Assembly (NCBI RefSeq): GCF_017163705.1
Contig: NZ_JAFIWB010000008.1
Location: 62,001-126,000, forward strand
Reading direction: 5' to 3'
Origin: Xanthomonas bonasiae
Lineage (GTDB): Bacteria; Pseudomonadota; Gammaproteobacteria; Xanthomonadales; Xanthomonadaceae
Length of the DNA: 64,000 bases
Shown piece after piece: positions 1 through 64,000 of this stretch. The notes below the pieces were generated by a model. That model was not told where the DNA came from and searched no databases. It saw only the letters and a program-made list of their open reading frames with translations. Positions within the stretch are counted from its first letter, which is position 1. Each line of letters starts with the position of its first letter. A program made the translations under genes and the position numbers.

Positions 1-75
1 ACCTGGCAGGGACGCTGGGCAAGGATGGGGAGCGGTGAGAAGGGTGCATCGCGACGATGACGCTGGCGTGGCCGC

Positions 76-1631
<1,556 letters not shown>

Positions 1632-1635
<4 letters not shown>

Positions 1636-2738
1636 CAGATGGTTTCCTCTACGGCGGCGGTGGCTGGCGGATGGGAGAGCGAAGACGCGGGGCGAGCGGG
1701 AGCGGGCGGGGCGGCGGCACGTTGGTTGCGAAGTCGCTCGGCATTGCGGCGGCGCGGCTTGCGTGGCGCGCGCGGGCGCACCTCCGACAGCAGCGTCGCC
1801 AGCACGCCGGCGTCGATGTTGCCACCGGACACCACCGCGCATTTGCGCTTGCCGGAGACGCGGCGGCCGGCCGCCAGGGCCAGCGCGCCGGCGCCCTCGG
1901 CGATGACGTGCTCCTCCAGCGCCAGGCGGACCAGCGTTTCGCGCAGTTCCGCCTCGCGCACGATCACCACGTCGTCGAGCAGGCTGGCGCACAGCCGGCG
2001 GGTGATGAACCCGGGGATTTTAACCTTGACGCCGTCGGCCAGGGTGGGCACCGGGTCGATCGCGCGGATATCGCCGCGGATCGCCCGCGCCATGGAATCC
2101 ACGCCCTCGACCTGCGCGCCGACGATGCGCACGCCCTGCGAGCGCAGCGCCAGGGCCACGCCGGAGGCCAGGCCGCCGCCGCCGATCGGCACGATGACCA
2201 CGTCCGGGGCGTGCGCGGCCAACTCGATGCCGACCGTGCCCTGGCCGGCGATCACGTCCGGGTCGTCGAACGCGGACAGGAAGCGGTAGCCGTTCTGCTC
2301 GGCCAGTTCGCGGGCGAAGGCGTAGGCCTCGTCGTAGCTGTCGCCATGCTGGCGCACGGTGGCGCCCCAGTGGGCGACGCCGGCGATCTTGGTCTGCGGC
2401 GCGCCGTGCGGCATCACCGTGATCGCCTGCACGCCCAGCCGGTGCGCGGCCCAGGCCACGCCCTGCGCATGGTTGCCGGCCGAGGCGCAGATGATGGTGC
2501 GCTCGTCGCCGCGCTCCAGCCCGGCCAGCAGCGCATTCAGCGCGCCGCGCACCTTGTAGGAGCCGGTGCGCTGCAGGTTCTCCAGCTTCAGCCACACGCC
2601 GAAACGCTCGGCGTAGTGCACCGGCGTCGGCGGCAGGTAGCGGCGCAGCCGCGCCTGCGCGGCCAGCACGTCGGCGACGCTGACCGCTACGTCGCCTACG
2701 TCGGGTTCCTGCGGGGCGGGGCGGCCGGTGTCAGGCAT
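1632..2738 (-). CDS. ilvA: threonine dehydratase without ACT domain
   Basis: PLP enzyme converting threonine to 2-oxobutanoate and ammonia, which feeds isoleucine synthesis. The PLP lysine is K62 in GSYKVRGAL, the phosphate loop is GGGGL at 186-190, and SGGN at 304-307 is typical of fold-type II. The catalytic core ends near residue 320 and is followed by a basic, Ala/Pro-rich 48-residue tail instead of the ACT-like regulatory domains of biosynthetic IlvA, so it is TdcB-like in size (368 aa) and probably not isoleucine-inhibited (inference). The operon position argues for a biosynthetic role. Start ATG at 2736-2738; an ATG at 2778-2780 is in frame, but the codons between them are made of GGGATT repeat sequence, so I rejected it. 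Confidence 0.88.
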
Positions 2739-2744
2739 GAAGGG

Positions 2745-2928
2745 GCCGGGATTGGGGATTGGGGAGTAGGGATTCGACATGCGAATCCTGTGCCCGAAGA
2801 AGCGACCTCCCTGGAAGAAGACTCCTCCGCGTGAGGGCATGGCGCTGGCGGATCGCCTGCGTGGCAGCGGCGACCGCGCCGTCGTCGGCGCGCTTGCCGA
2901 TTCCCGATTCCCGATTCCCCACTCCCAG
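2745..2928. repeat. inverted pair of GGGATT-type repeats between ilvM and ilvA
   Basis: Within the 195-base gap between ilvM and ilvA, a GGGATTGGGGATTGGGG tract with a second GGGATTCG lies at about 2749-2776. Its inverse, CGATTCCCGATTCCCGATTC, lies at about 2898-2922. The two arms could fold over ~120 bases of unique sequence in the operon mRNA. The same heptamer-type repeat recurs near 40475 and in inverted pairs at 43717-43833, which suggests a dispersed intergenic repeat rather than an operon-specific signal. Confidence 0.6.
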
Positions 2929-2933
2929 CCCGA

Positions 2934-3182
2934 TCATGGCACCACGTCCAACGCAGTCACCCGCACCGACTCGCAGTCGTACACCTTCTCCATCTGCAGG
3001 CGCAGGCTCTCGCCGGGGCGGGTGCCGTCCACCACCATCTGCAGGTGCCAGCGGCCGGCATCGTCGGCCACCGGCGCGCCGCTGATCGACAGCGGCGCGA
3101 AGCCGCGCCGTTCGGCCATGCCGATCGCGCGCAGCAGCGCGCCTTCGGCCGGCTTCAGCACCAGGTCAAGCTGGTATCGCAT
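2934..3182 (-). CDS. ilvM: acetolactate synthase small subunit, IlvM type
   Basis: An 82-residue single ACT-like domain of IlvM size, starting MRYQLDLVLKPAEGALLRAI. The partner large subunit is encoded immediately upstream and the two reading frames overlap by 17 bases (3166-3182), which fits coupled translation of a two-subunit enzyme. In the family the small subunit activates the catalytic subunit and sets valine sensitivity. Function rests on size, ACT-like pattern and context; sequence similarity between IlvM proteins is low, so the symbol is less certain than for the large subunit. Confidence 0.85.
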   Translation of the reverse strand: MRYQLDLVLKPAEGALLRAIGMAERRGFAPLSISGAPVADDAGRWHLQMVVDGTRPGESLRLQMEKVYDCESVRVTALDVVP

Positions 3183-4887
3183 GGGGGATCTCCTGGCGCT
3201 GGGTCGCGGGGTTGCTCTCCAGCATGGTGCTGTTGGCGGTGTTCGGCGGCACCAGCGGCCACACGTTGGCGCGCGCGTCGATGGCCACGTGCAGCAGCGC
3301 CGGGCCCGGCTGCGCCAGCAGCTCGGCCAGCCCGTCCTCGACCTGGCCGCGCGCGGTGATGCGCTTGGCCGGGATGCCGAACACCTGCGCCAGCGCGGCG
3401 AAGTCCGGGTTGTCGGACAGGTCGATCTCGCTGTAGCGCTCGGCGAAGAACAGCTCCTGCCACTGCCGCACCATGCCCAGCGAACTGTTGTCCAGCAGCA
3501 CGATCTTCACCGGCAGCTTGCAGCGCGCGATGGTCACCAGCTCCTGCACGTTCATCATGAAACTGCCGTCGCCGCTGACCAGCACCACGGTGCGGTCGGG
3601 GCAGGCGAACTGCGCGCCCATCGCCGCCGGCAGGCCGAAGCCCATCGTGCCCAGCGCGCCGCTGGTCAGGTGGTTGCGCGGATGGTTGAAGCGGCAATGC
3701 TGGGCCACCCACATCTGGTGCTGGCCGACGTCGCAGGCGATCACGGTGTCGGCCGGGGCCAGCTCGCTCAGCCGCTTCAGCAGGCCGGGCGCGTAGATGT
3801 CGTCGCCCGGCGCGTCGTAGCGGGCGCCGAACTTCTCGCGATGGCCGACGCAGCGCGCGTGCCACGCCTCGCAGGTGCTGGTCGCCGCGCTCAGCGCGCG
3901 CAGCGCTTCGGCCACGTCGCCGGGCACGGCGATGTCGGCATGGCGCAGCTTGGAGATCTCGCAGGCGTCGGCATCCAGGTGGATGACCCGCGCGAACGGG
4001 GCGAACTCGGCCAGCTTGCCGGTGGCGCGGTCGTCGAAGCGCGCGCCGACCACGATCAGCAGGTCCGACTCCTGCACCGCCATGTTGGCGGCGCGGGTGC
4101 CGTGCATGCCGAGCATGCCCAGGTAGTGCGGATGCCCGTGCGGCAGTGCGCCCAGCCCGCGCAGGGTCAGCACGGTGGGGATGCGGGTGATGTCGACGAA
4201 CTGGCGGAACGCGTCCACCGCATCGGCCAGGGCGATGCCGCCGCCGCCGTAGATCACCGGCTTGTCGGCGCCGGCGATCGCCGCCAGCGCCTCGGCCAGG
4301 GCCGCGGCGTGCGGCGCCGGCGGGGTCGGCACCGCGGCCGGCACATGGTCGGGCAGGTGCGAGGCGTCGCCCAGTTGCACGTCCTTGGGCAGATCGATCA
4401 GCACCGGCCCCGGACGCCCTTCGCGGGCGATGCGGAACGCGTCGCGCACCACCTGCGGCAGGTCGTCCACGCGGCGCACCAGGAAGCTGTGCTTGACGAT
4501 CGGCAGGGTCAGCCCGAACACGTCCAGTTCCTGGAACGCGTCGGTGCCCAGCAGCGGCGTGGCGACCTGCCCGGTCAGGCAGATCATCGGCACCGAGTCC
4601 AGCATCGCGTCGGCGATGCCGGTGACCAGGTTGGAGGCGCCCGGACCGGACGTGGCGACGCAGACCCCAACTCGTCCGCTGGCGCGGGCGTAGCCGTTGG
4701 CGGCCAGCGCCGCGCCCTGCTCGTGGCGGACCAGGATGTGCTTGAGCTGGCTGTCTACCAGCGCGTCGTAGAACGGCATGATGGTGCCGCCCGGATAGCC
4801 GAACAGCGTGTCCACGCCTTCGGCTTCCAGGGCCTGCGTCAGCCAGCGCGCGCCGTTGCGGGGCGTGCCGTGAGCGGAGGAGTTCAT
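3166..4887 (-). CDS. ilvG: acetolactate synthase large (catalytic) subunit
   Basis: ThDP- and FAD-dependent enzyme that makes 2-acetolactate or 2-aceto-2-hydroxybutanoate in valine/leucine and isoleucine synthesis. The ThDP-activating glutamate is E56 in ILVRHEQGAA. The FAD/central domain is intact, and GDGSFMMNVQELVTIARC in the C-terminal third is the ThDP/Mg motif. At 573 aa it has full length. ATG at 4885-4887. It lies 43 bases downstream of ilvC and overlaps ilvM, so it forms part of one transcript controlled by the ilv leader at about 6.0-6.2 kb. The symbol ilvG is used rather than ilvB because of the paired ilvM-type subunit. Confidence 0.94.
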   Translation of the reverse strand: MNSSAHGTPRNGARWLTQALEAEGVDTLFGYPGGTIMPFYDALVDSQLKHILVRHEQGAALAANGYARASGRVGVCVATSGPGASNLVTGIADAMLDSVPMICLTGQVATPLLGTDAFQELDVFGLTLPIVKHSFLVRRVDDLPQVVRDAFRIAREGRPGPVLIDLPKDVQLGDASHLPDHVPAAVPTPPAPHAAALAEALAAIAGADKPVIYGGGGIALADAVDAFRQFVDITRIPTVLTLRGLGALPHGHPHYLGMLGMHGTRAANMAVQESDLLIVVGARFDDRATGKLAEFAPFARVIHLDADACEISKLRHADIAVPGDVAEALRALSAATSTCEAWHARCVGHREKFGARYDAPGDDIYAPGLLKRLSELAPADTVIACDVGQHQMWVAQHCRFNHPRNHLTSGALGTMGFGLPAAMGAQFACPDRTVVLVSGDGSFMMNVQELVTIARCKLPVKIVLLDNSSLGMVRQWQELFFAERYSEIDLSDNPDFAALAQVFGIPAKRITARGQVEDGLAELLAQPGPALLHVAIDARANVWPLVPPNTANSTMLESNPATQRQEIPHAIPA

Positions 4888-4930
4888 ACGGTGGCGACCT
4901 TTCGGTGAAAGCGGGTGGGGGAGCCGCGGG

Positions 4931-5941
4931 TTACGCGGCTTGCTGGCCGGTCGCGGCCGGCTTGGCGGCAGCGGCGTCGCCGTTCAGCCAGACCATCTTG
5001 GCGCGCAGCTGCTTGCCGACCACTTCGATCGGGTGCTCCAGGTCGGCCTGCTTGAACTTGTTGTAGTTCGGCAGGCCGGCTTCGTATTCGGCGACCCAGT
5101 TCTTGGTGAAGGTGCCGTTCTGGATGTCGGTCAGCACGTCGCGCATGCGCTCCTTGGTGGCCGCGTCGATGACCCGCGGGCCGCTGACGTAGTCGCCGTA
5201 CTGCGCGGTCTCGGAGACGAACTCGAGCATGCGGGTGATGCCGCCTTCGTAGAACAGGTCCACGATCAGCTTCAGTTCGTGCAGCACTTCGTAGTAGGCG
5301 ATTTCCGGCTGGTAGCCGGCTTCCACCAGCACTTCGAAGCCGGCCTGGACCAGCGACGAGGCGCCGCCGCACAGCACCGCCTGCTCGCCGAACAGGTCGG
5401 TCTCGGTCTCTTCCTTGAAGGTGGTCTTGATCAGGTTGGCGCGCGCGCCGCCCAGGCCGGCGGCGTACTCGAGCGCGAACTGCTCGGCCTTGCCGCTCTT
5501 GTCCTGATACACCGCCCAGATGCACGGCACGCCGCGGCCGATCTCGTACTCGCGGCGCACCAGCGCGCCCGGGCCCTTCGGCGCGACCAGCACCACGTCC
5601 AGGTCGGCGCGCGGCTTGATCATGTCGAAATGCACGTTCAGCCCGTGCGCGAACAGCAGGCAGGCGCCCTGCTTCATGTTCGGCGCCAGCACCTCGTCGT
5701 ACAGCTTCTTCTGCACCATGTCCGGGGTCAGCACCGCGACCAGGTCGGCGTCCTTGACCGCCTCGGCGGGGCTCTTCACCACGAAGCCGTCGGCCTGCGC
5801 CTTGGCTTCGGTCGGACCGCCCGCGCGCAGGCCGACGGTGACGTCGAAGCCGGACTCGCGCAGGTTCAGCGCGTGGGCGCGGCCCTGGCTGCCGTAACCG
5901 ACGATGGCGATCTTGGTGGTGGGCTGGGCGGAACTGGTCAT
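4931..5941 (-). CDS. ilvC: ketol-acid reductoisomerase
   Basis: NADPH-dependent, Mg-requiring isomeroreductase that turns acetohydroxy acids into dihydroxy acids in valine, leucine and isoleucine synthesis. The Rossmann loop [13 protein letters not shown] starts at residue 15. The knotted C-terminal domain has the acidic metal-ligand region beginning [12 protein letters not shown]. At 336 aa it is a class I (short) enzyme of normal length. It is the first structural gene after the leader/attenuator, so it should be the gene most directly controlled by branched-chain aminoacyl-tRNA supply. ilvD and ilvE are not in the window. Confidence 0.95.
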
Positions 5942-6000
5942 GGTGCGGATTTCCTCGGGACGGTGTGGGTAGGAAGGGAAGCTTGCGTTTCGCGGTTACT

Positions 6001-6036
6001 AAAATGAAAAACCCCGCGCCGTTGCCGGTGCGGGGT
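6001..6036 (-). terminator. ilv operon attenuator (intrinsic terminator)
   Basis: Read on the minus strand, a GC-rich stem (CCCCGC at 6030-6035 paired with GCGGGG at 6012-6017, with an ACCGG-type interior) is followed directly by TTTTTCATTTT. It sits 27 bases after the leader-peptide stop codon and about 60 bases before ilvC. This is the expected place for an attenuator, so I read it as a regulated terminator rather than the end of an upstream gene. Confidence 0.85.
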
Positions 6037-6062
6037 CTGATCGAATCCAGGCTGCTTGTCGC

Positions 6063-6191
6063 TTACACGCCGGTTCGTCCCGCACTTGTGGGCGAGGTAA
6101 TAAGCACGAGTACGAGGAGCGACGCGGCGGCGTCCGCGCGCAGCGCGGCGGGCAGGCGGGTCGGCTTCGGGCTGGTGTGGCGATGCAACAT
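6063..6191 (-). CDS. ilvL: ilv leader peptide
   Basis: A 42-codon ORF (ATG at 6189-6191, TAA at 6063-6065) upstream of ilvC. Residues 25-32 read LLVLVLIT: CTC CTC GTA CTC GTG CTT ATT ACC at 6096-6119, so seven of eight codons are Leu, Val or Ile. Together with the downstream terminator this is the classic architecture for ribosome-mediated attenuation: stalling at the run when charged Leu/Val/Ile-tRNA is scarce would favour an antiterminator and read-through into ilvC. The peptide itself probably has no other role. No convincing Shine-Dalgarno sequence precedes it (see promoter entry). Confidence 0.88.
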   Translation of the reverse strand: MLHRHTSPKPTRLPAALRADAAASLLVLVLITSPTSAGRTGV

Positions 6192-6227
6192 GCAGCGAGA
6201 TAAACATGGCCTTTGCGGGGCTGTCAA
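6191..6227 (-). promoter_or_regulatory. predicted sigma-70 promoter of the ilv operon
   Basis: On the minus strand TTGACA (plus positions 6222-6227) is a perfect -35 box. Seventeen bases later comes TTTATC (6199-6204) as a weak -10, and seven bases after that the A of the leader ATG at 6191. Transcription could therefore start at or next to the leader start codon, giving a leaderless mRNA. The -35 match and spacing are direct observations; the start point is inferred. Confidence 0.6.
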
Positions 6228-6464
6228 CCCTGCCGCCGGCGCGCAACCGCGAATGTGCCGAAAGCCGCACCAACACAGCATCGTTACGCCTGAAACGGTG
6301 CGCCGGCGCAGTGCGCGCGCGGCCGATTGCGCGGAAAATCGGCGCGTCCCGGGCCTGCCACGCGGTGTCAACAGGCGGCCGCCCTCCTGCGGTAATCTGG
6401 CGCGGCTGCCACGGCCCGGCCGTTGCCGGCCACCTTCAATCACTCCCGTTCGACGATCCGGCGC

Positions 6465-7100
6465 ATGCATTCCGAATCTCTTCCCGTGGCGGTCGCTCCG
6501 CGCAAGGCCTCCGCGTCGGCCGTGGCCGAGAGCGAGCAGGTCACCAGCCTGCTGCAGCGCTGGCGCAGCGGCGACGCGCAGGCCGAAACGCAATTGCTGG
6601 AACTGGTCTATGCCGCGCTGCGCGAGATGGCCGCCGCGCGCATGGCGGCGCGCCAGGGCGACGCCTTGCTGCAGCCGACCGCGCTGGTCCACGAAGCCTT
6701 GCTGCGCATGCTCGACGCCGATGTGGAGTACCGCGACCGGGTGCATTTCTTCGCCCTGGCCTCGCTGAAGATGCGCGCGGTGCTGGTCGACTACGCGCGC
6801 GCCAACCTGGCCGCCAAGCGCGGCGGCGGGGCGATGATGATGACCCTGTCGCATGCCGACCGCGACGGCGCCGCGCCCAGCGAGGAATACCAGGTGCTGG
6901 CCCTGCACCAGTCGCTGCAGCGCTTCGCCGGTTTCGACCCGCGCGCGGCGCATGCGGTGGAGCTGGCCTATTTCGGCGGCATGACCCACGACGAGATCGC
7001 CTGCCTGCTGGAGGTGTCGGTGCCGACCGTCGAGCGCGACCTGCGCATCGCCCGCGCCTGGCTCAAGCGCGAACTCAGCGCCGATCCGGGCCGCCCATGA
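6465..7100 (+). CDS. ECF-type RNA polymerase sigma factor
   Basis: 211-residue sigma factor with region 2 (LLQRWRSGDAQAETQLLELV and on through QPTALVHEALLRML) and region 4 (FGGMTHDEIACLLEVSVPTV, helix-turn-helix). The pattern fits the ECF-like subfamily that is usually encoded with Ser/Thr kinases instead of anti-sigma factors. Its TGA overlaps the ATG of the kinase gene (ATGA at 7097-7100), so the two are co-translated and probably work together. By analogy with the EcfP/PknT and EcfK/PknS pairs, phosphorylation by the kinase may activate it (inference). I preferred ATG 6465 over an in-frame TTG at 6423. It is divergent from the ilv leader. Confidence 0.85.
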   Translation: MHSESLPVAVAPRKASASAVAESEQVTSLLQRWRSGDAQAETQLLELVYAALREMAAARMAARQGDALLQPTALVHEALLRMLDADVEYRDRVHFFALASLKMRAVLVDYARANLAAKRGGGAMMMTLSHADRDGAAPSEEYQVLALHQSLQRFAGFDPRAAHAVELAYFGGMTHDEIACLLEVSVPTVERDLRIARAWLKRELSADPGRP

Positions 7101-9847
7101 GCGAGGAACGCTGGCAACAGGTGCGCCAGCTGTTCGAATCGGTCTGCGACCTGCCGCCGGCGCAGTGGCAGCCGACCCTGGAGCGGCTCAGCCAGGATCC
7201 GGCGCTGGTGCAGGAGGCGCTGGCCCTGCTCGCCGCGCAGACCGTGCAGTTGCAGCAGTTGGCCGCGCCGTTGCGGGCGCTGGCCGGACGCATGGCCGCG
7301 CCGGAACTGGGCGTGGGCGACCGGCTCGGCCCGTGGCGGCTGACCCGCTTCCTGGCCAGCGGCGGCATGGGCAGCGTGTTCGTCGCCGAGCGCGCGGACG
7401 AGCAGTATCAGCGGCAGGTGGCGGTGAAACTGCTGCGTGGCCTGCCCGACGCGCTGACCGCGCAGCGGCTGGCCGCCGAACGGCAGATCCTGGCCAGCCT
7501 GCAGCATCCCAATATCGCGCGCCTGTACGACGGCGGCGCCACCCCGGGCGGGCAGCCGTACCTGGTGATGGAGTACGTCGACGGCATTGCCCTGGACCGC
7601 TATCTGCAAGAGCAGGCGCCGGACCTGCCGGCGCGGCTGCAGCTGTTCCTGCGCATCTGTCGCGCGGTGCAGGCGGCGCACCAGCGCCTGGTGCTGCATT
7701 GCGACCTGAAGCCGGGCAACGTGCTGGTGCGCGCCGACGGCGAGCCGGTGCTGCTGGACTTCGGCATCGCCCGGCTGCAGGACGCGGCCGACGGTGCCGA
7801 GCGCGGCCGCTTCTGCACGCCGCCCTACGCCAGCCCGGAACTGCTGGCCGGGCAGCCGGTGGGCGTGGCCGGCGACGTCTACAGCCTGGGCGTGATGCTG
7901 ATCGAAGTGCTGTCCGGGCAGCGCCTGCCGGCGCAGACCGGGGCCGGCGCGGCGTGTCCGCGGCCCAGCGCGCTGGCGCGGCTTCCTGCCTTGCGCCGGC
8001 GCCTGCGCGGCGATCTCGACGCGATCGCGGCCAAGGCCTGCGCGCAGGATCCGGCGCAGCGCTATGCCAACGTCGCCGAACTGGCCACCGATCTGCAGCG
8101 CCATCTCGGCCACCGCCCGGTGCAGGCGCGCCGCGGCGGCCGCCGCTATGCGCTGGCCCGCCTGCTGCGCCGGCGCTGGCGCGAAAGCGCGGTGGCTGCG
8201 GCGGTGCTGCTGCTCAGCGCCGGCTTCATGTGGCGCCTGCTGGAGACCCGCGCGCAGGCGCAGCGCGAGGCGGCGATCGCGCAGCAGGTCAGCCAGTTCA
8301 TGACCGACGCGTTCGATGCCGCCGACCCGCGCAGCCGCGGCGCGCAGGGCACCGCGACGATCAGCGCGCAGCAGGTGTTGGACCGCTCCGCCGCGCAGCT
8401 CGACCGGGGCCTGGCGCAATCGCCGGCCGTGCGCGCGCGGCTGCGCGCCACGCTCGGCCGCGCCTACCTGAACCTGGGCCAGGAAGCGCGTGCCGAGGCG
8501 TTGCTGCGCCAGGCCGCGCGCGAACTGGGCAGCGCCCAGGTGGACGAACCGGCGTCGGCATCGCAGGCGCTCAGCGACCTGGCGGTGCTGCTGTACAACC
8601 AAGATCATGGCGATGCGGCGCTGGCGGCGGCGACCGAGGCGCTGCGCCTGGCCGAACGCAGCGAAGCGCGCGACCCCCTGGCCAAGGCGACCAATGCGTT
8701 GGGCCTGGCCTTGAGCCGTGTCGGCCGCGCCGACGAGGCGGTGGCGATGCTGCAGCGTTCGCTGGCGCTGCGCATGCAGCCGGGAGTGAAGACCGACGGC
8801 GGCCCGTCGACGGCAATGCACAACCTGGGCCAGGTGTTCAAGGCCAAGGGCGACCAAGTGCAGGCCGAGCAGTGGTACCGGCGCGCGCTGGCGCTGAAGG
8901 AACGCGAATTCGGCGTGCGCAGCGTCGACTACCTGCACAGCGCCGAAGGCCTGGCGAAGGCGCTGGCCGCGCGTGGCGCCTTGCCCGAGGCGAGCGCGCT
9001 GATGCAGCGCAACCTGGAGCTGGCGCGCGCGCTGTACGGCGCGCACAGTCCGCTGCTGGCCGATGCGGAAAACGAACTGGCGTCGGTGTACCAGGATGCC
9101 GGCGATTTCGCCGCCGCACGCACGCACTATCTGCAGGCGCTGGCGATGCTGCCGGCGCTGGGCCTGGCGCAAAGCGTCGACCATGCGCGCTATCTCAACA
9201 ACCTGGCCACGCTCGAGGAATCGCGCGGCGACCTGGCGGCGGCCGAAGACCTGTATCGGCAGTCCTGGCAGATCCGCCGCCAGCGTCTGGACGCGGACGA
9301 TCCGATGACGCTCAACGCCGAAGGCAACCTCGGCCGCATGCTGCTGCGCCAGGACCGGCTGGGCGAGGCCGAGCCGCTGCTGCGGCATGCCTACGCGGGC
9401 ATGGCGCGGCTGTATCCCGCCGATCATCCGCGGCAACTGGTGCAGCGCCTGAGCCAGGTGGAGCTGCGCATGCGCCGCGGCGAGCTGGCGCGCGCGCAAC
9501 GCGAACTGGACGCGCTGCGGCCGGCGGCCGGCTGGCCATCGACGCAGCTGCAGCGGCGCCGCGACATGTTGGCCGCGGAACTGGCGCAGCGCGCCGGCGA
9601 CCGCGCCGCGGCGCTGCGCGGCTGGGAACGGGTGGTGCAGGCGAACCAGGCCGAACTGGGCAGCGCGGCGGTGCCCACCGCGATGGCGCGGGTGTCGCTG
9701 GCCGAAGCCCTGCTCGCCGTGGAGCGGCGCGACGAAGCGCGTGCGCAGCTGCAACAGGCGCGTCCGGTGCTGGTCGCGCAGCTGGCGCCGCAGGCCGAGT
9801 TGCTGCGGCGGCTGGACGCCGGGCAACAGACGCTGGCGCTGCGCTGA
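7097..9847 (+). CDS. transmembrane Ser/Thr protein kinase with TPR-rich C-terminal region
   Basis: 916 residues. Hanks-type kinase domain at about 80-340: glycine loop ASGGMGSVF (88-95), ATP lysine K111, catalytic loop HCDLKPGN (201-208), DFG at 221-223, APE-equivalent ASPE near 245. The catalytic loop has Cys where most kinases have Arg (HRD), a non-RD feature often linked to activation without activation-loop phosphorylation. A single membrane helix lies at about 364-382, followed by a ~500-residue stretch of TPR-like helical repeats that should be extracytoplasmic. It overlaps the sigma gene by four bases. It probably senses a periplasmic cue and phosphorylates the partner sigma factor; targets are unknown. 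Confidence 0.88.
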   Translation: MSEERWQQVRQLFESVCDLPPAQWQPTLERLSQDPALVQEALALLAAQTVQLQQLAAPLRALAGRMAAPELGVGDRLGPWRLTRFLASGGMGSVFVAERADEQYQRQVAVKLLRGLPDALTAQRLAAERQILASLQHPNIARLYDGGATPGGQPYLVMEYVDGIALDRYLQEQAPDLPARLQLFLRICRAVQAAHQRLVLHCDLKPGNVLVRADGEPVLLDFGIARLQDAADGAERGRFCTPPYASPELLAGQPVGVAGDVYSLGVMLIEVLSGQRLPAQTGAGAACPRPSALARLPALRRRLRGDLDAIAAKACAQDPAQRYANVAELATDLQRHLGHRPVQARRGGRRYALARLLRRRWRESAVAAAVLLLSAGFMWRLLETRAQAQREAAIAQQVSQFMTDAFDAADPRSRGAQGTATISAQQVLDRSAAQLDRGLAQSPAVRARLRATLGRAYLNLGQEARAEALLRQAARELGSAQVDEPASASQALSDLAVLLYNQDHGDAALAAATEALRLAERSEARDPLAKATNALGLALSRVGRADEAVAMLQRSLALRMQPGVKTDGGPSTAMHNLGQVFKAKGDQVQAEQWYRRALALKEREFGVRSVDYLHSAEGLAKALAARGALPEASALMQRNLELARALYGAHSPLLADAENELASVYQDAGDFAAARTHYLQALAMLPALGLAQSVDHARYLNNLATLEESRGDLAAAEDLYRQSWQIRRQRLDADDPMTLNAEGNLGRMLLRQDRLGEAEPLLRHAYAGMARLYPADHPRQLVQRLSQVELRMRRGELARAQRELDALRPAAGWPSTQLQRRRDMLAAELAQRAGDRAAALRGWERVVQANQAELGSAAVPTAMARVSLAEALLAVERRDEARAQLQQARPVLVAQLAPQAELLRRLDAGQQTLALR

Positions 9848-9983
9848 GCGGGCGCGCGGCGCACGCAGCGCCGATACGTGCGCGGTCGCAGGCGCTCCCG
9901 TCGAGAGGGCGGATACGCCGCCGCAGCTGCGCGCGCGGCTCCGCTCGGGTAGGGTGGCGCGGTATCCGCTGTGGGGAATGCGC

Positions 9984-11699
9984 ATGTCCGTTTCGAAGTT
10001 TTCCGTGGCATGCCTGGCGCTCGCGCTGGGCCTGCCGTCGCTGGCCGCTGCGGCCGACCGCGTCACCGGCCAGGCGTTCGCCACGCGCTCGGAAGTGATC
10101 GCGCCGCACGCGATGGCCGCCACCTCGCAGCCGCTGGCCACGCAGATCGCGCTGGACACGATGAAGGCCGGCGGTTCGGCGGTGGATGCGGCGATCGCCG
10201 CCAACGCCGCGCTCGGACTGATGGAACCGACCGGCAACGGCGTCGGCGGCGACCTGTTCGCGATCGTGTGGGATCCGAAGACCCACAAGCTCTACGGCTA
10301 CAACGGTTCGGGCCGTTCGCCCAAATCGCTGACCCTGGCCGAGTTCCAGCGCCGCGGCTTGAAGGACATTCCGCCGACCGGGCCGCTGCCGGTGTCGGTG
10401 CCGGGCGCGGTGGACGGCTGGTTCGCGCTGCACGAACGCTTCGGACGCCGGCCGATGGCGCAGAACCTGGCGCCGGCGATCCGCTACGCCCGCGAGGGCC
10501 ACCCGGTGGCCGAGACGATCGCCTATTACTGGGACCGCTCGGTGCCGCGGCTGTCGCAGTATCCCGGCTTCAAGGAACAGTTCACCATCGACGGCCATGC
10601 GCCGCGCAAGGGCGAGCTGTGGAAGAACCCGAACCTGGCCAATACGCTGCAGCAGATCGCCGACGGCGGCCGCGACGCGTTCTACAAGGGGCCGATCGCG
10701 CGCACCATCGATGCCTATTTCAAGGCCAACGGCGGCTTCCTGAGCTACGACGACCTGGCCAGCCACCACGGCGAATGGGTCGAGCCGGTCAGCAGCAACT
10801 ATCGCGGCTACGACGTGTGGGAACTGCCGCCCAACAGCCAGGGCATCGCCGCGCTGCAGATGCTCAACATCCTGGAGGGCTACGACTTCTCCAAGATCCC
10901 GTTCGGCTCGGCCGAGCACATCCACCTGTTCACCGAGGCCAAGAAACTGGCCTTCGCCGACCGCGCGCGCTTCTACGCCGATCCGGCGTTCCAGCCGGCG
11001 CCGCTGGCCAAGCTGATTTCCAAGGACTACGCCGCGCAGCGCCGTGCGCTGATCTCGATGGACAAGGCCCTGAAGGAAGTGCAGCCGGGCACGCCCAAAC
11101 AGTTGGAGGAAGGCGACACCATCTACCTGACCGTGGCCGATGCCGACGGCATGATGGTGTCGCTGATCCAGTCCAACTACCGCGGCATGGGCAGCGGCAT
11201 GGCGCCGCCGGGGCTGGGCTTCATCCTGCAGGACCGCGGCGAGATGTTCGTGCTCAAGAAGGACCATCCCAACGGCTACGCGCCGGGCAAGCGCCCGTTC
11301 CAGACCATCATCCCGGCGTTCGTGACCAAGGACGGCAAGCCGTGGCTCAGCTTCGGCGTGATGGGCGGGGCGATGCAGCCGCAAGGGCATGTGCAGATCG
11401 TGATGAACCTGATCGATTTCCACATGAACTTGCAGGAAGCCGGCGATGCGCCGCGGATCCAGCACGAAGGGTCGACCGAACCGACCGGGCAGGCCACGGC
11501 GATGAGCGACGGCGGCGAACTGAATCTGGAAACCGGGTTTTCCTACGACGCGATCCGCGCGCTGATGCGCAAGGGCCACCGCGTGATCTTCGCCGACGGC
11601 CCGTACGGCGGCTACCAGGCGATCGCGCGCGACCCGGTCAGCGGCGTGTACTACGGCGCCTCGGAAAGCCGCAAGGACGGGCAGGCCGCAGGCTACTGA
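9984..11699 (+). CDS. ggt: gamma-glutamyltranspeptidase
   Basis: Ntn-hydrolase that cleaves gamma-glutamyl amides such as glutathione in the periplasm. Residues 1-24 form a signal peptide (hydrophobic run ending LAAAA). The precursor should self-cleave before the nucleophile T379 in EEGDTIYLTVAD, giving large and small chains; SNYRGMGSGM and the Gly-rich region after it match the small-subunit active site. 571 aa, normal. Two in-frame ATGs, 9978 and 9984, are possible; I chose the second because GGGGA ends six bases before it. It stands alone; the neighbours do not indicate a pathway. Confidence 0.9.
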   Translation: MSVSKFSVACLALALGLPSLAAAADRVTGQAFATRSEVIAPHAMAATSQPLATQIALDTMKAGGSAVDAAIAANAALGLMEPTGNGVGGDLFAIVWDPKTHKLYGYNGSGRSPKSLTLAEFQRRGLKDIPPTGPLPVSVPGAVDGWFALHERFGRRPMAQNLAPAIRYAREGHPVAETIAYYWDRSVPRLSQYPGFKEQFTIDGHAPRKGELWKNPNLANTLQQIADGGRDAFYKGPIARTIDAYFKANGGFLSYDDLASHHGEWVEPVSSNYRGYDVWELPPNSQGIAALQMLNILEGYDFSKIPFGSAEHIHLFTEAKKLAFADRARFYADPAFQPAPLAKLISKDYAAQRRALISMDKALKEVQPGTPKQLEEGDTIYLTVADADGMMVSLIQSNYRGMGSGMAPPGLGFILQDRGEMFVLKKDHPNGYAPGKRPFQTIIPAFVTKDGKPWLSFGVMGGAMQPQGHVQIVMNLIDFHMNLQEAGDAPRIQHEGSTEPTGQATAMSDGGELNLETGFSYDAIRALMRKGHRVIFADGPYGGYQAIARDPVSGVYYGASESRKDGQAAGY

Positions 11700-11781
11700 G
11701 CCTGCGCCGCGGCAGTGCCGCGGCCGGCTCGCATGCGGTAGCCGGCGCGCTGCGGCGGTGCGCGCGCCGGCGCCGGCGCGC

Positions 11782-13359
11782 TCACTCCTGCGCTTGCGCG
11801 CCGCCCACCTCGGTGCGCGTCTGCTCCTGCGCCGCCTGTTCGCGCGCGATCCATGCCTCGATCATGTGCCTGGCGCGTCGAGCGCGGCGGCGTTCCCGGG
11901 TGTGCTCGGCGTCCAGCACGCGGTAGAGCGAAACGATCACCAGCACCATCAGCAGCGCGAACGGCAGCGCGGCGATGGTGATCATGCCCTGCAGCGCGTC
12001 CAGGCCGCCGGCCAGCAACAGGACCGCCGCGATCAGCGCCACCGCCACGCCCCACACCAGCTTGCGCGCCAGCGGCGGGTCGCCGGCCTCGTCGGTGGAC
12101 ATGCTGGCCAGCACCAGTACTGCCGAGTCGGCCGAGCTGACGAAGAAGATCATCAGCAACAGCAGGGCCAGGCCGGACAGCAGCAGCGACCCCGGCAGGC
12201 TGTCGAACAGGGTGAACAGCACCGTTTCGTAGCCGTTGCCCAGCGCCTGCAGCATGTCGACGTGGCCGAACAGTTGCGACCACAGCGCGGTGCCGCCGAA
12301 CACCGAGAACCATACGAAGCCGAGCAGAGTGGGGGCCAGCACCACGCCCACCACGAACTCGCGGATGCTGCGTCCGCGCGACACGCGGGCGATGAACGCG
12401 CCGACGAACGGCGCCCAGGCGATCCACCAGGCCCAGTAGAAAATGGTCCATTCGGCCACCCACTTGCTGCCGGAGAACGGCGACATGCGCAGGCTCATCG
12501 TCACCAGCTGGTTGAGATAGGAACCCAGCGTGGTGGTGAAGGTGTCGAAGATGAAGCCGGTCGGGCCGAGCACCAGCACCGCGGCCAGCAGCAGCGCGGC
12601 CAGCGCCAGGTTGAAGTTGGACAGCCACTTGATGCCGCGCTCCACGCCGCTGGCGGTGGAGGCCATGTACAGCACGAAGGCCACGGCGATGATGGCCATC
12701 TGCACGGGGATGCTCGCCTGCACGCCGAACACGCGGTGCAGGCCGGCGGCGATCTGGATCGTGCCGAAGCCCAACGTGGTGGCGACGCCGATCGCGGTGG
12801 CCACCACCGCGGCGATGTTCACCGCCTGCCCGATCCAGCCGCGATGATGGCGGCCGATGACCGGCTGCAGCATGTCGCTGACCAGTCCGCGGCCGTTGCG
12901 GTTGTACTGGAACCAGGCCATCGCCAGGCCGATCAGCGCATAGATCGCCCAGGGATGCAGGCCCCAGTGGAAGAACGCGTAGCGCATCGACGCGCGCGCC
13001 GCCTCCATGCTTTGCGGCGGCAAGCCTTCCGGCGGCTTGAGGAAGTGCGAGATCGGCTCGGCCGCACCCCAGAACACCAGCCCGATGCCCATGCCGGCGG
13101 CGAACAGCATCGACAGCCAGCTGGCGCGGGAGAAGTCCGGCTCGGCATCCTCGCCGCCGATGCGCAGATGGCCGAAGCGGCCGAAGGCCAGATACAGCAT
13201 GAAGGCCAGGGTCAGGAACACCACCAGCAGGTACATCCAGCCGGCGCCGCGGATGACCTGGAGCAGCGTCGCTTGCACCACGTCGTTGAACGGGCCGGGC
13301 GCGATGCCCGCGATCAGCACCAGCAAGGCCACCAGCGCGATGGAAATACGGAACACCAT
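11782..13359 (-). CDS. BCCT-family transporter (betaine/carnitine/choline type)
   Basis: 525-residue inner-membrane protein with about 12 hydrophobic segments. The family signature is clear: GMGIGLVFWGAAEP at 89-102 and the Trp-rich stretch WTIFYWAWWIAWAPFVGAFI in the second half. Such proteins import quaternary ammonium osmolytes or related compounds with Na+ or H+; the substrate cannot be read from the sequence. The C-terminal tail of ~45 residues is charged (RERRRARRARH and EQAAQEQTRTEV), as in osmosensing members. Convergent with ggt and divergent from the chemoreceptor. Confidence 0.9.
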   Translation of the reverse strand: MVFRISIALVALLVLIAGIAPGPFNDVVQATLLQVIRGAGWMYLLVVFLTLAFMLYLAFGRFGHLRIGGEDAEPDFSRASWLSMLFAAGMGIGLVFWGAAEPISHFLKPPEGLPPQSMEAARASMRYAFFHWGLHPWAIYALIGLAMAWFQYNRNGRGLVSDMLQPVIGRHHRGWIGQAVNIAAVVATAIGVATTLGFGTIQIAAGLHRVFGVQASIPVQMAIIAVAFVLYMASTASGVERGIKWLSNFNLALAALLLAAVLVLGPTGFIFDTFTTTLGSYLNQLVTMSLRMSPFSGSKWVAEWTIFYWAWWIAWAPFVGAFIARVSRGRSIREFVVGVVLAPTLLGFVWFSVFGGTALWSQLFGHVDMLQALGNGYETVLFTLFDSLPGSLLLSGLALLLLMIFFVSSADSAVLVLASMSTDEAGDPPLARKLVWGVAVALIAAVLLLAGGLDALQGMITIAALPFALLMVLVIVSLYRVLDAEHTRERRRARRARHMIEAWIAREQAAQEQTRTEVGGAQAQE

Positions 13360-13821
13360 GGAGCAGCGTCTCCGGGCAAGGGGTCGAGAGGGAGCGCGCC
13401 GGCCTTGCAGCGATGCGCAAGGGCGGGTGGCACGCGGCGGTTGCCGGTCCGGAATCGCTGCAGCGGCAGCGAAGCGGCGGTCACTAACGAAGCCGGCAAC
13501 GATACCGGGCGCATCGTCACGGTACCGTTATGGTGCGCTGCGGCCGGTGCCGGAGCGGTGCGGATGCAAGGTTCTTTCCTTCAGGCAAACCAGGCCACAC
13601 CGCACGCAGCCGGGTCCGCCGCGTCCCACGCACTCGGCGCCGGCTCCCTTCACGACGCTGTCCGCGCCCATCGGCTGTGATTCTCGCCATCGCGGCGCGG
13701 CCATCGGCACCTGATTCCGCCAAAGCCCGGACATGACGCCGATCCCGGTTGCGCGTGTCTCCGCTCAGGTTGCACGGCGGCGGCCGATACCATGGCGGAA
13801 GAATTCCTGGAGGGGAAGACG
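13360..13821. other. intergenic region between divergent transporter and chemoreceptor genes
   Basis: No convincing gene. It should contain the promoters of the BCCT transporter (minus) and chemoreceptor (plus). A perfect 10-base palindrome ACGGTACCGT lies near 13517 and could be an operator, but I cannot link it to a regulator. The chemoreceptor's ribosome-binding site (GGAGGGG, 13809-13815) is at the right edge. Confidence 0.5.
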
Positions 13822-15672
13822 ATGTCGTTGTTCACACGCGGTCCGAACGCCGATGCCGGACATGCCGCAGCCCTGCCGGACGCGCCGGTGGCGTTGCTGC
13901 GGTTGGACCCGCAAGGTCGGGTCTGCGCCGCCAATCGTGCCGCGCTGGACCTGCTCGGGGTGCACGCGGAGGCCGTGCTCGGCGAACCCAGCGAAGCGGT
14001 GTGGGGCCTGCCGCTGGCGTCGCTGGTCGGTGCGGAAGGCAGCTGGCTGGCGTCGGACGCCGATCCGGCGCGGCGCGTGCGCTATCAGCGCGATCGCGAC
14101 GGCGACGGTTGGCTGCTGTCGCTGCCGCATGCGGAAACCGCCGCGCTGCTGCGCGACGTCGCCCTGCTCGGCGCCGGGCAGGCGCAAGACGCCATCAGTC
14201 CGGCGCTGCAGGCGCTGGCGCAGCGGCTGCAGGCCGGTGCGCAGGCGCAGGCCTTGCTGGACCGGGTCGGCGAGCGCCTGACCGGGTGCGATCTGGACCT
14301 GGGACTGAGCACGCCGCTGTCCGCGCAGGAAACCGAGGCGATGGCCGGGCGGCGCCTGTCGGCCGGCTTCGGCAATCTGGCCGAGGCGATCCGCCAGGCG
14401 GTGGCGCTGTCGTTGCAGATCGCCGCCGACGTGCCGCACGTGGTCGCCGAGAACGAGGAACTGGCGCAGCAATCGCAGACCCAGATGGAGGCGCTGCAGA
14501 CGGTGGTGGCGACCACCCGGAGGCTGCTGCAAGGCCTGCACGAGATGGACCAGGAGCTGCGCGCGGTGATCGCGGTGGCGGCCAGCGCCGACGACAGCGC
14601 GCGCCAGGGCGTGGAAGCGGCGCGCGCGCTGGGCCAGGCGATGCGCGAAGTGGAGCGGCGTTCGGCGCGCGCCACCGAGGTCATCGAGGTGATCGACGCG
14701 GTCGCGTTCCAGACCAACATCCTGTCGATCAACGCCAGCATCGAGGCGGTGCACGCCGGCGCCGCCGGGCGCGGCTTCGCCGTGGTCGCCAGCGAGATCC
14801 GGCGCCTGGCCGAACGCGCCGCCGCCGCTGCGCGCGACGTGCGCGTCATCATCGGCGAGACCGGCAGCGCCTTGCACGACAGCGCCGCCTCGGCGCAGCG
14901 CACCGAGCAGGTGCTCGGCGGCATCGGCCAACTGCTCGGCCGCGCCAGTGCGGCGATGGAAACCGTGGCCACCCGCGTCGCCGCGCAAGGCGAAGAGATC
15001 GGCGGCATCGATCGCGCGGTCGAGCACGTGGTCGGGCTCAGCCGCAGCAACCTGGAGCATGTCGCGCGCGTGGTCGAGCGCAGCGCGGCGCTGGCCGCAG
15101 GCAGCACCACGCTGCACGACTGCGTGGGCCTGTTCCGCTTGCCGTCCGATCCGATGCAGCAGCCGCGGCACGCGCGCATCCGCGAACTGACCACGGCGAC
15201 CGCCGGCAGGATCGGGCAGGCGCTGGCCGATGCGGTCGCACGCGGCCGCATCGGCGAGGACGCGCTGTTTTCCACCGACTACACGCCGATCGCGGGCATC
15301 GATCCGCCCAAGTACCGCACCGCCTTCGATGCGTTGTGCGACGAACTGCTGCCGCCGCTGCAGGAACCGTTGCTGGCCGCGCATCCGTGGATCGTGTTCG
15401 CGATCTGCGCCAATCCGGACGGCTACGTGCCGACCCACAACCTGCGCTTCAGCCAGCCGCTGAGCGGCGACCGCGCCCGCGATCTGGTCGGCAACCGCAC
15501 CAAGCGCATGTTCACCGATCGGGTCGGGCGCAGCGTCGGCCGCCATACCCAGCCCTATCTGTTGCAGGTGTATCGGCGCGACACCGGGCAGATCCTGTTC
15601 GACCTGTCGGTGCCGGTGCACGTGCGCGGCCGCCATTGGGGCGGGCTGCGCGTGGCCTACGTGCTGGAATGA
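13822..15672 (+). CDS. soluble methyl-accepting chemotaxis-type protein
   Basis: 616 residues with no membrane segment. An N-terminal PAS-like portion ([19 protein letters not shown] near residue 20) is followed by a helical signalling domain whose hairpin tip is [15 protein letters not shown] and [18 protein letters not shown] (near 300-330). After it comes a C-terminal domain of ~160 residues with [12 protein letters not shown] and [13 protein letters not shown], resembling ligand-binding domains placed C-terminally in some cytoplasmic receptors. It probably couples to CheA/CheW and senses an internal signal (inference). Start ATG 13822 follows GGAGGGG by six bases; an in-frame ATG at 13792 lacks such a site. 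Confidence 0.85.
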
Positions 15673-15691
15673 GCGTCGCGGCGAACGCCGC

Positions 15692-15736
15692 ACAAAAAAA
15701 CGCCACCGGGGTGAGCCGGCGGCAGGGAGAGAGAGA
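15692..15736 (-). ncRNA. candidate small RNA 3' end: minus-strand intrinsic terminator with CTCTCTCTCC motif
   Basis: On the minus strand an 8-bp stem, GCCGCCGG paired with CCGGTGGC around a short CTCACC loop, is followed directly by TTTTTTT (plus 15694-15700). No minus-strand protein gene ends here. Upstream on the minus strand is CTCTCTCTCC (plus 15726-15735), identical to a motif placed before another orphan minus-strand terminator at 18722-18746. A C/U-rich single-stranded stretch before a terminator is typical of small RNAs that pair with Shine-Dalgarno sequences. I found no clear promoter, so the 5' end is unknown. Confidence 0.4.
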
Positions 15737-15896
15737 CGTCGTTCTTGTGGGACCCAGGCTAGGCCCGGTATTTCGCCGGGGTTTGCCGCAATGGCGTGCG
15801 CGCGTGCCGGCGCTGACAAGAAGCGGATCCGGTTGTGCACCGATTCAGCTGCGCGCGGTTGGCTGCTGCCGCAGAAACGGGTCTAATAGCCGCAGA

Positions 15897-17978
<2,082 letters not shown>

Positions 17979-18048
17979 GTCCGGGGGCATGCCGCCGCCG
18001 TGGCGTGCGCTTGTCTATGATGCGCGCACGCCACCTCCGGAATTCCGC

Positions 18049-18714
18049 ATGCTCCGCTACGCGCTCGCCTTGCGCCGCCATCCGTCCGCGTTGCTGCTGG
18101 GCGTGCAATTGCTGGGCCTGCTGCTGTATCCGCTGATGGAAGACACCGCCGCCGGGCGCGCGCTGTTCGGCGCGTTCGGCATTGTGGTGCTGGGCCTGGC
18201 GCTGTGGGTGGTCAACCGCAGCCCGTCGGTGCTGTGGATCGCCTGGTGCCTGGCGGTGCCGTCGGTGGTGCTGTCGATCGCCGCGGCGCTGCGCCACAGT
18301 CCCGAACTCGGCGCGTTCGCGCAGTTGCTGGAAAGCCTGCTGTACTTCTATACCGCGGCCAGCCTGATCGCGTACATGCTGCAGGACCACGAGGTCACCC
18401 GCGACGAACTGTATGCGGCAGGCGCGACCTTCACCTTGCTGGCATGGGCGTTCGCCTTCGCGTTCTCGGTGTGCCAGCAATGGCTGCCGGGCAGTTTCAT
18501 CGGCGCGCAGACGACGCAGTCGCCGCGGACCTGGATGGAACTGCTGTACCTGAGTTTCAGCGTGCTGTCCGGGGTCGGCCTCAGCGACGTGCTGCCGGTG
18601 TTGCCGCTGGCGCGTTCGCTGGTGATGCTCGAACAGTTCGCCGGGGTGATGTATATCGCCCTGGTGGTGTCGCGACTGATTGGGCTCAGCGTCACACGCA
18701 AATCAAGAGCCTGA
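18049..18714 (+). CDS. small ion-channel-like membrane protein
   Basis: 221 residues with about six hydrophobic segments. The last ~60 residues look like a two-helix pore module: a pore loop YLSFSVLSGVGLSDVLP (167-183) and an inner helix AGVMYIALVVSRLIGLSV. The selectivity filter would be SGVGLSD (174-180) instead of TVGYGD, so potassium selectivity is doubtful. The family pattern of VLSGVGLSDVLP in a membrane protein suggests an ion-channel family member. Start ATG 18049 is supported by the hydrophobic N-terminus; an upstream in-frame start at 17989 would add an uncharacteristic stretch. It lies just after thiC, but no functional link is seen. Confidence 0.65.
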   Translation: MLRYALALRRHPSALLLGVQLLGLLLYPLMEDTAAGRALFGAFGIVVLGLALWVVNRSPSVLWIAWCLAVPSVVLSIAAALRHSPELGAFAQLLESLLYFYTAASLIAYMLQDHEVTRDELYAAGATFTLLAWAFAFAFSVCQQWLPGSFIGAQTTQSPRTWMELLYLSFSVLSGVGLSDVLPVLPLARSLVMLEQFAGVMYIALVVSRLIGLSVTRKSRA

Positions 18715-18721
18715 ACTGTGG

Positions 18722-18790
18722 CTAAAAAAAACGCGCCAAGTGGCGCGTAATCTTGCAACGTTTATGTGAGTTTCGTCGGCGGAGAGAGAG
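18722..18790 (-). ncRNA. candidate minus-strand small RNA 3' end with intrinsic terminator
   Basis: Minus-strand stem ACGCGCCACTTGGCGCGT (plus 18731-18748) is followed by TTTTTTTT (plus 18724-18731). About 35 bases upstream on the minus strand is CTCTCTCTCC (plus 18781-18790), the same ten bases that precede the orphan terminator at 15692-15722. The plus-strand channel gene ends at 18714, but the stem has its U-run only on the minus strand, so it terminates a minus-strand transcript. That transcript may be a regulatory RNA, the mRNA of the 37-codon ORF overlapping it, or both. Confidence 0.4.
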
Positions 18791-18875
18791 CCTGTAGTGC
18801 TTCGCCGCGGTTGGCGGCGGCAACGACTAGGGTAGAATTTGTCGGCGTCGCCACGCCTGGCTGCATTCGTCGCAT
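18762..18875 (-). CDS. possible 37-residue small protein
   Basis: Short ORF (ATG 18873-18875, TAA 18762-18764) ending 13 bases before a strong minus-strand terminator. The product starts MRRMQPGVATPTNSTLVVAA and ends PPTKLT. The placement directly before a terminator is what makes it worth listing. Against it, no good ribosome-binding site precedes either ATG (18875 or 18866) and I recognise no family. The transcript could equally be non-coding. Confidence 0.22.
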   Translation of the reverse strand: MRRMQPGVATPTNSTLVVAAANRGEALQALSPPTKLT

Positions 18876-18967
18876 TGGTTTGCCGAATCTGCCCGTTGAC
18901 GCCACGCGGCGCCATTTTGCCGCGACGTGGTTCCCACTCCATCGCGGATCGTCGTTGCCTTAGTCGC

Positions 18968-21298
18968 ATGTCCTCTCCATCCTCCGCCACTCCACTGCTT
19001 CCGGAACGGTTGCAGGTCGGCGATTGCCTGGTGCTGCTGTCGCTGCGCGAAGTGCATGCGCCGCGCGCGCGGCGGCCGCAGCGGCTCACGCCCAAGGCGA
19101 TGGGCGTGTTGCGCGTGCTGCTGGCGCAGCCGGGGCAGGTGGTGGAGCGCGAGACCTTGCTGGCCCAGGTCTGGCCGGACACGCAGCCGACCAACGATGT
19201 GGTGACCCAGGCCATCACCCAATTGCGCAAGGCGTTCGCCGCCGGCGCGAAGGGCGATGCGCCGGCCTACATCGAGACCCTGGCCAAGACCGGTTATCGC
19301 CTGGTGGCGCCGGTACAGGCGCTGGCCGAGGTGGAGGCCGATACCGCTGCTCTGGCGAGCGAGGACCTGCGCGCCGATACCGATGCCGACGTCGCCGTGC
19401 CGGCGGTCGCCGACGCAGCGCCGTCGCCGGCCGCGGTCGTGCCTGCGCCGCCGTCGCGCCGTTTGCAGGCGGTGCTGGCCGCCGCCGCGGGCGCCGGCCT
19501 GATGCTGCTGGCGATGCTGGTCTGGTGGCTGCCCCGGGGCGGCCAGGACCCGGCCGGCAGCGAGCAGGAGCGGGTGGTCGGCAGCCCGGAGCGGCCGTAC
19601 CGATTGATCACCACGATGCCGGGCTTCGAGCTGGAGCCGGCCTTGTCGCCGGATGGCGCGCAGGTGGCGTATGCCGCCGGGATCGAGGGCCGTGCGGGGA
19701 CGCAACTGCTGGTGCAGGCGACCGGCCGTGCGGCCGGCAGCGCGCCGCCGCGCTCGCTCGGCGTGCCGGGCAAGGGCTATTCCGACCGCTTGCCGGCCTG
19801 GTCGCCGGATGGCCGCCGCATCGCCTTCGCCCGGCTGGGGCCGGAAGGTCAGTGCCAGGTGCTGCTGGTGGCCGCCGACAGGCCTGGCGTGGCGCGCGAA
19901 GCGACGCGCTGCGACGGCACCGAACTGCTCAGTTTCGACTGGACGCCGGACGGGCGCGGCCTGCTGTTCGGCAGCATGACCGGGCGCCAGCCCAGCCGCG
20001 GGATCCGTGTGCTGGACCTGGCCAGCGGCCACTGGCGCGCGCTGCCCTACACGCTCGCGGCGGGCGATTTCGACTACGCGCCGCGTTATTCGCCCGATGG
20101 CCAGTGGATCGCGTTCGTGCGCAACCCGCAGATGGGCGGCCTGTGGCGGATGCCGGCCGGCGGCGGCCGGGCCGAGCCGCTGACCCGCGAGTTCGCCGAG
20201 ATCCGTGGCTGGGACTGGACCCAGGACGGCCGCGGCCTGGTGTTCGGGCGCCGGGTCGACAGCGAGACGCGCCTGTACCGGCTGGATGCCGCCTCGCAGC
20301 GCCTGCGCGACCTGGACCTGGGCGACGCGCAGTCGCCGACCCTGTCGCGCGACGGCGAGCGGCTCGCGTTCGTGCACCGGCGCCCGCAGTTCGCGCTGTA
20401 TCGCATCTCCGCCGCGGACCGTTCCGGCAAGCGCGACAGCCAGCGCCTGTTCGCCTCGACCGGGCGCGACAGCCAGCCGGTGATCGCGCCCGACGGCCGC
20501 CAGCTGGTCTTCACCTCCGACCGCTCCGGCAGCTTTGCGCTGTGGTGGGGCGACGTGACCCGGCCGCAGTCGCTGCGCCTGATCGAGGGCGTGCGCCCGG
20601 AAACCGGGCAGGCGCCGGCCTGGTCGGCCGACAGCCAGTCGCTGCTGGTCAGCGGCCGCGATGCGCAGGGGCGCTCGGTGATCTACGAAGTGCGGCCGCA
20701 GTCGGGCAGCGTCGTGCCCTTGCCGGTGCCGTCCGGCGAACCGCTGCAGGCGGAGTACACCGGCGATCCGGCGCAGCTGCTGGTGCTGCTCGGCGAGAAC
20801 GGCCGCACCCGTCTGCAGCTGTACGACCGGCGCAGCCTGCCGTGGCGCCGGCTGGCGTCGCTGGACGATGTCTCGCAACTGCGCGTGGACCCGGGCAGCG
20901 GGCGGGTGCTGTTCACGCGCCTGGCGCGCAGCGGCCTGTGGCGCGCCGACGCGACCCTGGACCCGGCCAGCGTGGCGGCGGTCGACGCGGCGGTGCCATC
21001 GCTGTGGCGCTACCGCACCTGGGCGCTCGGGACGGACGGCGAGGTGCGCTACCTGTTCCCGACCGGCGAGTGCGCCAGCCGGCTGGCGCGGATCGGCGGC
21101 GGCCTGGGCGACAGCGTATGCCTGGACCGCGACCGGCTCAGCGCGGTCAACGGCTTCAGCATCGATCGGCGCAGCGGCGACGTGTACGCGTCGCTGGCGG
21201 TGGAGGACGGCAGCGACATCGGCTTCATGCGCATGCCCGAGAGCACCGGCTGGTTCTCGGTGATCGCCTCCAAGTGGTTGTTGCACAAGGGAAAGTGA
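18968..21298 (+). CDS. CadC-type membrane-bound transcriptional regulator with beta-propeller domain
   Basis: 776 residues. An OmpR/PhoB-type winged helix fills residues ~10-115 (TPKAMGVLRVLLAQPGQVVE, then VTQAITQLRKAF and YIETLAKTGYRLVAPV). A charged Ala/Pro linker and one membrane helix at 167-187 follow, then ~570 residues with WD40/TolB-like repeats (LSPDGAQVAYA, WSPDGRRIAFAR, YSPDGQWIAFVR, APDGRQLVFTSDRSG) that should lie in the periplasm. Such one-component regulators sense outside and bind DNA inside. The AraC-type and TonB-receptor genes follow on the same strand, so they are plausible targets or partners (inference). Confidence 0.87.
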   Translation: MSSPSSATPLLPERLQVGDCLVLLSLREVHAPRARRPQRLTPKAMGVLRVLLAQPGQVVERETLLAQVWPDTQPTNDVVTQAITQLRKAFAAGAKGDAPAYIETLAKTGYRLVAPVQALAEVEADTAALASEDLRADTDADVAVPAVADAAPSPAAVVPAPPSRRLQAVLAAAAGAGLMLLAMLVWWLPRGGQDPAGSEQERVVGSPERPYRLITTMPGFELEPALSPDGAQVAYAAGIEGRAGTQLLVQATGRAAGSAPPRSLGVPGKGYSDRLPAWSPDGRRIAFARLGPEGQCQVLLVAADRPGVAREATRCDGTELLSFDWTPDGRGLLFGSMTGRQPSRGIRVLDLASGHWRALPYTLAAGDFDYAPRYSPDGQWIAFVRNPQMGGLWRMPAGGGRAEPLTREFAEIRGWDWTQDGRGLVFGRRVDSETRLYRLDAASQRLRDLDLGDAQSPTLSRDGERLAFVHRRPQFALYRISAADRSGKRDSQRLFASTGRDSQPVIAPDGRQLVFTSDRSGSFALWWGDVTRPQSLRLIEGVRPETGQAPAWSADSQSLLVSGRDAQGRSVIYEVRPQSGSVVPLPVPSGEPLQAEYTGDPAQLLVLLGENGRTRLQLYDRRSLPWRRLASLDDVSQLRVDPGSGRVLFTRLARSGLWRADATLDPASVAAVDAAVPSLWRYRTWALGTDGEVRYLFPTGECASRLARIGGGLGDSVCLDRDRLSAVNGFSIDRRSGDVYASLAVEDGSDIGFMRMPESTGWFSVIASKWLLHKGK

Positions 21299-21419
21299 GC
21301 TTCGTAAGTCATTCGTGACGGCTTCGTGCCGATTTCGGACAAATATCGCCACATCGTCCTGACCCTGCCGCCACATCCGGCAACACTGCGCGCCGGTTAA
21401 CGCAAAGCGGGTGCATCGG

Positions 21420-22316
21420 ATGCGACAAGTCTTCCTGGCCGATCGTGGGCAGCAACGGATGCTGGACAACGAGGACGCGCCCGCCGGCTCGGCCTGCCTG
21501 GGCGCGGCGCGCCTGGGTAGCCTGCAGGCCTCGGCCGCCGCGTTCACGGTCTGGATCCAACTGCGCGGCAGCGCCTGGATCGAAGCCAAGGAGGGCCGTT
21601 TCGAACTGCAGCGCGGCCAGTGGCTTGCTTTCGAGCGCGATTCGCGGCCGCTGGTGCAGGCCGATCGCGACGGGCTGTGCATCGGCCTGAGCCTGGATGC
21701 CGACGCATTGAAGGCGCTGGGGCGCATGGCCGATGCGACCCTGTATGCCGGCCGTGGCGTGCTGCCGCCGCGCGAGGCGCGGATCGCGCTGCGGCTGTGG
21801 CGGCAGGCGGCGGCGCGGCCGGGCGATGTGCTGGCGATGCGTCCGGTGTTGCTGCACCTGGCCTCGATGCAGGGCGAGCTGTCGCACCGCGTGCAGCGTT
21901 GCCCCGGGCGTTCGCGGGTGCGCAAGCGCCAGGTGTTCGGGCGCATGCAACGCGCGCATCTGTATCTGGAAGGACACCGCGACCGCGTGGTGCGGATCAG
22001 CGAACTGGCCGAGCTGACCAACTTCTCCAGTTGGTATCTGTCCAAGACCTTCCAGTGCCTGTACGAGGAAAGCCCGCAGGCCCTGTCGGCGCGGCTGCGC
22101 CTGGAGCGCGCCGCGGATCTGCTGCGCGACACGACGATGATGATCGGCGAGGTCGCCGCGGCCAGCGGCTTCGACAATTGCTGCAGCTTCGCCCGCGCCT
22201 TCCGTGCGCGCTTCGGCGTGTCCGCTTCGCAATATCGGCAGGCGGCGACCGTGCCGCCAGAGTCGGCAAAGTCTGCGAACGGCCGCAGCAAAGCGCCGGT
22301 GCTCACCGGAACGTAA
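21420..22316 (+). CDS. AraC-family transcriptional regulator
   Basis: 298 residues. The N-terminal half has cupin-like pieces (IQLRGSAWIEAKEGRFELQR, GQWLAFERDSRPLVQ). The last ~100 residues are the double helix-turn-helix of the family: VVRISELAELTNFSSWYLSK and MMIGEVAAASGFDNCCSFAR followed by AFRARFGVSASQYR. It sits 121 bases after the CadC-type regulator and 49 bases before the TonB-dependent receptor gene. It probably controls the receptor. An in-frame GTG at 21411 is an alternative start. Ligand unknown. Confidence 0.85.
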   Translation: MRQVFLADRGQQRMLDNEDAPAGSACLGAARLGSLQASAAAFTVWIQLRGSAWIEAKEGRFELQRGQWLAFERDSRPLVQADRDGLCIGLSLDADALKALGRMADATLYAGRGVLPPREARIALRLWRQAAARPGDVLAMRPVLLHLASMQGELSHRVQRCPGRSRVRKRQVFGRMQRAHLYLEGHRDRVVRISELAELTNFSSWYLSKTFQCLYEESPQALSARLRLERAADLLRDTTMMIGEVAAASGFDNCCSFARAFRARFGVSASQYRQAATVPPESAKSANGRSKAPVLTGT

Positions 22317-22351
22317 CGTGCCCAGGGCGCTTAACACGCCCCTAACGTTAC
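22313..22351. promoter_or_regulatory. inverted repeat GTAACGT/ACGTTAC before the TonB receptor gene
   Basis: Perfect 7-base arms at 22313-22319 and 22345-22351, centred about 30 bases before the receptor ATG and overlapping the end of the AraC-type gene. This is a good position for an operator or for an mRNA hairpin that would influence receptor translation. Assignment to the neighbouring AraC- or CadC-type regulator is only inferred from position. Confidence 0.4.
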
Positions 22352-22365
22352 CCCTGGAGAGATGA

Positions 22366-25242
22366 ATGAACCTTCGCACTTCCGCAGTGCGGCTGGGCCT
22401 GTTGCCCGCCAGCATCGCGATCGCGTTGACGCCGGCCATGGCCGGCGCGCAAGAAGCCGCCGCTACCGATAGCAATCCGACCAACCTCGACCGTATCGAG
22501 GTCACCGGTTCGCGCATCCGTCAGGCCAGCTCGGAGACCGCCCAGCCGGTGATCGCGCTGCAGCGCGCCGACATCGAGAAGCAGGGCTACACCAGCGTCG
22601 CCGATATCGTGCAGAACCTGTCGGCCACCGGTTCGCCGGCGATCAGCCGTGCCGACGCGCTGTCCTCGGGCGAAGAAGTCGGCGGCCAGTACGTCGATCT
22701 GCGCAACCTCGGCCCGCAGCGTACCCTGGTGCTGCTGGATGGCAAGCGCATGGGCGTCAGCTCCGGTGGCTACACCGATCTGGCATCGATCCCGACCTCG
22801 ATGGTCGAGCGCGTGGAAGTGCTGACCGACGGCGCCTCGGCGCTGTACGGCTCCGACGCCATCGCCGGCGTGATCAATGTGATCACCCGCAAGAACTTCG
22901 ATGGCCTGGAAGCCAGCGCCTACGTCGGCCAGTACGGCCAGGGCGACGGCCACAAGGAGACCTACAACTTCGTCTACGGCGCCAGCAACGATCGCGGTTC
23001 GCTGACCCTCGGCGCCGAGTACAGCAAGGAAGATCCGGTCTACGCCAAGGACCGCGACTACAGCGCCTCGCCGAATGGTTCCTTCCATCCGGTCCCGACC
23101 GCCGACGCCTCCAACGGTTGGAGCGCGATCAGCGAGAAGGGCGTGCTGATCGACGGCGCCGGCAACATGTATTCGCTGAATCCGGGCGGCAACCCGCGCA
23201 ACTTCGCCGACTACCACGACTTCAGCAACGCCGACCTGTCCAACCCGAGCCAGCAGATGTTCCTGCAGACCGGGATCGAGCGCCGCTCGGTGTTCGCCAA
23301 CGGCAACTTCGACTTCACCGACAACGTCCGCGGTACCGCCAGCGTGCTGTACACCGAGCGCGAGACGCTGCAGCAGATCGCCGGCTATCCGTACCGTTCG
23401 GTGGCCTACGACACCCCGCTGTCGGGCCAGAGCTACTTCAACCCGCTGCCGGGCCAGGACGTCGATTTCATGCGCCGTACCTGGGAAGTGCCGCGCCAGA
23501 CCCGTTCCGAACTCAACACCTTCCGCTTCAGCGGCGGGCTCGAAGGTTCGTTCCAGCTGGGCGACAACTACTGGGATTGGGACGTCGGCTATGTCTACAA
23601 CCGCAACAAGGGCACCAAGACCGGCACCGGCAACCTGTTCATTCCGAATGTGAAGAACGCGGTCGGCCCGTCGTTCCTGGACAGCGACGGCGTGGTCAAG
23701 TGCGGCTCGGCCGGCAACGTGATCGCCGGTTGCACCCCGTGGAACCCGCTGCTGCCGTACGGCGCCGCCGGCGCCGGCTCGCTGGCCGATCCGGCGCTGC
23801 AGGCCTATCTGTTCCTGCCGTCGCACGACACCTCGATGAGCACCACCAAGGTCTACAGCGCCAACCTCAGCGGCACCATCATGGCGCTGCCGGCCGGCGA
23901 TCTGGCGATGGCCGCAGGCGTCGAGCACCGCAGCGAAGACGCGCGCTACGATCCCGACGCCTTGCTGCAGTCCGGCCTGAGCACCGACCTGGCCGGCGCG
24001 CCGACCCGTGGTGGCTACTCGCTGGACGAGGTGTACCTGGAGTTCAACATCCCGGTGCTGGCCGACATGCCGTTCGCCAAGGAACTGTCGTTCGACGTGG
24101 CTGGTCGCTATTCCGACTACGACACCTTCGGCGACACCACCAACAGCAAGTTCGGCCTGAAGTGGAAGCCGATCGACGACCTGCTGGTGCGCGGCACCTA
24201 CGCCACCGGCTTCCGTGCGCCGACCGTGTCCGACCTGTACGGCGGCACCTCGCAGACCTTCGACTCCTACACCGATCCGTGCGACACCCTGTTCGGTGCC
24301 GCCACCCGCAACGCGGGCGTGGCCGGGCGCTGCGGCGCCGCGGTGCCGGCGAACTTCCGCCAGGAAGCCTCCGGCGGCGTGGACGCCAGCGGCCCCGGGT
24401 CGCAGTCGAACTACGCGTACCTGTCCGGCTCCAACCCCGAGCTGCTGCCGGAAACCTCCAAGACCTACACGCTGGGCCTGGTCTACAGCCCGAGCTACGT
24501 GAACGGCCTGGACATCAGCCTGGACTGGTGGAAGATCCGCATCGACGACGTCATCGCCGCCGAATCGGTCACCTCCATCCTCAACCAGTGCTACGTGCAG
24601 AACATCGGCGCGGCCTGCGACCGTTTCGTGCGTGACGCCACCAGCGGCCAGGTCATCGACGTGACCCGGACCCTGATCAACGGCGGCTACCAGGAAACCG
24701 CCGGCTACGATCTGGGCGTGCGTTATCGCCTGAACGACACCGGCTTCGGCAACTTCGTGTTCGACTGGAAGACCACCTATGTGGACTATCAGGAATACAA
24801 GCGCGACAACGAATCGGAAACGCCGATCGAGCAGCGCAACGGCTGGGGCAGCAGCGACTGGGGTTCCAACTTCCGCCTGCGTTCCAACCTGAACGTGGAT
24901 TGGAGCTACGGCGACTTCGGGGTCAACTGGGGCGTGCGTTACTACTCCGGTCTGCGCGAGGCATGTGCGTACGACTTGGGCGGCGGTTCGGAGTGCAACG
25001 AGCCGGGCTTCACCTCCGCGTACACGCTGGAGCAGCCGTCGCGCACGGTCGGTTCCAACACCTTCCACGACGTGCAGATCCGCTACAACGCGCCGTGGGA
25101 TGCCACCGTGTCGCTGGGCGCCAACAACGTGTTCAACCACCAGGGTCCGATCATGTACAGCCAGCCCAACTCGAACTTCTCCTACAACGGAAGCTTCGAT
25201 ATCGGCCGCATGCTCTACATGAAGTACACCCAGCGCTTCTGA
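22366..25242 (+). CDS. TonB-dependent outer-membrane receptor
   Basis: 958 residues. Signal peptide of ~28 residues ends AMAGAQ. A TonB-box-like DRIEVTGSRI (near 45) is followed by a plug domain with VEVLTDGASALYGSDAIAGV (near 150) and a 22-strand barrel ending in the aromatic KYTQRF. The family imports siderophores, vitamin B12, sugars or peptides using TonB-ExbBD energy; this subgroup (VTGSRI start, long barrel with YGGTSQTFDSY loop) is common in xanthomonads with substrates mostly unknown. GGAGAG precedes the ATG. The gene ends in a strong terminator and is preceded by two regulators. Confidence 0.93.
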   Translation: MNLRTSAVRLGLLPASIAIALTPAMAGAQEAAATDSNPTNLDRIEVTGSRIRQASSETAQPVIALQRADIEKQGYTSVADIVQNLSATGSPAISRADALSSGEEVGGQYVDLRNLGPQRTLVLLDGKRMGVSSGGYTDLASIPTSMVERVEVLTDGASALYGSDAIAGVINVITRKNFDGLEASAYVGQYGQGDGHKETYNFVYGASNDRGSLTLGAEYSKEDPVYAKDRDYSASPNGSFHPVPTADASNGWSAISEKGVLIDGAGNMYSLNPGGNPRNFADYHDFSNADLSNPSQQMFLQTGIERRSVFANGNFDFTDNVRGTASVLYTERETLQQIAGYPYRSVAYDTPLSGQSYFNPLPGQDVDFMRRTWEVPRQTRSELNTFRFSGGLEGSFQLGDNYWDWDVGYVYNRNKGTKTGTGNLFIPNVKNAVGPSFLDSDGVVKCGSAGNVIAGCTPWNPLLPYGAAGAGSLADPALQAYLFLPSHDTSMSTTKVYSANLSGTIMALPAGDLAMAAGVEHRSEDARYDPDALLQSGLSTDLAGAPTRGGYSLDEVYLEFNIPVLADMPFAKELSFDVAGRYSDYDTFGDTTNSKFGLKWKPIDDLLVRGTYATGFRAPTVSDLYGGTSQTFDSYTDPCDTLFGAATRNAGVAGRCGAAVPANFRQEASGGVDASGPGSQSNYAYLSGSNPELLPETSKTYTLGLVYSPSYVNGLDISLDWWKIRIDDVIAAESVTSILNQCYVQNIGAACDRFVRDATSGQVIDVTRTLINGGYQETAGYDLGVRYRLNDTGFGNFVFDWKTTYVDYQEYKRDNESETPIEQRNGWGSSDWGSNFRLRSNLNVDWSYGDFGVNWGVRYYSGLREACAYDLGGGSECNEPGFTSAYTLEQPSRTVGSNTFHDVQIRYNAPWDATVSLGANNVFNHQGPIMYSQPNSNFSYNGSFDIGRMLYMKYTQRF

Positions 25243-25265
25243 TCCAGCAGCGTCTGAGCCAGAAG

Positions 25266-25294
25266 AAGACGGGCCGCAAGGCCCGTCTTTTTTT
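25266..25294 (+). terminator. intrinsic terminator of the TonB receptor gene
   Basis: Ten-base stem AAGACGGGCC / GGCCCGTCTT with a GCAA tetraloop, followed by seven T, 24 bases after the receptor stop codon. Confidence 0.93.
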
Positions 25295-25360
25295 GTTTGC
25301 GGCGCGCGGCGAACGCCGCTGCGGCGAGAGGGCGAGGGGCGAGCGAGGAACTGGTGTTCT

Positions 25361-25429
25361 TTGCAGGAGCGACTTCAGTCGCAACGGGCGTTGCCGGCGA
25401 ACCTGTCGCGACTGAAGTCGCTCCTGCAA
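25361..25429. repeat. REP-type inverted repeat
   Basis: Perfect 22-base arms (25361-25382 and 25408-25429) with core GGAGCGACTTCAGTCGC, enclosing 25 bases. It belongs to the same sequence type as the hairpins at 37071-37870 and 61128-61201. It lies between convergent genes (TonB receptor and HDOD protein); the rest of 25295-25715 shows no gene. Confidence 0.85.
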
Positions 25430-25715
25430 CAGCGCCTGCGCCCCGTCATCGCCGCGGCGCACCGTCATGGCGACGGTCTCGCGCACGGCATGGCCGGGGA
25501 CAGCGAACCTAGCCGCTATTCCTGCTTTTGGGATGCTTGGGACATGTGGTCGTTTGCGGCGCTTGCGCCGATGGCCGGATCACCAGCACGCCGCCATGGA
25601 CAGCGCCGCGCAGGACGCCGCCCATGCTTTTCGATGCGATCGCGATGGGCATGCCCGTCAAGCAAGCCCGCTTCCCTGGAAAGGCCGCTGCGCTGCCGCG
25701 GCAGCGCAGCCGCGG

Positions 25716-26831
25716 CTAGGCCGAGGTCAGCCCCATCAGGTTTTCCGCCTGTTCGCGCCAGGTCGGCAGCTTGTTCAGCGTGCCGGTCTTGGCCAGGTAG
25801 TCCTCGTCGATCTCCGAGCCGCTGGCCAGCGCCATCGCCACGTGCACCGCGCCGGTGACCCAGAAGCTGCGGGTGCTGGACCGCTGGGGCTCGCGGTGGA
25901 ACGCCACCGCCTCGATGATCGGCATCGGCAGGCCCCACAGACCGAGCAGGTAGGCGCCCGCCTCGGCATGGCCGGGACGTTCCTCGTCGCCTTCGACGGC
26001 CGGCTCGCGCTCGTTGCGGATGCCCGGCAGCAGCAGGCCGATGTCGGCCAGCAGCGCGGCGGTCGCGCCCAGTTCGGCGCTGGAGGACGGCAGCATCTTC
26101 GACGCCAGCTTCGACGCCAGCAGCGAGCGCTGCTGCAACGCGTTGCGTTCGGCATTGGACAGCGCCTGCACCGAGAACACTTCGCTGGCCAGGACCAGGT
26201 CGCGCAAGGTGGCGATGCCCAGCCGCGTCACTGCGGTGCGCAGGTCGGAAATCGTGCGGCCGTTGGAGAAGTACGCCGAATTGCACAGCTGCAGCACCTT
26301 GGCCGCGATCGCCGGATCGGCCGAGACCAGCTTGGCCAGGTCGGCGGCGTTGCTGCCGTCGTCCTGTTCCAACGCATGCATCAGGCTCAGGTACAGGTGC
26401 GGCGGCGAGGGCAGCTTCTCGATGCGGCCGATGCTGGCGCGCAGCCTGGGATCGCCGAGCAGCTCCTGCAGTTCCTCGATGCTGGTGACCGCCTCGAGCA
26501 GCATTTCCGGCGACAGCGGCAGCGGCAGGAAGCGATGCGCCACGCCGATGATGCGTGCCGGCGGCGCGCGGTTGCTCTGTTCGGCGTCGATCAGCGCGAT
26601 GCGGATGGTTTCCGGGCTCAGCGTGCGGATCTGGCCGAGCAGGGTGGCCGTGGTCAGGTCCGGCAACGCCGGCGCGGCGATCACCGCATCCAGGTGCACG
26701 GTCGCCGCGGCGGCGATGGCGGCATTGCCGTCGGTCACGGTCTGGACCTGCCAGTCCTCGCCCAATTCGCGGATGTATTCGGTGACTTCGGCCGGCAGGC
26801 TCGCCTCGTCGCCGACGAACAGGATACGCAA
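25716..26831 (-). CDS. HDOD-domain protein with receiver-like N-terminus
   Basis: 371 residues. The first ~110 residues (LRILFVGDEASLPAEVTEYI, later VIAAPALPDL) resemble a response-regulator receiver fold but lack a clear phospho-acceptor arrangement. Residues ~130-350 form an HDOD domain (LPSPPHLYLSLMHALEQDDG, ADPAIAAKVLQLCNSAYF), a relative of HD-GYP proteins usually involved in signalling without phosphodiesterase activity. I chose the TTG at 26829-26831, preceded by GGGGGGTAG, because the conserved receiver strand begins there; an ATG at 26891 would add 20 unusual residues. Role unknown; possibly c-di-GMP-linked signalling. Confidence 0.8.
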   Translation of the reverse strand: MRILFVGDEASLPAEVTEYIRELGEDWQVQTVTDGNAAIAAAATVHLDAVIAAPALPDLTTATLLGQIRTLSPETIRIALIDAEQSNRAPPARIIGVAHRFLPLPLSPEMLLEAVTSIEELQELLGDPRLRASIGRIEKLPSPPHLYLSLMHALEQDDGSNAADLAKLVSADPAIAAKVLQLCNSAYFSNGRTISDLRTAVTRLGIATLRDLVLASEVFSVQALSNAERNALQQRSLLASKLASKMLPSSSAELGATAALLADIGLLLPGIRNEREPAVEGDEERPGHAEAGAYLLGLWGLPMPIIEAVAFHREPQRSSTRSFWVTGAVHVAMALASGSEIDEDYLAKTGTLNKLPTWREQAENLMGLTSA

Positions 26832-26949
26832 GAGACTACCCCCCAAGAGGGGCCGGTTCACGCTCGACCGGCCCGGACATTCGTTCAGCAATGTACTCTA
26901 AACCCCGGAATGCGGCAGCGTCCGCATTCGTAAAACGTGAAGCGAGTCA

Positions 26950-26980
26950 GCCGCGGCGGTTGGTCCCCCCCCACCGCGGC
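26950..26980 (-). terminator. possible terminator after ppa
   Basis: On the minus strand, GCCGCGG (26974-26980) and CCGCGGC (26950-26956) pair around a G-rich loop 15 bases after the ppa stop, but only a weak TTTT appears further on. Could be a rho-assisted end or a pause. Confidence 0.35.
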
Positions 26981-26994
26981 GTCGGTTGGTCGGG

Positions 26995-27528
26995 TCAGGC
27001 GCCGGCCTTGTAGCGCTCGACCGCGTCCAGCAGGATCTGCTTGGCCTCGGCGGCGTTGCCCCAGCCGTCCAGCTTGACCCACTTGCCCTTCTCCAGATCC
27101 TTGTAGTGCTCGAAGAAGTGGCCGATGCGCTCCATCCAGTGGCCCGACACCTGGGCGATGTCCTCGATGTGGCCGTAGCCCTCGAACACCTTGGCCACCG
27201 GCACCGCCAGGATCTTCTCGTCGCTGCCGGCCTCGTCGCTCATCTTGAGCACGCCGACCGGGCGGCAACGCACCACGCAGCCGGGCACCAGCGGCAGCGG
27301 CAGCACCACCAGCACGTCGGCCGGGTCGCCGTCGCCGCACAGGGTGTTGGGCACGTAGCCGTAGTTGCAGGGGTAGCGCATCGGCGTGGACAGGATCCGG
27401 TCGACGAAGATCGCGCCGCTGGCCTTGTCCACTTCGTACTTGACCGGCTCCGAATCCTTGGGGATTTCGATGACGACGTTGATTTCTTCCGGGAGATTCT
27501 TGCCGGAGGTGACCAGTTCCAGACCCAT
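26995..27528 (-). CDS. ppa: inorganic pyrophosphatase (soluble, family I)
   Basis: Hydrolyses PPi to phosphate in the cytoplasm. 177 residues, the normal bacterial length, with the family signature DGDPADVLV near residue 65 carrying metal-binding Asp residues and the conserved [11 protein letters not shown] before it. It is a single gene here, but the membrane PPase (28268-30295) and a PPi-type phosphofructokinase (34995-36254) lie within 9 kb. Confidence 0.96.
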
Positions 27529-27722
27529 GCGCTAGCTCCAGTGGAGTGGCTTCAAAGAGGCCTGCATTCTAGTCGGTTGGCTGTTGCAATGCAGCGCGGG
27601 CGGCTAAGCCTATTCCTACAAGGCTTTCGGACTCCGTACCGCTGCGCATGGGCAGGTGTCCGATAGTGCCCGGCCGCCTGCGGGGCGACCCTGTGTCCAC
27701 AGTCCACCCAAGGAGCAAGGCG

Positions 27723-28208
27723 ATGAAAGGAATCCGGTATTCGATGGGCCCGCTGCTGGCGGTCGTGTTGCTGGCCTGTGGCGCATCCCGGGCGCAGGCG
27801 CAGCAGGTCTACGTGGATGCGGTCGACTATCCCACCGCGGGCGCGGGCTGGGAGGCGTTCGACGACCTGGAGCGGCGGCTGGCCGAGGACTTCGACCAGA
27901 GCTGCGGCGACACCTTCTGCGAGGGCGAGTACAGCGACTACCAGCCGCTGCGCTACCGCTGCTCGGTGCGCCAGCGCGATGGGGCGATCGGCCAGTGCGT
28001 GTGGACCTTCGGGGCCAGCGAGGCCAGCATCGACCCGGCCACCGGCCAGGTGCAGGTGGATGCGAAGCTGTGGCAGTGCCCCACGCCGTTGCTGCCGCAG
28101 ACCCGGCTGGTCGCGCTGTACCAGGCGCTGGCAGGGGAGCACCCGTTGTTCGCGGCGCTGCCGCACAGCCAGCGCAGCGTCAACGACGGTTTGATCGATT
28201 GCCTGTAG
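27723..28208 (+). CDS. small secreted protein of unknown function
   Basis: 161 residues with a signal peptide (MKGIRYSMGPLLAVVLLACG and then ASRAQAQ, probable cleavage after AQA). A Cys in LLACGAS could suggest a lipobox, but the following sequence fits signal peptidase I better. The mature part is acidic with several cysteines (SCGDTFCEG, RYRCSVRQ, GQCVWTF, LWQCPTP), which suggests disulfides. I do not recognise the family. GGAGCAAGGCG supplies the ribosome-binding site. It converges on hppA, 59 bases apart. Confidence 0.75.
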   Translation: MKGIRYSMGPLLAVVLLACGASRAQAQQVYVDAVDYPTAGAGWEAFDDLERRLAEDFDQSCGDTFCEGEYSDYQPLRYRCSVRQRDGAIGQCVWTFGASEASIDPATGQVQVDAKLWQCPTPLLPQTRLVALYQALAGEHPLFAALPHSQRSVNDGLIDCL

Positions 28209-28267
28209 TGGCGCTGCGTGCGGCCCGGCGCCGGCGGATCGCCAGCGCCGGTGCCGGGCGCGTGCCG

Positions 28268-30295
<2,028 letters not shown>

Positions 30296-30551
30296 GACCC
30301 CTCCCAAGGATGTGGATGTCGCCCAAGCGTGTGGACGTACAGCGGGATCACACCGAAGGAGCCTGAGGCATGCAACGACTCCGCGGCCGCAACGCGCCGG
30401 TGGTGCGTATCGCAATGTGCGACCTGGCTTGAACCGGGCCGAGTATGCGCCCGGGTCCTACGCATCGCCAGCGGCAGGCGCCTGCGCTGTCTTGGCGCCG
30501 CGTTCAGTCGGCGCGTGGCAGCGTTGCGCATCGCTTCCAAGGAGCAAGCCC

Positions 30552-31091
30552 ATGCAATCGACGATCCCGGCGCGGCGGCGCGCATTCGCTTCGACCCTGG
30601 CCCTGGGCCTGTGCGCCTGCGCGCCGCTGGCGGCGCTGGCCGCCGATCCGGTCCCGGAACTGCAGCGCCAGCCCGGTGCCGCGCAGGCGGTGGGTGTGGT
30701 GCACACGATCCGGCAGATCCCCGAGGCCTGCGTGCGCTTCGAAGGCGTCTACACCGGCGATGCGGCACAGCCCTACAAGTTTTCCGCGGTGCGCAGCAGC
30801 CCCACCTGCCAGCCGCGCGCCAGGCTGGTGGAGTTCGACCAGGCCAAGCCCAGCGAGGCCACCGGCTGGAAGTTCAACGACGTGATCCGCGTGCCCAGCG
30901 CGGCCTGTCCGTCGCAGCAGGCGGTGGTGCGGGTGTGGCGCAAGCCGGTGGCGACCAAGGCGGAGCTCGACGGCCAGGGCCAGTCGCGGATCTATCTGGA
31001 AGAGGCGAAGAAGCAGGCCGCGGCCGGCGCGATCGCGCAGGTGCCGCAGTTCGCCGCGCAGATGACGCTGGAAGGCAAGGCCTGCCGCTGA
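30552..31091 (+). CDS. secreted protein of unknown function
   Basis: 179 residues with a cleavable signal peptide (ALGLCACAPLAALAA, cleavage probably before DPVPELQ). Mature protein contains four cysteines (EACVRFEG, SSPTCQPR, SAACPSQQ, GKACR) and looks like a small disulfide-stabilised periplasmic protein. No family recognised. AAGGAGCAAG precedes the ATG. The 256-base gap to hppA holds divergent promoters but no motif I can name; 31092-31380 after it shows no gene. Confidence 0.72.
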   Translation: MQSTIPARRRAFASTLALGLCACAPLAALAADPVPELQRQPGAAQAVGVVHTIRQIPEACVRFEGVYTGDAAQPYKFSAVRSSPTCQPRARLVEFDQAKPSEATGWKFNDVIRVPSAACPSQQAVVRVWRKPVATKAELDGQGQSRIYLEEAKKQAAAGAIAQVPQFAAQMTLEGKACR

Positions 31092-31380
31092 GCCGGGGCG
31101 CGGAGCGGCATTTCGCCGCGCGCGGCATCCCCAATTGGTTCCGGCGAGATTTGCGGGACGTCGCCCGCTGCGTGCCTGCTTAAGCGTCGCCGCCGATGCC
31201 ATGCATGGACATCGGCGGGTGCGGCGCGTCCTCGCCTGGTGCGATGCGCATGCTCGCAAGCTTCATCGCGTCCAGTGCCGCTGGCGGCTGTCTCGGACTG
31301 TCGCGCCCCGCCGCCGATGCGCACTGCCGTTGTTTCAGGTGTGCAGTTCGGCGCGTGGGCGCATTCGAGCCGGTGCAGGC

Positions 31381-31608
31381 CTAGCGCGCCGCTTCCGGCC
31401 CTTGTCGCCGCCGCCGCAACCATTCGTCGGCAACCTCGCCCATGCTCCTGGGCATGCCGTCCTTGATCCACGCCATGAAGTCGCGATCGAACTTGAACTC
31501 GGCGCCGCATGCGCCGCTGAGGAAGCGGCGTACTGCCTGCGTATTCCGATAGGTCCTGTCGACCGGCGTCGCGCGCGTGATCGGGCCGTTTTGCCAGTCG
31601 AAGCTCAT
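31381..31608 (-). CDS. 75-residue DUF6434-like protein (copy A)
   Basis: Begins MSFDWQNGPITRATPVDRTY and continues with RNTQAVRRFLSGACGAEFKF and DRDFMAWIKDG, ending in an Arg-rich tail. This matches the small domain I know as DUF6434, of unknown function. A close paralogue of equal length lies at 33227-33454. ATG at 31606-31608 chosen because the conserved domain starts there; an upstream in-frame start would add a basic, unconserved stretch. Confidence 0.72.
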   Translation of the reverse strand: MSFDWQNGPITRATPVDRTYRNTQAVRRFLSGACGAEFKFDRDFMAWIKDGMPRSMGEVADEWLRRRRQGPEAAR

Positions 31609-31702
31609 CTCGTTCCTTGCCGATCGTGCGCGCCGGTCGCGATCTTGTCTTTCGTCGCGCTCCTGGCAATACTCCTGCACGCGCTAAAAGGTCCGAGCAT
31701 CC

Positions 31703-33031
31703 ATGCGGTTTCAATCGATTGTCGGCGGCTTGTTGTGGCTGATGGCGGCGACGGCTGCGAGTACGGCCGCGATGCCTTCCGCCATGGCCTCGCCGGCCGT
31801 GCCGGATGCGCCCGCGTCGGATGCGGCGGCGCGCGTCCAGGCCGCCAACGACCAGTCCGTCCAGGACGCCATGCATGGCCGCTATCTGGATGCCTCGTTC
31901 GGCCTGCTGGCGCATCTCGGCGTCGCCTCGGCGGGCGATATCCAGGATGCGGACGTGTTCGACCAATGGGCGCAGGTGATGTCGTGCATGACCGGCATGC
32001 CGACGTTCAATCCGGCGAAGGCGGCGGACTTCCACGTGCCCGAAGAACAGCTCGCCGACCTGCGCGCCGCGCACGGCGTTTCCGCGCTTGCGGAGATCGT
32101 GCGCCGCGCGCGCCGCACCAGCATCGTGATCCTCGACGAGAACCATCTCGATCCACGCGGCCGCGCGTTCGGGCTGGAGGTCGCGCGCGCCTTGCGCCCG
32201 CTCGGCTACACCGTGCTGGCGGCCGAGGCGTTGAAGCGCGATGCCGACGATGCGGTCTCGCGCGACAAGATGGCGGCGCTCTCGAAGGACGGCTACCCAC
32301 GGCAGACGAGCGGCTACTACCTGCACGATCCGGTCTTCGCCGATTTCCTGCGCCAGTCGCTCGCGCTGGGCTACCATCTGGTGTCGTACGAAACCACGCG
32401 CACGGACTACGCCGCCGATCCCGGCGAGGCCCAGGCGCAGCGGGAGCAGGACCAGGCCGACAACCTCATCCGGCGCGCGCTCGAGCACGCTCCCGCCAGC
32501 AAGATCCTGATCTATGCCGGCGAACACCATGCCGCCGAACGGCCGATCGCCGCAGAGGGCGGAAAGGTCGAGATGATGGCGCAGCGGCTCAAGCGCGCCA
32601 CGGGCATCGATCCGCTGACGATCGACCAGGCGGGCCTGTCGCCGATCCCGATGAATCGGCCCGACGCCGACCTGTACGCCATCGCCGAACCCAAGACACA
32701 TGGCCGCTCCGTGGTCTTGATGCGGCACGGCAAGCCGCTGACGGTGGGCCTGCTAGCGGGTTCGGTCGATCTGCAGGTCGTGCACCCGCGCACGACGCTC
32801 GTCGCCGGGCGTCCGCAATGGCTGGCGGGCATGGGCCGCACGCCGAGTCCGATCCCGCAGGCGCTGTTGCCGACCGCCGGCACCCGCCTGGTCCAGGCCT
32901 TCGTCGCGCGCGAGGGCGACGACGCGATCGCGCTGGACCAAGTGCTGGTCGCGCCGGGAACCGCAGCTCCCGCGTTGATGCTGCCGTCGCTGCCGGTTCG
33001 CTATGCCGTGCAGGAACGCGACGCGCGCTAA
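31703..33031 (+). CDS. secreted protein, possibly ChaN/erythromycin-esterase-like fold
   Basis: 442 residues with a signal peptide (~28 residues, ending SAMAS). The central part has SIVILDENHLDPRGRAFGLE (near 145) and KILIYAGEHHAAERPIA (near 265), an E-x-H pair reminiscent of the ChaN/TIKI/erythromycin-esterase group, where these residues line the active site. That similarity is a pattern judgement, not a search result. The C-terminal ~130 residues have no feature I recognise. It sits between two DUF6434-like paralogues on the other strand. Confidence 0.6.
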   Translation: MRFQSIVGGLLWLMAATAASTAAMPSAMASPAVPDAPASDAAARVQAANDQSVQDAMHGRYLDASFGLLAHLGVASAGDIQDADVFDQWAQVMSCMTGMPTFNPAKAADFHVPEEQLADLRAAHGVSALAEIVRRARRTSIVILDENHLDPRGRAFGLEVARALRPLGYTVLAAEALKRDADDAVSRDKMAALSKDGYPRQTSGYYLHDPVFADFLRQSLALGYHLVSYETTRTDYAADPGEAQAQREQDQADNLIRRALEHAPASKILIYAGEHHAAERPIAAEGGKVEMMAQRLKRATGIDPLTIDQAGLSPIPMNRPDADLYAIAEPKTHGRSVVLMRHGKPLTVGLLAGSVDLQVVHPRTTLVAGRPQWLAGMGRTPSPIPQALLPTAGTRLVQAFVAREGDDAIALDQVLVAPGTAAPALMLPSLPVRYAVQERDAR

Positions 33032-33226
33032 GGCCTGCAACGCGATCGGCACCGCCTGGCCCAATCGCGTCGCCAGGTCCTGGGCAGTCGCGAGGCTGCG
33101 CTGCGCAGCCGCACTTGGCAGCAGGTTGGAGAACTGATGCCACTGCGTTCTTTGTCGCCAGTTCTTAATCGAACGCACAGGCCACGCACGCGGAGTCGAA
33201 CATATAGGCCACGCGAACCCACGCAG

Positions 33227-33454
33227 CTATCGAGCTGGCGACAGTCCTGCCCGCTGCCGGCGCAGCCATTCGGCGGCAACGTCGCCCATGTTCTTGGGCG
33301 CGCCGTCCTTGATCCATGCCACGAAGGCGCGATCGAACTTGAACCCGGCCCCGCACGCGCCGGCCAGGAACCGGCGCACGGCCTGCGCATTGCGGCAGGT
33401 CTCGTCCACCGGGGTTGCGTGCGTGATCGGACCGTTGTGCCAATCGACGCCCAT
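33227..33454 (-). CDS. 75-residue DUF6434-like protein (copy B)
   Basis: Begins MGVDWHNGPITHATPVDETC and aligns without gaps with the copy at 31381-31608 (shared NGPIT, ATPVD, RNAQAVRRFLAGACGAGFKF, AWIKDG, ADEWLRR/AAEWLRR). Identity is high but many positions differ, so the duplication is not recent. ATG at 33452-33454 chosen by analogy with copy A. Function unknown. Confidence 0.72.
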   Translation of the reverse strand: MGVDWHNGPITHATPVDETCRNAQAVRRFLAGACGAGFKFDRAFVAWIKDGAPKNMGDVAAEWLRRQRAGLSPAR

Positions 33455-33595
33455 TCCGGTTCCTTGTCGCCGGTTTGCAGGGCGGATGCCGGTTGCCGTG
33501 CGATAGCGTAACTGCCTCCTGCGCCGTGAATCCGCAGCACCCTTGCGCCTGGACAACCATTATCCAAGGCGGGGAGCGTGTTCTCGCCAGGCGCC

Positions 33596-34135
33596 TCAGG
33601 AAGTCGAGGGCGCCGGACGCGGCTTCCGGAAGCTCAGCCACAGGGCGGAAAGCAGGAAGTAGAGTCCGCCGAATCCAGCGTAGGGCGCGAGCTGGGCGAG
33701 GGTCGGCGCGGCGCCGAACGACTGGACGACGAAGAAGACACCGGCGAGCGCCGATTGGGCGCCACTGAGCATCATGAAGACCTGGCCGCCGAGCTTGCGG
33801 CGGCGGATGCCCACGGCGAGCTGGAACAGTCCGGCGAGCAGCGCCCATGCGCCGAAAACCAGGACGCCGCCCGGGTTGCCGTGCAGCGCGAACGCGATGG
33901 CCATGGCGACGGCGGTGACGGCACTGACCAGCGCGTTGAACGTCTGCCCCGGGTTGGCCTGGAGTCCGCCGCTGCGCCGCGCATCCAGAACGTTCGCGAG
34001 CGCGTCCCAGGCCGGGTAAAGCACCAGGAGTGTCCCGGCGAGCGCCGCGGATCCGGGCGAGGAAAGGAGGGCCGCGGCAACCCAGGCAAAGGCGGCGGCG
34101 GCGCGCAGGAAGTAGAAATTGCGAAGTGCGTTCAT
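33596..34135 (-). CDS. membrane protein of DUF308-like type
   Basis: 179 residues with about six hydrophobic helices in two similar halves (FYFLRAAAAFAWVAAALLSS, PGGVLVFGAWALLAGLFQLA and GFGGLYFLLSALWLSF). The repeating small-residue helices resemble the DUF308/HdeD group, but this is a weak call. ATG 34135 is chosen because GAGGATG lies nine bases upstream; an ATG at 34144 has it too close. Divergent from a TetR regulator with matching inverted repeats in front of both genes, so it is probably that regulator's target. Confidence 0.7.
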   Translation of the reverse strand: MNALRNFYFLRAAAAFAWVAAALLSSPGSAALAGTLLVLYPAWDALANVLDARRSGGLQANPGQTFNALVSAVTAVAMAIAFALHGNPGGVLVFGAWALLAGLFQLAVGIRRRKLGGQVFMMLSGAQSALAGVFFVVQSFGAAPTLAQLAPYAGFGGLYFLLSALWLSFRKPRPAPSTS

Positions 34136-34162
34136 GGGGGACATCCTCGGAAGAGATATCAA

Positions 34163-34178
34163 CCTACTAGTTGGTAGG
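34163..34178. promoter_or_regulatory. TetR-type operator in front of the membrane-protein gene
   Basis: CCTACTAGTTGGTAGG, an imperfect palindrome built from CTACC/GGTAG half-sites, 28 bases upstream of the membrane-protein start. A second site with the same half-sites lies at 34245-34262, as expected for a TetR repressor controlling both divergent promoters. Confidence 0.6.
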
Positions 34179-34244
34179 CAAATAGTCAATGCATTCCTGA
34201 GATCCCTTGATCTCAGGCCATACAGCGCTTGATGGACCGAGTGA

Positions 34245-34262
34245 CTACCTACCGGGTGGTAG
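34245..34262. promoter_or_regulatory. TetR-type operator in front of the tetR gene
   Basis: CTACCTACCGGGTGGTAG with half-sites CTACC and GGTAG, ending nine bases before the regulator's ATG, so binding would block transcription or the ribosome-binding region (autoregulation). It mirrors the site at 34163-34178. Confidence 0.6.
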
Positions 34263-34271
34263 AATCCAGCC

Positions 34272-34847
34272 ATGACCACGCAGCAGAAACTGATCGATTC
34301 GGCCCGTTACCTGATCCAGACCCGGGGCTACAACGGCTTCAGCTACGCCGACGTCGCCGAACAGGTACAGGTGCGCAAGGCGAGCATCCACCACCACTTT
34401 CCTGCCAAGGCCGATCTGGCGCGTGCGGTCGTGGAGGAATCCCGCGCCCTGATCGTTGCGCAGACCCGGATGCTGGAGAGCGGCGTCTTCGATCCCGAGC
34501 AGCAACTCGGCTTCTATACCGGCTACTGGGAGCGGTGCATCGCCGACGCGTCCGCCCCTTTTTGCGTCGCCGGCATGCTCGCCAGCGAATTGCCCACCTT
34601 GCCCGACGATCTGGCCGAGCATGTGCGCGCGCACTTCCGCGACCTGTCGAACTGGCTGGAAATCGTACTGACCAAGGGCGCGCAACTGGGCCGCTTCCAG
34701 CTGCAAGGCTCCGCCCGCCTGGAGGCGGAAGCGTTCATGTCGATCGTGTACGGCGCGATGCTCACCGCGCGCGCCTATGGCGAACCGAAGGTGTTCGCGG
34801 AGATCGTCCAAAGCGGGCTGAAGAAGCTTCTGCGCCCGCCAGGGTGA
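34272..34847 (+). CDS. TetR-family transcriptional regulator
   Basis: 191 residues. The N-terminal helix-turn-helix is GYNGFSYADVAEQVQVRKAS with IHHHFPAKADL directly after it (residues 18-50), the standard TetR DNA-binding domain. The C-terminal ligand domain has a conserved Cys at PFCVAGMLASELP that could be a redox or ligand residue in some family members. It probably represses itself and the divergent membrane-protein gene through the CTACC/GGTAG operators. Ligand unknown. Confidence 0.87.
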   Translation: MTTQQKLIDSARYLIQTRGYNGFSYADVAEQVQVRKASIHHHFPAKADLARAVVEESRALIVAQTRMLESGVFDPEQQLGFYTGYWERCIADASAPFCVAGMLASELPTLPDDLAEHVRAHFRDLSNWLEIVLTKGAQLGRFQLQGSARLEAEAFMSIVYGAMLTARAYGEPKVFAEIVQSGLKKLLRPPG

Positions 34848-34994
34848 TCCGCCCGGCGCTCAACCGGCACAGCGCGCCGGGTGCAGGAGATGTGGCGTCG
34901 GGGACCCGGCTGCAGCGAAAGCGGCACTGTCCCGGCGGCCATGACCGAAGCGCGCTGGACGCCGGGGCCCGCGCCCCGGCACCCGCGCCATGCC

Positions 34995-36254
34995 TCACCC
35001 CTCCCAGGCCGGCAACTTCTTCTTCACCGCCACGTTCTTCAGCGCCACGTACTTCGGCAGGCCGTCGTTGCGGTCGTAGGGCGGATAGGCTTCGCCGCGG
35101 ATCAGCGGCTGCAGGTAGCGGCGCGCCTTCTCGGTGATGCCGAAGCCGTCCTTGCGCAGGAACGCCGGCGGCATCTTCTTCTCGTGGTTGGCGATCTTGC
35201 TCAGCGGCGCGGCTTCGATCTTCCAGCGGTACGGCGCATCGCTGCTGCGCACGATCACCGGCATCACCGCGTTCATGCCCTTCAGCGCGAACTGCACCGC
35301 GGCCTTGCCGGCCGCCTGGGCCTGTTCCCAGTCGGTCTTGGAGGCGATGTGGCGGGCCGAGCGCTGCAGGTAGTCGGGCAGGGTCCAGTGCACCTTGTAG
35401 CCGAGTTCGGCCTTGACCTTGCCGGCCAGGTAAGAAGCCACGCCTCCGAGCTGGCTGTGGCCGAACGCGTCCGTGCCGCCGCCGGCATCGGCGACGAAGC
35501 GTCCGTCGGCGGTCTGGATGCCTTCGCTGGCCACCACCACGCACCAGCCGACCTTGTCCACCACCTTGCGCACCTGCGCCAGGAACGCGGCTTCGTCGTA
35601 GGCGCGTTCGGGAAACAGGATGATCTGCGGCGCGTCGTCGGGCGACTGCGCGGCCAGGCCGGCCGCGGCGGCCAGCCAGCCGGCGTGGCGGCCCATCGCC
35701 TCGTAGACAAATACCTTAGTCGAGGTCTCGGCCATCGCCGCCACGTCCAGCGCCGCCTCGCGCACCGACACCGCTGTGTACTTGGCGGCCGAACCGAAGC
35801 CGGGACAGGTGTCGGTGACCGCCAGGTCGTTGTCGATGGTCTTGGGCACGCCGATGCAGTGCAGCGGATAGCCGAATGCGTCGGCCAGCTGCGACACCTT
35901 CCACGCCGTGTCGGCCGAATCGTTGCCGCCGTTGTAGAGGAAGTAGCGCACGTCGTGCGCCTGCAAGACCTGCAGCAGGCGCTCGTACTTGGCGCGGTCG
36001 GCCTCCAGCGACTTGAGCTTGTAGCGGCACGAGCCGAACGCGCCGCCGGGGGTGTGCGCCAGCGCGCGGATCGCCGCGGCCGACTCCTTGGAGGTGTCGA
36101 TCAGCTCCTCGCGCAGCGCGCCGAGAATGCCGTTGCGCGCGGCCAGGACCTTGACCTTGCGCGCGCGCGCCTCGCCGATCACGGCGGCGGCACTGGCGTT
36201 GATGACGGCGGTGACGCCGCCGGACTGGGCATACAGCAAGGTGCCTTGGGCCAT
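34995..36254 (-). CDS. pfp: pyrophosphate-dependent 6-phosphofructokinase
   Basis: Interconverts fructose 6-phosphate and fructose 1,6-bisphosphate using PPi instead of ATP. The 419-residue protein has the PFK motifs GGNDSADTAWK and PKTIDNDLAVTD; GGND followed by KTIDND, with Asp/Lys where ATP-PFKs have Gly, is characteristic of PPi enzymes. PPi-PFK is established in Xanthomonas campestris, which agrees with the genus call. ATG 36254 follows CAGGAGCGAG. Divergent from adk. The reaction is reversible, so it could work in glycolysis or gluconeogenesis. Confidence 0.9.
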   Translation of the reverse strand: MAQGTLLYAQSGGVTAVINASAAAVIGEARARKVKVLAARNGILGALREELIDTSKESAAAIRALAHTPGGAFGSCRYKLKSLEADRAKYERLLQVLQAHDVRYFLYNGGNDSADTAWKVSQLADAFGYPLHCIGVPKTIDNDLAVTDTCPGFGSAAKYTAVSVREAALDVAAMAETSTKVFVYEAMGRHAGWLAAAAGLAAQSPDDAPQIILFPERAYDEAAFLAQVRKVVDKVGWCVVVASEGIQTADGRFVADAGGGTDAFGHSQLGGVASYLAGKVKAELGYKVHWTLPDYLQRSARHIASKTDWEQAQAAGKAAVQFALKGMNAVMPVIVRSSDAPYRWKIEAAPLSKIANHEKKMPPAFLRKDGFGITEKARRYLQPLIRGEAYPPYDRNDGLPKYVALKNVAVKKKLPAWEG

Positions 36255-36399
36255 GGTCGGGACTCGCTCCTGGGGTGGGGACATTGCCGGGACATTGCCC
36301 GGATGCGTTAAGCTGGGGGCCTTGCGGTACAGCGCAGGCGTGGCCCCCGAGTCTAACGCCGCCGGCCGCGCACGGTAATTTCCTCGAGGAGTCAGGTTG

Positions 36400-36963
36400 A
36401 TGCGATTGGTTCTGTTGGGACCGCCCGGATCGGGCAAGGGCACGCAGGCGAGCCGCCTGAAGGACAAGCTGCAGATCCCGCACATTTCCACCGGCGACCT
36501 GCTGCGCGCCGAAGTCGCCGCCGGCACTCCGCTGGGCGTGCAGGCCAAGGAAGTGATGGCGCGCGGCGACCTGGTTTCCGACGATATCCTGCTTGGCATG
36601 CTCGAATCGCGGCTCGGCCGCGACGACGTCGCCAACGGTTTCATCCTCGACGGCTATCCACGCAACCTGGCCCAGGCCTCGGCGCTGGACGAACTGCTGG
36701 CCAAGATCGGCCAGCCGCTGGACGCGGTGGTGCAGTTGGACGTGGCCACCGAACTGCTGGTCGAGCGCATCGCAGGCCGCGCCAAGGCCGAAGGCCGCGA
36801 AGACGACAACCCCGAGTCGGTGCGCAAGCGCCTGCAGGTGTACAACGATTCGACCGCGCCGGTGATCGGTTTCTACGACAAGCGTGGCACCCTGGCGCGC
36901 GTGGACGGCGTCGGTTCGCTGGACGACGTGCTGACGCGCATCCTGGCGGCGATCGGCCGCTGA
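36400..36963 (+). CDS. adk: adenylate kinase
   Basis: Interconverts ATP + AMP and 2 ADP. The 187-residue protein has the P-loop GPPGSGKGTQ (residues 7-16), the AMP-site STGDLLR and DGYPRN, and a short LID without zinc cysteines (GRAKAEGREDDNPESVRKRL), so it is the short-lid form common in this group. ATG 36400; a TTG directly before it at 36397 is not needed. GAGGAG lies at a suitable distance. Confidence 0.96.
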   Translation: MRLVLLGPPGSGKGTQASRLKDKLQIPHISTGDLLRAEVAAGTPLGVQAKEVMARGDLVSDDILLGMLESRLGRDDVANGFILDGYPRNLAQASALDELLAKIGQPLDAVVQLDVATELLVERIAGRAKAEGREDDNPESVRKRLQVYNDSTAPVIGFYDKRGTLARVDGVGSLDDVLTRILAAIGR

Positions 36964-37070
36964 GCCGGCCCTGCGTCGAGCGGCCGCCTCGCTGCGGCGC
37001 TCGGCGCGCCTGCTGGTCCGACGCATCCGTAGCCCCTGCTTCGCAGGCCTGCCGCCATCGTGCTGGGCGC

Positions 37071-37420
37071 ACTGTAGGAGGGGCTTCAGCCCCGACGGCT
37101 TCCGACCTCGGAAGGCGCGCTGCTGCGCTGGTCGCGGTTGAAACCGCTCCTACAGGGAATATGCGCTTGGTGGGTTGGGTGCGTCGTGGGCGTGCTTCGG
37201 CCCGCGCACTGCCCGACGCCGTGTCAGGTCTGCCGCTTCGTTCGTCGCGACCGATAGCGAGGCCATCGGAGTCGCTCCCTAAGGGACTTGTGGCCTGCTC
37301 ACCGGATGCACTGTCGGAGGGACTTCAGTCCCGACGCATTGCGCCGCCGGAAAGCACGCCGTTTCGCTCGTCGCGGCTGAAGCCGCTCCTACAGGGACTT
37401 GCGGCAAGCTGACTGGGTGC
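37071..37420. repeat. REP block, unit 1 of a tandem duplication
   Basis: A ~350-base block holding three hairpin-type REP pairs in order: CTGTAGGAGGGGCTTCAGCC with its return ACCGCTCCTACAGGGA; GTGCTTCGGCCC with GGAGTCGCTCCCTAAGGGA; CTGTCGGAGGGACTTCAGTC with AGCCGCTCCTACAGGGA. The next ~352 bases (37421-37772) repeat the whole block with ~90% or better identity by eye. No protein gene is plausible here. Confidence 0.85.
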
Positions 37421-37772
37421 ACTGTAGGAGGGGCTTCGGCCCCGACGGTTTCCGACCTCGGAAGGCGCGCTGCTGCGCTGATCGCGGTTGAAGCCGCCCC
37501 TACAGGGAAAAAATGCGCTTGGTGGTTGGGTGCGTTGTGGGGAGTGCTTCGGCCCCCGCACTGCCTGACGCCGTGTCAGGTTTGCCGCTTCGTTCGTCGC
37601 GACCGATAGCGAGGCCATCGGAGTCGCTCCCTAAGGGACTTGCGGCCTGCTCACTGGGTGCACTGTGGGAGGGACTTCAGTCCCGACGCATTGCGCGGCC
37701 GGGAAGCACGCCGCTGTGCTCGTCGCGGCTGAAGCCGCTCCTACAGGGACTTGCGGCAAGCTGACTGGGTGC
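37421..37772. repeat. REP block, unit 2 of the tandem duplication
   Basis: Second copy of the block at 37071-37420, with the same three REP pairs and the same spacer text (for example CGCTTCGTTCGTCGCGACCG and GAGGCCATCGGAGTCGC). The units differ by small indels (AAAAAATGCGC against ATATGCGC) and scattered substitutions, so the duplication is not brand new or is kept divergent. Confidence 0.85.
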
Positions 37773-37870
37773 ACTGTAGGAGGGGCTTCAGCCCCGACAG
37801 GCTGTGTCCGAAGTCCGCACCTCTCACACTGCGCTTGTCGGGGTTGAAACCGCTGCTGCAAGGGATAAAG
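37773..37870. repeat. partial third REP unit
   Basis: Begins exactly like units 1 and 2 (ACTGTAGGAGGGGCTTCAGC) but diverges after the first arm and ends GGTTGAAACCGCTGCTGCAA. After this the gene-free stretch continues to 38368 without features I can name. Confidence 0.7.
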
Positions 37871-38368
37871 GGACGCAAGGCCGGCGTGTGCGGCGCGCGC
37901 GCAGGGCTCAAGCCCGCCAGGGCGTCGACCCACTCCGGCTGCCGCGCGTCCGTGCCACCTGGTCGGCGAGCCGCGTTCTGCGCCAGGATCCAGCTATATC
38001 CGTCGCCAAGGGCGGGCAGGGCAAAACAAACCATGCCTCCCGCCACGCGTGGACGCGGGCGGGAGGCCGGAAACGTTAGGTGCCAGCGAACGGGCTTGCT
38101 CAGGGCCCCACAACATGAGCTCCCTTGGGGATGGCCTCTTGGGGAGTAGGACCGTAGGGTGTTGCGGCTGGCTTGTTCATTTTCGATGTTGGCTCCCGAC
38201 TTGCCTATCGGGAACTTTCTTCGGGGGGTGTGGGGGATTTCCTAACTTGACGTGGCCGCCGTTTCGAGGGCCGGGCGTGGGCGTTCGCCCTTCGGCGGCG
38301 CCGCGCCGCGGGCCGGCAGCCGCAGCGTGCCGGTTTGCGCGCGTCGGGGGATCGGCGACAATCGCGCC

Positions 38369-39856
38369 ATGAGCAAGATCCATATTCTCGGCATCGCCGG
38401 TACGTTCATGGGCGGTGTCGCCGCGCTGGCGCGCGAACTCGGCGATGAGGTCGAAGGCAGCGACCAGGCGATCTATCCGCCGATGTCCACGCAACTGGAG
38501 CACCTGGGCATCGCGCTGAAGCAGGGTTACCTGCCCGAGCACATCGGGGCCGACTGCGCGCAGGTGATCGTCGGCAACGCGCTGTCGCGCGGCAATGCCG
38601 CGGTCGAGGCGGTGCTGGATTCCGGCCGTGCCTATACCTCCGGCGCGCAGTGGCTGAGCGAGCGGGTGCTGCCCGGGCGCGACACGCTGGCGGTGGCCGG
38701 CACCCATGGCAAGACCACCACGACGAGCATCCTGACCTGGCTGCTGCAGGCGGCTGGCCGCGAGCCGGGGTTCCTGATCGGCGGCGTGGCCGAGGATTTC
38801 GGCGTGTCCGCACGTTTGGGCGGCACGGCGTCTTCGGCCGGCGGTGCGCATCGCGATCCGGTCGCCGAGGCCGTCGTTGCGCGCCAGCACGCAGCGGTCG
38901 CCACCGGCCCGCGCACGCTTGTCAGCGAAACCGCAGCCGCAGCCGCGCAGGAGCGGCCGCTGTTCGTGGTCGAGGCCGACGAGTACGACACCGCGTTCTT
39001 CGACAAGCGCAGCAAGTTCGTGCACTACCGGCCGCTGGTGGCGATCCTCAACAACCTCGAGTACGACCACGCCGACATCTTCCCCGACGTCGCCGCGATC
39101 CAGCGCCAGTTCCACCATCTGGTGCGCACCGTGCCGCGGCGCGGCCGGCTCATCGTCAACGGCGAGGACGCGCATCTGCGCGAGGTGCTGGCGATGGGCT
39201 GCTGGACGCCGGTGGAGCGCTTCGGCTTCGATCCGGCGTTCGAATGGAGCGCGCGTCCGCTCGCCGCCGACGGCAGCCATTTCGCTGTCTTGCACCGCGG
39301 CCAGGAACTGGGCGAAGTGCGCTGGCCGCTGCTCGGCCGGCACAACGTGATGAACGCGCTGGCGGCGCTGGCCGCCGCGCACGCGGTCGGCGTGGCGCCG
39401 GCGCAGGTGATGCCGGCGCTGGCGCAGTTCCGCAGCGTCAAGCGGCGCCTGGAAGTGCTCGGCCAGGCGCAGGGCATCACCGTCTACGACGATTTCGCGC
39501 ATCACCCCACCGCGATCCGCACCACCCTGGAAGGGCTGCGCGCGAACGTGGGCGCGGCGCGCATCGTGGTGGCGATGGAGCCGCGCAGCAATTCGATGCG
39601 GCTGGGCGCGCATGCCGAAGCGCTGGCGCCGGCGCTGGAGGCGGCCGATGCGGTGGTGTTCCTGCAGCGGCCGGAGCTGGCCTGGGACGCCGGCAAGGTG
39701 ATCGCCGCGGTCCGCGGCCAGGCCTGCGCCGCCGCGGACGTGGATGCGCTGCTGGCGGCGCTGCAGGCGCAGGCGCGTGCCGGCGACCATGTGGTGTTCA
39801 TGTCCAACGGCGGCTTCGACGGTGCGCCGCGGCGCTTCCTGGCGGCGCTGCAATGA
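38369..39856 (+). CDS. mpl: UDP-N-acetylmuramate:L-alanyl-gamma-D-glutamyl-meso-diaminopimelate ligase
   Basis: Recycles cell-wall tripeptide by joining it to UDP-MurNAc in the cytoplasm. Family landmarks are present: ILGIAGTFMGG near the N-terminus, P-loop GTHGKTTTTS (near 112), EADEYDTAFFDKRSKFVHY, LNNLEYDHADIF, and YDDFAHHPTAI with EPRSNSMRLG. 495 residues, about 40 more than Escherichia coli Mpl; the extra residues form an Ala-rich insertion between VSARLGG and LFVVEADEYD (about 152-195, nt 38824-38955). The substrate motifs around it are intact. The next gene starts 28 bases after the stop, so the two may be co-transcribed. Confidence 0.93.
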   Translation: MSKIHILGIAGTFMGGVAALARELGDEVEGSDQAIYPPMSTQLEHLGIALKQGYLPEHIGADCAQVIVGNALSRGNAAVEAVLDSGRAYTSGAQWLSERVLPGRDTLAVAGTHGKTTTTSILTWLLQAAGREPGFLIGGVAEDFGVSARLGGTASSAGGAHRDPVAEAVVARQHAAVATGPRTLVSETAAAAAQERPLFVVEADEYDTAFFDKRSKFVHYRPLVAILNNLEYDHADIFPDVAAIQRQFHHLVRTVPRRGRLIVNGEDAHLREVLAMGCWTPVERFGFDPAFEWSARPLAADGSHFAVLHRGQELGEVRWPLLGRHNVMNALAALAAAHAVGVAPAQVMPALAQFRSVKRRLEVLGQAQGITVYDDFAHHPTAIRTTLEGLRANVGAARIVVAMEPRSNSMRLGAHAEALAPALEAADAVVFLQRPELAWDAGKVIAAVRGQACAAADVDALLAALQAQARAGDHVVFMSNGGFDGAPRRFLAALQ

Positions 39857-39884
39857 GCGTCGTGCCGTGCAGTGGGGCGCCTGC

Positions 39885-40466
39885 ATGAGCGAGGAGCGCA
39901 GCACGCTGGCGCTGTTCCCGCTGCATGCGGTGCTGCTGCCGGGTGCGTCGATCAAGCTGCGCGTGTTCGAACGCCGCTACCTGGACATGGTGCGCGACTG
40001 CGGTCGCAGCGGCAGCGGCTTCGGCGTGTGTCTGATTCTGGAGGGCGCCGAGACCGGCGTCCCGGCCGTGCCGGCGGCGTACGGCACCGAAGCGCGCATC
40101 GTCGATTTCGATGTCGGTGCCGACGGCGTGCTGGTGCTGAGCCTGCGCGGCGAACGCCGCTTTCACGTGTTGCGCAGCCGGGTCCGCGACAACGGCCTGG
40201 TGGTCGGCGACGTGCACTGGCGCGCGCCGGACGAGGACGACGAGTTGCAGCCGCAGCACGCGCTGTTGTCGACCGTGCTGGACAGCATCCTGGACCAGGC
40301 CGCCGATGTGTATTTGGTGGTCGGCCCGCGCCTGCTCGACCAGGCCGCCTGGGTCGGCTGGCGCCTGGCCGAACTGTTGCCGCTGGACGAGCGCCAGCGC
40401 CTGGCGCTGCTGCAGGAAGACGATCCGCACGAGCGGCTGGAGCAGTTGCTGGGGTGGATTCCTTGA
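39885..40466 (+). CDS. Lon N-terminal-domain (LON substrate-binding) protein
   Basis: 193 residues forming only the LON substrate-binding domain: LALFPLHAVLLPGASIKLRV followed by FERRYLDMVRDC near the start, then a helical half (DERQRLALLQEDDPHERLEQ) as in the Lon N-domain. No ATPase or protease domain follows. Stand-alone versions are widespread, but their role is not established; an adaptor or substrate-recognition role is a guess. GGGGCG precedes the ATG. Downstream of mpl on the same strand. Confidence 0.85.
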   Translation: MSEERSTLALFPLHAVLLPGASIKLRVFERRYLDMVRDCGRSGSGFGVCLILEGAETGVPAVPAAYGTEARIVDFDVGADGVLVLSLRGERRFHVLRSRVRDNGLVVGDVHWRAPDEDDELQPQHALLSTVLDSILDQAADVYLVVGPRLLDQAAWVGWRLAELLPLDERQRLALLQEDDPHERLEQLLGWIP

Positions 40467-40970
40467 AGCCGGGATTGGGGATTCGGGATTCGCAGGAGTG
40501 CTGGCGGCGGATGCGTTGAGCGCAGCCTGCGGTTTACAGCAGCATGTTCGTCCGGTAATGCCTGTTTGTGGGAGCGACTTTAGTCGCGACGCGCTCTACC
40601 TGGACTATCTGTCGCGATCGAGGCCGCTCTGGCCATGAACGGCGCGCAAGCCGGCCGTCGTCTCGACGGCATCTGACTCGGAGCACGAGGGCGCGTCTCG
40701 CTGTGTGTTCGCGTGTCTGCTGCGGCGTGGAGTTGGACGTAGCACTGCGCTGCGGTCCGGAGTGGAGCCGGGGGCCGGGAGCCGGATGCGATATACGACG
40801 TATGGGATTGCGCGGTCGCGCAAACGTCGCGGGGCGATGGCACGAGGCCAATCGAATGCATTCCTGCATGCATCGCCGTTCGCCCACATGGCTGGGAGCG
40901 GGTGCTCCTGGCCATGATGGGCGGCACGGCACACCGGGTGGCCTTGGTCTTCGGCCGATCGCGAAAGCGC
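40467..40970. other. gene-free region with degenerate repeats
   Basis: No gene. A single GGGATTGGGGATTCGGGATT tract lies at about 40474-40493. A degenerate REP hairpin (GTGGGAGCGACTTTAGTCGC, then GTCGCGATCGAGGCCGCTC) spans about 40569-40634. The remainder to 40970 has no motif I recognise; it is the downstream region of two convergent genes. Confidence 0.6.
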
Positions 40971-42986
40971 TCAGGGCGCCGCGACTGGCGCCTCGCCCTC
41001 GCTGCGCACCAGCAATACCGGCACATCCGACGGGCGATGCATGTCCTTGCGCGTGGGCAGCGCGTGCAGCGCGTCGGTGACGGCGTTGAGCGCGGGATCG
41101 GCGCCGCGCAGCGGGCGCCACAGGCCGATCAGGTTGAAGTGGCGTTCGTAGCGCAGGCTCTGCGCGCTGCCCAGCCACAGCGGCACGTTGCCCGGTTGCA
41201 GCCGCGCCGGGGCCGGCCACAGGCGCAATGCATAGAGTTCGCCGGGGCGCGGTCCGCTGCGCAGCATCAGCAGCGATTCCACCCGGGTGTCCAGCGTCGC
41301 CGGCAGCACCGGGACGCGTTCGGCCTGGGTCTTGTAGTCGAGCAACTGCAGCGCCTGCTGCCAGCCGGCTTGCGGCTGCACGCGCCAGCCGGCGGCTTCG
41401 AGCTGGCGCTGCAGCGGCGCCAGCGGTCCGGCCACCTGCAGGTCCAGCGGCCAGCGCTGGTCGTCGTCGAACTCGTTGCGCCGCGATGGCAGCAGCCGCC
41501 ATTCGTCCTGCCACCACGTGGTGGCGGCCAGATCCATCAGCACCGGCGGCGGCGGTTCGAACTTGGCCAGCTTCTGCTCCAGGTTGCGCGGCGCGTACCA
41601 CAGCGCCGCGGCGACGAAGCCGCCATAGAACAGCCAGGCCAGCGGCTTCATCCAGAACGCGCGGTTGAAGCGGCGGCGGTAGGCGATGCCCAGGACCAGC
41701 AGCCAGAAGATGCCGAACAGCATGCCGCCGACCACGTCGCTGAGCCAGTGCGCGCCCAGGTACAGGCGGGCGAAGCCGATCAGGGTCACCACCACGCCCG
41801 ACAGCAGGTACGGCCACACCCGCGAGCGCCCGGGCAGTTCGCGCGCGATCAGCACGGCAAAGAAGCCGAAGCTGATCGTAGCCATGGTCACCGCCACCGA
41901 CGGGAAGCCGAAACCGCTGCTGGCCGCCGGCGGGCGCACCACGTGCACGGTGGTGCCGAGCAGCTTGGTCAGCGCCAGGCCGAAGGCCAGCGCCGCCAGC
42001 CAGTGCGCCGCGGCCATCCAGCGCTGGCGCCAGATCAGGTAGATCAGGCCCAGCGTGGTGGCCGGCACCAGCACCTGCCAGTCGCCGAGCGAGGCCAGCG
42101 CGGTCATCGGGTAGTCGGCCAGCGGATTGCGCAGTGCCAGCATCAGGTCGTGCACCGCCAGGTCCAGCCGCAGCGGCTCGCCGTGGCCGACCACCACCAT
42201 CAGCAGCGCGAACCAGCCCCAGCCCAGCGCCAGCAGCATCACCGCCAGCATCGCCAGCGGTACCGACTCGCGCCGTTGCGGGTCGAACACCGCGATCGAA
42301 TAGCGGCCCAGCACCGGGTGCCGGCGCGACCAGTCCAGGCCGCGCGCCAGCAGCGCGTCCATGTGCCCGGCCGACCAGCGATAGCCGTACAGCACGATCG
42401 CCCAGACCAGGCCCAGCGCCAGCACCAGCAGGCCCAGCACCAGGAACAGGCGCCCGGCGACCGCGGCCACCGCGTCGTAGGCCTGGCCGAGCAGCCAGCC
42501 CGGGCCCAGGAACAGCAGCGCCCAGGTCACCGCGGCGACGCCGCTGGCGACGAAGTAGCGGCGCAGCGGCATCTTCATCATCCCCGCCACGGCCGGCACG
42601 AACGGACGGATCGCGCCGACGTAGCGCGCCACCAGGATGCTCTTGAAGGCATTGCGGCGGAACATCACCTCGCCGCGATCCAGCAGCTGCGGATAGCGCC
42701 GGAACGGCCAGTAGTTGCGCAACTGGTGGCCCCAGCGGTGGCCGACCCAGTAGCTGAGCGCATCGCCGGCCAGCGCGCCGAGGGCGGCGCTGACCACCGC
42801 GTACGGGCCGGAGATCTGGCCCAATCCGATCAGCACGCCGATCGCGAACAGCAGCGGCAACGCCGGCACGATGGTGCCCAGCACGATGACCGCGTCGCAG
42901 AACGCGATCGCGAAGATGACCGCGCCGGCCAGGATGGGATGCGTTGCGACCCACTCCAGCGTGGCGTCGATCCATGATGCATTCAT
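40971..42986 (-). CDS. DedA - PAP2 phosphatase - LssY-type C-terminal fusion
   Basis: 671 residues. A DedA/SNARE-associated domain fills ~1-200 (VLGTIVPALPLLFAIGVLIG, then FRRNAFKSILVARYVGAIRP FVPAVAG). A PAP2 domain with several helices fills ~240-440: KLLGTTVHVVRPP gives the KX6RP motif and ARLYLGAHWLSDV the RX5HX3D motif. The last ~200 residues are a soluble LssY-like domain. The PSGH motif is altered: FGFPSVAVTMA has no His at the catalytic position, so activity is uncertain. DedA proteins are linked to undecaprenyl phosphate flipping and PAP2 to its dephosphorylation; one polypeptide could couple the two (inference). Confidence 0.85.
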   Translation of the reverse strand: MNASWIDATLEWVATHPILAGAVIFAIAFCDAVIVLGTIVPALPLLFAIGVLIGLGQISGPYAVVSAALGALAGDALSYWVGHRWGHQLRNYWPFRRYPQLLDRGEVMFRRNAFKSILVARYVGAIRPFVPAVAGMMKMPLRRYFVASGVAAVTWALLFLGPGWLLGQAYDAVAAVAGRLFLVLGLLVLALGLVWAIVLYGYRWSAGHMDALLARGLDWSRRHPVLGRYSIAVFDPQRRESVPLAMLAVMLLALGWGWFALLMVVVGHGEPLRLDLAVHDLMLALRNPLADYPMTALASLGDWQVLVPATTLGLIYLIWRQRWMAAAHWLAALAFGLALTKLLGTTVHVVRPPAASSGFGFPSVAVTMATISFGFFAVLIARELPGRSRVWPYLLSGVVVTLIGFARLYLGAHWLSDVVGGMLFGIFWLLVLGIAYRRRFNRAFWMKPLAWLFYGGFVAAALWYAPRNLEQKLAKFEPPPPVLMDLAATTWWQDEWRLLPSRRNEFDDDQRWPLDLQVAGPLAPLQRQLEAAGWRVQPQAGWQQALQLLDYKTQAERVPVLPATLDTRVESLLMLRSGPRPGELYALRLWPAPARLQPGNVPLWLGSAQSLRYERHFNLIGLWRPLRGADPALNAVTDALHALPTRKDMHRPSDVPVLLVRSEGEAPVAAP

Positions 42987-43034
42987 GGGGGGATTATAAG
43001 TGGGCGAGCATGGCGTTCCGCTTAAACTGGCGCG

Positions 43035-43709
43035 ATGACACGCGCGCCGGCCGCTTCCACCCAGATCCTCAAGTCCGACAGCTTCGGACGCATCCTGCTG
43101 GTACGCGAAGCCGACGGCCACGGCGAGCGCGTGTTCGTGCGCCGCGACCTGACCGCCGCGCCATGGTGGCTGCGCCTGCCGGCCTGGTGGCTGGCGCGGC
43201 GCGAGGCGCGGGCGCTGCAGCAGTTGTCGGGCATGGCGGCGACGCCGCAGCTGCGCGGTTGGGACGGCACCTTCCTGGACCGCAGCTACCTGGCCGGCGA
43301 CGCCATGTACCAGCGCCCGCCGCGCGGCGACCTGGCCTACTTCCGTGCCGCACGGCGCCTGCTGCAACAGGTGCACCGGCGCGGCGTGGCGCACAACGAT
43401 CTGGCCAAGGAAGCGAATTGGCTGGTGCTGGAGGACGGCAGCCCGGCATTGATCGACTTCCAGCTGGCGGTGCGCGGCGCGCCGCGTTCGCGCTGGATGC
43501 GGCTGCTGGCGCGCGAGGACCTGCGCCACCTGCTCAAGCACAAGCGCATGTACTGCCGGCAGGCGCTGACCCCGATCGAACTGCGCCTGCTCAAGCGCCA
43601 CTCCTGGGTGCGCGAACTGTGGTTCGCCACCGGCAAGCCGGTCTACCGCTTCGTCACCCGGCGCATTCTGAAGTGGGAGGACAACGAGGGGCAGGGGCCG
43701 AAGCCCTGA
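43035..43709 (+). CDS. small RIO/WaaP-like protein kinase
   Basis: 224 residues. Pattern of a minimal kinase: VFVRRDLTAAPWW around the ATP-lysine region, catalytic HNDLAKEANWLV (near 120) and metal-binding ALIDFQLAVRG (near 145). These match the RIO/Kdo-kinase group that phosphorylates lipopolysaccharide sugars or proteins. Substrate unknown. It is divergent from the DedA-PAP2 fusion, which also suggests envelope work. ATG 43035. Confidence 0.78.
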   Translation: MTRAPAASTQILKSDSFGRILLVREADGHGERVFVRRDLTAAPWWLRLPAWWLARREARALQQLSGMAATPQLRGWDGTFLDRSYLAGDAMYQRPPRGDLAYFRAARRLLQQVHRRGVAHNDLAKEANWLVLEDGSPALIDFQLAVRGAPRSRWMRLLAREDLRHLLKHKRMYCRQALTPIELRLLKRHSWVRELWFATGKPVYRFVTRRILKWEDNEGQGPKP

Positions 43710-43716
43710 AGTGCCG

Positions 43717-43833
43717 GGATTGGGGATTGGGGATTCGGGATTGGTAAAGCGCATGGCTGTGTCTGGGCTGTCCTGGCGGGGACGACAAAAGCGCTAAGCT
43801 GCGGCGAATCTCCAATCCCGAATCCCCAATCCC
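43717..43833. repeat. inverted pair of GGGATT repeats
   Basis: GGGATTGGGGATTGGGGATT plus CGGGATTGG at about 43717-43744 and the inverse CCAATCCCGAATCCCCAATC at about 43811-43832 flank ~65 unique bases, ending directly at the ATG of the SDR gene. Same repeat type as in the ilv operon; it may form a hairpin in the SDR mRNA leader. Confidence 0.6.
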
Positions 43834-44649
<816 letters not shown>

Positions 44650-44950
44650 GCGGGGCAGGCGCCGGCCGCGCGGCGACGATGCGTTCGTCGCGCCGGTGCC
44701 CGCAGGAAGGGTTTCAGCTCCGACCCTCTGTTCCCAGACTGGAAACTCCCATTGCATTGGTCGCCGCAGGGCGGGTTTCCTTGCGGGATGTGCGGCCTGG
44801 GACCGATGCAGAAGCGCCGCGGTCTCTGGAGCAGCCACGTTGCAAAGAGGCGATCTTCCATGGCGATGGCCGGATTCTAATAACTAAGGGTGAATTAAAT
44901 ATTTCACCATTGCCCGCTATGCTTTCCCGACCTTCCGCCGACCCTCGCTC
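44650..44950. other. intergenic region before the ROK regulator
   Basis: No gene. A degenerate REP-like stretch (CAGGAAGGGTTTCAGCTCCG at about 44703 and GGCGGGTTTCCTT at about 44771) and a clear AT-rich inverted repeat at 44889-44908, listed separately. Confidence 0.55.
44889..44908. promoter_or_regulatory. AT-rich operator-like inverted repeat before the ROK regulator
   Basis: GGTGAATTAAATATTTCACC: perfect 6-base arms GGTGAA/TTCACC around eight A/T bases, strikingly AT-rich for this genome, 43 bases upstream of the regulator start. It probably overlaps the promoter and is a good candidate for autoregulation by the ROK protein. Confidence 0.5.
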
Positions 44951-46111
44951 ATGCCCGCTCCCGTCGCCGTCTCGCTGCCGCGCGCTTCCCGCCCTGCCCA
45001 TGCCACGCATGCCGATCTGAGCGACAACGAGCGGCGCATGCTCGACAGCCTGCGCCTGTTCGGCACCGTCACCCGTGCCGATCTCAGCCGCATCACCGGC
45101 TTGACCGTGCAATCGGCGGTGCGCCTGATCGATGGCCTGGCCGAACGCGGGCTGGTGCTGATCGGCGCTTCGCTGGCGCATGGCGGCCGCGGCAAGCCGG
45201 GTGCGGCGATCGCGCTCAATCCCGCGCACGGCCACACCGTCGGCTATTCGATCGCCACCGATGCGCTGTCGCTGGCACTGCTGGACTTCAGCGGCCAGGT
45301 CCGCGCCACCGCCGAGCACCCGTTGCGTTCGACCGAGCCGGCGGCCTTGCTGGCGCAGTTGCGCGAGGCCGACGCGGCGCTGCTGGCCGAGGCCGGACGC
45401 GGACTCGGGCCGCGGCTGGGCGCGGGCGTGGCGATGACCGGGTTCTTCGTCGATGGCGCCGAGCGCATGAACCCGCCCGATCCGCTGCGCGCGCTGGGCG
45501 AACTGCCGATCGGCGACTGGCTCGCCGACGCGCTGGGCCTGCCGGTGTGGGTGGACAACGACGGCAGCGTCGCCGCGGTCGGCGAGAGCCTGCTCGGCGT
45601 CGGCCGTCAGTATCGCGACTTCGCCTATCTGTATTTCAGCTACGGTCTTGGCGGCGGCGTGGTGATCGACGGCGCCTGCCTGCGCGGCGCGCACGGCAAT
45701 GCCGGCGAATTCGCCGGCATGCTGCCGGGGCCGGGCCTGGAGCGCGGCACGCTGGAGCTGCTGCGGCAGATGCTGGGCGAGGACGGGGTAATGCTGGCCG
45801 ACGTCAGCGCGCTGGTGGCGGCCTACGACCCGTCCTGGCCGACGATCGAGCGCTGGATCGCGCGCGCGGTGCCGGGCCTGTCGCTGATCGTCTCGGCGAT
45901 CACCGCGGTCTTCGATCCGCAGGCGGTGGTGTTCGGCGGACGCATTCCGCGCGATCTGGCGCTGCGCCTGATCCCGCAGCTACGCATCGACAACCAGCCG
46001 CGCCGCGGCCAGGCGCGGCCGTTGCCGGTGCTGCTGCCGGCCGCGGCGATGGCCGACGCCAGCGCGGTCGGCGCGGCCACGCTGCCGTTGAAGGCCTGCT
46101 ACTTCCGCTGA
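44951..46111 (+). CDS. ROK-family transcriptional regulator
   Basis: 386 residues. An N-terminal winged helix (NERRMLDSLRLFGTVTRADL, SRITGLTVQSAVRLIDGLAE) precedes a sugar-kinase-like ROK domain with VWVDNDGSVAAVGESLLG, YFSYGLGGGVVIDG and GAHGNAGEFAGM. The zinc-binding Cys cluster usual in NagC/Mlc-type ROK proteins is not evident, so it may be a divergent member. It probably responds to a sugar or sugar phosphate. No sugar-use genes are adjacent. Confidence 0.85.
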   Translation: MPAPVAVSLPRASRPAHATHADLSDNERRMLDSLRLFGTVTRADLSRITGLTVQSAVRLIDGLAERGLVLIGASLAHGGRGKPGAAIALNPAHGHTVGYSIATDALSLALLDFSGQVRATAEHPLRSTEPAALLAQLREADAALLAEAGRGLGPRLGAGVAMTGFFVDGAERMNPPDPLRALGELPIGDWLADALGLPVWVDNDGSVAAVGESLLGVGRQYRDFAYLYFSYGLGGGVVIDGACLRGAHGNAGEFAGMLPGPGLERGTLELLRQMLGEDGVMLADVSALVAAYDPSWPTIERWIARAVPGLSLIVSAITAVFDPQAVVFGGRIPRDLALRLIPQLRIDNQPRRGQARPLPVLLPAAAMADASAVGAATLPLKACYFR

Positions 46112-46272
46112 GCGGCGGGCGCAGCGGCGGCGTCTGCGGCTTGCCTGCGCCTGCACGCCGCGGGCGCTACCCTATGCGCCTGTGCAAGGACTCCGCTGTC
46201 GCGCTGCGCGTGGCGGCAACGCCGCAAGGCGCGGCGGTCCTGCCCATTCCCCCATCCACTGGAGTTGTCGCG

Positions 46273-46695
46273 ATGAAATACCTGCACGCCATGATCCGCG
46301 TCCACGATCTGGAGAAGACCAGCAAATTCTTCACCGAGGGCCTGGGCCTGAGCGAAACCCGGCGCATCGACAACGAAGCCGGCAAGTTCACCCTGGTGTA
46401 CTTCGGCGCGCCGCAGAACCCGGAGGCCGAAGTCGAGCTGACCTACAACTGGGGGTCGGACGAGGACTACGGCAGCGCACGCAACTTCGGCCACCTGGCG
46501 TTCGAGGTCGACGACATCTATGCGCTGTGCGCGCACCTGCAGGCGCAGGGCATCGTCATCAACCGCCCGCCGCGCGACGGGCGCATGGCCTTCGTGCGCA
46601 GCCCGGACCTGATCTCGATCGAACTGCTGCAGAAAGGCGAGGCGCTGGCCCCGGCCGAGCCGTGGGCATCGATGCCCAACACCGGCGTGTGGTGA
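46273..46695 (+). CDS. gloA: lactoylglutathione lyase (glyoxalase I)
   Basis: Converts the hemithioacetal of methylglyoxal and glutathione to lactoylglutathione. 140 residues with two glyoxalase repeats: MKYLHAMIRVHDLEKTSKFF (metal His at H5), VELTYNW with E near 57, FGHLAFEVDD (His ligand) and SIELLQ (Glu ligand), so the metal site H/E/H/E is complete. TGGAGTTGTCGCG precedes the ATG. The 161 bases before it have no gene. Converges on the Kv-type channel gene. Confidence 0.92.
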   Translation: MKYLHAMIRVHDLEKTSKFFTEGLGLSETRRIDNEAGKFTLVYFGAPQNPEAEVELTYNWGSDEDYGSARNFGHLAFEVDDIYALCAHLQAQGIVINRPPRDGRMAFVRSPDLISIELLQKGEALAPAEPWASMPNTGVW

Positions 46696-46699
46696 GGAC

Positions 46700-47572
46700 T
46701 CAGGGCGCTGCGGGATCGGGCAACGCCTGGCCGCAGCCCCGGCAGTAGCCGGCGCTGCGGTCGTGGCCTTGCAGGCCGCAGTGCGCGCAGGTGCGTTGAT
46801 CCGGCACGCGGCTGCGGTCGGCGTCGCGCAGGCTGTTGGCCAGTTCGGCGGTGTAGATGCCGGTAGGCACGGCGATGATGCTGTAGCCGATCAGGATCAG
46901 CACCGAGGTGATGGCGCGGCCCAGCGGCGTGAGCGGCGCGATGTCGCCGAAACCGACCGTGGCCATCGTCACCACCGCCCAGTACATGGCGGTGGGGATG
47001 CTGGTGAAACCGTTGGCCGGCCCTTCCACCACGTACATCAGCGCACCGAAGATCACCACCAGGGTGATGACGGTGAACAGGAACACGAACACCTTGCGCC
47101 GGCTGCGCCATAGCGCGTCGACCAGCAGGCTGCTCTCCTCGACGTAGCGGGTCAGCTTGAGGATGCGGAACAGCCGCAGCACCCGCAGCACCCGCACCAC
47201 CAGCAGCGTCTGCGCGCCGGGCAGCAGGAACGAGATGTAGGTAGGCAGGGTCGATAGCAGATCGATCACGCCCCAGAAGCTCAGCGCATAGCGCAACGGC
47301 CGCTTCACCGTCATCAGTCGCAACGCGTATTCGGCGGTGAACAGCGCAGTGAAGGCCCATTCCAGCACGTACATGGAGCTGGCGTAGCGTGCGTGCAGCG
47401 CCGGCACGCTGTCGGCCATGATCACCGCGACGCTGGCCACGATCGCCGCGACCAGCAGCAGGTCGAAATTGCGCGAAGGCCGGGTGTCGTGCCGATAGAT
47501 GATGTCGAACCAGCGTCGCCGCCAGCCGTGCTCGCGTGCGGGGGCGAGCTGGGGATCGGTGAACAGTCGCAT
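46700..47572 (-). CDS. Kv-type voltage-gated potassium channel with C-terminal zinc ribbon
   Basis: 290 residues with six membrane helices. The S4-like segment has regularly spaced Arg (LLVVRVLRVLRLFRILKLTR, near 125-145), and the pore signature is TMATVGFGD (near 205), so it is a voltage-sensing K+ channel subunit. After S6 the cytoplasmic tail ends in CAHC...CRGC, a probable zinc ribbon, unusual for this family. The stop lies only four bases from the gloA stop. Physiological role unknown. Confidence 0.87.
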   Translation of the reverse strand: MRLFTDPQLAPAREHGWRRRWFDIIYRHDTRPSRNFDLLLVAAIVASVAVIMADSVPALHARYASSMYVLEWAFTALFTAEYALRLMTVKRPLRYALSFWGVIDLLSTLPTYISFLLPGAQTLLVVRVLRVLRLFRILKLTRYVEESSLLVDALWRSRRKVFVFLFTVITLVVIFGALMYVVEGPANGFTSIPTAMYWAVVTMATVGFGDIAPLTPLGRAITSVLILIGYSIIAVPTGIYTAELANSLRDADRSRVPDQRTCAHCGLQGHDRSAGYCRGCGQALPDPAAP

Positions 47573-48105
47573 CCGCGCATGCTAACCCGATGCCGGCGTC
47601 GGCGGACCCGCCGTCTGCGCGCGGCCGCGGGCGGGAGCCTTGCGCGGCGCCGGCATGGTGGTGGCGTGGACACGCAAGCGGCCCCGGGGGGGGGGGCGAC
47701 GGCAGGGCAGCGCGGCAGGCGGCGCCGCTCGCGGAGATGGCGGACGGTCGCAGCCGTGGGCGCAGTCTGTCGCAGGCACCGCTCCGGGGCACGCCGGGCG
47801 CATCGAGAGCAGGGTGGTCGGCTTTGCGCCGGCGGCGGCTGCGCAAAGGCGCGCCTGCGCGACCGGCAGACGCCGCGCAGGCATCGCCGCCGCGATTCGC
47901 GCGCGCCGGCCGTTCATCACCGATCAAGCCGGGCGGCGACCCTCGCCGTCCTTGCCTTTGCAGGCCTTCGCCATTTTCTGCGTCAGCGCGTGACGTTGCG
48001 TTGCGGCGTATGCGCATGCATGCACGAAACCGGCATGCGACGGCAATCCGCCGCCACATCCGCTGCAGACCCTTCGGCGCTCGCCCCGCGCCCCTGGATC
48101 TGTCC
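47573..48105. other. intergenic region with an 11-G tract
   Basis: Divergent promoter region of the channel (minus) and glycosyltransferase (plus) genes. It contains CCCC followed by eleven G at 47686-47696. A continuous reading frame joins this region to the glycosyltransferase, but its composition is unlike protein (Ala/Arg/Gly/Pro-rich, no motif), so I treat it as non-coding. The G-tract may be a slippage site, or a place where the assembly is unreliable. Confidence 0.55.
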
Positions 48106-49281
48106 ATGCCCTCGTCTTCGCCCGCCGCGTTGCAGGCCGCGCCGACGGTCTCCGTCGTCATCTGTACCTTGAACGAACACGAGGCCATCGGTCCGGTATT
48201 GCGCGAACTCGCCGCGCATCTGCAGCACATCGACTACGAAGCGATCGTGGTCGACGACTCCGACGACGAGCGCACCGCGCAGGCGGTGACCGCGTATGCG
48301 GCCGGCAATCCGGCGGTGCGCCTGGTGCGCCGCCGCGGCGGCCGCGGCCTGGCCTCGGCCGCGATCGCCGGATGGGACAGCGCCCGCGGCCGTTGCCTGG
48401 CGATCATGGACGGCGACGGCCAGCACGATCCGGCGCTGATCGCGCGCATGCTGCGGCGCATGCGCGACAGCGAGGCCGAGGTGGTGGTCGCCAGCCGTTA
48501 TCTGGAGGCGGGCGGTTCCGGCCTGTGCCGCCACCGGCATGCGCTCAGCCGCGTCGGCGTGCGCCTGAGCCAGGCGCTGCTTGGGCTGGGCGTGGCCGAT
48601 CCAATGAGCGGTTGCTTCCTGATGCGCCGGTCCTGGTATCGGCAGGTGCGGCCGCAGCTGTCCGGCGTCGGCTTCAAGATCCTGGTCGACGTGCTGGCCT
48701 CGGCGCGGCGGCGTCCCTACACGGTGCAGGTGCCGACGCAGCTGCGCCGCCGCCGCGGCGGCGCCTCCAAGCTCGACGCGCGGGTGGTCGCCGACCTGGC
48801 CGCACTGCTGCTGGAAAAGCGCACGCGCGGCTGGCTGCCGGCGCGCATGAGCCTGTTCTTCGCGGTCGGACTCAGCGGCATGGGCGTGCACCTGCTGTTG
48901 CTGGGCACGTTGCTGATGCTGGGCACGGCCTTCTGGCTGGCGCAGTTGCTGGCGATCTGTACGGCGATGGGCTGGAATTTCCAGTGCAACAACCTGCTGA
49001 CCTTCCGCGATCGGCGCCTGAGCGGCATGCGCCTGCTGCACGGCATGGTGATGTTCTATGCGGCCTGTCTCGGCGGCGCGATCCTCAGCGAGCTGATCGG
49101 CAGCGGCCTGCATGCGCTGCGGTTGCCGTGGTGGCTGGCCGGCGCCGCCGGCGCGCTGGCCGCGGGCGGGTGGAACTACCACGCCGCCAAGCGCAGCGCC
49201 TGGCGGCCCGAGGATGCCGCGGCCGGCGTCGCGCCGAGTCGCGACACCGTCGCAGCGTCGCCGCTGGCGATGAAGGAGTGA
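48106..49281 (+). CDS. GT2 glycosyltransferase with GtrA-like membrane domain
   Basis: 391 residues. The N-terminal ~230 residues are a GT2 domain like dolichol-phosphate mannosyl/glucosyl transferases (VSVVICTLNEHEAIGPVL, VVDDSD, IMDGDGQHDP as the DXD region). The C-terminal ~130 residues have four helices of the GtrA type (SLFFAVGLSGMGVHLLLLGT). Such proteins attach a sugar to polyprenyl phosphate and may help it cross the membrane. The stop overlaps the GTG start of the next gene, suggesting a donor/acceptor pair for lipid-linked sugar transfer. Confidence 0.88.
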   Translation: MPSSSPAALQAAPTVSVVICTLNEHEAIGPVLRELAAHLQHIDYEAIVVDDSDDERTAQAVTAYAAGNPAVRLVRRRGGRGLASAAIAGWDSARGRCLAIMDGDGQHDPALIARMLRRMRDSEAEVVVASRYLEAGGSGLCRHRHALSRVGVRLSQALLGLGVADPMSGCFLMRRSWYRQVRPQLSGVGFKILVDVLASARRRPYTVQVPTQLRRRRGGASKLDARVVADLAALLLEKRTRGWLPARMSLFFAVGLSGMGVHLLLLGTLLMLGTAFWLAQLLAICTAMGWNFQCNNLLTFRDRRLSGMRLLHGMVMFYAACLGGAILSELIGSGLHALRLPWWLAGAAGALAAGGWNYHAAKRSAWRPEDAAAGVAPSRDTVAASPLAMKE

Positions 49282-51029
49282 GCGAGCTGCGCAACGTCGT
49301 CGGCGCGGCGCCGCGCTGGCCGGCACTGGCCTTCGCCGCGATCGCGGCCTGCGCTTGCGTGTTCGCCTTCGTCGGCCTGGATGCCAGCGACTACTGGATC
49401 GACGAACTGTACACGCTGCACGTGATGGGCCACGGCCAGGGCCTGGCCGAACTGTGGCGGCGCGCGCTCACCGACACCCATCCGCCGCTGTACTACGTGC
49501 TGCTGTATGCGTGGAGCCAACTGGCCGGCAACGGCGAGGCGGCGCTGCGCCTGCCCAGCGCGGTGGCCGCGGTGCTGGCGCTGGGCGTGTTCGGATCCGG
49601 CCTGCGGCGCGTGTTCTCGCCGGCGGCGCTGGCCTTCGCCCTGGCGGCGGGCGCGGTGTCGGTGTTCTGGTTCGAGCAGAGCCAGAACGCGCGCAGTTAT
49701 GCGCTGTGCCTGCTGCTGTCGGCTGGCCTGCTGAGCAGCGCCGTCGCGTTGCGCCGACGTGCGCAGACCAGCGACGTCTTCCCGTTCGCGCACTGGGCCG
49801 CGCTCAGCGTATTGGGACTGATCGCCAGCTTCACCCACGCCTATCTGCTGTTGTGCGTCGGCATGCTGCTGCTGTTCCTGATCGCGACGCAGCGCGACAC
49901 GCGTCTGCGCGTGGCGCTGGCGGTATCCGGCGTGGCGATCCTGGCGCTCAATGTCGGCTTCGTGCTGTTGTTGCTGCACTGCACCCAGCAGGACGTGCAC
50001 CAGCTGTGGTTCCGCAACGATGCCCGGTTCTTCTATGTCCAGTTGCTCAGCGCCAGCCGCGACCTGCTGTCCGGGGGCACCATGCTGGCAGTGCTCGCGC
50101 TGCTGGGCCGTTGGGTGTGGCGGCGCTTGCGCGCGGTTCCGCACGACCCTGCGCGGACCTGCGGGCAGGCCGATTGGGTCGCGGCGCTGTGCGGCTGCGT
50201 GCTGGTCGGCATGGTGGTGAGCGGGATCGTGGTGAGCGTCGCGATTGCGCCGTCGTTTTCCGCGCGCAACCTGCTCACCGCCGCGCCGTTCGCCTGGGCC
50301 TTGCTGGCGCGCCTGTACGACGTGGCGGGGCCGAGCGCGCGCAGCCGTGGCGGGCGCATCGCCGCGGCCGTGTTGATCGTGCTGGTGGGCGCGCAGCTGT
50401 GGCTGCTGCGCGGCCGCCCGTTGCAGCGCAACGAGGCCTGGCGCGGGTCAGCGCAGGTCGTGCAGCGGCTGCCCGGTTGCCGCGATGTCGTGCTGCCGGT
50501 GGTGCTGCCGTATAAGTTCGGCCCCTCCAGCGCGCCGTACCGCAGGTTGGCCGAGCAGGACTTCTTCGGCCACTACCTGCAAGGCCATCGCCTGCGCGCC
50601 TACACGCCCGACGAACTTGCCGGGCGCACTGCCGCGGAAGGGCTCGCTGCGCAGTTGGCGGCACGGGCGCAGGCGGCCGCAGGCGGCGGCTGCGCGCTGC
50701 TGGCCTGGGGCGTGCACGACCTCAATGCGGCGGCGGCGCGGCGCCTGGCGCAGGACCTGGCGCGGCTGCCGGGCGTAGCCCCGAACCGGGTGCTGGTGCA
50801 GCCGGTGCTGCGTTGGCGCCGGCGCGGACTGGGCTGGCATCCGGTTGCCGACGGATTCGTGTTCCTGGCGGCACCGCCGCTGCGCGCTGGACGGGCGCCA
50901 ACCGATCCCGGCATGCCTGCGGCGGTGGCGCGGCTGCCGGCGCTGGGCGCACCGTGGGTGTCCAGCGCAGACGGCGCGGTGTGTGCGCCCGACTGCGCCG
51001 CAGCGCCCGGCACAGGTGCCAGGCCGTAG
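49278..51029 (+). CDS. GT39-like multi-pass membrane glycosyltransferase
   Basis: 583 residues with about ten hydrophobic helices. A GT-C feature is DYWIDELYTLHVMG (near 37), an Asp-Glu pair in the first periplasmic loop, with THPPLYYVLLYAW and SQNARSYALCL typical of ArnT/PMT-like enzymes; it would use a polyprenyl-linked sugar as donor in the periplasm. I chose the GTG at 49278 since it overlaps the previous TGA (GTGA) and follows AAGGA. Acceptor (lipid A, glycan or protein) unknown. Confidence 0.8.
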   Translation: MSELRNVVGAAPRWPALAFAAIAACACVFAFVGLDASDYWIDELYTLHVMGHGQGLAELWRRALTDTHPPLYYVLLYAWSQLAGNGEAALRLPSAVAAVLALGVFGSGLRRVFSPAALAFALAAGAVSVFWFEQSQNARSYALCLLLSAGLLSSAVALRRRAQTSDVFPFAHWAALSVLGLIASFTHAYLLLCVGMLLLFLIATQRDTRLRVALAVSGVAILALNVGFVLLLLHCTQQDVHQLWFRNDARFFYVQLLSASRDLLSGGTMLAVLALLGRWVWRRLRAVPHDPARTCGQADWVAALCGCVLVGMVVSGIVVSVAIAPSFSARNLLTAAPFAWALLARLYDVAGPSARSRGGRIAAAVLIVLVGAQLWLLRGRPLQRNEAWRGSAQVVQRLPGCRDVVLPVVLPYKFGPSSAPYRRLAEQDFFGHYLQGHRLRAYTPDELAGRTAAEGLAAQLAARAQAAAGGGCALLAWGVHDLNAAAARRLAQDLARLPGVAPNRVLVQPVLRWRRRGLGWHPVADGFVFLAAPPLRAGRAPTDPGMPAAVARLPALGAPWVSSADGAVCAPDCAAAPGTGARP

Positions 51030-51124
51030 CCGCACAGGCGCCTGCCGCGCACACCCGCCCGGCCGCGCGCGGCCGCCGCGCCGGCGGTCTTATACTCGTG
51101 CGCTTTCTCCCAGGAATCCCTTCG

Positions 51125-52357
51125 ATGACCGCTTCCTCCGCCGCGGATCTGATCGCCCTCGGCCAGCACTACTACCTGCCGATCTACCGTCCGCGCCAGC
51201 TGGTGCTGGAGCGCGGCCAGGGCGCCAAGGTGTGGGACAGCGAAGGCCGCGACTACATCGACCTGTCCGCCGGCATCGCCGTGTGCGGGCTCGGCCACAA
51301 CGATCCGGACCTGACGGCGGCGCTGCTCGAGCAGGCCGGCAAGCTGTGGCACACCAGCAACGTGTTCTACAGCGAGCCGCCGCTGCGCCTGGCCGAGGAA
51401 CTGGTCGCCGCGTCGCGTTTCGCGCAGCGGGTGTTCCTGTGCAACTCCGGCAGCGAGGCCAACGAGGCGGCGATCAAGCTGGTGCGCAAGTGGGCTGCCA
51501 GCCAGGGCCGCGCGCCGGACCGGCGGGTCATCGTCACCTTCCGCGGCAGCTTCCACGGCCGCACCCTGGCCGCGGTCACCGCCACCGCGCAGCCGAAGTA
51601 CCAGGAAGGCTACGAGCCGCTGCCCGGCGGCTTCCGCTATGTAGATTTCAACGACATCGTGCAGTTGGAGACGGCGATGGCCGCCGGCGACGTGGCCGCG
51701 GTGATGATCGAGCCGGTGCAGGGCGAGGGCGGGGTGATGCCGGCCGCGCCGGGTTTCCTGGCGCAGGTGCGCGCGCTGTGCGACCACCATGGCGCGCTGC
51801 TGCTGCTGGACGAGATCCAGTGCGGCATGGGCCGCACCGGCACCTTGTTCGCGCACTGGCAGGACGAGGTGACGCCGGACATCGTGACCCTGGCCAAGGC
51901 GTTGGGCGGCGGTTTCCCGATCGGCGCGCTGCTGGCCGGGCCGAAGGTGGCCGAGACGATGCAGTTCGGCGCGCACGGCAGCACCTTCGGCGGCAATCCG
52001 CTGGCCGCGGCGGTGGCGCGGGTGGCGCTGCGCAAGCTGGCGTCGGCGCCGATCGCGGCGAACGTGTCGCGGCAGGCGGCGGCGCTGCGGCAGGGGTTGG
52101 CCGCGCTCAACGACGACTTCAAGCTGTTTGCGCAGGTGCGCGGGCGTGGCTTGATGCTCGGCGCGGTGCTGAACCAGGCGCATGAGGGGCAGGCCGGGGC
52201 GATTCTCGATCATGCCGCTGCGCATGGGTTGTTGACGTTGCAGGCCGGGCCGGATGTGTTGCGCTTCGTGCCTTCGTTGAATATCACCGATCAGGAAATG
52301 GCTGAGGGGTTGAAGCGGTTGCGGGCGGCGCTGCAGGCTTATGTCGGTAAGCGTTGA
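51125..52357 (+). CDS. argD: acetylornithine aminotransferase-like enzyme
   Basis: 410-residue PLP class III aminotransferase, probably for arginine synthesis. GSEANEAAIKLVRKW (near 108), FHGRTLAAVTAT (near 140), DEIQCGMGRTG (near 224) and the PLP-lysine LAKALGGGFPIGA (near 255) are all intact. Similarity to 4-aminobutyrate or succinylornithine transaminases cannot be excluded, but the start (YYLPIYRPRQLVLERGQGAK) and VAGLGH-like VCGLGHNDPD are ArgD-like. Downstream region holds repeats only. Confidence 0.88.
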   Translation: MTASSAADLIALGQHYYLPIYRPRQLVLERGQGAKVWDSEGRDYIDLSAGIAVCGLGHNDPDLTAALLEQAGKLWHTSNVFYSEPPLRLAEELVAASRFAQRVFLCNSGSEANEAAIKLVRKWAASQGRAPDRRVIVTFRGSFHGRTLAAVTATAQPKYQEGYEPLPGGFRYVDFNDIVQLETAMAAGDVAAVMIEPVQGEGGVMPAAPGFLAQVRALCDHHGALLLLDEIQCGMGRTGTLFAHWQDEVTPDIVTLAKALGGGFPIGALLAGPKVAETMQFGAHGSTFGGNPLAAAVARVALRKLASAPIAANVSRQAAALRQGLAALNDDFKLFAQVRGRGLMLGAVLNQAHEGQAGAILDHAAAHGLLTLQAGPDVLRFVPSLNITDQEMAEGLKRLRAALQAYVGKR

Positions 52358-52394
52358 GCCTGATTGACGTTTGAGTGTCTGTTGGCTTTTGATT

Positions 52395-52424
52395 CAACGG
52401 CAACGGCAACGGCAACGGCAACGG
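52395..52424. repeat. five tandem copies of CAACGG
   Basis: Five perfect copies of the hexamer CAACGG, 38 bases after the argD stop, immediately left of the structured element. Confidence 0.9.
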
Positions 52425-52456
52425 TACAAGCAAAGCTTTCGCGCTTTGCGCGAGTC

Positions 52457-52640
52457 ACTTTTCTTTGCTTGTGCAAAGAAAAGTAACCAAAAGAAAGCAC
52501 ACCCTGACTTCGCGCCCTCCGCGCTGCGCGCTCCGGGTCCGCGAATAGGCCGGGATTCACGGAAGGGGCATCCTGCCCCTGCCGTGAACGGCGCACATCC
52601 ATGTGCGCCGCCCCTTCGGGGTTTTTCCCGTCCTATTCGC
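52457..52640. repeat. structured intergenic element with nested inverted repeats
   Basis: A perfect 12-base hairpin, ACTTTTCTTTGC/GCAAAGAAAAGT (52457-52468 and 52473-52484), is followed by a closed structure: GCGAATAGG (52541-52549) pairs with CCTATTCGC (52632-52640) and encloses three hairpins: TTCACGG/CCGTGAA with GGGGCA/TGCCCC inside (52556-52588), GGCGCACAT/ATGTGCGCC (52590-52609) and CCCC-TTC-GGGG (52611-52621) followed by TTTTT. The last is terminator-like. As a folded unit it could be a dispersed non-coding element; similar text is common between genes in xanthomonads (from memory, not searched). Confidence 0.65.
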
Positions 52641-52668
52641 CGCTACGTAAGGGAACCCGGTAAAGCAA

Positions 52669-52752
52669 AGCCACAGCAACAGCAGCATCAACAGCCACAG
52701 CTACAGCTACAGCCACAGCCACAGCCACAGCTACAGCTACAGCTACAGCAGG
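52669..52752. repeat. imperfect hexamer tandem repeat (CMACAG)n
   Basis: About 13 hexamers of the type CCACAG/CTACAG/CAACAG run from about 52669 to 52752, just to the right of the structured element. A second, different hexamer array lies on its left. Such arrays change copy number easily. Confidence 0.85.
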
Positions 52753-52815
52753 AATGGCCGCGGGCGTTATGGCAGCTGCGGCGGACGCGGGCTCTGTCGG
52801 CGATAGGAGCGTCGT

Positions 52816-53463
52816 CTAGCCCAAGCCGTGCCGCGCAAGGGCGCGGCGCAGGGCGCGGGCGCCGCTGGCGGTTTCGGCGGGCATGCCGATCGCGCGGGCG
52901 CCGCGGACGTTGACGAACAGGTCGTCGATGAACAGGGCGTGCCGCGGGGCGATGCCGAAATGGTCGAGCGCGCGCCGGTAGACCTCGGCCTGCGGTTTGC
53001 GTCCGCCGAGTGCGCCGCTGCACAGGACGCGTCCCTGCAGCAGGGGGAACAGCGCCGGGACGATCTGCGGGATCGCCTGCGCCATCAGCGGGCCGTTGTT
53101 GGTCAGCACGCCGAGCGCGACCTTGCCGGCCAGCGCCAGCACGCGTTCGATCACGCCGGGATCGCCACGGCTGCCGGCCACGCGTGCGGCGATCCAGGCG
53201 GCCTCGTCCACCTGCGTGCCAAGGCCTTCGCCTAGCCGTTGCAGGTAGGCGGCGGTGGCGATGGCGCCGCCGTCGTAGGCGGTTTCCAGTCCGGAGGCGA
53301 ACAGGACCTCCCGCACCCGCGCCGGATCGCAGCCGCAATGGGTGGCCAGGTGCGCGATGCGTGCCGCCCGCGAGTAGGCCGCCAGCACGCCGTCGAAGTC
53401 GAGCAGCAGCAATTTCGGGCTTGGATGGATCAACGCGGCCACCGCGTCTGGCGCTGCACGCAA
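52816..53463 (-). CDS. HAD-family hydrolase
   Basis: 215 residues. The nucleophile motif is LLLDFDGVLAAYS (DxD as DFDGV, near 20), motif II is LTNNGP (near 123), and motif III/IV is GRKPQAEVYRRAL (K) and LFIDDLFVNVRGA (DD). It is therefore a complete phosphohydrolase-type HAD protein with a C1 cap; the substrate is unknown. The first codon is uncertain: TTG at 53463 or GTG at 53442. Divergent from the TonB-dependent receptor gene. Confidence 0.82.
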   Translation of the reverse strand: MRAAPDAVAALIHPSPKLLLLDFDGVLAAYSRAARIAHLATHCGCDPARVREVLFASGLETAYDGGAIATAAYLQRLGEGLGTQVDEAAWIAARVAGSRGDPGVIERVLALAGKVALGVLTNNGPLMAQAIPQIVPALFPLLQGRVLCSGALGGRKPQAEVYRRALDHFGIAPRHALFIDDLFVNVRGARAIGMPAETASGARALRRALARHGLG

Positions 53464-53722
53464 CGGCGCGGCTGGAACATGGGTCGGGTCCGAAGTGTCG
53501 TTGGCCGAGATTAACCCACTCCCCCGCGGCGATGAACGCCACTACCCGCGGCTCGGCGCTCGCCACCCCCCACCCACCCGCTCGCGGCGCACCTACCCGT
53601 CGGATCCGGTCGTCCGGTGCCGTGTGCTGGCTATGGTCCCTGCACGCCGCGATCGCGGCGCCGCCGGTCGGGGAACCGGTGCGCATCCACGCCACATCCA
53701 CGTCACCTCGGGGGTCTTGAAC

Positions 53723-56419
53723 ATGAGCAAGCGTCTGAACGCCGATCGTCTGGCGGAATCGGTATGCAGGGGACTGTGCAATGCACGGCACGGTCACGGG
53801 CTGGCCACGCTGACGCTGCTGCTGGCCGGCGCACAGGCGCTGCCGGCGCTGGCCGAAGAGCCGGGTGGCGAGGCCAAGACGCTGGATGCGATCACGGTCA
53901 TTTCGACCGGCACGCGCAAGGCCAACATGGCGGTCACCGACAGCCCGGCGCCGATCCAACTGGTGAGTGCGGAGATGCTCAAGCAGTCGGCCGCGCCGGA
54001 CCTGATCAATGCCATCGCCAACCAGGTGCCGTCGTACAACGCCAACCAGACCGGCAACGACATGGCGAGCCAGACGCTCACCGCCAGCCTGCGCAATCTC
54101 TCGCCCAACCACACCCTGGTGCTGGTCAACGGCAAGCGCCGCCACATCACCTCCAACGTCAACACCACCACCGGCGCGGCCTCGGCCGATCTGTCGTTCA
54201 TCCCGGCCGCGGCGATCGATCACGTCGAAGTGCTGACCGACGGCGCCGCCGCGCTGTACGGTTCGGACGCGATCGCCGGGGTCATCAACATCATCCTCAA
54301 GAAGAACCACGACGGCGGCGAAGTGGACGCCGGTTACGCGGGCTACAAGGATGGCGGTGGCGGCACCGATTCGTGGGGCGCCAACATCGGCTTCGGCAGC
54401 GACGCGGCGTATTTCAGCCTCAGCGCCGAGGTCGAGAACCGCAAGACGGTGTACCGTCTCGGTTCGTACAGCTATGCCGACTGCGTGGCCAACTATGCCG
54501 ACTGCACGGCGGTGAATCCGAGCATGGCCGACTTCCTGGCCGACGACGTCGAGGGCATGACCCTCAACGGGCGCTTCCCCAACGTCAACGCCTGGCTCAA
54601 TCCGCCGGAAGTGCACCGCAAGGCGCTGTTCTTCAACTCCGGGGTGGTGCTGAGCGACACGCTGGAGTTCTACGCGTTCGGCAGCTACGGCAAGAAGACC
54701 GCGCAGTCGGAGGAGAACTACCGCCGTCCCAGCCAGGACGGCGGCTACGTCTATCCGGTGACCGGCGCGGTCAGCCACAAGTATCCGCTGGGCTTCAATC
54801 CGTCCGAGGCCTCCGACGAGGTCGACTACGAGTTGACCGCCGGGCTGAAGGGCGTGCTGGCCGATTGGTCGTGGGATTTCTCCAGCAGCTACGGCAAGAA
54901 CGAGATGGACGTGTACACGCTGAACTCGATGAACTTCAGCCTGTGGCAGGACTACGGCTATTCGCCCGAGGACTTCTACGACGGCAGTTTCTGGGCCAGC
55001 CAGTGGACCACCAACTTCAACGCCACGCACGATTTCGACGTCGGCCTGTCGCAGCCGCTGACCTTCAACGCCGGCGTCGAATACCGCCGCGACCAGTACG
55101 GCATCGATCCGGGCGATCCGACCTCGTACTACGGCGCCGGCGCGTCCTCGTTCCCCGGCTACAACCCGCTGTTCAACACCGGCTCCTACAGCCGCCACAG
55201 CTACGCAGCCTACGCCGACGTGGTGTTCAATCCGACCGAGAAGTGGCTGGTGGATGTGGCCGGGCGTTACGAGGACTACAGCGACTTCGGCAGCAAGGTG
55301 GTCGGCAAGCTGACCACGCGCTTCGACTTCACCGACACCTTCGCGGTACGCGGCACCGCCAGCACCGGGTTCCGCGCGCCGACCCTGCAGGAAGGCTATT
55401 ACTCGGCGGTGCAGGTCGGCCCGACCAGCGCCACCCCGACCCTGCAGCCCAACAGCGCGGCTGCGGCGGCACTGGGCTTCGGCAGCCTGAAACCGGAGAC
55501 CAGCACCAACTACAGCCTGGGCTTCGTGTTCCGGCCGATGCCCAACTTCGACAGCACGCTCGATCTCTACCGCATCACTATTTCCGACCGCATCGGCGTG
55601 GGCACCTTCGAATATTCCAAGGCCGGCCAGCCGGGCGACACGAACGGCGACGGCACGCCCGACGCCGCCTACAACGCCGCGCTGGGCCAGGCGCTGGTCG
55701 ATTTCGGCTATCTCGGCGGCATCGATCCGGCCGCGCCGGGCGGCTCGCTCGACGCCACCGCGCGGCAGAACATCTCGGTGGCGATCTTCAACAATGCGCT
55801 GAAGACGCGCAGCACCGGCGTGGACTGGGTGACCAACTACATCACCGAGTTCGACTGGGGCTCGATCGACTGGATGCTGGCGGCCAACTACAACAAGACC
55901 GAAGTGCTCAGCGCCAAGCCGGCGCCGGAGGTGCTCGGCGGCGCCACCATGTACAGCGCGGCGACACTGATCAACCTGGAGAACAACGCGCCCAAGTACC
56001 GGTTCAACCTGGGCGCCACCTTCAACATCGGCAAGTTCAGCCTGCGCGTGACCGAGGCGGTCTATGGCCCGCAGTACCAGCTGATCGCGCCGTACGACGA
56101 GTGGAACGGCGACATCTTCCCCGACAGCGTGCTGAGCCAGCTCGACGTGGTCGACGTCAACGGCGCGCCGTACTACAAGCAGAAGATCGGCACGATGGCG
56201 CTGACCAACGTCGAACTGACGTTCCGGCCCACCGAACAGCTGACCGTCAGCGTCGGCGGCGACAACGTATTCAACAAATACCCCGACAAGGTGCCGGCGG
56301 CGGCGTACGACTACCTCGAGAAGAACTACCTCAGCTACTACAACTCGCCGTACCTGACCGGCAGCCCGGTCGGCTACTTCGGCGCGCGCTACTACGCCAA
56401 GCTGACCTACCGCTTCTGA
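53723..56419 (+). CDS. TonB-dependent outer-membrane receptor next to the exported oxidase operon
   Basis: 898 residues. A long signal peptide (ATLTLLLAGAQALPALAEE) precedes DAITVISTGTRKANMAVT (TonB-box-like), the plug (VEVLTDGAAALYGSDAIAGV, near 175) and a barrel ending KLTYRF. No STN signalling domain, so it is a transporter rather than a transducer. The barrel lies 200 bases before the amine-oxidase gene on the same strand, so it may import that enzyme's substrate (inference). ATG 53723 chosen as the first codon of a plausible signal peptide. Confidence 0.92.
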   Translation: MSKRLNADRLAESVCRGLCNARHGHGLATLTLLLAGAQALPALAEEPGGEAKTLDAITVISTGTRKANMAVTDSPAPIQLVSAEMLKQSAAPDLINAIANQVPSYNANQTGNDMASQTLTASLRNLSPNHTLVLVNGKRRHITSNVNTTTGAASADLSFIPAAAIDHVEVLTDGAAALYGSDAIAGVINIILKKNHDGGEVDAGYAGYKDGGGGTDSWGANIGFGSDAAYFSLSAEVENRKTVYRLGSYSYADCVANYADCTAVNPSMADFLADDVEGMTLNGRFPNVNAWLNPPEVHRKALFFNSGVVLSDTLEFYAFGSYGKKTAQSEENYRRPSQDGGYVYPVTGAVSHKYPLGFNPSEASDEVDYELTAGLKGVLADWSWDFSSSYGKNEMDVYTLNSMNFSLWQDYGYSPEDFYDGSFWASQWTTNFNATHDFDVGLSQPLTFNAGVEYRRDQYGIDPGDPTSYYGAGASSFPGYNPLFNTGSYSRHSYAAYADVVFNPTEKWLVDVAGRYEDYSDFGSKVVGKLTTRFDFTDTFAVRGTASTGFRAPTLQEGYYSAVQVGPTSATPTLQPNSAAAAALGFGSLKPETSTNYSLGFVFRPMPNFDSTLDLYRITISDRIGVGTFEYSKAGQPGDTNGDGTPDAAYNAALGQALVDFGYLGGIDPAAPGGSLDATARQNISVAIFNNALKTRSTGVDWVTNYITEFDWGSIDWMLAANYNKTEVLSAKPAPEVLGGATMYSAATLINLENNAPKYRFNLGATFNIGKFSLRVTEAVYGPQYQLIAPYDEWNGDIFPDSVLSQLDVVDVNGAPYYKQKIGTMALTNVELTFRPTEQLTVSVGGDNVFNKYPDKVPAAAYDYLEKNYLSYYNSPYLTGSPVGYFGARYYAKLTYRF

Positions 56420-56440
56420 GCTGCGCGCGCCCCGCTTGAG

Positions 56441-56462
56441 CCCCTCTCCCCCGGGAGAGGGG
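56441..56462. repeat. perfect hairpin CCCCTCTCCC/GGGAGAGGGG
   Basis: Ten-base arms, CCCCTCTCCC (56441-56450) and GGGAGAGGGG (56453-56462), with a two-base loop, followed by TTGGGGTGAGGG. No U-run, so not a standard terminator. It lies between the TonB receptor and amine-oxidase genes and may mark partial transcript processing. The rest of 56420-56619 holds no gene. Confidence 0.75.
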
Positions 56463-56619
56463 TTGGGGTGAGGGTCCGTCCGCCAGCGGCGCATCCGCTC
56501 GCGCCGCGCGCCGCCGGCCGCACTCCTACCCGCTCCATCGCGACCTACCCGCCGCACACGGCCTGCGCCGCCGCCGCGGCGGCTATGGTCGATCCGCAAT
56601 CCGTGAGGCGATATCGACG

Positions 56620-58218
56620 ATGCAAGCACCAACCAGGGGCGCCATGACCCGCCGCCAATTGCTCGCCAGGATCGGCCTGGCCGGCGGCGGCGCGATGATG
56701 TACCAGGCGATGCACAGCCTGGGCCTGGCCGCCGAATCGCGCTTCGGCGGCGTGCCGCGGCTGGACGGCGACGCCAAGGGCGCGTCGGTGCTGGTGCTCG
56801 GCGCCGGCCTGGCCGGGCTGACCGCGGCCTATGAGCTGCGCAAGGCCGGCTATCGCGTGCAGGTGCTCGAGTACAACGCGCGTCCGGGCGGCCGCAACTG
56901 GACGCTGCGCGGCGGCGATCGCTACACCGAGCTGGGCGGCTTCGAGCAGCAGTGCGGCTTCGACGAGGGCATGTACCTCAATCCCGGCCCGTGGCGCATC
57001 CCGCACCATCACAAGGCGGTGCTGTCCTACTGCAAGCAGTTCGGGGTGGCGCTGGAACCGTTCGTGCAGGTCAACTTCAACGCGCTGCTGCACAGCCGCG
57101 AGGGGTTCGGCGGCAAGCCGCAGCGTTTCCGCGACATCGACGCCGACTACAAGGGGCACGTGGCCGAACTGCTGGCCAAGAGCACCCGGCAGGGCGCGCT
57201 GGATGCGCAGGTGCAGCGCGAGGACCAGGAGATCCTGCTCGAGTCGCTGCGCAACTGGGGCGCGCTGGACAAGGATTTCGGCTACGTCAAAGGCCGCGAG
57301 AGCAGCGAGCGCCGCGGCTTCGCCAAATATCCCGGCGGCGGCCTGTCCGGCAAGCCGCAGTTCTCCGAACCGTTCACCACCCAGGACATCCTGCGCTCGC
57401 GGCTGTGGACCACGCTGGCGGCCGGCAACAACTACGAAATGCAGACCGCGATGTTCCAGCCGGTCGGCGGCATGGACCAGATCGGCAAGGCGTTCGCGCG
57501 CGAGCTAGGCGACGCGATCCGCTACAACGCACGGGTCACCCGCATCGATCAGGACGCGCACGGGGTCAGCGTCGCCTACCAGGACGGCGCCGGCGCCGAG
57601 CAACTGGCCAAGGCCGATTGGTGTGTGTGCACGATCCCGCTGTCGATCCTCAGCCGCATTCCGCTCGCGGTGGGCGAGAAGATGGCCGCCGCGATCGGGC
57701 AGGTGCCATACGCGGCCTCGGTGAAGGTCGGGCTGCAGTTCAAGCGCCGCTTCTGGGAAGAGGACGAGGCGATCTACGGCGGCATCAGCTACACCGACCT
57801 GCCGATCACCCTGATCAGCTATCCGAGCACCGGTTTCCAGAGCGCCGGCAAGGGCGTGCTGCTCGGCGCCTACGTGTGGGGACTGGAGGCGTTCGAGTTC
57901 ACCTCGATGACGCCGCAGCAGCGCGTGGCCAAGGCGGTGGAATACGGCACCCAGCTGCATCCGCAGTACCCGCGCGAATTCGACAACGGCATCGCCGTGG
58001 GCTGGCACCGGGTGCCGTTCACCCATGGCTGCTTCGGCGTGTGGAGCGATGCCGCACGCGCCGAGCACTACGAGAACCTGTGCCGGATCGACGGTCGCAT
58101 CGCGCTCGCCGGCGAGCACGCCTCGTACATTCCGGCCTGGCAGGAAGGGGCCATCACCTCGGCACTCGACGCGATCGAGCGCCTGCATCGCCGCGTCGTC
58201 AACGGAGCCCGCGCATGA
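56620..58218 (+). CDS. exported flavin amine oxidase (amino-acid/amine oxidase family)
   Basis: 532 residues. An N-terminal TRRQLLARIGLAGGGAMM looks like a Tat signal (twin Arg then hydrophobic stretch), so the FAD enzyme would be exported folded. The FAD site is VLVLGAGLAGLTAAYELRKA with the second motif ARPGGRNW, and the C-terminal FAD motif is RIALAGEHASYIPAWQEGAI. These fit the monoamine/L-amino-acid oxidase family, which turns amines into imines. Its stop overlaps the cytochrome c start (ATGA), so the cytochrome rather than O2 may be the electron acceptor. First codon could also be ATG 56644 (MTRRQ). Confidence 0.88.
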   Translation: MQAPTRGAMTRRQLLARIGLAGGGAMMYQAMHSLGLAAESRFGGVPRLDGDAKGASVLVLGAGLAGLTAAYELRKAGYRVQVLEYNARPGGRNWTLRGGDRYTELGGFEQQCGFDEGMYLNPGPWRIPHHHKAVLSYCKQFGVALEPFVQVNFNALLHSREGFGGKPQRFRDIDADYKGHVAELLAKSTRQGALDAQVQREDQEILLESLRNWGALDKDFGYVKGRESSERRGFAKYPGGGLSGKPQFSEPFTTQDILRSRLWTTLAAGNNYEMQTAMFQPVGGMDQIGKAFARELGDAIRYNARVTRIDQDAHGVSVAYQDGAGAEQLAKADWCVCTIPLSILSRIPLAVGEKMAAAIGQVPYAASVKVGLQFKRRFWEEDEAIYGGISYTDLPITLISYPSTGFQSAGKGVLLGAYVWGLEAFEFTSMTPQQRVAKAVEYGTQLHPQYPREFDNGIAVGWHRVPFTHGCFGVWSDAARAEHYENLCRIDGRIALAGEHASYIPAWQEGAITSALDAIERLHRRVVNGARA

Positions 58219-58643
58219 AGCTGGATCGTCACTGGATGCTCGCCGCGGCGGTCGCCGCCGGGGTGCTGGCGCTGATGCTGCCGCCGGCGATCGGCCCGGC
58301 CGCGGCGCAGAGCTCCGATGCCACGCCGCTGTATCCGCAGGCCGCGTTCGCCACCGCTTCCGGCGCCACCGTGTACGCGGCGATCTGCCAGAGCTGCCAC
58401 ATGCCCGGCGGGCAGGGCGCGCGCGGCGGCGGCGAGTATCCGGCGCTGGCCGGCAACCCCAAGGTGGCCGCGGCGCCGTACGTGGCGATGATGGTGCTCG
58501 ACGGCCGCGGCGGCATGCCCGGTTTCGCCGGCATGCTCAACGATCAGCAGGTCGCCGAGGTCGTGCATTACGTGCGCAGCCAGTTCGGCAACGACTATCC
58601 CGGCAAGCTCAGCGCCGACGAGGTGCGCACGCTGCGGCACTGA
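58215..58643 (+). CDS. secreted c-type cytochrome
   Basis: 142 residues with a cleavable signal peptide (~30 residues ending AAAQ). Haem is attached at CQSCH (near 60), and the Met ligand is in GGMPGFAG (near 100). Small soluble cytochrome c with one haem. Its start overlaps the amine-oxidase stop, and it should accept electrons from that enzyme in the periplasm and pass them to a terminal oxidase or azurin (inference). Confidence 0.9.
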   Translation: MKLDRHWMLAAAVAAGVLALMLPPAIGPAAAQSSDATPLYPQAAFATASGATVYAAICQSCHMPGGQGARGGGEYPALAGNPKVAAAPYVAMMVLDGRGGMPGFAGMLNDQQVAEVVHYVRSQFGNDYPGKLSADEVRTLRH

Positions 58644-58687
58644 GCCGGTTCCGTTTCATTCTCTTTTCCGATCGCGAGGAGTTCCGC

Positions 58688-59197
58688 ATGCGCCGTTCGT
58701 TCGTTTCCCGCTCGCTCCGTGCCGGTCTGTGCGCTGCGCTGTGGCTGCCCGCCCTGGCCGGCGCCGCCGAAATCGTGCGCCACAAGATTCCCAACAGCGA
58801 TTTCCCGATTTCCGCGGCGGTGGAGATCCCGGCGGGCAAGACCACGGTCTATCTCAGCGGCGCGGTGCCGCGGCCGATCGATGCGAGCGCGCCGAAGGAT
58901 TCGCCCGCCGCCTACGGCGACACCAAGGCGCAGACCATCAGCGTGCTGTCGCAGATCGAAGCGCAGCTGCACGGCATGGGCCTGGGCATGCGCGACGTGG
59001 TCAAGATGCAGGCGTTCCTGGTCGGCGATCCGGCGCTGGGCGGGAAGATGGATTTCGCCGGGTTCATGGAGGGTTACCGGCAGTTCTTCGGCACGCCCGA
59101 ACAGCCCAACCTGCCGTCGCGCTCGGCGTTCCAGATCGCCGCGCTGGGCAATCCGCTGTACCGCATCGAGATCGAAGTGGTCGCCGTGCGTCCGTAG
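58688..59197 (+). CDS. secreted RidA-family (YjgF/UK114) protein
   Basis: 169 residues with a signal peptide (SRSLRAGLCAALWLPALAGA). The RidA fold follows: VYLSGAVPRPIDAS, ETQ/KAQTISVLSQIEAQLHGM, DVVKMQAFLVGD and the C-terminal PSRSAFQIAALGNPLYRIEI with conserved Arg (SRSA) that binds the substrate carboxylate. RidA proteins hydrolyse reactive imines/enamines, usually in the cytoplasm; an exported copy downstream of an imine-producing oxidase gives a clear reason for its place. AGGAGTTCCGC precedes the ATG. Confidence 0.85.
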   Translation: MRRSFVSRSLRAGLCAALWLPALAGAAEIVRHKIPNSDFPISAAVEIPAGKTTVYLSGAVPRPIDASAPKDSPAAYGDTKAQTISVLSQIEAQLHGMGLGMRDVVKMQAFLVGDPALGGKMDFAGFMEGYRQFFGTPEQPNLPSRSAFQIAALGNPLYRIEIEVVAVRP

Positions 59198-59228
59198 GTT
59201 CTTCGCCCTGTCTTCCAAGGAGTCCGCC

Positions 59229-60419
59229 ATGCAGCAGCCGTCGCGTTCGCGCCGCACTTTCCTCAAGGACTCGGCGCTGGTCGCCGCGGCCGGCTTCGGC
59301 GCGCCGTGGCTGGCGCAGGCCGCGCCCGCCGCGGCGCAGGCGACCAATGCCGACCTGGCGCCGGTGCTGATCAACGCCAACGAATATCCCGGCGGACCGT
59401 CGCCGGCCGCGCAGCGCGCGATCGCCGCGATCGCGTCCAGCGGCGGCCGTTACCTGGGCGAGCTGCAACTGGAATTGCTGCAGACCCTCGCCGACCAGCT
59501 CGGCGTGGGCATCGATCACCTGATGGCCTACGCCGGTTCCACCGAGCCGCTGGACTACACCATGCTGGCGTTCACCTCGCCCAGCGCGTCGCTGGTCACC
59601 GCCGATCCGACCTTCGAATCCGGCTGGCGCGCCGCTGCGCGCAACGGCGCCAAGGTGATCAAGGTGCCGCTGCGCAAGGACGACGCGCACGACGTGCAGG
59701 CGATGTGCGCCGCCGACGCCAACGCCGGGGTGATCTACATCTGCAACCCGAACAATCCCACCGGTTCGGTGACGTCGCGCAAGGACCTGGACTATGCGCT
59801 GGCGCACAAGCCCAAGGGCAGCGTGCTGGTGGTCGACGAGGCGTATCTGCATTTCTCCGACAGCGCCCGCAGCATGGTCGACCGCGTCGCCGCCGGCGAC
59901 GACGTGATCGTGTTGCGCACCTTCTCCAAGCTCTACGGCATGGCCGGCATCCGCCTGGGCTATGCGGTGGCGCGGCCGGAGCTGCTGGCCAAGCTGAAGT
60001 TCTACAGCGTCAACAGCCTGCCGGTGACCGCGGTCGCCGCCGGCCTGGTCAGCCTGCGCGATCCGGCGCTGGTGCCGCAGCGGCGCACGCTCAACAGCGC
60101 CATCCGCAGCGACGTGGTGCGCTGGCTCGGGGCGCAGGGCTATGCGTGCACGGCGTCGGAAAGCAATTGCTTCATGGTCGACGTGAAGCGCCCGGCGAAG
60201 GAGTTCATGGACGCGATGGCCACCTATGGCGTGTTCGTCGGCCGCAGCTGGGCGTTGTGGCCGAACCGGTCGCGCATCACCGTCGGCACCGCGCCGGAGA
60301 TGGCGCGATTCAAGAGCGCGTTCGCGCAGGTGGCGGCCGGCAAGCGCGGGCCGCTGCCGGTGCCGGCGCCGAGGATGGCGCTGCATGATCCGCTGCACGG
60401 ATTCTTCCGCAACGCCTAG
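59229..60419 (+). CDS. Tat-exported PLP aminotransferase (HisC-like fold)
   Basis: 396 residues. The N-terminus SRRTFLKDSALVAAAGFGAP with AQAAPAAAQA after it is a convincing twin-arginine signal, so this PLP enzyme should work in the periplasm. Class I/II landmarks: NANEYPGGPSPAAQRAI, PNNPTGSV, DEAYLHFSD, PLP lysine in TFSKLYGMAGIRLGY, and NRSRITVGT with the carboxylate-binding Arg. Substrate unknown; resemblance to histidinol-phosphate aminotransferase is fold-level. It may use the same amino compound as the oxidase or recycle the product. AAGGAG precedes the ATG. Confidence 0.87.
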   Translation: MQQPSRSRRTFLKDSALVAAAGFGAPWLAQAAPAAAQATNADLAPVLINANEYPGGPSPAAQRAIAAIASSGGRYLGELQLELLQTLADQLGVGIDHLMAYAGSTEPLDYTMLAFTSPSASLVTADPTFESGWRAAARNGAKVIKVPLRKDDAHDVQAMCAADANAGVIYICNPNNPTGSVTSRKDLDYALAHKPKGSVLVVDEAYLHFSDSARSMVDRVAAGDDVIVLRTFSKLYGMAGIRLGYAVARPELLAKLKFYSVNSLPVTAVAAGLVSLRDPALVPQRRTLNSAIRSDVVRWLGAQGYACTASESNCFMVDVKRPAKEFMDAMATYGVFVGRSWALWPNRSRITVGTAPEMARFKSAFAQVAAGKRGPLPVPAPRMALHDPLHGFFRNA

Positions 60420-60569
60420 GCATTGCCTGCGCCGGATGCTGCAGTGCACGAGGACTTGTCGTTGACAAACATTTGCGCAAAGGCAGACAGTCGTGGCGAC
60501 GCCGCTGCGCGCGCAGCGCATGCTGGCGAGGTTCGCGTTGCTGTGCCGTCCCCATTGAAGGAGTCCGTC

Positions 60570-61025
60570 TTGAAAGCGAAGTCGCTGTCCCCCTTGCTGG
60601 TCCTCGCCGCGCTCGCGTTCGCGCCGGCGGCCTGGGCCAAGACCTGCGCGGTGACCATCACCGGCACCGACCAGATGTCCTTCGACCAACCCCAGATCAA
60701 GGTCGCCGCCGACTGCACCGAAGTGGCGCTGACGCTCAAGCACAGCGGCAAGCTCGCTGCCGCGGTGATGGGCCACAACTGGGTGCTGACCAAGACCCCG
60801 GACTTCCAGGCGGTGGCCAATGCCGGCACCAGCTCCAGCCTGGCCGACAACTACCTGCCGAAGAACGACGCGCGGATCATCGCGCACACCAAGGTGATCG
60901 GCGCCGGGCAGTCGGACACGGTCAAGTTCTCCACCGCCAAGTTGAGCAAGGGCGGCGACTACACGTTCTTCTGCTCGTTCCCGGGGCACTGGGCGATGAT
61001 GAAGGGCAAGTTCGTGTTCGGCTGA
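60570..61025 (+). CDS. azu: azurin (periplasmic blue copper protein)
   Basis: 151 residues with a signal peptide ending AAWAK. The copper ligands are complete: GHNW (His46 type), then CSFPGHWAMM giving Cys112, His117 and Met121 equivalents. Azurin carries electrons between periplasmic redox enzymes and terminal oxidases. I chose TTG 60570 because AAGGAG ends six bases before it and it opens the signal peptide; no ATG is suitable. It is 150 bases after the aminotransferase, close enough to be part of the same functional set, but it may have its own promoter. Confidence 0.93.
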   Translation: MKAKSLSPLLVLAALAFAPAAWAKTCAVTITGTDQMSFDQPQIKVAADCTEVALTLKHSGKLAAAVMGHNWVLTKTPDFQAVANAGTSSSLADNYLPKNDARIIAHTKVIGAGQSDTVKFSTAKLSKGGDYTFFCSFPGHWAMMKGKFVFG

Positions 61026-61127
61026 GTCGCCGCGGTTGCGGTTGCGCTGCAGGTTGCGATCGGCGATCTGCAGCGCATTTCGAACAGGATGGTGCCGCAG
61101 GCGTCGGCCTGCGTCAGTGCCGACTCA

Positions 61128-61201
61128 CCTGTAGGAGCGGCTTCAGCCGCGACCGGGCTTTCCCGGTAGGGCCCGGTCGCGGCTGAAGCCGCTCCTACAG
61201 G
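61128..61201. repeat. perfect REP-type hairpin after azurin
   Basis: Perfect 31-base arms (61128-61158 and 61171-61201), core GTAGGAGCGGCTTCAGCCGC, with a 12-base loop, between the convergent azurin and MalT-like genes. Same repeat type as at 25361-25429 and the 37-kb array. May stabilise mRNA 3' ends. Confidence 0.88.
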
Positions 61202-61234
61202 GTCGCGACGATTCTCGCGATTGCGAGATCGCAC

Positions 61235-63946
61235 TCAGTCCAATGCGGAATCCGGCGGCGCCATGCGCTGCAGCAGGCCGCGTTGCAGCGCGCTGGCCAG
61301 CGCCGCTTCGCGGGTGCCGGCTTCCAGCTTGCGGTACAGGTTCTTCAGGTGGAACTTGACCGTGTTCTCCGACAGCGCCAGGCGTCGCGCGATCTGCTTG
61401 TTCGCATCGCCCTGCGCCAGCAGCGCCAGCACTTCCAGTTCGCGTTCGCTGAACAGGTCGGCGCCGCTGTCCTGGTCGTGGCGCAGCTTGTCGAGCAGCG
61501 CCTGGATGGTCATCGCCAGCGTGGTGTTCGGTGCGGCCTGCGGATCCTGCTGGCGCGCCATGCGCAGCAGCGCCTTGCCCGGCACGCCCAGTTCCAGCAG
61601 GCATTGCCAGGCCTGGGTGCTGGCCACGTGCTGCAGCGCGTGACGCAGATAGGGCAGGGCGGCGGCGGATTCGCCGCGGTCGTGCAGCACCAGCGCGATG
61701 CGCGCGCGCACCCGCGCCAGCTGCACCTGGTTGTCGGCGGCCACGCAGGCCGCTTCGACGCCTTGCAGCACCGCCAGCGCAGCGCGGGTGCGTCCGCCCA
61801 GCCGATGCCAGCGGGCCAGGGCGAAGCCGAGCGCGGCGAGGAAGCGCCAATCCTGCGGCTGGCCCAGCGCGTGCGCGAACCGCGCCTCGCCGCCGGTGCG
61901 CGCGACCAGCACGTCGATCGCCGGCGAGGGCGGCTGGTCGAGCAGCACGTGCAGCCGCCAGGCCAGCGCCAGGTCGGCGAGCCGGCCGAGGTGCCGCGCA
62001 TGCGCGATGCGGTCGATATGGTCGAGCAGAGCCAGCGCGGCGCGGCCGCTGCGGTCGTGCTGCCGCGCCAGCACCAGCGCGGTCTCGTAGCCGGCGGCAT
62101 AGATGTCCAGCCAGCCGTCGTGCTGTTCCAGGAACCCCAGCGCCGGCTGCAGGCAGTCGGCGGCTTCGTCGTAGCGGCCGTGCTCGCATTGCAGCTGCGC
62201 CAGCAGGCACTGGCCAACCGCCTGCAGGGTGGGATCGAGCTGTTGCTGGCGCTGGGCGATGGCCAGCGCCTGGCGGCAGATGGCTTCGGCCCGCTCCAGT
62301 TGGCCGCGGTAGTAGTGGCTCTGCGCCAGATGGATCAGCGCATAGCTGGTGCCGACTTCGCTGCCGCTGGCCTGCATCGCGGTACCGGCCAGCTGCGCAT
62401 AGCGCTCGGCGCCGGCGAAATCGGCGCGGCCCAGTGCGGTGGTGGCGCAGATACACCATAGCGTGCCGCGGCCCAGGCTGTCGTCCTCGTCCAGCGCCGC
62501 CGCCTGCGCGGCGATCTGCGCCAGTCCGCGCGGGTTGGCGCAGACCTGGTCGAGCAGGTCGCGCAGCAGCGCCACCACCACCGTGTAGTCGCGTTCGAAC
62601 GGGGCGCGCACCTGTTCGGGGAAATCGCGGAAGCGTTCCAGCAGGGTCTGCGCGTGCGCGAACTCGCCCAGCTTCATGTGCAGGTAGGCCTGGGTCAGGT
62701 TCAGCGCCGGCCGCTCGCCGATGCTGCTGCGCGGGAAGCGGCGCAGCAGCGCGCGGATCGGGGCGGTGCCGTGGCGCAGCAGCAACTGCCAGGTGCCGGC
62801 GCGGGCGATGCAGTCGGCGGCGCTGTCGATCGCGCCGCCGCGCACCGCATGCCGCACCGCTTCGGGCAACTGTCCGTGCGCGTCGAACCAGTGCGCGGCG
62901 CGCCGGTGCAGCTGCGGGGCCAGTCCGGGCGTGTCGCGTTCCAGCTGCTGGGACAGATAATCGGCGAACAGCGGATGGAAGCGGAACCATTCCTGCTCGC
63001 CGTCCAGCGCCACCAGCAGGCCCTGGAAGTGCGCCAGCCGCTCCAGCAGGCGGCCGCTGTCGTCGCGTTCGCGCACCGCGTCGGCGAGCGCGGCGTTGAA
63101 CCGTTCCAGCGGCGACAGCTGCAGCAGCAACGCGCGCAAGGCCGGATCCAGGTCGTTGAGCACCTGCTCGGCCAGATACGCCGCCAGCGCGGCGGTGCGT
63201 CCGGAGAACCGGCCCAGATCGTCGCGGCGGCGTTCGTCGCCGCCCAGCCATAGCCCGGCCAGTTGCAGCGCGACCGCCCAGCCCTCGGTCTGGCGGCGCA
63301 ACTGGCGGGCCATCGCCGCCGGCACCTGCGGTCCCAGCAGGGCCAGCGTCTCGGCGTCGTCCAGCGCGAGTTCGCGTGCGCCGATGCGTTCCAGCTGGCC
63401 CTGTAGCGCCCAGCGCGCCAATGGCAGCGCCGGCGCGCGCCGGGTGGCCAGCAACAGGTGCAATTGGCCGCCGGCATGTTCGACCAGCCGCGTCACCACC
63501 TCGTCGAGCGCGCTGGCGTGGCCGCGATCGTAGTCGTCGAGGATCACCAGCAGGCGCCGCGGCGCGGCACGGATCGCGCGGATCAGCACCGGCAGGGTGG
63601 ACGCCACCTCCAGGTCCTGGCCCCGCTGCTGCAGCACCGCCTGCAAGGGCGCGCCGAGTTCGATCCCGGCGCCACGCGCGGCCAGCGCCAGGTAGGCGAG
63701 GAAGCGCCCCGGATCGGCGTCGTCCTCGTCCAGCGACAGCCACGCCACCGCGGCCTCGCCGCGCTCGCGCAGGCGCTGGTGCCATTGCCCGAGCAAGGTG
63801 GTCTTGCCGAAGCCGGGCGGCGCCAGCAACAGCGTCAGCGGCAGCTCGGCGGCGCGGTCCAGATGCTGCAGCAACGCCTCGCGCGCCACCGCGGCCACGC
63901 GCGAGCGCGGCGGCGCCAGTTTGTCGGCCAGCACCCAGTCGGGCAT
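61235..63946 (-). CDS. MalT/LAL-type LuxR-family transcriptional regulator
   Basis: 903 residues. Walker A is APPGFGKTT (near 42), followed by a Walker B-like LLVILDDYD (near 131); a large helical middle part (TPR-like) then leads to the C-terminal LuxR helix-turn-helix (LFSERELEVLALLAQGDANK, QIARRLALSENTVKFHLKNL). This is the MalT-like STAND ATPase class that activates transcription on binding an inducer. I chose ATG 63946 (MPDWVLADKLAPP); a TTG at 63988 would extend it by 14 residues. Convergent with azurin; control of the oxidase/azurin region is possible but unproven. Confidence 0.88.
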   Translation of the reverse strand: MPDWVLADKLAPPRSRVAAVAREALLQHLDRAAELPLTLLLAPPGFGKTTLLGQWHQRLRERGEAAVAWLSLDEDDADPGRFLAYLALAARGAGIELGAPLQAVLQQRGQDLEVASTLPVLIRAIRAAPRRLLVILDDYDRGHASALDEVVTRLVEHAGGQLHLLLATRRAPALPLARWALQGQLERIGARELALDDAETLALLGPQVPAAMARQLRRQTEGWAVALQLAGLWLGGDERRRDDLGRFSGRTAALAAYLAEQVLNDLDPALRALLLQLSPLERFNAALADAVRERDDSGRLLERLAHFQGLLVALDGEQEWFRFHPLFADYLSQQLERDTPGLAPQLHRRAAHWFDAHGQLPEAVRHAVRGGAIDSAADCIARAGTWQLLLRHGTAPIRALLRRFPRSSIGERPALNLTQAYLHMKLGEFAHAQTLLERFRDFPEQVRAPFERDYTVVVALLRDLLDQVCANPRGLAQIAAQAAALDEDDSLGRGTLWCICATTALGRADFAGAERYAQLAGTAMQASGSEVGTSYALIHLAQSHYYRGQLERAEAICRQALAIAQRQQQLDPTLQAVGQCLLAQLQCEHGRYDEAADCLQPALGFLEQHDGWLDIYAAGYETALVLARQHDRSGRAALALLDHIDRIAHARHLGRLADLALAWRLHVLLDQPPSPAIDVLVARTGGEARFAHALGQPQDWRFLAALGFALARWHRLGGRTRAALAVLQGVEAACVAADNQVQLARVRARIALVLHDRGESAAALPYLRHALQHVASTQAWQCLLELGVPGKALLRMARQQDPQAAPNTTLAMTIQALLDKLRHDQDSGADLFSERELEVLALLAQGDANKQIARRLALSENTVKFHLKNLYRKLEAGTREAALASALQRGLLQRMAPPDSALD

Positions 63947-64000
63947 GGCGGGACTGTCGTGCGCGGCCGGAGGGAAACGCGGATTCAACAGCGTGACAGG

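What the first reader, a model, noticed from the sequence alone, without database searches (positions are those of the whole stretch)
56620..61025. Operon for exported oxidation of an amine or amino acid, with its own imine-handling enzyme
Seen: a Tat-like signal-bearing FAD amine oxidase overlaps (ATGA) a secreted cytochrome c, then a signal-bearing RidA, a Tat-signal PLP aminotransferase and azurin, all on one strand and all exported, with a TonB-dependent receptor just upstream. Known: flavin amine oxidases make imines, RidA hydrolyses imines/enamines, cytochrome c and azurin carry electrons. Inferred: a periplasmic pathway takes up an amino compound through the outer membrane, oxidises it using cytochrome c/azurin instead of O2, detoxifies the imine outside the cytoplasm and moves amino groups with a PLP enzyme. 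I know no named pathway with this set.
Basis: partly seen in the sequence, partly recalled or inferred. Interest (0 to 1): 0.8.

Follow-up and report, generated by a model that had tools for sequence, protein, structure and literature searches.

The report
Exported amino-acid oxidation gene cassette
This is a xanthomonad gene cassette that probably strips amino groups and electrons from L-amino acids outside the cytoplasm and passes the electrons to a cytochrome; its three-gene core is already published from an auxin-making bacterium, and here it comes with a receptor, an exported transaminase and a regulator of its own.

Summary
The genes are real and placed as described. The flavoenzyme is LAAO-type rather than a generic amine oxidase (closest solved sequence: Rhodococcus opacus L-amino acid oxidase, E 7e-95). 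A heme-c gene follows it in 79 of 80 named relatives, and after 76 of 77 called oxidase genes against 6 of 897 other genes. A Rid3-type imine deaminase gene follows in 54 of 80. This trio matches the published lao-cccA-ridA cluster of Gluconacetobacter diazotrophicus, whose lao insertion mutants accumulate tryptophan and make no auxin.

Azurin is not a member: it stays in the backbone HAD-azurin-hemL in five relatives without the oxidase, and in one compared at DNA level a 7.0-kb block before it and a 3.2-kb block after it are missing. The overlooked member is the convergent MalT/LuxR-type regulator: 24 of 247 family genomes, 22 with the oxidase, the other two with remnants. A near-full transaminase orthologue is in 19, all with the oxidase.

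Most likely: a periplasmic L-amino acid:cytochrome c dehydrogenase plus imine deaminase, extended in xanthomonads by receptor, exported transaminase and regulator. Electron acceptor and substrate are inferred, not shown.

The parts
53723..56419 (+). TonB-dependent receptor (cassette member; in most other Xanthomonas loci seen a second, divergent receptor type takes its place)
   Evidence: Pfam PF00593 113 bits and PF07715 69 bits; 91-97% identical receptor in 7 of 8 same-genus loci; a receptor of family F8 or F9 directly upstream of the oxidase in 18 of 80 named relatives, a lower bound because the gene caller misses genes in low-GC loci
56620..58218 (+). Tat-exported LAAO-type flavoprotein amine oxidoreductase (start 56620 or 56644)
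   Evidence: PF01593 207 bits; best PDB match 2JAE, R. opacus L-amino acid oxidase, E 7.2e-95; twin-arginine-like start in 80 of 80 named relatives; R126, Y401, W507 invariant in 20 aligned sequences
58215..58643 (+). secreted mono-heme class I cytochrome c, presumed electron acceptor
   Evidence: PF13442 52.5 bits, PF00034 40 bits; CQSCH motif; ATGA overlap with the oxidase
58688..59197 (+). Rid-family imine deaminase with Sec-type signal, nearest to the Rid3 proteins PSPTO3006 and PFL1385
   Evidence: PF01042 54.8 bits; PDB 9bka E 7e-36 and 9bkc E 2e-32, next 9e-7
59229..60419 (+). Tat-exported PLP-dependent transaminase, PtaA-like branch of the HisC family
   Evidence: NCBIfam NF006580 549 bits, cut-off 444; NF051461 PtaA 408 bits, cut-off 500, not met
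61235..63988 (-). MalT/LuxR-type regulator, convergent, inherited with the cassette
   Evidence: GerE/LuxR domain 66.8 bits, MalT model 296 bits below its cut-off 537; 24 of 247 genomes, 22 with the oxidase
60570..61025 (+). azurin: neighbour, NOT a cassette member
   Evidence: TIGR02695 184 bits; present in 153 of 247 genomes; stays between HAD and hemL where the cassette is absent
53412..60434 (.). block without counterpart in a same-genus genome that lacks the oxidase (7,023 bp against 134 bp there)
   Evidence: blastn against L197
61026..64000 (.). second block without counterpart in the same genome (runs to 64229, past the window end; 3,204 bp against 72 bp there)
   Evidence: blastn of L205 against L197

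Best explanation
A periplasmic amino-acid oxidation cassette. A TonB-dependent receptor may bring the substrate or its carrier across the outer membrane. A Tat-exported LAAO-type flavoenzyme takes two electrons from an L-amino acid and hands them one by one to the co-encoded secreted cytochrome c, acting as a dehydrogenase and not as an H2O2-forming oxidase. The secreted Rid3-type protein hydrolyses the released 2-imino acid to the 2-keto acid and ammonium. In xanthomonads a Tat-exported PtaA-like transaminase moves amino groups between amino and keto acids in the same compartment, and a MalT/LuxR-type regulator controls the set. Shown here: gene content, export-signal motifs, LAAO kinship, conserved linkage, joint presence and absence. 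Inferred: cytochrome as acceptor, amino-acid substrate, Rid role, transaminase role, receptor ligand, what the regulator controls.
For: LAAO kinship: 2JAE E 7e-95 against MAO-B E 7e-13, NicA2 entries not among the 60 best shown of 104 matches. Heme-c ORF next door in 79 of 80 relatives, against 6 of 897 control genes. Tree: 40-row clade (SH-aLRT 99) with 38 rows cytochrome-linked, roLAAO outside it. Rid directly downstream in 54 of 80. Regulator in 22 of 26 oxidase-bearing against 2 of 221 other genomes, near-full transaminase in 19 of 26 against 0 of 221. Empty site. Neighbours elsewhere handle peptides and amino acids: an M20 peptidase family in 12 loci (signal-like starts in several members), an S15 peptidase family in 9 loci, a peptide-type ABC transporter in 4. 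Published: G. diazotrophicus lao insertion mutants show a large peak of unmetabolised tryptophan and no IAA, and ccm mutants make 5% of normal IAA (PMC5053998, abstract and passages); clade 2 and 3 FAOs with an adjacent CytC react with it faster than with O2 (PMC12224317, section 14); Rid3 proteins deaminate imino acids (PMC5619798, passages).
Against: No enzyme of this clade has a measured acceptor in what I read. The Tn5 insertions lowered lao, cccA and ridA transcripts together, so single-gene roles were not parted, and low indole-3-pyruvate remained (PMC5053998). In PMC12224317 the clade 1 pairs reacted only modestly with their cytochromes and one clade 2 enzyme kept a sizeable O2 rate, so adjacency is not proof; the lysine held to promote O2 reactivity occurs in oxidases and dehydrogenases alike (section 18). 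L145 has no adjacent cytochrome; 24 of 80 loci show no Rid (seven loci are under 12 kb). The crude signal rule was met by only 63 of 95 called cytochrome and 19 of 27 called transaminase genes, partly through miscalled starts. The transaminase is absent or broken in several oxidase-bearing genomes (L158, L159, L163, L165, L166). Free amino acids should pass porins, so the receptor hints at a larger substrate. No fold was predicted.
Confidence: 0.7

Rival explanations
1. An O2-using exported L-amino acid oxidase that makes H2O2 (antimicrobial or nitrogen-scavenging); the cytochrome removes peroxide or is incidental.
For: The nearest solved enzyme, roLAAO, is named an oxidase. The periplasmic LAAO of Chlamydomonas also pairs with a RidA and makes H2O2 (PMC10805672, passages). 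Rodrigues et al. describe LAAO as H2O2-forming (PMC5053998, passages).
Against: Cytochrome linkage in 79 of 80 relatives against 6 of 897 control genes. Outside the clade six rows have a twin-arginine start but no heme ORF within 1.5 kb (L045, L047, L049, L052, L053, L067), so export alone does not bring one. In PMC12224317 FAOs with a Tat signal and an adjacent CytC were mostly cytochrome users, with exceptions.
Confidence: 0.15
2. The xanthomonad cassette tailors a larger peptide or siderophore-like molecule in the periplasm (receptor, PtaA-like transaminase and oxidase acting on one scaffold) rather than free amino acids.
For: PtaA acts on the glutamate of pyoverdine in the periplasm, and a wider role was suggested (PMC6206403, passages). 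A receptor sits upstream; the second receptor type matches the siderophore-receptor model at 121 bits, below its cut-off of 223.5.
Against: The same oxidase-cytochrome-Rid trio occurs in many genera without transaminase and often without a receptor. The oxidase keeps R126, Y401 and W507. I did not search for biosynthetic clusters outside the region, so this is weakly tested.
Confidence: 0.1
3. Chiefly an auxin route: L-tryptophan to indole-3-pyruvate outside the cytoplasm, then to indole-3-acetic acid.
For: G. diazotrophicus lao mutants make no IAA (PMC5053998). Its published primers, translated in frame, match all three window proteins at corresponding positions.
Against: No indolepyruvate/phenylpyruvate decarboxylase over the TIGR03394 cut-off in 3 of 3 genomes tried (one model only, other routes not tested). 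Neighbours elsewhere point to general peptide or amino-acid use.
Confidence: 0.15

Closest known systems
lao-cccA-ridA cluster of Gluconacetobacter diazotrophicus PAL5 (GDI2456-2454; PMC5053998)
   Same: Same three proteins, adjacent, numbered in that succession, Tat signal on the oxidase; six published primer ends translate to peptides colinear with the window proteins
   Different: No transaminase, receptor or MalT-type regulator is mentioned in the passages I read; its phenotype is auxin from tryptophan, not tested in xanthomonads. I did not have that genome
NicA2-CycN, Pnao and the cytochrome-using FAO dehydrogenases (PMC12224317 sections read; PMC9396064 seen in a listing only)
   Same: Tat-exported FAO with an adjacent class I cytochrome c gene
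   Different: Those come from a NicA2 BLAST set (three clades); the window enzyme is LAAO-type and NicA2 entries are not among its 60 best PDB chains. The terms Rid, L-amino acid oxidase, azurin, aminotransferase, Xanthomonas and TonB occur 0 times in that main text
Rhodococcus opacus L-amino acid oxidase (PDB 2JAE)
   Same: Closest solved sequence, aligned over window residues 49-528
   Different: Branches outside the cytochrome-linked clade; Y401 faces a phenylalanine in it as aligned; I did not examine its gene neighbourhood
Chlamydomonas LAO1-LAO2/RidA periplasmic system (PMC10805672, passages)
   Same: Extracytoplasmic LAAO with a Rid partner, giving ammonium and keto acid
   Different: H2O2-forming, eukaryotic; no cytochrome partner, transaminase or receptor in the passages read
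PtaA, periplasmic transaminase of Pseudomonas fluorescens (PMC6206403, passages)
   Same: Tat-exported PLP transaminase of the same HisC-like branch (408 bits)
   Different: Window enzyme is below the PtaA model cut-off (500); different genomic setting
Rid3 subfamily, PSPTO_3006 and PFL_1385 (PMC5619798, passages)
   Same: Closest solved Rid proteins by a wide margin; they deaminate imino acids including iminoarginine
   Different: Partner oxidase of those proteins not examined here

Membership tests
lao-cccA-ridA type cluster | LAAO-type Tat oxidase, cytochrome c and Rid, adjacent, in that order, one strand | tested here: met
   primer-derived peptides of all three G. diazotrophicus genes colinear
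lao-cccA-ridA type cluster | Needed for turning tryptophan into indole-3-pyruvate/IAA | not testable with these tools
   Needs mutants or purified protein
CytC-using FAO dehydrogenase (NicA2/Pnao kind) | Tat signal on the FAO and an adjacent cytochrome c gene | tested here: met
   Window; 80 of 80 relatives twin-arginine-like, 79 of 80 with downstream heme ORF
CytC-using FAO dehydrogenase (NicA2/Pnao kind) | Reduced flavin reoxidised much faster by its cytochrome than by O2 | not testable with these tools
   Stopped-flow kinetics needed
CytC-using FAO dehydrogenase (NicA2/Pnao kind) | Membership of the NicA2-derived clades 1-3 | tested here: inconclusive
   Closest to LAAOs, NicA2 not among the 60 best PDB chains; no NicA2 sequence was put in the tree
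L-amino acid oxidase family (roLAAO/snake type) | Best sequence kinship to LAAOs and retention of the arginine, tyrosine and tryptophan of the substrate site (roles recalled from snake LAAO) | tested here: met
   E 7e-95; R126, Y401, W507 invariant in 20 aligned sequences. R126 and W507 face the same residue in 2JAE and in 9rum; Y401 faces tyrosine in 9rum but phenylalanine in 2JAE as aligned
L-amino acid oxidase family (roLAAO/snake type) | Oxidises L-amino acids with O2 | not testable with these tools
   Assay needed
PtaA (NF051461) | Score at or above the curated cut-off of 500 bits | tested here: not met
   408.3 bits; so PtaA-like, not filed as PtaA
Rid3 subfamily | Closest to PSPTO_3006/PFL_1385 among solved Rid proteins | tested here: met
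   127 and 116 bits against 32.5 for the next; no Rid subfamily tree was built
MalT (PRK04841 model) | Score at or above the MalT model cut-off of 537 bits | tested here: not met
   296 bits, LuxR-type GerE domain present: MalT-like, not MalT

The most novel reading that the evidence does not exclude
A self-contained periplasmic transdeamination module: the Tat-exported transaminase collects amino groups from many L-amino acids onto one keto acid, the LAAO-type dehydrogenase re-oxidises the resulting amino acid and feeds its electrons straight into cytochrome c, and Rid releases ammonium and regenerates the keto acid. Amino acids would thus be deaminated and respired entirely outside the cytoplasm, under one dedicated regulator; the oxidase clade would be an LAAO-side origin of cytochrome-linked amine dehydrogenases apart from the NicA2 clades.
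Probability: 0.2. Interest if true: 0.75.

Novelty: new variant of a known kind. Interest (0 to 1): 0.5.

Why it matters
That extends the recent revision of the amine oxidase superfamily to its amino-acid branch and would explain why cytochrome c maturation mutants of G. diazotrophicus lose most of their auxin. The xanthomonad version adds an exported transaminase and a co-inherited regulator, which makes extracytoplasmic amino-acid metabolism in plant-associated bacteria directly testable.

Tried and rejected
Azurin as a pathway component: rejected. It is found in 153 of 247 family genomes and sits between HAD and hemL in five genomes without the oxidase (L197, L198, L201-L203; in L202 argD lies about 5 kb off and HAD is only 37% identical).

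IAA by an IpdC-type decarboxylase in the host: 0 of 3 genomes reach the TIGR03394 cut-off; the matches below the cut-off (126 bits at most) are not informative, because all 14 control genomes also match below it.

NicA2 as a tree row: not obtained. Two other amine oxidases were tried as bridges in PDB searches; the second lists NicA2 entries (5ttj and others, about 77 bits) but not among the five printed alignments. So separateness from the NicA2 clades rests and not on a joint tree.

A first heme-motif filter that demanded a methionine at a set distance missed 26 of 80 loci. I replaced it by a looser one and checked that against control genes; tblastn with the window cytochrome had independently given 79 of 80.

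Structure prediction of the oxidase: tried 14 times, always 'machine busy'; no fold evidence is used. RNA families: 0 matches in 50000-64000. Promoter and terminator scan: nothing beyond shuffles.

Fisher p-values (2.7e-25 regulator, 5.6e-23 transaminase) ignore relatedness and are given as description only.

Literature: searches listed 12 of 141 and 12 of 78 papers; some searches listed all of 4, 2 and 4. None of the listed papers is about the xanthomonad cassette by title and abstract start. A Stenotrophomonas paper (PMC7688217) that holds RidA, azurin and cytochrome c once or twice each was not opened.


Full report
What is there. On the plus strand lie a TonB-dependent receptor (53723-56419), a twin-arginine amine-oxidase-family flavoprotein (56620-58218), a mono-heme cytochrome c (58215-58643, sharing ATGA with the oxidase), a signal-bearing Rid protein (58688-59197), a twin-arginine PLP enzyme (59229-60419) and azurin (60570-61025). 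A MalT/LuxR-type regulator (61235-63988) faces them from the minus strand.

What the oxidase is. The best solved match is Rhodococcus opacus L-amino acid oxidase (2JAE, E 7.2e-95, residues 49-528), followed by ancestral tetrapod and other LAAOs; MAO-B reaches only 7e-13, and NicA2 entries are not among the 60 shown of 104 matches. In 20 aligned sequences (the window and 19 relatives, 52-80% identical to it) the arginine of the RIP motif (R126), Y401 and W507 are invariant. In one search R126 and W507 face the same residue in 2JAE and in the ancestral LAAO 9rum; Y401 faces tyrosine in 9rum but phenylalanine in 2JAE as aligned. That these are substrate-site residues is recalled from snake LAAO. 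A 55-row tree puts the window enzyme in a 40-row clade (SH-aLRT 99): 38 rows have a cytochrome gene directly downstream, one (L050) has heme ORFs placed otherwise, one (L145) has none. Outside it fall a second cytochrome-linked group (L043, L044, L051, L188), a pair with a di-heme ORF (L046, L048), six rows with a twin-arginine start but no heme ORF within 1.5 kb (L045, L047, L049, L052, L053, L067), and roLAAO itself (quick method, no bootstrap, roLAAO and L067 on long branches).

Is the linkage real? A heme-motif ORF follows on the same strand in 79 of 80. Of the called genes in these loci, 76 of 77 oxidase genes have one against 6 of 897 other genes. A Rid gene lies directly downstream in 54 of 80, elsewhere in the locus in 2, and was not found in 24 (seven loci are shorter than 12 kb). 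Twin-arginine-like starts were seen in 80 of 80 oxidases. A crude signal rule was met by 63 of 69 called Rid, 63 of 95 cytochrome, 19 of 27 transaminase and 17 of 28 azurin genes; some of the misses shown have miscalled starts, and at least one Rid pass (L070) is itself a miscalled start. The loci cover 28 named genera of Alpha-, Beta- and Gammaproteobacteria plus records without a genus.

What belongs and what does not. Among the 80 named loci the transaminase occurs in 11 (10 Xanthomonas, 1 Pseudoxanthomonas; in L076 in two pieces), the regulator in 10 (9 and 1) and azurin in 10 (Xanthomonas only); a receptor of the two families seen lies directly upstream in 18. All eight same-genus loci fetched carry oxidase, cytochrome, Rid, transaminase, azurin and regulator; seven carry the same receptor and one (L157) the other type; azurin in one (L152) is matched only in part. 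Across 247 genomes of the family, the oxidase is in 26 (E <= 1e-60) and the regulator in 24, of which 22 have the oxidase; the four oxidase-bearing genomes without it are G041, G042, G092 and G192, where G192 keeps a part (L165). A near-full transaminase orthologue (72-100% identity) is in 19, all with the oxidase; shorter matches remain in G192 (with oxidase) and G231 (without); a paralogue about half identical is found in many of the genomes. Azurin is in 153. In two same-genus genomes without the oxidase (L197, L198) and three others of the family (L201-L203), HAD, azurin and hemL follow one another with no match to a cassette gene or the regulator; argD is next to HAD in four of the five and about 5 kb off in L202. 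L197 has no counterpart for window 53412-60434 and 61026-64229, with azurin aligned between the two gaps. Two further genomes show decay: L199 keeps regulator, azurin and a transaminase matched in three pieces; L200 keeps Rid, azurin and regulator. So the co-inherited unit is receptor, oxidase, cytochrome, Rid, transaminase and regulator; azurin is the neighbour that it flanks. Azurin may still carry electrons, but the evidence gives it no special tie. The transaminase is dispensable: it is absent or broken in L158, L159, L163, L165 and L166, which keep oxidase, cytochrome and Rid.

Known relatives. G. diazotrophicus carries lao-cccA-ridA. Two Tn5 insertions in lao abolish IAA, with a large peak of unmetabolised tryptophan and low indole-3-pyruvate left; in the mutant tested all three transcripts fall, so the genes were not tested one by one. 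Cytochrome c maturation mutants, in earlier work cited there, make 5% of wild-type IAA (PMC5053998, abstract and passages). I did not have that genome, but the six qPCR primers printed there, read in frame, give YPSHGYF from 404 and QVIHPNY from 447 (lao), AIYQHV from 41 and NYVRSH from 108 (cccA), ASTIYL from 48 and KLGKID from 113 (ridA). These match window oxidase YPSTGF from 401 and QLHPQY from 445 (the shared tyrosine and histidine each three positions off), the cytochrome at about 53 and 117, and Rid at about 51 and 120. The paper already says, from OperonDB, that the organisation exists in Xanthomonas and Caulobacter. Cytochrome-using FAO dehydrogenases are established for NicA2-related enzymes (PMC12224317, abstract and sections 7, 13, 14, 18), though clade 1 pairs there reacted only modestly; the terms Rid, L-amino acid oxidase, azurin, aminotransferase, Xanthomonas and TonB do not occur in its main text. 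Rid3 proteins, the closest solved Rids, deaminate imino acids made by LAAO and by D-arginine dehydrogenase (PMC5619798, passages). A Tat-exported periplasmic transaminase, PtaA, is known and was thought to have wider roles (PMC6206403, passages); the window enzyme scores 408 bits against its cut-off of 500 and passes the broader NF006580. A periplasmic LAAO-RidA pair exists in Chlamydomonas (PMC10805672, passages). The paper searches listed none on the xanthomonad cassette; two of these listings were capped and the library is open-access only.

How it most likely works. The oxidase reduces its FAD with an L-amino acid in the periplasm and passes the electrons to the co-encoded cytochrome c; Rid turns the imino acid into keto acid and ammonium. 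In other lineages the neighbours fit amino-acid supply: an M20 peptidase family (12 loci, Bradyrhizobium and relatives) follows the trio or the oxidase-cytochrome pair, with signal-like starts in several members; an S15-type peptidase family lies two genes upstream in 9 loci (Dyella and relatives, with a GNAT gene between); a peptide-type ABC transporter with another M20 enzyme lies downstream in 4 (Mesorhizobium and relatives) (one member of each family was scanned). In xanthomonads the transaminase could widen the range of usable amino acids by passing their amino groups to the keto acid which the oxidase makes, a transdeamination cycle; this is inference. Acceptor, substrate and receptor ligand are untested.

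Verdict. What I add is the six-gene xanthomonad cassette with its co-inherited regulator and exported transaminase, the empty-site evidence, and the broad cytochrome linkage of an LAAO-type clade.

Noticed in passing
window 61128-61201: Perfect 31-bp inverted repeat with a 12-nt loop between azurin and the regulator; it looks like a dispersed extragenic palindrome.
   Followed up: no
window 56441-56462: Perfect 10-bp inverted repeat with a 2-nt loop in the 200-bp gap between receptor and oxidase, which may part the two transcripts.
   Followed up: no
G000:C22:291643-292740: A second transaminase of the same branch, 52% identical, elsewhere in the host genome; such a paralogue occurs in many genomes of the family.
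   Followed up: no
L046, L048: More distant LAAO-like enzymes with a twin-arginine start, followed by an ORF of about 207 codons with two heme motifs, reminiscent of the c4-type partners of clade 1 in PMC12224317.
   Followed up: partly
L043, L044, L051, L188: A second cytochrome-linked group of LAAO-like enzymes, about 42-45% identical to the window enzyme, outside its clade.
   Followed up: partly
L199 and L200: Decaying cassettes in two Xanthomonadaceae genomes: regulator and azurin kept, oxidase gone, transaminase in pieces or gone.
   Followed up: yes
L088: A contig titled Candidatus Eremiobacteraeota has the gene neighbourhood of Dyella; the genome bin is probably misassigned.
   Followed up: no
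window 52688-56632, minus strand: A 1314-aa ORF lies antisense to the receptor; the gene caller prefers the receptor, so it is taken as a high-GC shadow ORF.
   Followed up: no
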